34,644 bases of DNA from assembly GCA_021838715.1 (NCBI GenBank), contig JAKCCX010000022.1:1-34644 (forward strand), given 5' to 3'. The position numbers and the translations under genes are program-made. The stretch is from Pseudomonadota bacterium (GTDB taxonomy: Bacteria > Pseudomonadota > Gammaproteobacteria > Burkholderiales > Burkholderiaceae_F). The notes beneath the pieces are model-generated. The model saw only the letters and a program-made list of their open reading frames with translations, was not told the origin of the DNA and made no database searches. Below, one piece after another: positions 1-34,644 of this stretch (within the stretch, counting starts at the first letter, position 1; every line of letters starts with the position of its first letter).

Positions 1-140
1 GCATGCCGATGATCGTCGAACTGGGCATCGGCCTCGACGTGCTGGTGGGCGTGCTGATCCTCGGGGTGTTCATGTTCCAGATCCGGGAGCAGTTCGACAG
101 CCTCGACATCCGGAACCTCGAGCGCCTCAAGGAGGAATAG
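1..140 (+). CDS. HyfE-like membrane subunit of Ehr complex, C-terminal fragment
   Basis: Only the last 45 codons are inside the window; the frame is open from the left edge (first full codon at position 3) and ends with TAG at 138-140. The visible part is a hydrophobic helix (LDVLVGVLILGVFMFQI) followed by a charged tail containing DSLDIRNLERLKEE, the typical ending of HyfE/hydrogenase-4 component E proteins, small membrane subunits of group 4 hydrogenase-like complexes. The last G of its stop codon is the first base of the GTG start of the next gene, so the two are translationally coupled. Family assignment rests on this tail and on the HyfF/HyfG/HyfI-like genes that follow. The start lies outside the window. 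Confidence 0.75.
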   Translation, partial: MPMIVELGIGLDVLVGVLILGVFMFQIREQFDSLDIRNLERLKEE

Positions 141-1618
141 TGCCGGCTGCCATCCACCCCGCCCTGATCGCCCTCTTCTGCACGCTGGCCGTGCCGATCG
201 CCGGCGGCATCACGCTCGCCCTGGCGGGCCACCGCGACGACGGCCCCGAGATCAACATCGGCTTCAGCGCGGCGACGCTCGCCGCCGCGTTGTGGCTCAC
301 CGGCGAGGTTCTGCTGGGCGCGCCGGTGCTGGGGTTCGGCGAGCGGTTCTTCATCGACCCGCTCAACGCCTTTCTCGTCGCGCTCACCGCGCTCGTCGGC
401 TTCACGACGGCGGTCTTCTCGCGCCCCTACATGCGCCACGAGCGCGACGCCGGCAAGATGACGGCGCCGCGGATGCGCCTCTTCCACAGCATGTATCAAC
501 TCTTCTGCGCGATGATGCTGATGGCGCTGACCACCAACAACCTGGGCGTGCTCTGGGTGGCGATGGAGGCGGCGACCCTCACGACCGTGCTGCTGGTCTC
601 GGTGTACCGCACGCCCGCCAGCCTCGAAGCGGCGTGGAAATATTTCATCCTCTGCGGCGTCGGCATCGCCCAGGCGCTGTTCGGCACCATGCTGCTCTAC
701 CTCGCCGCCGACCGCGTCGTCGGCGGCGGCGAAAGCGCGCTGCTGTGGACCCATCTCGTGGCGGTCAAGAAATCGCTCGAACCCACCATCCTCGGCCTGG
801 CCTTCGTGTTCCTGATGATCGGCTACGGCACCAAGGTGGGCCTGGTGCCGATCCACAACTGGCTGCCCGACGCCCATGCCGAAGGGCCGACGCCGATCTC
901 GGCGGTGCTCTCGGGCCTGCTGCTCAACGTCGCGCTCTACGCCATCCTGCGCTGCAAGGTGCTTGCAGACGGCGCCATCCACAACGGCATGCCCGGCAAG
1001 ATGATGGTCGGGTTCGGTCTGGTCTCGGTGGTGGTCGCGGCGTTCTTCCTGTGGCGCCAGCGCGACGTCAAGCGGATGTTCGCCTACTCGTCGATCGAGC
1101 ACATGGGGCTGATGACCTTCGCCTTCGGCCTGGGCGGGCCGATCGCGAGCTTCGCCGGGCTGCTGCACATGACCGTGCATTCGCTCACCAAGTCGGCGAT
1201 CTTCTTCACCGTGGGCCACGCCACGCAGCGCGCCGGCTCGCAGGTCATGGAGGACATCCGCGGCCTGCTGCACGCCAGCCCGACGCTGGGCTGGGGGCTC
1301 ATCCTCGGGGCGCTGGCGATACTCGGCATGCCGCCCTTCGGCGTGTTCGCGAGCGAGTTCCTGATCCTCACGAGCGCGATGCATCAGCAGCCCTGGACCA
1401 CGCCGATCCTGCTGGCGGCGCTGGCGATCGCCTTCGCCGGGGTGTTCGGACGCGTGCAGGCGATGGTGTTCGGCGAATCCAGTCTGGCGCCCGCCACCCA
1501 TCGGCCGGCGCTGCTACCGGTGTTCGCGCATCTCGGCCTGGCGTTGATGCTGGGCATTTTCGTGCCGCCGTTCCTGGATCACTGGTACCGGCAGGCGGTC
1601 ACGCTGCTGACACCATGA
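140..1618 (+). CDS. HyfF-like ion-pumping membrane subunit (NuoM/NuoN/Mrp-type antiporter family)
   Basis: This 492-residue, strongly hydrophobic polytopic protein belongs to the antiporter-like family of complex I (NuoL/M/N) and hydrogenase-4 subunit F. It is expected in the cytoplasmic membrane, moving protons or sodium ions. Family hallmarks are visible: a buried glutamate in AMEAATL (E143), a lysine in AAWKYF (K167), the core signature GTKVGLVPIHNWLPDAH (residues 230-246, with K232 and H239) followed by AEGPTPISAVLSG, and a further lysine in RDVKRMFAYSS (K311). All charged residues normally tied to ion translocation are therefore present. The GTG at 140 overlaps the previous stop by one base, which supports this start. 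The HyfG-like gene starts 10 bases after the stop. The ion transported cannot be read from the sequence. Confidence 0.9.
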   Translation: MPAAIHPALIALFCTLAVPIAGGITLALAGHRDDGPEINIGFSAATLAAALWLTGEVLLGAPVLGFGERFFIDPLNAFLVALTALVGFTTAVFSRPYMRHERDAGKMTAPRMRLFHSMYQLFCAMMLMALTTNNLGVLWVAMEAATLTTVLLVSVYRTPASLEAAWKYFILCGVGIAQALFGTMLLYLAADRVVGGGESALLWTHLVAVKKSLEPTILGLAFVFLMIGYGTKVGLVPIHNWLPDAHAEGPTPISAVLSGLLLNVALYAILRCKVLADGAIHNGMPGKMMVGFGLVSVVVAAFFLWRQRDVKRMFAYSSIEHMGLMTFAFGLGGPIASFAGLLHMTVHSLTKSAIFFTVGHATQRAGSQVMEDIRGLLHASPTLGWGLILGALAILGMPPFGVFASEFLILTSAMHQQPWTTPILLAALAIAFAGVFGRVQAMVFGESSLAPATHRPALLPVFAHLGLALMLGIFVPPFLDHWYRQAVTLLTP

Positions 1619-1628
1619 TGCGCACCGC

Positions 1629-3197
1629 ATGAACGACGCCCCGCTTCCCGAACTGTCGTGCGGCTTCGTGCGCCTTGCGGGTGCGCTGCCGGTCTGGCGC
1701 GCCGTCGTGACCCCGCGCCAGTGGCGCGATGCGGCCAGCCTCGTCCGCAGCCGCGACGGGCGCCTGGTCGCCCTCTGGGGAACCGACCGGCGCGCGCACG
1801 ACGGCCGCTTCGGCGTCGCCGCGGCCTACGCGACGGCGGAGGGGTTCGTCTGGCTCGACCTGCCGATCGATGCCGCGGCCGAGGGCAGCAGTCTGCAGTA
1901 CCCCGACCTCGCCGCCGACTTCCCCCCCGCCGAGCGCATGCAGCGCGCGGTCGCGGATCTCCTCGGCCTCCACGCGGACGCGGCATCGGCACGTCGCCCC
2001 TGGCTGCGCCATGCGGCCTGGCCGGAAACCTACTTCCCGCTGCGGCGCGAGGCCGACGGCGGCGAACGCTTCGCGGCGGAAGACGAGCGCTACGACTTCG
2101 TCGCCGTCGAGGGCGACGGTGTGCACGAGATCGCGGTGGGCCCGGTGCATGCGGGCATCATCGAGCCGGGACATTTCCGCTTTTCGGTGGTCGGCGAAAA
2201 GGTCCTGCGGCTGGAAGAACGCCTGGGCTACGCCCACAAGGGAATCGACAAGCGCTTCGAGGGCATGGCGGTGGCGGCGGGCGCGCGCCTTGCGGCACGG
2301 GTGTCCGGCGACAGCACGGTGGCCTACGGGTGGGCGTACTGCATGGCGGCCGAAGCGCTCTGCGCGACCGAGGTTCCGGCGCGCGCGCAATGGCTGCGGG
2401 CGCTGGCGCTGGAGCGCGAGCGCATCGCCAGCCATCTCGGCGATCTGGGTGCGCTGGGCAACGACGCCGCGTTCGCCTTCGGGCTCGCCCAGTTCTCGCG
2501 TCTGCGGGAAACCTGGCTGCGCCGCAACCGCGAGGTGTTCGGGCACCGCCTGGGCATGGACTGGATCGTTCCCGGCGGAGTGGCGGGCGACATCCCCGCG
2601 TCGACGCTGGCGCAACTGCGCGACGACTGCGCGGCACTCGACGGCGAGGTGCACCGGCTGCAGTCGATCTACGACGAGCACGCCGGCCTGCAGGACCGAT
2701 TCGTCGGCACCGGGCGCATGGACCGCGACCTGGCGGCCCGCCTGCACTGCACCGGCATGGCGGCGCGCGCGAGCGGCCTGGGAAGCGATCTGCGCGCGGC
2801 GCTGCCGGTCGCGCCCTACGACCGGCTCGGCGTACACGTGGCGCGGGCGGCGGGCGGCGACGTCGCGGCCCGCGTGGCGCTGCGCTTCGCCGAACTCTAC
2901 GAGTCCTTGCGGCTCCTCGGCGACATCGCCCGCGACGTCCCCGACGGCGCGATCCGGACCCATGCCGGCGCGGCGGCGCCGGATGCGTTCGGGGCCGGCG
3001 CCGTCGAAGGGTGGCGCGGGGAAGTGTGGGTGGCGATCGAGTCCGATGGCCAGGGACGCATCCGGCGCGCCCACTGCCACGATCCGTCGTGGCAGAACTG
3101 GCCGGCGCTGGAGCATGCCATCATGGGCAACATCGTTGCCGACTTTCCCCTGATCAACAAATCGTTCAACCTGAGCTACGCCGGGCACGATTGCTGA
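1629..3197 (+). CDS. HyfG-like large subunit (fused NuoC-NuoD type) lacking NiFe-site cysteines
   Basis: This 522-residue protein has a NuoC-like N-terminal domain (about 1-145) fused to a NuoD/HycE-like large-subunit domain (about 165-522; GPVHAGIIEPGHFRF at 171-185, then EERLGYAHKGIDKRF). In group 4 [NiFe] hydrogenases two CxxC motifs hold nickel. Here the first motif reads SGDS at residues 226-229 (bases 2304-2315), in the context ARVSGDSTVAYGWAYC. The C-terminus reads DFPLINKSFNLSYAGHDC instead of DPCxxC. All four ligands are absent, so no NiFe centre can form as in known enzymes. The single C522 is the last residue and is not part of a CxxC motif. The protein fits the Ehr (energy-converting hydrogenase-related) type. 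It lies between hyfF-like and hyfI-like genes. The electron donor or acceptor is unknown. Confidence 0.88.
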   Translation: MNDAPLPELSCGFVRLAGALPVWRAVVTPRQWRDAASLVRSRDGRLVALWGTDRRAHDGRFGVAAAYATAEGFVWLDLPIDAAAEGSSLQYPDLAADFPPAERMQRAVADLLGLHADAASARRPWLRHAAWPETYFPLRREADGGERFAAEDERYDFVAVEGDGVHEIAVGPVHAGIIEPGHFRFSVVGEKVLRLEERLGYAHKGIDKRFEGMAVAAGARLAARVSGDSTVAYGWAYCMAAEALCATEVPARAQWLRALALERERIASHLGDLGALGNDAAFAFGLAQFSRLRETWLRRNREVFGHRLGMDWIVPGGVAGDIPASTLAQLRDDCAALDGEVHRLQSIYDEHAGLQDRFVGTGRMDRDLAARLHCTGMAARASGLGSDLRAALPVAPYDRLGVHVARAAGGDVAARVALRFAELYESLRLLGDIARDVPDGAIRTHAGAAAPDAFGAGAVEGWRGEVWVAIESDGQGRIRRAHCHDPSWQNWPALEHAIMGNIVADFPLINKSFNLSYAGHDC

Positions 3198-3224
3198 CAC
3201 CGGTTCCATTTCGACACACCCACC

Positions 3225-3830
3225 ATGCCGCTTCGCCTGCTCCGCCAGATCATCCGCGTCGGCACCATTTCGGAGCCGCCGCCCGCCCCCGCCCCGGCGC
3301 ACGCTTCCGCCGACGGCGAGGCGGCCATCACGACCCACGAGGCGCACGCGATTCAGGCGGAGATCCTGGACCTGCTGGGACACGCACTCGCCATCCGGCA
3401 GGTGGACGCCGGTTCGTGCAACGGCTGTGAACTCGAGATCCAGGCGCTCAACAGCCCGTACTACAACCTCGAAGGCATCGGGATCAAGTTCGTCGCCAGT
3501 CCGCGCCATGCCGATCTGCTGCTGGTGACCGGTCCGGTGTCGGCGCACATGGAAGCCGCGCTGCGTCGGACCTACGACGCCGTTCCCGCGCCCAAGCGGG
3601 TGGTGGCGGTGGGGGAATGCGGCTGCAACGGCGGCGTGTTCGGCGAAAGCTATGCCTGCCGCGGGCGCGTGGCGAACGTCATTCCGGTGGACGTCGAGGT
3701 GGGCGGCTGCCCGCCGGCGCCGGTCGAGATTCTGCGGGCGATCCGGACGGCGATCACGAGCACCGGCGCCGTCTCCCTGCGCGCACCCGCGGACCCGCCC
3801 CCACCCGCCGTCGCGGGAGCGGGCGGGTGA
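3225..3830 (+). CDS. HyfI/NuoB-like small subunit carrying a 4Fe-4S cluster
   Basis: This 201-residue protein of the NuoB/HycG/HyfI family is the peripheral subunit that carries the last Fe-S cluster facing the large subunit (N2 in complex I). The cluster ligands are visible: GSCNGCELE gives C65 and C68, VGECGCNGG gives C132 (with C134 beside it) and VGGCPPAP gives C162. Unlike the large subunit, the electron-transfer site is therefore intact. The N-terminus (about residues 15-40) is Pro/Ala-rich and variable, and the C-terminal tail ends in a Pro/Ala stretch. It starts 27 bases after the large-subunit gene and is the last gene of this operon; the next gene is convergent. No ferredoxin-like HyfH subunit lies downstream, so other subunits are probably upstream of the window. 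Confidence 0.9.
   Translation: MPLRLLRQIIRVGTISEPPPAPAPAHASADGEAAITTHEAHAIQAEILDLLGHALAIRQVDAGSCNGCELEIQALNSPYYNLEGIGIKFVASPRHADLLLVTGPVSAHMEAALRRTYDAVPAPKRVVAVGECGCNGGVFGESYACRGRVANVIPVDVEVGGCPPAPVEILRAIRTAITSTGAVSLRAPADPPPPAVAGAGG
3793..3828 (+). terminator. Hairpin at the 3' end of the hyfI-like gene
   Basis: Inverted repeat ACCCGCCC (3793-3800) / GGGCGGGT (3821-3828), with an inner stem CCCGC (3804-3808) / GCGGG (3813-3817). It lies inside the last codons of the hyfI-like gene, just before its stop, between convergent genes. There is no T-tract, so its role as a terminator is tentative. Confidence 0.3.
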
Positions 3831-3849
3831 GACGCGGGCGGGAAGACGC

Positions 3850-4908
3850 TCAAAACAGTTCGAGTTCGGCGGCCTGCACGGGTTTCCGCGCGAGCAGCCC
3901 CTCCCGCAACAGCGCTTCGTATGCCAGGGTGCGGTCGCGGCCGTGCTCCTTGGCGAAATAGAGCGCCGAATCGGCGCGATCGATGGCCGAGGCGGGAATG
4001 TCGTAGGAGCCGATGCGGGTGATGCCGACGCTCACCGTGACCTGGCCGATCTGGGGAAAGCGGTGTTGCGCGATCGCCGTGCGGAAGCGCTCGAACGCCT
4101 TCATCGCACCCAATTCGTCGGCGTCGTCGAGGATGACGAGGAACTCCTCGCCGCCAAAGCGGAACAAAGCCTCCGATTGGCGGAAGGTCTCCTGCATCCG
4201 GCGGGCGATGAGCAGCAGCACCTCGTCGCCGAACAGATGTCCGAAGGTATCGTTGATCGCCTTGAAGCGGTCGACGTCGATGATCCCCACCCAGTTGGTG
4301 CGCGTTCCGGCCCTCTGGTCTCCGGCACGGCGCCGGAAGACCCGCCGTTTCGCGAACATCGTCTCGAAGGTGCGGCGGTTGCGCAGACCGGTGAGCGTAT
4401 CGCGCTCGCCATAGTCGAGCACGCTCAGATGATTGCGCAGGATGCGCAGGACCGCCTGGACCATCCGGGCATCGTCAGGCCGCAGGACCATGCAGCGGCC
4501 GGCGCATTCGATTTCGAGCAGGCCGATCAGGCCGTGGTCGGCCACGACCGGAAACACGGCATTCAGGGATCCCGGTTCCTCGGCGTCGTCGTCGGCGAGG
4601 TAGTGCACCACGTCGCCGCGCCGCACACATTCCCGCCACGACACCCGGGATCCGACCGTCGGCCATCCTTGCGGATCCGCGGGGTCGTCGTCGGCCACCG
4701 TCCGCGCCCCCGCCGCGTCGGCGACGGCGCGCAACTGCACGCCGCGCGATTCCTCGGTCCGGTCGGCCCCGGCCGGCAGCAGCCGGTACAGGCATACCCG
4801 CCCCGGGCGGATATGGGAGTACAGCATCGCCACGATCGCGCGGTCGACCGCATCCCGGTCCCGATGGGACGTGATGTCGGCGAGCGAGTCGATCAGACCG
4901 GGAATCAC
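3850..4908 (-). CDS. Diguanylate cyclase with N-terminal GAF-like region
   Basis: A cytosolic regulator that should make cyclic di-GMP from two GTP. From the GTG at 4908 the protein has 352 residues. The N-terminal region (about 1-165) looks like a GAF-type sensor domain (LRAVADAAG, then LNAVFPVVADHGLIGLLEIE). The C-terminal GGDEF domain has DTLTGLRNRR (170-179), DRFKAINDTFGH and an active-site GGEEF (252-256), an accepted functional variant. The inhibitory-site position reads RQSE (243-246) instead of RxxD. The frame stays open upstream to 5253, but that part overlaps the divergent methyltransferase gene and is low-complexity, so it was excluded. No clear ribosome-binding site marks the GTG, leaving the exact start uncertain. 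There are no transmembrane segments. The input signal is unknown. Confidence 0.85.
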   Translation of the reverse strand: MIPGLIDSLADITSHRDRDAVDRAIVAMLYSHIRPGRVCLYRLLPAGADRTEESRGVQLRAVADAAGARTVADDDPADPQGWPTVGSRVSWRECVRRGDVVHYLADDDAEEPGSLNAVFPVVADHGLIGLLEIECAGRCMVLRPDDARMVQAVLRILRNHLSVLDYGERDTLTGLRNRRTFETMFAKRRVFRRRAGDQRAGTRTNWVGIIDVDRFKAINDTFGHLFGDEVLLLIARRMQETFRQSEALFRFGGEEFLVILDDADELGAMKAFERFRTAIAQHRFPQIGQVTVSVGITRIGSYDIPASAIDRADSALYFAKEHGRDRTLAYEALLREGLLARKPVQAAELELF

Positions 4909-5185
4909 GATGCGATAAGAAAAGCGGGGGAGAGGTGGGGCAGGAGAATCCGGCAATCGTAGGCAAACGCAAGCATCCCGAATCGCGACAAAGCGGGGGG
5001 TTTCGCCCCCGGTTCCGGCCTTTCCCCCGCCGGCGGCGCCCGGAGGCCGCGGCGCCGCCCGGCAGTTGGGATTTCGGCCGCGCCCCGGTAACATTGCGGG
5101 GTTTCCAGCCGCCGCATGTCCGTGCGACCAGCCCGGGCATGCAGCCCGTACAACCAACCCGCGCACCCCGCCTGAGAACGCCGCC

Positions 5186-5893
5186 ATGTCCATCTCCGCT
5201 GCCGAATCGACCGTTCCTCCGCATGCCGATTTCGAACGATTCCGGTTCAACATGATCGAGCAGCAGATCCGCCCTTGGGACGTTCTGGAACCGTCGGTGC
5301 TGGACTTGCTCTACGTCGTCAAGCGGGAAGATTTCGTGCCGGCGCATCTGCGCGCGCTCGCATTCACGGATTTCGAACTGCCGCTCAACCTGGACGGCGA
5401 GGTCACCGGCGAAACGATGCTGGCGCCGAAGATCGAGGCGAAACTGCTCCAGGAATTGCGCATCCATCCGCACGAGCAGGTTCTGGAAATCGGCACCGGC
5501 TCGGGCTACATGGCGGCGCTTGCCGCCCACAAGGCCGAGACGGTCTGGACGGTCGAGATCGACCCGCGCCTGGCGGCCTTCGGCGCCGCCAATCTCGCGC
5601 GCGCCGGGGTGCACAACAGCCATGTGGAAACCGGCGACGGCGCCCGGGGCTGGGCGGCGCACGCGCCCTATGACGTGATCATCGTCTCGGGATCGCTGCC
5701 GCTGCTGCCCAGGAGCCTGCTCGAACAGCTCAAGGTCGGCGGACGCCTCGCCGCGGTGGTCGGCTGCGGACCGGCGATGAGCGCGCAGATCGTCACGCGC
5801 GTCACCAACGGCAACTACGAAACCCTGCCGCTGTTCGAAACGGTGACGAAACCGCTGCGCAACGCGCTGCAGCCGTCGGCGTTCCGGTTCTGA
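5186..5893 (+). CDS. Protein-L-isoaspartate O-methyltransferase family protein (Pcm-like)
   Basis: A 235-residue SAM-dependent methyltransferase of the Pcm family, which in characterised members repairs isoaspartyl residues in damaged proteins. The family's opening FNMIEQQIRPWDVL is at residues 21-34, the SAM-binding motif EIGTGSGYM at 101-109, an acidic ribose-binding strand in WTVEIDPRLAAFG, and the later motif AHAPYDVIIVSGSLP. The ATG at 5186 was chosen because it keeps the usual short leader before FNMIEQQ; an internal ATG at 5252 would cut into that motif. Members of this beta-proteobacterial subgroup are often linked to envelope genes such as tolC, but here the neighbours are a GGDEF gene and glgP. 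The true substrate of this subgroup is less certain than for E. coli Pcm. Confidence 0.85.
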   Translation: MSISAAESTVPPHADFERFRFNMIEQQIRPWDVLEPSVLDLLYVVKREDFVPAHLRALAFTDFELPLNLDGEVTGETMLAPKIEAKLLQELRIHPHEQVLEIGTGSGYMAALAAHKAETVWTVEIDPRLAAFGAANLARAGVHNSHVETGDGARGWAAHAPYDVIIVSGSLPLLPRSLLEQLKVGGRLAAVVGCGPAMSAQIVTRVTNGNYETLPLFETVTKPLRNALQPSAFRF

Positions 5894-5960
5894 CCGGGCG
5901 GGGGTTGACTGCCGCGCGGCGGTCGGCCCGTCGACCCGAACGCACACACCCTCACCCCCG

Positions 5961-5986
5961 CCCTCTCCCGCCGCCGCGGGAGAGGG
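5961..5986. terminator. Perfect 11-bp hairpin between convergent genes
   Basis: CCCTCTCCCGC (5961-5971) and GCGGGAGAGGG (5976-5986) form an 11-bp stem with a 4-base loop, between the 3' ends of the methyltransferase gene and glgP. A bidirectional terminator is plausible. The sequence also resembles the CCCTCTCCC/GGGAGAGGG palindromes scattered between genes of many GC-rich proteobacteria, so it may be one copy of a dispersed element. Confidence 0.5.
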
Positions 5987-6008
5987 GGAAACCCAGGGGT
6001 CTGCTACG

Positions 6009-8567
6009 TCATAGCCAGAGCATCAGGCCGGTCTCGAACCGGTGCGTCAGCAGGTCGTGGTACGGGTAGACCCGGATCCGGTAATCGAACTTGCCGCAGG
6101 ACTCGGGTGTGAAATCGAGTACGTAGCGGTGTTCCCCGGACGCAGGCAGCCCGGCCGCATGGACGAAGAAGCGGCCCACGGTGGAATCGCTGTCCTCGCG
6201 CGTGACGTCGCTCAGGCGCAGTTCGACCCGCACGTCGCTGGCATCGAGCCCGTTCAAGTTCACCGCCACCTCGATCCGCAGGTGTTCGCCGAACCGCGCG
6301 CGCGGCGCCGTCCCGGTGTCCAGCCGGCGCAGCTTCACGCCCGGCCAGGCGGTGCGGACCTTGTTCTTCCATGCCGCGACGTCCCGCGCGCCGCGGGAGT
6401 CGTCGCGCGAGAACCGCCGCCCCTGGCGCGCCGCCGGCCCATAGAACTGCGCGAGATAGTCGCCCACCATCCGGTTGGCGTTGAACCGCGGCAGGATCGT
6501 GGCGATGGAACGCTTCATCCGCCGGATCCAGTCCGGCGGGTAGCCCATCTCGCCGCGGTTGTAGTAGGTCGGCAAGACCTGGTCCTGCAGCAGTTCGTAG
6601 AGCGTGCGCGATTCCTCGATGGTGCGGTCGAACTCGTTGAGCGCCTCCGAGGCCGGCTTGATCGCCCAGCCGTTGTCGCCGGTGTACCCCTCGCCCCACC
6701 AGCCGTCGAGCACCGACAGGTTGAGCACACCGTTGATCCCCGCCTTCATGCCGGACGTGCCGGAGGCCTCGAGCGGATAGATCGGGTTGTTCAGCCAGAC
6801 GTCCACCCCCGATACCAGGCGGCGGGCCAGGCGCAGGTCGTACCCCTCGACCATCAGGATGCGGCCTTCGAACTCCGCCGTGCGCGAGACGCGCGTGATC
6901 TGCCGGATCAGTTCCTGGCCCGGCTGGTCCGCGGGGTGCGCCTTGCCGGCGAAGATGAAGAGCACCGGGCGCGCGTCGTCGCTGATGATCTGCCGCAGCC
7001 AGTCGAGGTTTTCGAACAGCAGGGTCGCGCGCTTGTAGGTCGCGAAGCGGCGCCCGAAGCCGATCGTGAGCACGTTGGGATTTTCCGGGTCGGCGTAGCG
7101 CAGCATGCGGTCGAGGTGCGCCTCGCTGCCGCGGTTGCGGAAATGCTGCGTCGAGACGCGATGCCGGATCAGGCGCAGCATCTGCGATTTGAGGAACTGG
7201 TGACGGCTCCAGACGATGTGGTCGGGCAGCTCTTCGACCCGCGCCGACACGGTGGGGTCGCCGATGCGCTCCTGCCAGTCGATGCCGAGGAAGCGGTCGA
7301 AGTCGTTGCTCCAGTCGGGCGACAGAAAGGTGGGGACGTGCACCGCATTGGTCACGTACATCACCGGATTTTCTTCCTCCGGGATCTGCGGCCAGAGGTC
7401 GCGCAGCATGGCCGCGCTGACGTCGCCGTGAATCCGCGAGACGCCGTTCTGGAACCGCGAGCCGCGAACCGCCAGGGTCGTCATGTCGAAATCGCTGCCG
7501 CCCGACTGGCCCAGGCCGTAGAACGCCGGCCAGTCGATGCGCAGTTCGCTGCAATAGGCGGTGAAGTACGTCCGCATCAGGTCTTCCGGGAAGCGGTCAT
7601 GCCCCGCCGCCACCGGCGTGTGCGTGGTGAAGACGGTATTGGCTGCGACCGATTCGATCGACCCGGCGAGGTCCAGCCCCTGACGCATGTTCTCGCGGAC
7701 CCGTTCGAGCACGAGAAACGCCGCGTGCCCTTCATTCATGTGCCACACCGTCGGGCGCAGCGCCAGGGCATCGAGGGCGCGCGCGCCGCCGATGCCCAGG
7801 ACGATCTCCTGCTGGATCCGCGTCTCGCGGTCGCCGCCATAGAGCCGGTGGGTGATGTGGCGGTCGCGCTCGGAATTGGCCGGCAGGTCGGAATCGAGCA
7901 ACAGCAGCCGGACATGGCCGACCTTCGCCTCCCACACCCGCACCTTCAGCGTTCGCCCCGGCATGTCGACATCGACGCAGACTTCCTTTCCCGCCGCGTC
8001 CAGCACCGGCATCACCGGCAGGTCATCGAAGGCCGAGTCCTGGTAGATCGCCTGCTGCCCGCCGTCGGCGTCGATCTTCTGCTGGAAATACCCCTGGCGA
8101 TAGAGCAGCCCCACGCCCACGAACGGCAGACGCAGATCGCTCGCCGCCTTGCAATGATCGCCGGCGAGGATGCCGAGGCCGCCGGAATAGATCGGCAGGC
8201 TCTCGTGGAACCCGAACTCGGCGCAGAAATACGCGACCAGATCGTTCTCGCCCAGCACCGCGCTGATGGGGCTGCGGCTGGTCTCGCCCAGATACGCATC
8301 GTATGCGGAGAGCATGCGCTGGTAGCTGTTGAGAAACCCCGGATCTTCCGCCGCCTCGACCAGGCGGCGCTCGTCGATGCGTTTCAGCAGCACTTTCGGG
8401 CTGTGCCCGACGCTGTCCCATAATTTCGAATCGAGCCGCGCAAACAACTGGCGTGCCGGGCTGTCCCAGCTGTACCAGAGATCGTGCGCGATCTCGTCCA
8501 TCCGCTCGAGCCGCTTCGGAATCTTCGGATTGATTTCCAGCAAAAACGCGGTGCCAGGGCGAGTCAT
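6009..8567 (-). CDS. glgP: Alpha-glucan (glycogen/maltodextrin) phosphorylase, GT35
   Basis: This 852-residue PLP enzyme cleaves alpha-1,4-glucan with phosphate to give glucose-1-phosphate. The N-terminal ~100 residues resemble the DUF3417 domain of the bacterial COG0058 subfamily (EINPKIPKRLERMDEIAHDL, then WYSWDSPARQLFARL). The PLP-lysine motif is SGTSGMKAGINGVLNLS, with K608 as the Schiff-base lysine, followed by DGWWGEGY. Other visible family segments are GGLGILAGDHCKAASDL, EGHAAFLVLE, TTHTPVAAGHDRF and FGRRFATYKRA. The ATG at 8567 is preceded by GAGGA about 8 bases upstream and gives the expected N-terminus; the frame extends to 8642 but adds nothing family-like. It is divergent from waaC. 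The glycogen synthesis genes lie 21 kb to the right, so storage-polymer genes are split in this window. Confidence 0.93.
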   Translation of the reverse strand: MTRPGTAFLLEINPKIPKRLERMDEIAHDLWYSWDSPARQLFARLDSKLWDSVGHSPKVLLKRIDERRLVEAAEDPGFLNSYQRMLSAYDAYLGETSRSPISAVLGENDLVAYFCAEFGFHESLPIYSGGLGILAGDHCKAASDLRLPFVGVGLLYRQGYFQQKIDADGGQQAIYQDSAFDDLPVMPVLDAAGKEVCVDVDMPGRTLKVRVWEAKVGHVRLLLLDSDLPANSERDRHITHRLYGGDRETRIQQEIVLGIGGARALDALALRPTVWHMNEGHAAFLVLERVRENMRQGLDLAGSIESVAANTVFTTHTPVAAGHDRFPEDLMRTYFTAYCSELRIDWPAFYGLGQSGGSDFDMTTLAVRGSRFQNGVSRIHGDVSAAMLRDLWPQIPEEENPVMYVTNAVHVPTFLSPDWSNDFDRFLGIDWQERIGDPTVSARVEELPDHIVWSRHQFLKSQMLRLIRHRVSTQHFRNRGSEAHLDRMLRYADPENPNVLTIGFGRRFATYKRATLLFENLDWLRQIISDDARPVLFIFAGKAHPADQPGQELIRQITRVSRTAEFEGRILMVEGYDLRLARRLVSGVDVWLNNPIYPLEASGTSGMKAGINGVLNLSVLDGWWGEGYTGDNGWAIKPASEALNEFDRTIEESRTLYELLQDQVLPTYYNRGEMGYPPDWIRRMKRSIATILPRFNANRMVGDYLAQFYGPAARQGRRFSRDDSRGARDVAAWKNKVRTAWPGVKLRRLDTGTAPRARFGEHLRIEVAVNLNGLDASDVRVELRLSDVTREDSDSTVGRFFVHAAGLPASGEHRYVLDFTPESCGKFDYRIRVYPYHDLLTHRFETGLMLWL

Positions 8568-8734
8568 GACGTATGGGTCCTCAAGATGGATCGATGGTGC
8601 GTCGCCCCATATTAGCAGCCGATTCTTGCGCACCTCGGGCATGCCGATCGCCGTCGAACATCGCGACGATCGGCATGTTGCCTTGCACCAAGGCTGTGCG
8701 CGCCTCGCAATCGCACTCCGGTAAACTCGCGCCG

Positions 8735-9709
8735 GTGCGCGTCCTGATCGTCAAAACCTCATCGATGGGCGATATCGTCCATGCCCTGCCGATGGTCACC
8801 GACATCGCGCGCGCCTTTCCGCACGCCCGCATCGACTGGGTGGTCGAAGATGCGTTCGCGGAAATTCCCCGCCTGCATCCCTCGGTATCCCGGATCATTC
8901 CGATCGCCTTGCGGCGCTGGCGGAAGAAGCCCTTCTCACGGCAAAGCTGGCGCGAACTGCTCGCCGCGCGCAGCAGCCTGCGGCGGGTTCGCTATCACAC
9001 CATCATCGACTGCCAGGGCCTGCTCAAGAGCGCCCTCGTCGCCGGTTCCGCCCGCGGCCCGGTGAGCGGGTTCTCGCGGACCTCCGCGCGCGAGCCGCTG
9101 GCGACGTTCTTCTATCGGCGCACCGCCAGCATCGACCGGCGCCTGCACGCGGTGGACCGCAACCGCCGCCTCGCCGCCTTCGCGCTCGGATATGCGCTCG
9201 ATGGGCCCGAGGAATTCGGGCTGCGGCCAGCGCCGGGCGATGGCGTGTTTGCCGAGTCCGGTTCGGTGCTGCTGCTCACCAACGCCAGCCGCGCCACCAA
9301 GCTGTGGCCGGACTCGCACTGGACCGCGCTCGAGCGCCACCTCGCCGACCGGGGCTACCGCTGCCTGCTGCCCTGGGGCAGCGACGCGGAGCGGCAGTCC
9401 TGCGAGCGACGGGCGCAACCGATGGTGGCGGCGCAGGTCCTGCCGCGCGCCAATCTCTCGCAGCTCGCCAGCCTGGCGGCGGGCGCGGCGCTGACGATCG
9501 GGCTCGACACGGGCCTCACGCATCTCGCCGCGGCGACGGGAACGCCGGCGGTGGGGATCTATTGCGACTACGACCCGGGGCTGGTCGGGTTGCGCGGCAG
9601 CGGACGGGTCGCCAGCCTCGGCGGCGTGGGCATGACGCCGTCGGTGGCCGAAGTGCTCGCCGCCGTCGACCGGGTGCTCGCCAACCGGCCGGAGCCGGCG
9701 CCGCAATGA
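8735..9709 (+). CDS. waaC: Lipopolysaccharide heptosyltransferase I
   Basis: This 324-residue GT9 glycosyltransferase should add the first L-glycero-D-manno-heptose from ADP-heptose to Kdo2-lipid A at the inner face of the cytoplasmic membrane. It opens with the family motif RVLIVKTSSMGDIVHALP. Donor-side motifs include LLLTNASRATKLWPDSHW and, near the C-terminus, GLDTGLTHLAAATGTPAVGI. The GTG at 8735 was chosen because translation from it begins directly at RVLIVKTSS; the open frame upstream overlaps glgP's 5' region and is not family-like. The last bases overlap waaA as ATGA (9706-9709), indicating translational coupling. Heptosyltransferase II was considered, but the opening motif and the waaA partner favour WaaC. 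Confidence 0.9.
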   Translation: MRVLIVKTSSMGDIVHALPMVTDIARAFPHARIDWVVEDAFAEIPRLHPSVSRIIPIALRRWRKKPFSRQSWRELLAARSSLRRVRYHTIIDCQGLLKSALVAGSARGPVSGFSRTSAREPLATFFYRRTASIDRRLHAVDRNRRLAAFALGYALDGPEEFGLRPAPGDGVFAESGSVLLLTNASRATKLWPDSHWTALERHLADRGYRCLLPWGSDAERQSCERRAQPMVAAQVLPRANLSQLASLAAGAALTIGLDTGLTHLAAATGTPAVGIYCDYDPGLVGLRGSGRVASLGGVGMTPSVAEVLAAVDRVLANRPEPAPQ

Positions 9710-11148
9710 GCGCGGAGGGTCGCCCGCCGCAGCGCGCACCGGTCTGGTACACCGCGGCATGGATCGCCGCGCTGCCGTTCGTGGCGCTGTACCTCTGCCG
9801 GCGCGGGCTGCGCCAGCGCGAGTACTTCCGGCACTGGGGCGAGCGGTTTCTCGGAGCGGGTGCGCGCACGCCCGCTCCGCTGCCGCGGGACGCGCGCCCC
9901 GCACCGACCATCTGGATCCACGCCGTCTCGGTCGGCGAAACCCATGCGGCGTGGCCGCTGATCGAGCGGCTCGCACGGAATCATCCGGGCGCCCGCTTCG
10001 TGTTGACGCACATGACCCCCACCGGCCGCGCCGTCGGTGCCGAGATCGCGCAACGGCTCGCGCGCGCGGCGGGGTCCGGCCCGCTCTCGCAACGCTATCT
10101 CCCCTACGACCTGCCCGGACCCGTACGGCGATTCCTGCGCGAGACGCGCCCGGACGTCGGCGTGCTGATGGAAACCGAGATCTGGCCCACGCTGCTCCAT
10201 GAAGCCGCGGCGGCGGGAATTCCGACCGTGCTCGCCAACGCGCGGCTCTCCGAGCGGTCGGCCGCCAAGGCGGCGCGATTCTCGCGTTTGTTCGCCGGTG
10301 CCGGCGCCAACCTCGCCGCCGTCGGCGCGCAGACCCCGGAGGATCGCGATCGCATCGCGCGCTGGTTCCCCGGGCCCATCGCCGTCACCGGCAACCTGAA
10401 ATTCGACCTGCGGCCCGATGCCGAACTCGTCGCCCGCGGCCAACGGTGGCGCGCACGGATCGGCGCCGATCGGCCGCTATGGCTGTTCGCCAGCACGCGG
10501 GAAGGCGAAGAGGCGATGCTGCTCGATGCGTTGTCGGCCCGCGCCGGCACGGAAATGGCGTCGCCGGCGTCGCCGGCGTCGTCGCCCCGGCTGTTGTTCG
10601 TCCCCCGCCACCCGCAGCGCTTCGACGATGTGGCCGCCTTGCTGGTGCAACGCGGCCTGCGCGTGCTGCGGCGCACACAATGGGAGTCTCCGTTTGCCGA
10701 TCCGGCCGCGCCGGATGCATCGACCGTCCTGTTGGGCGACTCGATGGGCGAGATGCCGATGTACTACGCGATGGCCGACGCGACCGTGATCGGCGGCAGC
10801 CTCGCGCCCTTGGGCGGACAGAACCTCATCGAAGCGGCCGCCTGCGGCTGCCCGATCGTGTTCGGTCCGCACATGTTCAACTTCGCCCAGGCAGCGGCCG
10901 ATGCGGTCGCCTGCGGCGCCGCACGCCGCGTGGCCGACGCCGCGGAGGCACTGCAGGCGCTGGGGGAGATCACCCGCGACGCCGCGCTGCGCGCCCGGAT
11001 GCGCACCGCGGCCCAGGCGTTTTCCCAGACCCACCGCGGCGCCGCCAACCGGATGGTTGCGGTGATCGAGGAGGCGTTGCGGACGCCGCCCGGTCAGACG
11101 GCAACGGCAAGCGGACTGCGGCGACGGTCGTCGCCGACACCGTCGTAG
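9706..11148 (+). CDS. waaA: 3-deoxy-D-manno-octulosonic acid (Kdo) transferase
   Basis: This 480-residue GT30 enzyme transfers Kdo from CMP-Kdo to lipid IVA. An N-terminal hydrophobic anchor (VWYTAAWIAALPFVALYL) precedes the acceptor-site motif HAVSVGET with the catalytic glutamate. Further motifs are METEIWPTLL, NARLSERSA, TGNLKFDL, FVPRHPQRF and GGSLAPLGGQNLIEAAACG. The usual STH(P/E)GEE stretch reads ASTREGEE. The protein is longer than the roughly 425 residues of E. coli WaaA. Part of the excess is an ASPASPASS insert just before the FVPRHP strand, and the C-terminal tail is also long. The start overlaps the waaC stop (ATGA). The 3' end overlaps the convergent epimerase gene by 55 bases. 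Confidence 0.92.
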   Translation: MSAEGRPPQRAPVWYTAAWIAALPFVALYLCRRGLRQREYFRHWGERFLGAGARTPAPLPRDARPAPTIWIHAVSVGETHAAWPLIERLARNHPGARFVLTHMTPTGRAVGAEIAQRLARAAGSGPLSQRYLPYDLPGPVRRFLRETRPDVGVLMETEIWPTLLHEAAAAGIPTVLANARLSERSAAKAARFSRLFAGAGANLAAVGAQTPEDRDRIARWFPGPIAVTGNLKFDLRPDAELVARGQRWRARIGADRPLWLFASTREGEEAMLLDALSARAGTEMASPASPASSPRLLFVPRHPQRFDDVAALLVQRGLRVLRRTQWESPFADPAAPDASTVLLGDSMGEMPMYYAMADATVIGGSLAPLGGQNLIEAAACGCPIVFGPHMFNFAQAAADAVACGAARRVADAAEALQALGEITRDAALRARMRTAAQAFSQTHRGAANRMVAVIEEALRTPPGQTATASGLRRRSSPTPS

Positions 11149-12116
11149 CCGTAATAGCTCCGCAGCCACCGCACCAGGGCGTCGAGCCCGACGTCGATGT
11201 TGGTCGTCGGCCTCCAGCCGAGATCGCGAATCGTGGCGTCGATGTCGGCCGCCGTCGACCGGACGTCCCCGGGCTGCATGGGTTTGAACACCCGCTTCGC
11301 GGGTTTGCCGATGGCGCGCTCCAGGATTGCGATGAAATGCAGCAATTCCTCCGGGCGATGGTTTCCCAGGTTGTAGACGCGATGCGACACCGCGTCGAAC
11401 CGGGACGTCTCGTCGAGCGCGCGCAAGGTTCCGTCGACGATGTCGTCGATATAGGTGAAATCGCGACGCATGTCCCCTTCCCCATAGACCTCGATGGGCT
11501 TCCCCTCGAAGATGGCGCGGGCGAACTTCAACGGCGCCATGTCCGGACGCCCCCAGGGCCCGTACACGGTGAAGTAGCGCAACCCGGTGAGGCGCAAGCC
11601 GAACTGCATCGCGTACACCTGCGCAATCAGCTCGTTCGCCCGCTTGGTGGCGGCATAGAGGCTGATCGGCCGCTCGACCGGATCGTCGATCGAGAACGGC
11701 TGCTTGACGTTGGCACCGTACACGCTGGACGACGATGCGTAGACGAAGTGCCGGACGTTTCCCGCCGCGCGAGCCGCTTCCAGCAGATTGACGAATCCGG
11801 CGATGTTGCTGTCGATGTAGGCGTGCGGGTTTTCAAAGGAGTAGCGCACGCCGGCCTGCGCGGCAAGATGAACGATGCGGGCGGGCCGCGTCTCCGCCAT
11901 CAGCGAGAACAGGGCCGCGCGATCCGCCAGGTCGATTTCCGCCACCCGATACGCGGGGTCGGCCCCGCGCGCCACGCGGTCGCGTTTGAGCTGCGGGTCG
12001 TAATACGAATTGAAGTTGTCGATCCCCACCACGCGCTCGCCCCGCGCAAGCAGCGCCTCCGCAACCGCGCTGCCGATGAATCCGGCGCATCCGGTAACCA
12101 GAACCGTGTCTTCCAC
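11094..12116 (-). CDS. NAD-dependent nucleotide-sugar epimerase, UDP-glucuronate 4-epimerase type
   Basis: This 340-residue extended-SDR protein should interconvert UDP-glucuronate and UDP-galacturonate. The nucleotide-binding motif GCAGFIG is at residues 9-15, catalytic Y154 and K158 are in SLYAATKRANE, and the preceding serine-rich YASSSSVYG is present. The segment KQPFSIDDPVERPISLYAA followed by RYFTVYGPWGRPDMA is characteristic of UDP-glucuronate epimerases rather than GalE. The GTG at 12116 is preceded by GGGAGG 4 bases upstream and begins directly before the Rossmann motif; an alternative ATG at 12170 adds a Pro/Ala-rich leader. It is the last gene of the glycan operon, 69 bases after ugd, whose product UDP-glucuronate would be its substrate. 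Its 3' end overlaps waaA. Confidence 0.87.
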   Translation of the reverse strand: MEDTVLVTGCAGFIGSAVAEALLARGERVVGIDNFNSYYDPQLKRDRVARGADPAYRVAEIDLADRAALFSLMAETRPARIVHLAAQAGVRYSFENPHAYIDSNIAGFVNLLEAARAAGNVRHFVYASSSSVYGANVKQPFSIDDPVERPISLYAATKRANELIAQVYAMQFGLRLTGLRYFTVYGPWGRPDMAPLKFARAIFEGKPIEVYGEGDMRRDFTYIDDIVDGTLRALDETSRFDAVSHRVYNLGNHRPEELLHFIAILERAIGKPAKRVFKPMQPGDVRSTAADIDATIRDLGWRPTTNIDVGLDALVRWLRSYYGYDGVGDDRRRSPLAVAV

Positions 12117-12185
12117 CCTGCCTCCCGACCAAGGCGGCGCGACCCCCGGCCGCGCCGCATCCGATGACAACCCGCAGACGACCGC

Positions 12186-13520
12186 TCAGGCGGCCGTCGG
12201 ACGCCCGATCCCGACGTAGCGCAGCCCCGCCGCGGCAACCGCCCGCGGGTCGTAGAGGTTGCGTCCATCGACGAGGGTGCGGGCGCGCAGCCTGGGCGCC
12301 AGCGCGGCAAAATCCGGGCTGCGGAACTCGAGCCATTCCGTGACCACGACCAGCGCATCGGCACCTTCGCAGGCCGCTTCAGCGGTGTCGCAGATGGCGA
12401 CCTTGCGCTCGATTTCGGACAATGCCCGGCGGGCCGTATCGCGGGCCTGCGGATCGTATGCCCGCACCGTCGCCCCGGCGGCGACGAGGTCGCGAATCAG
12501 GACCACGCTCGACGCCTCGCGCACGTCGTCGGTGTTGGCCTTGAAGGCGAGTCCCCATATCGCGATCACCCGGCCGCGCAGTTCGCCGCCCAGCGCATCG
12601 CGCAGCTTGATGGCAAGAACGTGCTTCTGTTCCTCGTTGACTTCATGCACCGCCGACAACAGACGCGCCGAGACGACGTTCTCGCGCGCCATCGCCAGCA
12701 GCGCCCGGACGTCCTTGGGAAAGCACGAGCCGCCGTACCCCGCGCCCGCATAGAGGAAGCTCGGTCCGATCCGGGGGTCGGCGCCGATCGCCTCCCGCAC
12801 CTTCTCGATGTCGGCGCCGAGCTTTTCCGCCAGGCGCGCCAGTTCGTTCATGAACGAGATCCGGGTCGCCAGCATCGCATTGGCCGCGTACTTCGCCAGC
12901 TCCGACGAATGCGGATCGAGAATGATCAGGCGGTTGTGGTTGCGGTTGAACGGCGCATAGAGCGCGGTGAACGTCGCGATCGCGTCCGGATCTTCGGTGC
13001 CCACGACGATGCGGTCCGGATGCATGAAGTCGGCAACCGCAGCGCCTTCCTTGAGGAATTCCGGATTGGACGCGACGGCGACCTTGAGCGATTTGCCGCG
13101 GTGGGCGAGTTCCTCCTCGACGGCGTGGGCGACGAGAACGTGCGTGCCGACCGGCACGGTGGACTTGACGACCACCAGCGCGTTTCTCGTCAGGCGCCGG
13201 CCGAGTTCGCGCGCCGCCCCTTCCACGTGCCGGACGTCGGCCGAACCGTCTTCGTCGGTCGGCGTGCCCACGGCGATGAAGAAGATGTCGGAATGCGCGA
13301 CCGCGGCGTCGTAATCCGACGAAAAATGCAGCCGCCCCGCCGCCCGGTTGCGCGCCACGACCTCGTCGAGCCCCGGTTCGTGTATGGGAATCTCGCCATC
13401 GTTCAGGCGCGCGACCTTGGTCTTGTCGATGTCGATGCACAGCACCGAGTTGCCGACGTCCGCCAGACACGCACCGGTGACCAGGCCGACGTACCCCGTT
13501 CCAATGACCGTAACTTTCAT
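12186..13520 (-). CDS. ugd: UDP-glucose 6-dehydrogenase
   Basis: This 444-residue enzyme oxidises UDP-glucose to UDP-glucuronate with 2 NAD+. The N-terminal Rossmann motif is [15 protein letters not shown] (residues 6-20). The catalytic thiol is C266 in [10 protein letters not shown]. Other hallmarks are [46 protein letters not shown] and, in the C-terminal domain, [16 protein letters not shown]. The length is normal for bacterial Ugd. The ATG at 13520 overlaps the TGA of the upstream histidine-phosphatase gene (ATGA), so the pair is translationally coupled. With the epimerase downstream it supplies acidic sugar donors to the glycosyltransferases of this operon. Confidence 0.95.
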
Positions 13521-14239
13521 TTCGACCTTTCCCTATATTCCACGGAATCAACAGAAAATCGACTCGATCGGAGGTGCCGGCCGCCGACGCTGGCCATGCC
13601 GGACCGTCGGCGGGTGCCCCGAACCCCGCCGGCACGCAAGTCTAAACGGACGACCGCACCGGGTTCGACCGCAAACGCCCGGAACTGCGACAGCGGCAGA
13701 TCGCCCGCCGCCAGAAGCGCCAGGCGGATGATTCCGGCGTGGGTGACGACGACCGTCGTCCCCGACCGGTTCCGCCGCGACCGCAGGGTCCGGAGGAACG
13801 CCCTCAGTCGCGCCTGCGCCTGGGCCAGCGTCTCCCCTTCGGGGAACCGGAAGCGGTCCGGAGTCCGCTTCCACGCCCGGAGTTGGTCCGGCCAGCGCTC
13901 GCGCACCTCGCGCTGCGTCAACCCTTCCCAGCTTCCGAAGCGCAGTTCGTGCAATCGCCGGTCGACGGCGGGACGCCCGACGCCGAGACATCGGGCGATC
14001 ACCGCCGAGGTCCGGACCGCCCGGCGCAAAGGGCTCGATACGACGGTCGTGACCCGATGCCGCAGAAGGCTGCGGGCGGCGCGGCGCGCCTGGCACACGC
14101 CGGCCGGCGCGAGGGGGATGTCGCTGCCGCCTTGATAGCGCCCCTGCGCCGTCCAGCGCGTTTCACCGTGCCGGACGAAATAGATCGCCGCGCGCCCCCC
14201 GGGACGAGACCGGACCGGTCGTTCCGCGCTACGCGTCAC
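13517..14239 (-). CDS. Histidine phosphatase superfamily (phosphoglycerate-mutase-like) protein
   Basis: This 240-residue cytosolic phosphatase of the branch-1 histidine phosphatase superfamily carries the catalytic FVRHGETRW motif (RHGE at 23-26), the second-half [13 protein letters not shown] with the second histidine, [15 protein letters not shown], and LRFGSWEGL with the usual acidic residue. The catalytic set looks complete. The GTG at 14239 overlaps the stop of the ABC-exporter gene (GTGA), and its own stop overlaps the ugd start (ATGA). The substrate cannot be told from sequence; a phosphorylated sugar or lipid-linked intermediate of the glycan pathway is an inference from context. The first ~18 residues are basic and the C-terminal ~40 are basic and low in family similarity. 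Confidence 0.85.
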
Positions 14240-16077
14240 GACACCACCATCCCGGCCATCGGCGCCGCGCCCTCTTCGCGCAGCAGCGCGCGCCACAGCC
14301 GGCCGTAGGCGCCGCGGCGGCCAAGCAGTTCCTCATGGGTGCCGCGCTCGACGATGCGCCCGCGCTCCAGCACCAGGATCAGGTCGGCTGCGACGACGGT
14401 TTCGAGGCGATGGGCGATGACGAGGGCGGAGCGGCCCCGTGCAAGCTGCCGCAGGGCCGTCATCACGCCGTACTCGGTCGTCGGATCCAGACTGCTGCTG
14501 GGTTCGTCGAGGAGCACGATCGGCGCGCTCGCCAGCATCGCCCGGGCGATCGCGACGCATTGGCGCTGCCCGCCCGAGAGGGTGCCGCCGCGTTCCCCCA
14601 CCACCGTGTCGAATCCCTGCGGCAGCCGCTCGAACACCGATGCCACGCCGACCTGCCGCGCTGCCTCGATCGCCTCGGCGCGCCCCGCCGAGGGGCCGCC
14701 GTATGCGATGTTCTCCCAGATGCTCGCGCGGAAGAGCACGGGGTCCTGATGCACGGTCGCGACGTTCCGGCGCACGAAGTCGAGTCGCAAGCTGCGGAGG
14801 TCGAAGCCGTCGAGGACCACGCTGCCGGAATCCGGGTCATGGAAGCGTGCGATCAGGCCGGCGATCGTGCTCTTCCCCGATCCGGTCTCGCCCACGAGGG
14901 CGACCATCTTCCCGGGTTCGAGGGCGAAGGAGACGTCGCGCAGCACCATCTCCCCGGGGAGATATCCAAAGCAGACGTGACGCAGTTCGACCTTGCCTGC
15001 GCAATGGTCCGGCAGCACCGCGTCGGGCATCTCCGCGATCGCCGACCGTTCCGCCCGGCATTCGCCGATGCGTTCGATTGCCACGATCGACCGCCCGAAC
15101 ACCCGTCCCGTCTTGGCCAACTGGCGTGCCGGCGTCGCCATCCGATTGACGTACGCCATGAACACCAGCAGTTCTCCCACCGTCAACGTCCCGTGCATGA
15201 CGCTGCCGGCGCCATACCAGGCGACCGCCCCGGTCGCCACCGCGAGGACGAGTCCGATCGCCGGCCCGAACTGCGCCTGGGCCTCGTTGGCCTTCTCGTT
15301 CGACGCGAGACCGGCATCGGCGATCCGGGCAAAGCGCCGGTCCTCGTACGCCTCGCGCGCGAACGCCTGCACGACGTGCAGCGCGCCGAACACCTCCTGG
15401 ACCGCGCTCCAGAGATTTCCCTCCTGCTGCCGGACCTCGCGAAGCGACCGCCGCAGGCGTGCCGCGTAGTACCGCGCGACGAAGAACAGCACCGGGGCCA
15501 CCGCGACGGCAAACAGTCCGAATCGCCAGTTGACCCACATCATCACGGCCGCCATCCCGAGGATCGAAAGCGTGTGCGGCACGACGTCGATCCCGATCGC
15601 GGCGATGAGGTCCTGCAACTGGCGCACGTCCGCTCCGATCCGCGTCATGAGTTCGCCGCCCGGGGTGCGGCGATGGAAACCCAGGTCCATGCGCTGCAGA
15701 TGCGCGAACAGGTCGGCGCGCACACGCAGGACCACCCGGCTTCCGGCATCGAGGAGCAGTCGATTCCCCCCGTACACCAGGACGGCCTCGACCGCCCCCA
15801 GGCCGATCATCGCGAGGATCAGGACATCGAGCAGCGCGGTCCGGCCCAGGACCGGATCGGGAAGCAGTCCCGCGAGACGGTGCGGCAACGGATGCTGGAG
15901 CAGCACGCTGTCGAAGAGGAACTTCAAAGGCCAGGGCGTCACCAGCAGGACCACGGAACGCAGCACCGTCATCGAGCACCCGGCAATGAACTTGCCGCGC
16001 TCCTGTGCGAGGTACTGCCACAGCCACGCGCGCCCGCCCGGGTGCGGAAGCGCCGGGTTCGCGCCACGACCGTTCAT
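14236..16077 (-). CDS. ABC exporter, fused membrane and ATPase domains (MsbA-like)
   Basis: This 613-residue half-transporter is expected to work as a homodimer in the cytoplasmic membrane. The transmembrane domain covers about residues 30-320. The nucleotide-binding domain has Walker A GETGSGKST (396-404), signature LSGGQRQ (500-506), Walker B with DEPSSSLD (524-531) and the H-loop in VIAHRLET. All ATPase residues are present. It resembles lipid/glycolipid flippases and multidrug exporters of the MsbA type. Its place between glycosyltransferases and sugar-nucleotide genes suggests it flips or exports the glycan product, which is inference. The start overlaps the upstream GT4 stop (ATGA, 16074-16077), and its TGA overlaps the phosphatase GTG. 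No peptidase domain is present, so it is not a peptide exporter of the C39 kind. Confidence 0.92.
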   Translation of the reverse strand: MNGRGANPALPHPGGRAWLWQYLAQERGKFIAGCSMTVLRSVVLLVTPWPLKFLFDSVLLQHPLPHRLAGLLPDPVLGRTALLDVLILAMIGLGAVEAVLVYGGNRLLLDAGSRVVLRVRADLFAHLQRMDLGFHRRTPGGELMTRIGADVRQLQDLIAAIGIDVVPHTLSILGMAAVMMWVNWRFGLFAVAVAPVLFFVARYYAARLRRSLREVRQQEGNLWSAVQEVFGALHVVQAFAREAYEDRRFARIADAGLASNEKANEAQAQFGPAIGLVLAVATGAVAWYGAGSVMHGTLTVGELLVFMAYVNRMATPARQLAKTGRVFGRSIVAIERIGECRAERSAIAEMPDAVLPDHCAGKVELRHVCFGYLPGEMVLRDVSFALEPGKMVALVGETGSGKSTIAGLIARFHDPDSGSVVLDGFDLRSLRLDFVRRNVATVHQDPVLFRASIWENIAYGGPSAGRAEAIEAARQVGVASVFERLPQGFDTVVGERGGTLSGGQRQCVAIARAMLASAPIVLLDEPSSSLDPTTEYGVMTALRQLARGRSALVIAHRLETVVAADLILVLERGRIVERGTHEELLGRRGAYGRLWRALLREEGAAPMAGMVVS

Positions 16078-17330
16078 ACCCCCAACCCGGCCGCCGCCCC
16101 GATGTCGAATCCCAGCACCGTCCCGACCACACGCTTCCAGCTGCGTTCGCCCGCGAAGGCCGTTGCGTTGTCCGCCATCCGATGCCGCAGCTGCGGCTGC
16201 GCGAGCAGGACGCCGAGGGCCTGCGCGCAGCCCCGTACGCTTCCGGGCTCATACAGCACCCCGGTCACGCCGTCCTGCACGATGTCGGCGATCTGCCCCA
16301 GGCGCGGCGCCACCACCGGACGACCGGCGGCCAGCGATTCGATGATCTTCAGCGGCGAGAAGTAGAAGTCGTCCTGGGGCGCATAGGGCGCGGCCGTCAC
16401 GTCCATCGCCTCCAGCCAGTGCGGGATCTGCGCATGGGGAACCCGCCCCGGCAGCAACACCTGCGCGGCGCAGGAAGAGGCGGCAACCCGGTCCCGCGCC
16501 GCCGCCCAGTCCGGACCGTCGCCGACCGCCACGAGGCGGGAGGACGGATGGCGGGCCGCGATCTCCTCGAAGGCCCGGATCAACAGGTCCACGCCATGCC
16601 ACGGCTTGAAGCTGCCGATGAATCCGATCACCGTACCGTCGCCCAGGCCGAACGCGCGGCGGATCTCGTCCCCCTTGCCGCCGGCACCACCGGTGCCGAA
16701 CCGCTCGGTGTCCACCCCGTTGGGAACCACTTCGACGCGCACGGCATCCCCGACCACCTGCCGCACGTGCGCCGCCACGGCCTCCGAAACCGCCACGACG
16801 ACCTGCGCACCGCGATACGAGGCGGCCTGCATTGCCGTCGCGCGATCGACCAATCGCAGTCCGCGGTAGCGCGCCTGCTCGTCCACCAGCGGCGCATTCA
16901 CCTCCAGGATGCGCGCGACGCCGTAGTGGCCGGCGATTTCCGCCCCCGCGCGGCACAACAGGCTGTGCCGCTCATAGACGACATCCGGTCGGAATCCGAT
17001 GCGCGACAACCCGGTCGTCACGCGTCGGGCGAGCGTGTCGTCGTAGGCGATCCGCCGGATCTCCCGGCGCATCTCGACGGATTCGAGGGCGGATTCGGGG
17101 ATGCCGAGGCGCCGGCTGGTCGCGGCGAGCACCGCCGGATCGTCGGGCATCTCCAGATGCAGGAGCCGCGCCGGCGGCGGCGGATTGCCTTCGCCGAGCG
17201 CCGCGCATGCCAGCACGACCTCGTGCCCGAGGGCGGCGGCGGCCGCGGTGAACTCGCGCACATGCACCGAGGCGCCCTTGTCCCCGAGAACCGGGATGCC
17301 GGAATCGGCGTTCAGGTACAGGATCTTCAT
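16074..17330 (-). CDS. Glycosyltransferase, GT4-like (GT-B fold)
   Basis: This 418-residue protein has a two-domain GT-B layout. The N-terminal domain opens MKILYLNADSGIPVLG and contains KGASVHVREFTAAAAALGH, typical of GT4 enzymes that bind the acceptor here. The C-terminal donor domain contains VVPNGVDTERF, GFIGSFKPWHGVDLLI and the ExxE-like region SPLKIIESLAAGRPVV. The donor and acceptor cannot be read from sequence; UDP-glucuronate or UDP-galacturonate made by the same operon is a reasonable guess. No signal peptide or transmembrane segment is seen, so it acts on the cytosolic side. The ATG at 17330 overlaps the upstream glycosyltransferase stop (17327-17330), and its stop overlaps the ABC-exporter start. 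The open frame extending to 17867 is a shadow over the neighbouring gene. Confidence 0.9.
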   Translation of the reverse strand: MKILYLNADSGIPVLGDKGASVHVREFTAAAAALGHEVVLACAALGEGNPPPPARLLHLEMPDDPAVLAATSRRLGIPESALESVEMRREIRRIAYDDTLARRVTTGLSRIGFRPDVVYERHSLLCRAGAEIAGHYGVARILEVNAPLVDEQARYRGLRLVDRATAMQAASYRGAQVVVAVSEAVAAHVRQVVGDAVRVEVVPNGVDTERFGTGGAGGKGDEIRRAFGLGDGTVIGFIGSFKPWHGVDLLIRAFEEIAARHPSSRLVAVGDGPDWAAARDRVAASSCAAQVLLPGRVPHAQIPHWLEAMDVTAAPYAPQDDFYFSPLKIIESLAAGRPVVAPRLGQIADIVQDGVTGVLYEPGSVRGCAQALGVLLAQPQLRHRMADNATAFAGERSWKRVVGTVLGFDIGAAAGLGV

Positions 17331-18652
17331 TCGGTCGCCCCACTTCCGCAGGCGCACGCCGCCGCCATCGAATCGGTCGGCGCGTGCGCGGCCGCGTCCG
17401 CCGCACCGCAACCCATGAGCGCGTGCAGATGCCGCGTGTTCGACCACAGATCGAAATCGGAAGCCACCAGCGCGCGCGCCGAATCCGCCAGACGCCGCGC
17501 AAGTCGTTCGTCGGCCAGCAACTCGCCGATCGCCGCCGCCAGCGCCGCCGGATCCGCCGCCGGAACGAGCAGCCCGGTGGCGCGGTCCCGCACGATTTCC
17601 GGAATTCCGGAAATTTGCGTCGAGACGACCGGCAGTCCGCTGGCCATGGCTTCGACGATCACGTTGGGAATGCCGTCGCGGTCGCCGTTGCTGGTGATGC
17701 GCGGCGACAGCGCAAAGACCCGGGCCTCGCGGTACAGCAGCGCGAGGGATTCGTGGGTCATCGACCCGGCAAGTTCGACCACGTCGTCGAGGCCGTGCGC
17801 GTCGATGAGCGCCTGCAGCGTGTCGCGTTCCGGGCCGGCACCGACGATCCGGCAGCGGAAGACGCAACCCGAGTCGCGAAGCCGTGCGCAGGCCAGCACC
17901 AGGTCGTCATGCCCCTTCTTGGGGACGAGCCGTCCGACCGCCAGGACCAGGGGGCGTGGATCGACCGGTTGCGACGATCCGGAACTGCGATCCGGGAAGA
18001 ATGCGTTCCGATCGATGCCGTGATACACCAACCGCACCTTGTCCGGGCAATCCTCGGCGAAGTTTTCGCGCAAGTACTGGGCGTTGTACCCGGTGCAGGT
18101 CGCGACGAAGGCGGCCCCGCGCATGCGCCATCGGATCACGCGCCGCGGCGTGAGGTAGATGTCCTTCGCGTGCGCGGTCAGACTGAACGGAATTCCCGTC
18201 ATGATGCTGGCCAGGTGCGCCACCGCCGAGGGCGCATTCGCGAAATGGGCGTGGATGTGCCGCACTCCGGTACGGCGGCACTCGGCCGCGACGAATCCGG
18301 CACGGACGAACTGCTTGCCGACGGCCCATGGCGCCCGCGCCGCCGCGGACCAATACAGGGCGCGGCCGGCCGCCCCCAGGTATCGAACCGGGGCGCCGTA
18401 CAGCGCGGACAGGTGGGCACGGACCACCGTCAGCGACTTGCGCACGATTCCCGGCGGCAGAAAGCGCACCGGCGCCCGCACCTCCGAAACCATGGGGTGG
18501 TGCGGCGGCGGCTCCGGCACGAGCAGCGAAAAAAGCTGCATGCGCGCACCGAGCCGCTCCATCGCGCGGATCTCGTTGATGATGAAGGTCTCCGAAAGTC
18601 GCGGATAGCGCTTGAGCACGTAGGCGACCGAGCCGAAATCGGGCTGTTTCAC
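17327..18652 (-). CDS. Glycosyltransferase, GT4 family
   Basis: This 441-residue GT-B glycosyltransferase includes AYVLKRYPRLSETFIINEI near the N-terminus, a signature of GT4 proteins in exopolysaccharide clusters, then HIHAHFANAPSAVAHLAS. In the donor domain are LVYHGIDRNAFF, AVGRLVPKKGHDDLVLA and GIPNVIVEAMASGLPVVST. The C-terminal ~30 residues are Ala/Cys-rich and variable. The GTG at 18652 has a strong GGGAGG ribosome-binding site 5 bases upstream and overlaps the previous stop (ATGTGA). Its own TGA overlaps the ATG of the next glycosyltransferase. The open frame runs on to 19228 but that part overlaps the upstream gene out of frame and was excluded. The sugar donor is unknown. Confidence 0.91.
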   Translation of the reverse strand: MKQPDFGSVAYVLKRYPRLSETFIINEIRAMERLGARMQLFSLLVPEPPPHHPMVSEVRAPVRFLPPGIVRKSLTVVRAHLSALYGAPVRYLGAAGRALYWSAAARAPWAVGKQFVRAGFVAAECRRTGVRHIHAHFANAPSAVAHLASIMTGIPFSLTAHAKDIYLTPRRVIRWRMRGAAFVATCTGYNAQYLRENFAEDCPDKVRLVYHGIDRNAFFPDRSSGSSQPVDPRPLVLAVGRLVPKKGHDDLVLACARLRDSGCVFRCRIVGAGPERDTLQALIDAHGLDDVVELAGSMTHESLALLYREARVFALSPRITSNGDRDGIPNVIVEAMASGLPVVSTQISGIPEIVRDRATGLLVPAADPAALAAAIGELLADERLARRLADSARALVASDFDLWSNTRHLHALMGCGAADAAAHAPTDSMAAACACGSGATE

Positions 18653-19935
18653 ATCGTCCTCCCATGCGCGCTGTCCACCACCGCAAGAACTTGTTCGGCA
18701 ACGTGCACCGCACCGTCGATCGGGAGGTTCCGCCAAAGCGCCTCGGGAGCGGGCGGCGACGCCAGCGCGGCGTCGACGGCGACGCCAAGCTGACCGGGAA
18801 GATCTTCCGACGAGGGCTCGACGCAAACCACGAGACCCATGTCGGCGAGCAGCCGTGCCCGCATGCGCTGCTCCGCGCGCGGTGCGGCACGGGGCACGAG
18901 AACGGCCTTCTTCCGATTGGCCACGATCTCCGCGCACGTGTTGTACCCCGCCATCGAAACCACCACATCGGCGGAGCGGACGCAGCCTTGCAAGCCGACG
19001 ACGACGTCGACGAATTCGACGTCGGAGCGGCCCTCGGCGAGCGCGATCAGCGATGCCTTTTCGGCACCGTCCATCAGCGGCCCGAGGACGACGACCGAAT
19101 AGGCGCCCGCGCCGTGTCCGCGATGCAGGGATTCCAGATAGGCCTGGACGAGGAATCGCCCGTCGCCGCCCCCGCCCACCGTCACGAGGGCGACCGGGCG
19201 GCCGGCGGCGCGCTCGACCGACCAGCACACGCCGCGGGAATCGCCGTCACCGGCGAAGTCGCGCTCGACGACGTGGCCGCAATACCGCACGCGCTTCGCA
19301 ACGCGGTGGGACAGTCCGTAGGCGCCGGCGATGTCGAACAGCGAGCGGCTGCCATACACGAACACATCGTCGTAGGCCTCCTCGATCAGCGCGTGCGTAC
19401 CCTGGCTTTCCCAGATCGATCGGACCGCATCCGGGCTGTCCAGGATGTCGCGCAGACCCAGAATGGTGCGCGTACCCGGCATCTCGCGCCGGATCAGGGA
19501 CAGGGTCGAGAGCAACTCCCCGTTCATCCCCGCCGGCGCGTGATCCACCAGCAGGACATCGGGCCGCAGATTCATCACCTGCTTGAGGATCAGCGCCTCG
19601 CGATAGCCCTTCACCATGCCGAAGTGGCCCGCCCCGTCCCGCGGCGCATAGGATTCGACGCCCACCTTGACCACCGGCGGCAAGGGTTGCACCCGCAGGC
19701 CCGCCGGAAGCCGCCAGATGCCGATCACCGGCGATCCGGTCAGCAGCGTGACGGCAAAGCGATCCGGGCGGCGAAGCATCTCGGCGGCGATCGCCAGATT
19801 TCGACGCAGATGACCCAGACCGAACGTGTCGTGCGAATAGAGGACAACCGACACCTTACTCGGCTGCACCGCCCCGGACATCGCAAGCGGCCGCGCCGCC
19901 CGGACATCCATGCCATCCAAGACATCGTCTGTCAT
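18649..19935 (-). CDS. COG4671-type predicted glycosyltransferase (MurG-like fold)
   Basis: This 428-residue protein carries YSHDTFGLGHLRRNLAIA near its N-terminus, the hallmark of the COG4671 predicted glycosyltransferases, which resemble MurG/GT28 enzymes. A C-terminal donor-like region includes LVTVGGGGDGRFLV, VVSMAGYNTCAEIV and KKAVLVPRAAPRAEQRMRA. Biochemical function in this family is poorly known. It is the first gene of the glycan operon. The ATG at 19935 lies directly downstream of the palindrome GGAAC-CC-GTTCC (19939-19950), which occupies the ribosome-binding region; in-frame ATG codons at 19911 and 19881 are alternative starts, since the family motif begins only around residue 30. 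No signal peptide is visible, so it is cytosolic or membrane-associated. GC content falls sharply just upstream of it. Confidence 0.82.
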   Translation of the reverse strand: MTDDVLDGMDVRAARPLAMSGAVQPSKVSVVLYSHDTFGLGHLRRNLAIAAEMLRRPDRFAVTLLTGSPVIGIWRLPAGLRVQPLPPVVKVGVESYAPRDGAGHFGMVKGYREALILKQVMNLRPDVLLVDHAPAGMNGELLSTLSLIRREMPGTRTILGLRDILDSPDAVRSIWESQGTHALIEEAYDDVFVYGSRSLFDIAGAYGLSHRVAKRVRYCGHVVERDFAGDGDSRGVCWSVERAAGRPVALVTVGGGGDGRFLVQAYLESLHRGHGAGAYSVVVLGPLMDGAEKASLIALAEGRSDVEFVDVVVGLQGCVRSADVVVSMAGYNTCAEIVANRKKAVLVPRAAPRAEQRMRARLLADMGLVVCVEPSSEDLPGQLGVAVDAALASPPAPEALWRNLPIDGAVHVAEQVLAVVDSAHGRTM

Positions 19936-20267
19936 AGAGGAACCCGTTCCCAGTAATTTTCACCGACGTCATTTTTACGCGAGAATTATTAACTGGATAT
20001 TTTTCCCACGTAACGCGAAGTTGGGTTACTCTCTCCCTTGACCGACGTATCCCGCAAGCCGGAATCGCGACGAATCCTAGGGGCGCCGTGTTTAACGATC
20101 GTGAATTGCCAATACGGATCAACCGTTCGCGGTAGCGCGTTGCGATGGATTTGGATACCGCAATGAGGCTAGCCCGTTCGTGCGCACACCCGCATCGTCG
20201 GCCTCCGCCGCAATCGACAGGACAACTTATTTTTCATTTTCGTTTCAGAATGTGTCAGGTACTACCA
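19936..20267. promoter_or_regulatory. AT-rich divergent control region between glycan and efflux operons
   Basis: These 332 bases hold no gene. The stretch 19950-20030 is much richer in A+T than the surrounding genes, with runs such as CAGTAATTTTCACC and GGATATTTTTCCC. The short inverted repeat GTAAC (20012-20016) / GTTAC (20027-20031) and TAATAAT-like boxes on the minus strand could belong to a promoter of the glycan operon. A second AT-rich run (20224-20250) lies directly upstream of the efflux adaptor gene. No convincing paired -35/-10 or sigma-54 site could be assigned. Two divergent operons start here, so promoters for both must lie in this region or within flanking codons. Confidence 0.55.
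19939..19950 (-). promoter_or_regulatory. Palindrome over the ribosome-binding region of the glycan operon
   Basis: GGAAC-CC-GTTCC, 5-bp arms with a 2-base spacer, ends 3 bases before the ATG of the first glycan-operon gene. It replaces a normal ribosome-binding site and could be an operator or an RNA hairpin that limits translation. A 2-base loop is too tight for a good RNA hairpin, so a DNA operator reading is somewhat more likely. Confidence 0.3.
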
Positions 20268-21473
20268 ATGAAGAAACTCGATGATCGCGGCCCGGGAACC
20301 GGACTTGCGGCCAACCGGAAGCGCCACCGGGGATTCCATCCATGGCGAATCGCGCTGGCGCTCGCCGCGGGCACCGGCATGATTTCCGCGTGCTCGGGCT
20401 CCGCGGGCACGGCGACCGCGGCCCACGCCGTTGCCGATGCGGGCAAGGCGGCCCGATCTCCGCACCGCGTTGCGGTGACGGTCCAACCCGTCGCCGCATG
20501 GCCCATGCGGCGCTCGCTGAGCGAGCTCGGCACGGTTACCGCCCGCAGGACCGTCGTGGTGCGCACGCTGGTCGACGGCCGCCTCCTCAGCATGCCGTTC
20601 CGGGAGGGCCAACTGGTGCATGCCGGGGATCTCCTCGCGCAAGTGGACCCCCGGCCCTTTGCGGCGGCGCTGGCCAATGCCCAGGCCCAGCTCGAGCGCG
20701 ACGACGCCCAGCTTCAGGAAGCGCGCCGCGATCTCGCGCGCTACCGACGTCTGGTGGCCGAGGATTCGATTCCGAGACAACAGTTCGACACGCAGAAGGC
20801 CCTGGTTCGCCAGCTCGGCGGCACGGTGCGCGCCGACCGGGCGCAGATCCGGATCGCGCAACTCAACCTCGGCTACGCGCGGATCACGGCGCCGGTCAGC
20901 GGCCGGGTGGGGTTGCGCCAGGTCGACCCCGGCAACATCGTGCATGCGGGCGACGCGACCGGCATCGTGGTGCTGACCCAGGTGCAGCCGATCGACGTCA
21001 CGTTCGCGATACCGCAGGATGATCTCCCCGCGGTGTTGCAGCGGATGCGGGCCGGGCAGACGATGGCCGTCGATGCCTATGGCCGCGACGGCGCGGCCGT
21101 CCTCGCGCATGGCGTCCTAAGGGCGACGGACAGCCAGATCGACCCGACGACCGGGACCATCCGGCTCAAAGCCTCGTTCGCCAATCAGGACCAGATGCTG
21201 TTCCCGGGTCAGTTCGTCAGCGTCCGCCTCGAACTCGAAACCATCCGCGATGCACGGAGCATCCCCGCCGAGGCGGTACAGCATGGCGCGCCCGGCGCCT
21301 ACGTCTACCAGGTTCTTAGCGACGACACCGTCGCGATCCGCACGCCCAGGTTCGGCATCACCGACGATGGCCGGATCCAGGTCGTCGACGGGCTGGCGCT
21401 CGGCGACAGGGTGGTGATCGAAGGAATCGACCGGCTGCGAAACGGCGCCAAGGTCGAAATCGTCAACAGGTAA
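20268..21473 (+). CDS. RND efflux periplasmic adaptor lipoprotein (MdtA-like)
   Basis: This 401-residue membrane-fusion protein would link inner-membrane RND permeases to the outer-membrane channel. The N-terminus has a basic stretch ([12 protein letters not shown]), a hydrophobic core and a lipobox ISAC with C42 as the lipidated residue. The mature part shows the barrel-sandwich motif [20 protein letters not shown], a helical hairpin rich in Ala/Gln/Arg (about 150-205), the second half [20 protein letters not shown] and the beta-barrel region ending in GALGDRV-like residues ([15 protein letters not shown]). The ATG at 20268 was chosen because it gives a normal lipoprotein signal; AGGT lies 8 bases upstream. 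The frame extends to 20145 but the extra residues spoil the signal peptide. It is the first gene of a four-gene efflux operon. Confidence 0.9.
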
Positions 21474-21481
21474 GGTCCAAC

Positions 21482-24400
21482 GTGAATCCGTCGCGCATTT
21501 TCATATTGCGCCCCGTCGCCACATCGCTGCTGATGCTGGCGTTGATCCTGGTGGGACTGGTGGCGTACCGGCTCCTGCCGCGATCCGCGCTGCCGCAGAT
21601 CGACTACCCCACGATCCAGGTCAGCACCCGCTACCCGGGCGCGGCGCCCGCCGTGGTCGCGTCGGCGATCACCGCCCCCCTCGAGCGCCAATTCGGGCAG
21701 ATGCCGGGGTTGTCCCAGATGTGGTCCGCGAGTTCGACCGGGTCGTCGACCGTGACGCTGCGATTCGACCTGCGCCTGCCCCTCGACACCGCCGAACAGG
21801 AGGTGCAGGCGGCAATCAATGCCGCCTACACGTTCCTGCCCGCGGACCTGCCGGCGCCGCCGACCTACAGCAAGGTCAACCCCGCCGATCCCCCGGTGAT
21901 CGCGCTGGCGATCACCTCCACGGTGCTGCCGATTCCGGCGCTCGAAGATCTGGCCGACACGCGCGTGGCGCAAAAGATCTCCCAGATCGCCGGGGTCGGA
22001 CTGGTGACCATCGGCGGCGGCGGCAAGCCTGCCGTGCGCGTTGCGGTGGACCCGCGCGCACTGGCTGCGGCAGGACTCTCGCTCGAAGACGTGCGCAATG
22101 CCATCGCATCGCAAAACGTCAACCTCGCCAAGGGCGGATTTGACGGCCCGTTGCGCTCCACCACCATCTCGACCAACGACCAGCTTCGTTCGGCGGCCGA
22201 CTATCGCGGGATGGTCATCGCCTATCGCAACGGCGCCGCCATACGCCTTTCCGACGTGGCCGGCGTCGCCGACGGCGCCGAGGACGTCCGCCTTGCGGCG
22301 TGGGCCGGCGACACTCCGGCGATCGTGCTCGACGTCCAGCGCCAGCCGGGCGCCAACGTGATCGACGTGGCCGACCGCATCCGGACGATGCTTCCCCAGC
22401 TGCGCGCATCGCTGCCGCAGTCGGTCCGGATCGTGCCGCTCACCGATCGCACGGTCACCATCCGCGCGTCCGTGCGCGACGTGCAGATCGAACTCGTTCT
22501 GGCGATCGCCCTGGTTGTCCTGGCGATTTTCCTGTTCCTGCGCAGCACCGCGGCGACGATCATCCCCGGCATCGCGGTGCCGCTTTCGATCGCCGGCACC
22601 TTCGGGGTCATGTACCTCGCCGGATTCGGCATCAACAACCTGACCCTGATGGCGCTGACCATCGCCACGGGCTTCGTGGTCGACGACGCCATCGTGATGA
22701 TCGAAAACATCGCCCGGCACATCGAAGCGGGCGACGAGCCGATGCAGGCGGCCCTCAAGGGCGCCGGCCAGATCGGCTTCACCATCATCTCGCTCACGGT
22801 GTCGCTCATCGCCGTGATGATCCCCCTGCTCTTCATGCGCGACGTCCTGGGCAGGCTTTTCCGCGAATTCGCGATCACCCTCGCCGTGGCGATCCTCCTC
22901 TCCGCCGTGGTTTCGCTCACGCTCACCCCGATGATGAGCGCGCGACTGCTGCGGCGGCAGCCGGCCGATCCGGGCACCGCGGTCCAGCGCCTCTTCGCCC
23001 GGTCGTTCGACCGCCTTCTCGCGGCCTACAAGTGGACGTTGATCCGGGTTCTCGCGCACCAGGGCATCACCCTGGTGGTGGCGGGCGGCACCCTGCTGCT
23101 GGCCGTTGCGCTCTACGCCTCGGCCCCGAAGGGATTGCTGCCGATGCAGGACACCGGGGCGATCCAGGCCATCACCGTGGCGCCGCAGTCGATCGCGTTC
23201 CCGGCCATGGAGGACCGACAGCGCGCCCTTGCCGCCGCGCTCCTCGCCGATCCCGCCGTCGCCTCGGCATCGTCGCTGGTCGGCATCGACGGCGTCAACC
23301 CGACGCTCAACAGCGGCCGCATCCTCGTCAACCTCAAGCCCCGCGGCGCCCGCGACGACATCGCGACGATTCTCACCCGCCTGCGGCAGCGCGCCGCCCG
23401 CGTCTCTGGCATCCGTGCCTATCTGCAGCCGGTTCAGGACCTCACGCTCGAGGACCGCATTGCGCGCGCGCAATACCAGATGTCGCTCGACGCGCCCCAC
23501 GAAGCGGAGCTGCGGGCGTGGGTTCCGAAGCTGGTCGAACGGCTGCGCGCGCTCCCGGAACTCGAAGACGTCAGCGACGACAGCGCGGATCGCGGCCCCC
23601 TGGCATACGTCCAGGTCGACCGCGATTCGGCGTCGCGGGTGGGAGTGACCTTGGCCGCGGTCGACAACGTCCTCTATGACGCGTTCGGCCAGCGGCTCGT
23701 CTCGACGATCTACACCCAGTCGAACCAGTACCGGGTGGTTCTCGATGCGAATCTTCCCGAGCGCAGCGGCAGCGACGCCCCGCCCCTCCTCGATCGCTTG
23801 TATGTGCCGAACGCCGCCGGCCAGCAGATTCCGATCTCGGCCGTCGCCCACCTCATCCAGCGCACCACGCCGCTGGTGATGGTGCATCTGGGCCAGTTCC
23901 CCGCTGCGGACGTGTCGTTCAACCTTCGCCCCGGCGTATCCCTGGACAAGGCGATGGCCGCGATCGCGCGCGCCCGCCGCAGCCTGGGGATGCCGCTGAG
24001 CATCCACGCCCGCTTCCAGGGTGCGGCCCGGGCGTTCGGCACCGCGCTCGGATCCGAGCGCCTGCTGATCGTGGCCGCGGTGATCACGATGTATCTCGTC
24101 CTCGGAATTCTCTATGAAAGTTTCGTGCATCCGGTGACCATTCTTTCGACCTTGCCGTCGGCGGGAATCGGCGCCTTGCTCGCCCTGCGGCTCACCGGGT
24201 CGGACCTCGACATCATCGCCATCATCGGCATCATCCTGCTGATCGGGATCGTCAAGAAGAACGCGATTCTGATGATCGATTTCGCGCTGGAAGCGCAGCG
24301 CAAGGGCGGCAAGACCGCCCCCGAAGCGATCCTCGAGGCCTGCGTCCTGCGGTTCCGGCCGATCATGATGACCACCACGGCCGCCCTCTTCGGCGCCCTG

Positions 24401-24562
24401 CCGCTGATGCTGGGAACGGGCGTCGGATCCGAACTTCGCCACCCCCTGGGCCTGACCATCGTCGGCGGACTCGTGGTCAGCCAGGTCCTGACGCTGTACA
24501 CGACGCCGGTGATCTATCTGGCGTTCGAGCGCGTGGCGCAACGCTGGCGCAGCGCACTATGA
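21482..24562 (+). CDS. RND multidrug efflux permease (MdtB-like)
   Basis: This 1026-residue inner-membrane proton-driven pump subunit of the HAE1-RND family has the usual twelve-helix layout, with large periplasmic loops after helices 1 and 7. It opens [18 protein letters not shown] and continues [20 protein letters not shown]. The proton-relay aspartates are in [17 protein letters not shown]. The second half has [38 protein letters not shown] and [17 protein letters not shown]. It is collinear with MdtB and about its normal size. The GTG at 21482 lies 8 bases after the adaptor stop with an AAGG-like ribosome-binding site. Its stop overlaps the next permease start (ATGA, 24559-24562). Substrates cannot be predicted; E. 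coli MdtABC handles bile salts and some antibiotics. Confidence 0.94.
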
Positions 24563-27500
24563 ATCTGTCCGCGCCATTCATCGCCCGGCCGGTCGCCACG
24601 ACGCTGATCACGATCGCGATCGCCCTTGCGGGGGTTCTCGGCCTGGAGACCATTCCGGTATCGCCCCTGCCGCAGATCGACTTCCCGACGATCCTCGTCC
24701 AGGCGGTGCTGCCCGGAGCGAGCCCCGAGACCATGGCGTCCACGGTGGCAACCCCGCTGGAACGCAAGCTCGGACTGATCGCCGGCGTGGACGAGATGAC
24801 CTCCGTCAATTCGCTCGGCATGACGCGCATCAGCCTGCAGTTCGACCTGCATCGCGACATCGACGGCGCCGCGCGGGACGTCCAGGCGGCGATCAATGCG
24901 GCCCGTGCCGTCCTTCCGCCCATGCCGGTCAATCCGAAGTACTGGAAGGTCAACCCGGCAAATGCGCCGGTGATGATCCTGTCGCTGACTTCCCGCAGCA
25001 TGACGCGCGGCCAGATGTACGACGCGGCGTCGACCGTGCTCGCCCAGCGGATCGCACAGGTTGCCGGCGTAGGACAGGTCCGCATCAACGGCAGCGCGCT
25101 CCCCGCCGTGCGCATCGACGTCGACATCGAAAAACTTGCGCGCATGGGGATTCCCCTGGAGTCCGTCCACGCCGCGGTTGCGGCGGCGAATGTCGACAGC
25201 CCGAAAGGAATCATCGACACCGGCGGGAGATCGTGGCTGATCGGGGCCAATGACCAGACCACCACCGCCGCGGCCTATGGCCGGTTGATCGTTGCGTACC
25301 GGAACGGCGCGCCGGTACGCATCGCAGACGTGGCGACGGTGCACGACTCGGTCGAAAACATCCGCAATGCCGGCGCCACCAACGGCAGGCCGTCGGTCCT
25401 TCTGCTGATCTACCGGCAGCCCGGCGCCAACATCCTCGACACCGTCGGCCGCGTAAACGCCCTGCTGCCCCGCCTGCGGGCGTCGATTCCGTCGGCCATC
25501 GACCTGAACGTCGACATGGACCGGACGTCGACGATCGGCGCCTCCCTGCACGAGGCAAGCCGCTCGCTTCTCCTCGCCGTGCTGCTCGTGATCCTCGTCG
25601 TCTTCGCGTTTCTCCGCCGCGCCCGCGCGATCTGGATTCCGGCGGTGGCGATTCCGGTTTCCCTCGTCGGCTCGTTCGCCGCGATGAAGCTCCTCGGGTA
25701 CAGCCTGAACAATCTCACGCTCATGGCCTTGGCCATCGCAACCGGATTCGTCGTCGACGACGTGATCGTCGTATTGGAGAACATCGTACGGCACCTCGAG
25801 GAAATCCCCCCCGACCTCGTGGAGCCGGAACGATCAAGCGCCATTGCCGCGGGCAACGCATTCGCCGCCGGCACGCGCCGGGGCGCCGTCCGTCTGGCGG
25901 CACTGCGCGGCGTGCGGACCGTCGGCTTCACGGTGCTGTCGATGAGCCTCTCCCTCCTCGCCGTCTTCATTCCGATCCTGGCGATGCACGGACTGATCGG
26001 GCGGATCTTCCGCGAATTCGCCGTGACGCTGTCGGTCTCGATCCTGATTTCGCTGGCCGTCTCCTTGACCACGACACCGATGCTGTGCGCAGTGCTGCTG
26101 CGTCCGGTCGCGGGCGGCGCCGATCCGGATCGCGATCCGCCGAGCGGGGCGCGGAGCGGCTCCACGACCGGCGGGCTGCGCAACGCATGGGCCCGGGTGA
26201 CGCGTGCCGCCTCGAACGCGAGCCGGACGATCGGCAGCCGGGTTTCGAGCGCCTACGAGCGGTCGCTCGATGTCGCCCTGCGCCATTCCCGCATCACCCT
26301 GCTCATTCTGGCGGCCACGATCGCCGCCAATGTCTCGCTCTACATCGCGATTCCCAAGGGATTCCTCCCGGCCGAGGATATCGGGCTGATCAAGGGAAAA
26401 ATCCAGGGGGACCAGAGCATCTCCTTTCAGTCGATGACCCGCAAGCTCAACCGGTTCATGGCAATCGTCCAGTCGGACCCGGCGGTGGCGAGCGTCAACG
26501 GCTTCACCGGCGGCGACGAGGCGAACAGCGGATTCGTGTTTGCCATCCTCAAGCCGTTCCGCGCGCGCAGCGGGATTTCGCCGGAGGCGGTCATCGACCG
26601 CCTGCGGAGCCGGCTCGCGAACGTCGCGGGCGCGACCCTGTACCTCCAACCGGCGCGGGATCTGCATTTCGGCGGCAGGCCGAGCAATGCCGAGTACCAG
26701 TACACGCTGGAGAGCGACGATCTCGACGACCTGCAGACCTGGTGCGGACGAATCAAGGATGCGCTTTCGCGCCTTCCCGAACTCGTGGACGTCAATTCGG
26801 ATGCCCAGGATCGCGGATTGGGAACGGCGATCACGGTCGACCGGGACTCGCTTTCGCGCCTCGGGCTGACGATGAGCCAGGTCGACACGACCCTGGACGA
26901 TGCGTTCGGTCAACGGCAGGTGTCGACGATCTTCGCGCCCCGCAATCAATATCATGTCGTCGAGGAGGCCGACCCGCGGTTTCTGCAGGGGTCCGACTCG
27001 CTCGTCGCGTTGAACCTGATCGGCCCCGCGGGTTCGCTGATTCCGCTGCAGGCGTTCGCCCGCTGGCAGACCAAGGACGCGCCGCTGGTGGTCAATCACC
27101 AGGGCTCGTTCATGGCAACGACCATATCGTTCAATCTCGCGCCCGGCGTTTCGCTCGGCACCGCGGCCGCCGCGATCGATCGCGCCATGGCCCGCATCGG
27201 CGTTCCGGCGACGATCCATGGCGGATTCCAGGGCACCGCGAAGCTCTTCCGGAATTCGCTCTCCGCCGAGCCATTGCTCGGCTTGCTCGCCGTGTTCGCG
27301 GTGTACGTCGTCCTGGGAATCCTCTATGAGAGCCTGACCCATCCGATCACCATCCTGTCGACGCTGCCCTCGGCAAGCATCGGCGCGATGCTCGCCATGA
27401 TGGTGTTTCGCATCCCGATGACCGTGATCGCCTTCATCGGCGTGATTCTGCTGATCGGCATCGTCATGAAGAACGCCATCATGATGGTCGACGTGGCGAT

Positions 27501-27819
27501 CGATCTCGAGCGGCGCGACCGTCTCGACCCGCGCGAAGCGATCCGGCGCGCCGGCCTGCACCGCCTGCGGCCGATCATGATGACCACCGCCGCCGCGTTG
27601 TTCGGCGCCCTGCCGCTTGCGCTGGGGGGCGGCGACGGAGCGGCCTTGCGCCAGCCGCTCGGGATCGCAATCGTCGGCGGACTGCTGTTCAGCCAGGCGC
27701 TCACCCTGTACACGACCCCCGTGGTGTATCTGACCCTGGACCGGCTGCGGATCCGCCTTCTGCGCCTGCGGCATCGCGAGGCCGAACCCTCCGAAGGGAA
27801 TCGGATTCCCGGCCTCTGA
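24559..27819 (+). CDS. RND multidrug efflux permease (MdtC-like) with two cytoplasmic-loop insertions
   Basis: This 1086-residue paralogue of the preceding permease is expected to form a heterotrimer with it, as MdtB and MdtC do. It opens [17 protein letters not shown]. The proton-relay aspartates are in [17 protein letters not shown], and the second half shows [19 protein letters not shown] and [17 protein letters not shown]. It is 60 residues longer than its partner. Almost all of this comes from two insertions: one after RHLE (about residues 415-440, Ala/Pro/Arg-rich), and one of about 31 residues after LLRP (residues 517-563, Gly/Ser/Arg-rich). Both fall in loops predicted on the cytoplasmic side (TM4-5 and TM6-7). 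The start overlaps the previous stop. The stop is 30 bases before the outer-membrane component. Confidence 0.93.
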
Positions 27820-27849
27820 CGCGGGCCTTTGCACGAAAAGCGACAAGAC

Positions 27850-29277
27850 ATGAAACGACTTCTTTCCCACACCATCCTCGTCTCGACCGGCCTGCTTGCA
27901 TCCGCGTGCACCGTCGGCCCGGATTACGTGCGGCCCGCGATCGCGGTGCCGAGGGTGTACAAGGAAGCTCCGCCGGGATGGCGGATTGCCCAGCCCGCCG
28001 ACCGCACGCAACGAGGACCATGGTGGAAGATGTTCCACGACCCGGACCTCGACCGTCTGGAGGACCAGGCGGGCCGCGCGAACCAGAGCATCATCGCGGC
28101 GGATGCGCACTATCGGCAGGCGCTTGCCGTCGTCGACCAGAACGTCGCCTCGCTGTTCCCGATCGTGTCCGCGCGCGCATACGGACAACGCCTTGCCAAC
28201 CCCGCGATCGGGGTTCCGCTGCCGCCGCAGACCTTCCGCTCGGCCTCGGTGTCGGCATCGTGGGTACCCGACCTGTGGGGGGCGGTCCGGCGCAGCATCG
28301 AGGAAGCCCGGGCCAATGCCGAATCGAGCGCCGATACCCTGGGTGCCGCCATGCTGAGTCTGCAGGCAACCCTGGCGACCGACTATTTCGCGCTACGGAT
28401 CGCGGACGAACAACAACGCCTGCTCCAGGATGCCGTGCGGGCCGACCGGCAATTGCTGCAAATCGCACGGCACCGATACCGGAGCGGCGTCGCCGGACGC
28501 ATCGAGGTCGTCCTCGCGCAGAGTCAACTCGAACAAGCGGGCACGCAGGCCATCGACGTCGGGATCCAGCGCGCACAATTGGAGCATGCGATCGCGGTGC
28601 TGACCGGGAAGGCACCCGCCGAGTTTGCCATCGCGCCGCGCCCGACCATTCCGGCTCCGCCGCCGATTCCCTTGGAAGTTCCCGGGGCGCTGCTGCAACG
28701 ACGCCCGGACGTGGCCAGTGCCGAACGGCTTGCCGCCGCGGCCAACGCGCAGATCGGCGTCGCGCAGGCGGCGTTCTACCCCACCGTGACCCTGTCGGCG
28801 CGGGGAGGATACCGTGCCCCCAGCACCCTGAACCTCTTCGCGATTCCGGCCCGGTTCTGGGCACTCGGGCCGGCCCTTGCCGCGACGATCTTCGACGGCG
28901 GCGCACGCTCCGCGGTGAAGCAGCAGGCGATCGACAGCTATGAAGCCGCCGTTGCGACCTACCGCCAAACGGTGTTGTCGGCCCTGCAAAACGTCGAGGA
29001 TGCCCTGGTCGCGCAGCGCGTGCTTCAGGAAGAGGCCGTCATGGAGCGCGCCGCGGTCGGCGACGCCGTCGATGCGGTGCGCATGACGACCAATCAGTAC
29101 CGCGGCGGCACGGCGGGATACCTCGACGTCCTCACCGCCCGCACGACCATGGTCGCGAACCGGATCACGGCGCTCAACATCCGCGGCCGACAGCTTGCCG
29201 CATCGGTCGAACTCGTCGCCGCCCTCGGCGGCGACTGGCGCCGCCCGGCGGACAAACCGGGATCGCCGCAACCCTGA
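27850..29277 (+). CDS. Outer-membrane efflux lipoprotein, NodT/OprM type
   Basis: This 475-residue TolC-superfamily lipoprotein would form the outer-membrane channel of the tripartite pump. The N-terminus MKRLLSHTILVSTGLLASAC has a lipobox LASAC with C20 as the lipidated residue, followed by TVGPDYVRP, the standard opening of NodT-family proteins. Two OEP repeats are visible, each with a long helical stretch (around 70-200 and 290-460) containing the repeat-typical LLQRRPDVASAERLAAAAN, AAFYPTVTLSARGGY and QNVEDALVAQRVL. The ATG at 27850 gives a clean lipoprotein signal; the TTG at 27829 adds seven charged residues. It ends the efflux operon, 34 bases from the convergent glgA. Confidence 0.92.
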   Translation: MKRLLSHTILVSTGLLASACTVGPDYVRPAIAVPRVYKEAPPGWRIAQPADRTQRGPWWKMFHDPDLDRLEDQAGRANQSIIAADAHYRQALAVVDQNVASLFPIVSARAYGQRLANPAIGVPLPPQTFRSASVSASWVPDLWGAVRRSIEEARANAESSADTLGAAMLSLQATLATDYFALRIADEQQRLLQDAVRADRQLLQIARHRYRSGVAGRIEVVLAQSQLEQAGTQAIDVGIQRAQLEHAIAVLTGKAPAEFAIAPRPTIPAPPPIPLEVPGALLQRRPDVASAERLAAAANAQIGVAQAAFYPTVTLSARGGYRAPSTLNLFAIPARFWALGPALAATIFDGGARSAVKQQAIDSYEAAVATYRQTVLSALQNVEDALVAQRVLQEEAVMERAAVGDAVDAVRMTTNQYRGGTAGYLDVLTARTTMVANRITALNIRGRQLAASVELVAALGGDWRRPADKPGSPQP

Positions 29278-29311
29278 CGGCGCGCGGTCCGTCGAGGCGG
29301 AAATCCCAGGG

Positions 29312-30838
29312 TCAGGGCATGCCCATCGCCGCCCGATACACCGCGACATAGCGCCTGGCGCTCGCCGTCCAGCTGAAGTCGCGCGCCATCGCGGCGCGCT
29401 GCATCGTCCGCCATGCCGCCGGGGTTCGGTAGTGCGCGATCGCGCGGCCCGCCGCCCCGGCAAGGGCTTCCGCCGAGGGCGGATGGAACACGAACCCGGT
29501 CGCGCTGCCGTCGGCGATCGTCTCCGGCGTGCAATCGGTCACCGAATCGGCGAGTCCGCCGGTGCGGCAGACGATCGGCACGGTGCCGTAGCGCTGGCTG
29601 TACATCTGGTTCATGCCGCAGGGCTCGAAGCGCGAGGGCATGAGGAACATGTCCGAACCCGCCTCGATGCAATGCGCGATGCGCTCGTCGAACGCGATCC
29701 GCACCGCGACGCGATCGGGATATCGCTGCGCCAGGGCCTGCAGGCGCGCTTCGATCGCCGCGTCTCCCGTGCCCTGCAGCACGATCTGCGCCCCCGTGGC
29801 GAGGAGCGCTTCGGCCGCGTCGACGATCAGATCGAATCCCTTCTGCGCGACGACGCGCCCGACCGTCCCGAGCACCGGCACGGATTCGTCGACCGGCAGG
29901 CCCAGCTCGGCCTGCAGCGCGCGCTTGTTCGCCGCCTTGCCCGCCGCCACCGTATCGGCGTCGTAATGCTGCGCCAGATATGGATCGGTCGCCGGATTCC
30001 AGTACGCGGTATCGATCCCGTTCAAGATGCCGTGGAGTACGGCCGCGCGCATCGACAAAAGACCCTGCAGGCCGAACCCCAAGGCTTCGCCGCGGATCTC
30101 CCGGGCGTATGTCGGGCTCACGGTCGTGATCGCATCGGCGCAGGCGAGGCCGCCCTTGAGAAACGAAATCTGGCCGTAGTATTCCGCGCGATCGACCGAA
30201 ACGCTCTCGGGTGCGAGCGCCAGCGCCGCGGCCCGCGCCATCGGGAACAGTCCCTGATAGGCCAGATTGTGCACGGTCATCACGCTCGCAGCGTGCGCCC
30301 CGCGCGCCTGCGCCAGGTACACCGGCGCAAGCGCCGATTGCCAATCGTTGCAATGGATCACGTCCGGCCGCCAGATCGACGAGGCCGGCGATGCGGGCGA
30401 TGCCAGGGGGCTTGCATCGGTTCCCAGCAGCGCCGCGACCCGGGACAACAGGCCGAAGCGCAGATCGTTGTCCGGCCAGTCCTTGCCGTCCGCACCTAGG
30501 TACGGATTTCCGGGGCGGTCATACAGCGCCGGACAGTCGACGAGCAACATCCCCGGGCCATGGGTTCCGTCGGGACCGACGGCGGGCACGCGCAGCAGTC
30601 GTGCCGGCGGCAGCGCGCCGACCGGCGGGATTTCCGTGACGACCCGCGGCGCCGCGGCGAGCGCGCGCACGAGCGCGGGATAGGCCGGCACCAGCACACG
30701 CACGTCGACGCCAAGTTCGTGCAATGCGTGCGGCAGCGCTCCGGCGACGTCGGCAAGACCGCCGGTCTTGATCCACGGCGCGATTTCGGAGGCGACGAAC
30801 AGAACCTTCGGATGAAATCTTTTTGACATGACCGTCAT
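29312..30838 (-). CDS. glgA: Glycogen synthase, GT5
   Basis: This 508-residue enzyme transfers glucose from ADP-glucose to alpha-1,4-glucan. The ADP-glucose-binding motif KTGGLADVAGALP lies near the N-terminus, after KVLFVASEIAPW. Other hallmarks are VMTVHNLAYQGLFP, TTVSPTYAREI, GILNGIDTAYWNPATD, GTVGRVVAQKGFDLI and FLMPSRFEPCGMNQMYSQRY, then GTVPIVCRTGGLADSV. An ASPASPASS insert sits just before WRPDVIHCNDWQ and is not typical of the family. Two ATG starts are possible, 30838 (MTVMSKR) and 30829 (MSKR); neither has a strong ribosome-binding site. It is divergent from glgC across 95 bases. Confidence 0.94.
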   Translation of the reverse strand: MTVMSKRFHPKVLFVASEIAPWIKTGGLADVAGALPHALHELGVDVRVLVPAYPALVRALAAAPRVVTEIPPVGALPPARLLRVPAVGPDGTHGPGMLLVDCPALYDRPGNPYLGADGKDWPDNDLRFGLLSRVAALLGTDASPLASPASPASSIWRPDVIHCNDWQSALAPVYLAQARGAHAASVMTVHNLAYQGLFPMARAAALALAPESVSVDRAEYYGQISFLKGGLACADAITTVSPTYAREIRGEALGFGLQGLLSMRAAVLHGILNGIDTAYWNPATDPYLAQHYDADTVAAGKAANKRALQAELGLPVDESVPVLGTVGRVVAQKGFDLIVDAAEALLATGAQIVLQGTGDAAIEARLQALAQRYPDRVAVRIAFDERIAHCIEAGSDMFLMPSRFEPCGMNQMYSQRYGTVPIVCRTGGLADSVTDCTPETIADGSATGFVFHPPSAEALAGAAGRAIAHYRTPAAWRTMQRAAMARDFSWTASARRYVAVYRAAMGMP

Positions 30839-30881
30839 TCGTGTTCAAGAGACCGCGATTGCCCGCTATCGAACCCACTTT

Positions 30882-30905
30882 CCGGTTAGGATAACAGCCA
30901 ACCGG
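30882..30905. promoter_or_regulatory. Inverted repeat in the glgA-glgC divergent region
   Basis: CCGGTT (30882-30887) and AACCGG (30900-30905) are separated by 12 bases that include TAGGATAAC, a fair -10-like sequence for glgC. The repeat lies 28-51 bases before the glgC GTG. It could be an operator shared by the divergent glycogen genes. No -35 box at good spacing was found. Confidence 0.25.
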
Positions 30906-30933
30906 GACACCGAGATCCCGAAGGAGAAACGCT

Positions 30934-32259
30934 GTGACGGACAACGCAGGATTTCCGGACAAAGCAGTGCAAGGGCAAAGTGCCTACGACATCGAGCCGC
31001 CGACGGGAGTACGGCTTTCCCGGACGACGATGGCGATGATTCTCGCCGGCGGGCGCGGCTCGCGCCTCGGGCGCCTGACCGACTGGCGCGCCAAGCCGGC
31101 GGTGCCCTTCGCCGGCAAGTTCCGCATCATCGATTTCCCCCTGTCGAACTGCGTCAATTCGGGCATCCGCCGCATCGGCGTGTGCACCCAATACAAGGCC
31201 CAGAGCCTGATTCGCCACGTCCAGCGCGGCTGGTCGTTCCTCGACGGGCGTTTTCACGAATTCGTCGAACTGCTGCCGGCACAGCAGAACATCAGCAGCG
31301 ACTGGTACAAGGGTACGGCCGATGCGGTCTACCAGAACCTCTCGCTGCTGCGCGAGCATGCGCCCGAGCTCGTCCTCGTGCTCGCGGCCGATCACGTCTA
31401 CAAGATGGACTACAACCGCCTGCTGCACGACCATGTCGCGAGGTACTCCGACATCACGGTCGGATGCGTGGAGGTTCCGGTGGAAGAGGCGAGTGCCTTC
31501 GGCGTGATGGCGGTCGACGAGGAGATGCGCGTCACGGCGTTCCATGAAAAGCCCGAGCATCCGGCATGCATTCCGGGACGGCCCGGGACGGCGCTCGCGA
31601 GCATGGGCATCTACGTCTTCAACGCCGAATTCCTCTACGAGCAGCTCACCCGCGACAGCATGGACCACCGTTCCGCCCACGACTTCGGCAAGGACGTGAT
31701 CCCGCACATCCTGGAGCGGGGATACCGCGTGCATGCGCACCGGTTCTCCGACAGCTGCGTGAACATGAACGACGGGCGCCCCTACTGGCGCGACGTCGGA
31801 ACGCTCGACGCGTACTGGGAAGCCAACATGGAACTCACCCGCGTGACGCCCGACCTCAATCTGTACGACCGCAACTGGCCGATCTGGACCTACCAGGAGC
31901 AGCTTCCGCCCGCGAAATTCGTGTTCGACGACGAAGGCCGGCGCGGTGCCGCCATCGACTCGCTGGTGTCGGGGGGCTGCATCATGAGCGGCTCGACCGT
32001 CAAACGGTCCCTGCTGTTCTCCAATGTCTACGTGCACAGCTATGCCCATGTCGAGGATTCGGTCGTGCTTCCGGACGTCGAAATCGGCCGCAACGTCGTG
32101 CTCAAGCGCGCGATCATCGAGCGCGGCTGCCGCCTTCCGGACGGATTGCAGGTCGGCGTGAACCCCGAACAGGACCGCGAGCGTTTCGAAGTCACGAGCA
32201 ACGGCATCACGCTCGTCGTCCCCGAGATGCTGGGCGGCCCCTCCGTCGTGACCGATTGA
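30934..32259 (+). CDS. glgC: Glucose-1-phosphate adenylyltransferase (ADP-glucose pyrophosphorylase)
   Basis: This 441-residue enzyme makes ADP-glucose from ATP and glucose-1-phosphate, the committed step of glycogen synthesis. The nucleotide-binding opening is [15 protein letters not shown] followed by [20 protein letters not shown]. Further hallmarks are [66 protein letters not shown] and the C-terminal left-handed beta-helix region ([19 protein letters not shown]). The GTG at 30934 is supported by AAGGAG 7 bases upstream (30921-30926). Residues 1-28 precede the conserved core and carry regulatory sites in E. coli; here they differ, so the allosteric effectors cannot be read. A GH57 gene follows after 16 bases. 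Confidence 0.95.
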
Positions 32260-32275
32260 CCACGAACGAAACGGC

Positions 32276-34090
32276 ATGCCTCCTCCCCATTCCCGACCTG
32301 CCCGAACCGATCCGGCGCCGCCCGGTCCCGGCGTCGACTTCATCCTGCTCTGGCACATGCACCAACCGGACTACCGGGAGCAGGCCGGCGGCGAATTCCG
32401 GCTGCCCTGGGTGTATCTGCATGCGCTCAAGGACTATTCGGACATGGCATGGCACCTGGAACGAAACCCCGCGATGCGCGCGGTGGTCAACTTCGTTCCG
32501 GTACTGCTCGACCAGATCGAGGATTACTGCGACCAGTTCGCCACCGGCACGCTGCGCGATCCGCTGCTGCGCCTGCTGGCCCGCAGCGATGGCGCCCCGC
32601 TCTCGCGCGCGGAACACGCGCACGCGCTCGAGCAGTGTTTCCGGGCCAACCACGAGCACCTGATCGCGCCGTTTCCCGCATACAACCGCCTGCACGAGAT
32701 CTTCCGCTGCCTGGACGAGGAAGGCGCCGACGCGACCCGGTACCTGTCCGACCAGTACATCTACGAACTGGTCACCTGGTACCACCTCGCATGGACGGGC
32801 GAAGGGCTGCGGCGCGATTCGCAGGTCGTTGCGCAATTGCTGGCCAAGGGGACGCAGTTCACCGCCGAGGACCGCGCGGCGCTGCTGCAGGTGGTTGCGG
32901 AGACCATCCGCGACATCATCCCCCGCTATCGCCGTCTCGAAGAGCGCGGCCAGATCGAAATCTCGACCACGCCGCACGGTCATCCGCTCGCGCCGCTGAT
33001 GATCGATTTCCAGTGCGCGAAGGATGCGCTGCCCGACATCACGTTGCCGCATGCCGGCCGTTATCCGGGCGGCCGTGGCCGCGTCAACGCCCACATCGAG
33101 ATGGCGCAGGAGGATCACCAACGCCGTTTCGGCCGCGCGCCGACCGGCATGTGGCCGGCCGAGGGGGCACTGTCGACCCCCTTCGCGGCACTGATCGCGG
33201 CCCATGGTTTCCAGTGGGCGGCGAGCAGCGAAGCGGTGTTGCGCAACAGCCTGCGGGCATCGGGCGCCCCGGAATCCGCCCTCGCCGCGCCGCACTACCG
33301 GCCATTCCTCCTCGGGCCGCTCACCGATCCGGGCGTGCCCAAGACCGCCGGCCACGCGAACAGCCTGACCCTGTTCTTCCGCGACGACCGGCTCTCCGAT
33401 CTGATCGGCTTCGAATACGCGCGCTGGCATGGGCGCGACGCGTCGGAACACTTCGTGCGCGAAGTCGCCGCGATCGCCGAGCGCGATGCCAACGGCGCCG
33501 AGCCTCCCGGCAACAGCGGCACCCGCCCTTGCGTCTGCGTGATGCTCGATGGCGAAAACGCCTGGGAGTACTACCCGTACAACGGGTTCTACTTCCTTTC
33601 CGGCATCTACGCGGGGCTGGCGACGCATCCGCGGATCCGCCTTCTCACCTGCAGCGAGGCGGCGGCCGAGCGGCACCGGCCGGGCGCCCCGCCTGGTGCG
33701 ATCGGTGCGCTGCGTGCACTGGCCGCGGGCAGCTGGGTCTACGGCAACCTCTCGACGTGGATCGGGGCGCGCGACAAGAACACCGCATGGGATCTGCTCT
33801 GCGAGGCGAAGGTCTGCTTCGACCGGGTGATGGCCAGCAAGCGGCTGGACGCGGCGCAGCGCCGGCAGGCGACCGCGCAGCTCTCGGACTGCGAGAGTTC
33901 GGACTGGTTCTGGTGGCTGGGCGACAACAACCCGGCGCCGTCGGTGGCGTCGTTCGAGGCGATGTTCCGCGCCAAGCTCGCGCGCCTCTACGAACTGCTG
34001 CACCTGCCGGTGCCGGAGCAGCTGTCGATTCCGTTCCACCACGGCGACGGCAGCGCCGAGCACGGCGGAACGATGAAGCGCGTCACATAG
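32276..34090 (+). CDS. Glycoside hydrolase family 57 protein (COG1449-type alpha-glucan enzyme)
   Basis: This 604-residue protein shows the GH57 conserved regions in order: HMHQP (27-31), TTPHGHPLAPL, GMWPAEG with the presumed nucleophile E296, and MLDGENAWEYY with the presumed acid/base D425, followed by GSWVYGNLSTWIG. Family members include amylases, 4-alpha-glucanotransferases and branching enzymes, all retaining enzymes acting on alpha-glucans. The exact reaction here is not known. It follows glgC by 16 bases, so it probably acts on glycogen. No signal peptide is seen, so it is cytosolic. The ATG at 32276 gives a Pro-rich leader before VDFILLWHMHQP. No glgB-like GH13 branching enzyme is present in the window. 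A strong hairpin follows the stop. Confidence 0.88.
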   Translation: MPPPHSRPARTDPAPPGPGVDFILLWHMHQPDYREQAGGEFRLPWVYLHALKDYSDMAWHLERNPAMRAVVNFVPVLLDQIEDYCDQFATGTLRDPLLRLLARSDGAPLSRAEHAHALEQCFRANHEHLIAPFPAYNRLHEIFRCLDEEGADATRYLSDQYIYELVTWYHLAWTGEGLRRDSQVVAQLLAKGTQFTAEDRAALLQVVAETIRDIIPRYRRLEERGQIEISTTPHGHPLAPLMIDFQCAKDALPDITLPHAGRYPGGRGRVNAHIEMAQEDHQRRFGRAPTGMWPAEGALSTPFAALIAAHGFQWAASSEAVLRNSLRASGAPESALAAPHYRPFLLGPLTDPGVPKTAGHANSLTLFFRDDRLSDLIGFEYARWHGRDASEHFVREVAAIAERDANGAEPPGNSGTRPCVCVMLDGENAWEYYPYNGFYFLSGIYAGLATHPRIRLLTCSEAAAERHRPGAPPGAIGALRALAAGSWVYGNLSTWIGARDKNTAWDLLCEAKVCFDRVMASKRLDAAQRRQATAQLSDCESSDWFWWLGDNNPAPSVASFEAMFRAKLARLYELLHLPVPEQLSIPFHHGDGSAEHGGTMKRVT

Positions 34091-34097
34091 CCGCAAC

Positions 34098-34147
34098 GGG
34101 GAGCCTCTGCCGGGTCGCCGCCAACGACAGCCCGGTAGAGGCTCTCC
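34098..34147 (+). terminator. Strong 17-bp hairpin after the GH57 gene
   Basis: GGGGAGCCTCTGCCGGG (34098-34114) pairs with CCCGGTAGAGGCTCTCC (34131-34147) through 17 pairs, two of them G-U, around a 16-base loop. It starts 8 bases after the GH57 stop codon. There is no T-tract, so it may stabilise the mRNA end or work with Rho rather than act as a classic intrinsic terminator. Confidence 0.6.
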
Positions 34148-34274
34148 ACGCCGACTAGTGTAGTGCTTCGCAAATACCGGCGCGAAGGAAAAATGGACCC
34201 GTTGGCGAGTTGAGCGGACGGCCCCGCGCGGGGAATGGGCGTGCGATTGCGGCGATGACGCCGACACCACGCAG

Positions 34275-34514
34275 GCGAGCGGCGGCTGCACTCCGCCAGG
34301 GCCGCCTACGCGGTGGTCGCCCTGCGGGGCGACTGCGCTGCGCTGCGCAGTCCGCGGGCGCACGGCCGAACTCGCGCAACGTCCTGCGGACGCCGCGCTC
34401 AAACATGCGGCCGTAAGTCAGAGGTGGAGGCGCGCGGTCGCGCGCCGCCCGCGGCCTTGTGCTGCTCGCCACCGCGTCTTATGGCGGCCCCGGCGGAGTG
34501 CAGCCACCGCTCGC
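34275..34514. repeat. About 240-bp palindromic element with 32-bp inverted arms
   Basis: The left arm 34275-34306 and the right arm 34483-34514 are inverted copies, 30 of 32 bases matching, including the shared core GGCTGCACTCCGCC. The pairing continues inward with ACGCGGTGG (34308-34316) against its complement at 34469-34477, giving about 41 paired bases. The core holds further perfect hairpins: GACTGCGC (34331-34338) / GCGCAGTC (34345-34352), CGTCC (34380-34384) / GGACG (34388-34392), and GGCGCGCG (34429-34436) / CGCGCGCC (34439-34446). In a minus-strand RNA both arm mismatches become G-U pairs. It could be a MITE-like element, a mobile-element remnant or a structured RNA. Confidence 0.6.
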
Positions 34515-34644
34515 AATCAGCATCTCGACCACCGCCTCGATTGCGTTGCCACGGCCCGATCGGGGCGCTTGCCATCTTGCAATGCCACGACGTTTGCCGA
34601 GATCCGGGTGCCCTGCACCGGTTCCGGCCCCATTGAGGGGCGCG
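34479..34644 (-). CDS. Possible C-terminal fragment of an unknown protein
   Basis: A frame open from the right edge of the window encodes 54 complete codons ending in TAA (34481-34479). The last part reads GRGNAIEAVVEMLIASGG followed by CTPPGPP, and the helix-like AIEAVVEMLIASGG is the most protein-like piece of the region. Its end lies in the right arm of the palindromic element; the left arm, read on the plus strand, encodes the same ASGGCTPPGPP but without a stop. GC at third positions is weak in the first half. I do not recognise a family and the frame may be chance. Confidence 0.2.
   Translation of the reverse strand, partial: APLNGAGTGAGHPDLGKRRGIARWQAPRSGRGNAIEAVVEMLIASGGCTPPGPP

Follow-up and report, generated by a model that had tools for sequence, protein, structure and literature searches.

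A hyfBCEFGI operon that very probably encodes an Ehr complex, with a large subunit that lacks all four nickel ligands

What can a hydrogenase-like complex do when its large subunit has kept none of the four nickel ligands? The question is raised by the first genes of a 34,644-nucleotide stretch of DNA (the window), which makes up all of contig C95 in a bacterial genome of 2.6 Mb and 96% completeness. An initial annotation of the window had assigned these genes to an Ehr complex, related to group 4 [NiFe] hydrogenases and complex I, and alignment, tree and literature all support that call. From sequence comparison, the window very probably begins with the end of an operon of six genes, hyfB-C-E-F-G-I (ehr), that codes for an Ehr complex and not for a hydrogenase (Table 1).

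The hyfF frame extends without a stop as far as base 2, owing to the start of the contig; residue numbers for HyfF count from the GTG at 140. The genes upstream, where hyfB and hyfC had been suggested to lie, were found on contig C73 (8927 bases) of the same genome, with matches to hyfB, hyfC and hyfE (residues 1-215 of 219) between 5209 and 8917. Positions 8793-8918 of C73 correspond to 1-126 of the window, 126/126 bases being identical, and the last 9 bases of C73 fall outside the match. The hyfE fragment in the window is 100% identical to residues 175-219 of HyfE in a relative (locus L080), in which hyfB-C-E-F-G-I is uninterrupted and followed by the same GGDEF gene as in the window; the gene order is the same in L080 and in Rhizobium pRL11. 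Among the matches listed, the nearest loci of the named set belong to two 'Proteobacteria bacterium' bins, with large subunits 88 and 86% identical to that of the window.

Directly behind hyfI the window carries a GGDEF diguanylate cyclase gene (3850-5253, minus strand), as do loci L079-L081. Further along are cell-surface sugar genes (11094-17867, minus strand: an epimerase, a UDP-glucose/GDP-mannose dehydrogenase, a member of the histidine phosphatase family, an ABC exporter and a glycosyltransferase) and an RND efflux cluster (20145-29277) with an HlyD-like adaptor, a large ORF of 1026 aa, another of 1086 aa and a 482-aa ORF. The first large ORF is AcrB-type (PF00873) and BLAST clusters the second with it, which makes two pump proteins.

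Table 1. Features of the operon end at the start of the window
Feature	Position	Strand	Remark
hyfE 3' end (last 45 codons and stop)	3..140	+	gene starts on contig C73, same genome
hyfF, NuoL/M/N-like antiporter subunit	140..1618	+	GTG start; NF005045, Proton_antipo_M
hyfG/ehrL large subunit, 522 aa	1629..3197	+	NuoC-like N-terminus and NuoD/HycE-like body, without Ni ligands
SGDS (residues 226-229), site of first CxxC	2304..2315	+	aligned to HycE CGIC
DFPLINKSFNLSYAGHDC (residues 505-522), site of C-terminal DPCxxC	3141..3194	+	aligned to HycE DAPLIIGSLDPCYSCTDR; protein end
hyfI/ehrS, NuoB-like small subunit, one predicted [4Fe-4S] site	3225..3830	+	PF01058
CNGC (C65, C68), predicted cluster ligands 1 and 2	3417..3428	+	aligned to CNGC of MbhJ and HycG
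C132, predicted cluster ligand 3	3618..3620	+	alignment, Cys positions
C162 (GGCPP), predicted cluster ligand 4	3708..3710	+	alignment, Cys positions

The large subunit and its family

The large subunit matches PF00346 (2.4e-37) and PF00329 (2.3e-7), and its best match in the PDB is HycE of the E. coli formate hydrogenlyase (7z0s_E, 1.7e-57), to which it aligns across residues 75-518. Alignment to HycE and to NuoD-type references bore out the replacement of the nickel-ligand positions that the initial annotation had read at both ends of the site: SGDS stands at C-G-I-C, and NLSYAG takes the place of DPCYSC, with S516 and G519 aligned to both Cys. The four ligand positions are accordingly S226, S229, S516 and G519. 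Intact CxxC motifs elsewhere in the protein, which would have told against this reading, were also looked for. Cysteines occur at 11, 238, 245, 334, 374, 483 and 522 of the 522-aa protein and form no CxxC, so no intact motif is hidden elsewhere; such a motif occurs in 2 of the 113 large subunits of the family, at unrelated places. C522 is absent from the sister loci L079 and L080, both of which end in L.

The loci fetched yielded 127 homologues, of which 113, including that of the window, reached at least 300 bits and were counted as family; this number pools contigs of a named-genome scan with class genomes, and possible duplicate species were retained. No Cys is present at any of the four ligand positions in 106 of the 113 (the window included), and seven have a single one, which is never at either C-terminal position (0/113). 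Position 226 is S in 96, A in 12 and C in 5; position 229 is S in 90, T in 20, C in 2 and A in 1; position 516 is S in 96, N in 11 and A in 6; and position 519 is G in 112 and A in 1. Given these 113 large subunits, the absence of ligands from the window protein goes beyond chance. Every one of the 113 also stops three residues past position 519, where HycE and HyfG have 35 residues. In [NiFe] hydrogenase maturation, the C-terminal tail is cleaved off during nickel insertion.

A structure model of the single HyfG chain of the window superimposes on HycE (7z0s_E) with Z 41.2 and rmsd 3.0 over 495 residues, at 27% identity in the structure alignment, and on complex I chains of NuoD-like fold with Z 36 to 38. 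Whole-gene comparison with L080 (NG86) indicates purifying selection on hyfF (dN 0.026, dS 0.328), hyfG (dN 0.072, dS 0.372) and hyfI (dN 0.097, dS 0.434). A HyfF-HyfG fusion, considered for the very long frames over some large subunits (e.g. 1024 aa in L079), was discarded, as hyfF lies in another frame in L079; going by L079, these frames are taken as GC-rich open frames.

The family consists of 89 large subunits of clade 1 ('DFPxINKS') and 24 of clade 2 (21 with 'DFPVCNKS', three with L or I for V), and the other 14 homologues are nine members of a second Ehr group, four MBS-like proteins (L075-L078) and the genome's own NuoD. A D-domain tree was built from 64 rows, comprising 61 of the 127 homologues (23/89 of clade 1, 24/24 of clade 2 and 14/14 others) and three E. 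coli references. Clades 1 and 2 are each set apart by a branch (99/94 and 98/90) and unite at 100/99. A further branch (98/95) separates both of them and the second Ehr group from the rest, next to HycE/HyfG, and the NuoD and MBS-like rows lie beyond HycE/HyfG on the other side. Less confidence attaches to the outer joins, because the tree program flagged long branches for the NuoD/MBS-like side as well as for the HycE/HyfG side. Of the placement proposed in the initial annotation, the position beside HycE/HyfG and apart from NuoD was thereby obtained, in a tree composed of fetched homologues and E. coli references alone, not of archaeal MBH or published Ehr sequences; the published Ehr were compared through the motifs printed for Acidithiobacillus (see below). 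On the simplest reading, the ligands would have been lost once, prior to the split of the Ehr clades, and the family appears to descend from hydrogen-making enzymes whose nickel site was lost.

Ehr of this clade is common. A clade 1 or clade 2 Ehr match of at least 300 bits was found in 34 of 274 sampled class genomes (this one included). All 80 loci retained from the named-genome scan reach at least 300 bits and many of their titles name Betaproteobacteria; the scan as a whole returned at least 562 relatives (E up to 1e-3), which may include complex I and are not counted as Ehr. Some loci hold more than one Ehr cluster. Locus L070 (1-19500) has two divergent second-group clusters facing one another in one genome (large subunits at 7903-9549, plus strand, and 15456-17153, minus strand), and L086, L114 and L138 each combine one large subunit from clade 1 with one from clade 2, about 10 kb apart or less.

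The iron-sulfur site, the membrane arm and the former nickel pocket

The hyfI product (PF01058, 1.2e-28; best PDB match MbhJ, 6cfw_J) has no Fer4 family domain by Pfam. Its cysteines lie at 65, 68, 132, 134, 145 and 162, and alignment to MbhJ agrees with the annotation that C65 and C68 (in CNGC), C132 (in GECG) and C162 (in GGCPP) are kept. The annotation had further described a retained Fe-S relay. Of this, the cluster of the NuoB-like subunit stands and the relay does not, as there would be a single cluster and no HyfH/NuoI-type gene was found near the large subunit in the loci examined. Both CxxC and GCPP are present in 111/111 NuoB-like ORFs adjoining family large subunits, and a ferredoxin motif is present in none of them (0/111), while E. 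coli HyfH carries a pair. The flanking 9 kb upstream and 3 kb downstream, as far as contig ends allow, contain no ORF with two ferredoxin motifs in 112 of 113 cases. The one such ORF, in L101, was rejected as HyfH/NuoI, its PF02754 and Fer4_8 domains pointing to a GlcF-type protein. The genome carries its own NuoD and NuoI, the single NuoI match over the cut-off lying beside NuoD on contig C53, with weaker matches on C8, C55 and C125.

The NuoI match on contig C8 forms part of a second Ehr complex, of another clade, in the same genome (large subunit at 2177-4909 of L037, minus strand; 32% identical), with the pocket RVSGVDS ... NEASFGLSIAGADR and the gene order C-(E)-F-G-I-B. Its small subunit has Fer4 domains fused to Oxidored_q6. 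The window complex is predicted to have one cluster site and its C8 sister more.

As for the membrane arm, the hyfF product scores 850 bits against NF005045 ('hydrogenase 4 subunit F', cut-off 543). The charged channel residues that HyfF was said to keep are indeed there: E143, K167, K232, K311, H343, H347, K351 and E406 are identical in 82/82 HyfF-like ORFs and in E. coli HyfF. The Ehr complex probably moves ions across the cell membrane.

In or beside both former ligand motifs, D228, N510 and K511 are invariant (113/113), where HycE has I, I and G. S512 and Y517 are likewise found in 113/113, and HycE shares them along with H174, E179 and H182. Across its nine rows, the second Ehr group most often has V at 228, E at 510 and A at 511; D228, N510 and K511 therefore mark clades 1 and 2, not all Ehr. 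D279, kept in 113/113, aligns to D139 of Thermus thermophilus Nqo4. H38 and Y87 of Nqo4, which we take to be the two quinone headgroup ligands, fare differently: H38 aligns to I178, found in 113/113, and Y87 to G227 (HMMER) or T230 (MAFFT), with no Tyr by either alignment. The replacement of nickel and quinone ligands together with the invariant residues points to a pocket that is neither a nickel site nor an ordinary quinone site, yet is under constraint. The HyfG model confirms the fold, but its pLDDT falls below 50 at 153-205 and 515-522, part of the pocket, whose geometry it does not resolve. The conserved pocket could be structural.

Partners and possible functions

The neighborhood of the operon was scanned in 76 of 81 loci (the window and 75 named ones), five being left out as their large subunit was missed in ORF picking. 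Beyond the operon genes, the most frequent families reach 15 of the 76. The operon genes themselves were called 75 times for hyfF, 71 for hyfC/E, 66 for hyfB and 63 for hyfI, in stretches that end at contig ends, and the neighborhoods in class genomes and on pRL11 resemble these loci. Co-occurrence in whole genomes likewise gives no clear partner. With kinship ignored, RuBisCO is found in 20/34 Ehr genomes versus 122/240 others (p 0.46) and HypD in 17/34 versus 92/240 (p 0.20); the formate dehydrogenase alpha subunit (Fdh-alpha) is over cut-off in 14/34 versus 56/240 (p 0.035, uncorrected for three tests and ignoring kinship), a weak association. Of the 17 clade 1/2 Ehr genomes without a HypD match, 14 are at least 95% complete, and Ehr does not depend on HypD. 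The genome studied here has RuBisCO matches on contigs C18 and C100, HypD on C28 and matches to the hydrogenase large-subunit family PF00374 on C28 and C61 (L160-L164); it is possibly that of an autotroph able to use H2.

Our first choice is a redox-driven ion pump with a soluble donor and a substrate in the former pocket, a reading that, identity and mechanism taken together, we hold with moderate confidence; an antiporter is our second. The mechanism within it, for which we infer the donor, substrate binding, coupling, ion and direction, falls a little short of an even chance. Because the HyfH/NuoI subunit is missing, a small soluble low-potential donor, most simply ferredoxin, would dock straight onto the NuoB-like subunit and reduce its single [4Fe-4S] cluster. 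The electron would then react with a putative polar substrate in the former Ni-Fe pocket, bounded by D228, N510 and K511 with H174, E179, S512 and Y517, and a change in charge or shape would travel via HyfC and reach HyfB and HyfF, antiporter-like subunits that would move H+ or Na+. Such redox-ion coupling would fit the retention of channel residues, the purifying selection and a pocket both altered and invariant; none of these names a donor, substrate or direction. That the pocket is a rebuilt active site, where a polar substrate meets the one Fe-S cluster and a soluble donor supplies this cluster directly, is possible if rather doubtful.

The membrane arm might instead work as a secondary antiporter of the Mrp kind or a pH-homeostasis device exchanging H+ for Na+ or K+, with EhrL/EhrS and their one cluster sensing pH or redox state, or acting as a structural plug, and no net electron flow. 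Two antiporter-like subunits, an operon in which no donor module is seen and the loss of both quinone and nickel ligands would suit such a device, as would the pH role suggested for Methylacidiphilum ehrABCDLS (PMC6688271). However, the CxxC and GCPP motifs in all 111 small subunits and an invariant pocket are more than a plug should need, and we regard the antiporter as unlikely. A short complex I that reduces quinone would explain the NuoD-like fold and the retention of D279; it is at odds with I178 in place of H38 and with the lack of Tyr at the Y87 position, and seems decidedly improbable.

It is very unlikely that the complex belongs to a formate- or CO-oxidizing system in which a dehydrogenase encoded elsewhere feeds it electrons, although several published observations lean that way: an FDH-Ehr system was proposed in Margulisbacteria and Saganbacteria, in an account of Ehr without nickel ligands (PMC6349859); Geobacter Ehr subunits are higher on formate than on hydrogen, which the authors connect with formate dehydrogenase (PMC7894505); and hyfBCEFGI, present in Nitrospira, adjoins CO dehydrogenase in Ca. 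Nitrospira nitrosa, though not in two relatives (PMC5596200). To these may be added the weak Fdh-alpha co-occurrence described above. Against them, no dehydrogenase is found among the conserved operon genes, 20 of the 34 Ehr genomes have no Fdh-alpha over cut-off, and the genome studied here has no Fdh-alpha match (TIGR01591) at 1e-100, with 4 of 7 candidates scored and the genome 96% complete; being RuBisCO-positive without such a match, this genome would speak against a formate hydrogenlyase here so far as those candidates go. It is barely conceivable that the complex is still a hydrogenase, its nickel bound by Ser or other ligands or in a site that another protein completes. HypD and PF00374 proteins in the genome do mean that maturation machinery is at hand, but the latter can account for the former. 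The S/S/S/G ligand positions, the lack of any CxxC or cleavable tail and the absence of HypD from half of the clade 1/2 Ehr genomes all count against a hydrogenase, as does Ehr expression in Nitrospira moscoviensis, reportedly not raised by H2; about half of Nitrospirales genomes have Ehr (PMC12342949).

Relation to known complexes and implications

By sequence, the window complex very probably belongs to the already published Ehr family. The hyfBCEFGI type, with the same six gene names as the window operon, has been described in Acidithiobacillus, in Cupriavidus metallidurans, for which the cluster was printed and noted also in Cupriavidus necator strain H16 as H16_A2196-A2201 (PMC2864759), and in Nitrospira. 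The motifs printed for Acidithiobacillus Ehr, SGD[TS][TS][AV][GA]Y and NLSYSGHDL (PMC6002666, section 22), match those of the window clade; the S and final L of the latter motif, where the window protein has A518 and a final C, make no difference in kind. In At. ferrooxidans, hyfBCEFGI was classed as a non-hydrogenase by HydDB, reportedly no Hyf subunit was found in cells on H2, and a role with formate was suggested (PMC7735108). Ehr has also been treated in Sulfobacillus (PMC4378227) and elsewhere (PMC10284858; PMC8691401, legend; PMC10432482), and is not mentioned in PMC12361115. In the literature searched, mostly without subscription journals, we found neither an assay of a hyfBCEFGI-type Ehr in purified form nor one addressing D228 or K511, and no reaction assigned to Ehr complexes.

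E. coli Hyf (hydrogenase-4/FHL-2) and Hyc (hydrogenase-3/FHL-1) have counterparts of HyfB, C, E, F, G and I of the window operon, whereas Ehr is without the nickel ligands and the C-terminal tail, and HyfA, HyfD, HyfH and HyfJ have no counterpart among the conserved Ehr operon genes. Respiratory complex I shares a homologous fold and subunits (NuoB, CD, H and L/M/N), down to the equivalent of Nqo4 D139; in Ehr, however, H38 and Y87 are replaced and the operon lacks NuoI and an NADH module. MBS-type complexes (Pyrococcus, 6u8y) have related subunits and are likewise without the full set of nickel ligands, but their pocket motif RICVPxP differs, and the four loci with that motif group with NuoD in our tree. 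The present analysis adds an operon recovered from two contigs, the lack of a donor subunit in contrast to the C8 paralogue, the absence of a maturation tail and a pocket that is altered yet invariant.

As annotation names Ehr subunits hydrogenase-4 or NADH-quinone oxidoreductase, the presence of hyf genes need not mean H2 production. The invariant residues and the missing donor subunit provide a short list of tests for Ehr function. Should the former nickel pocket prove to be a rebuilt active site, the complex would be a minimal redox-driven relative of complex I without nickel, quinone ligands or a ferredoxin subunit, and its sister in the same genome would have gone the other way, fusing ferredoxin domains to its small subunit.
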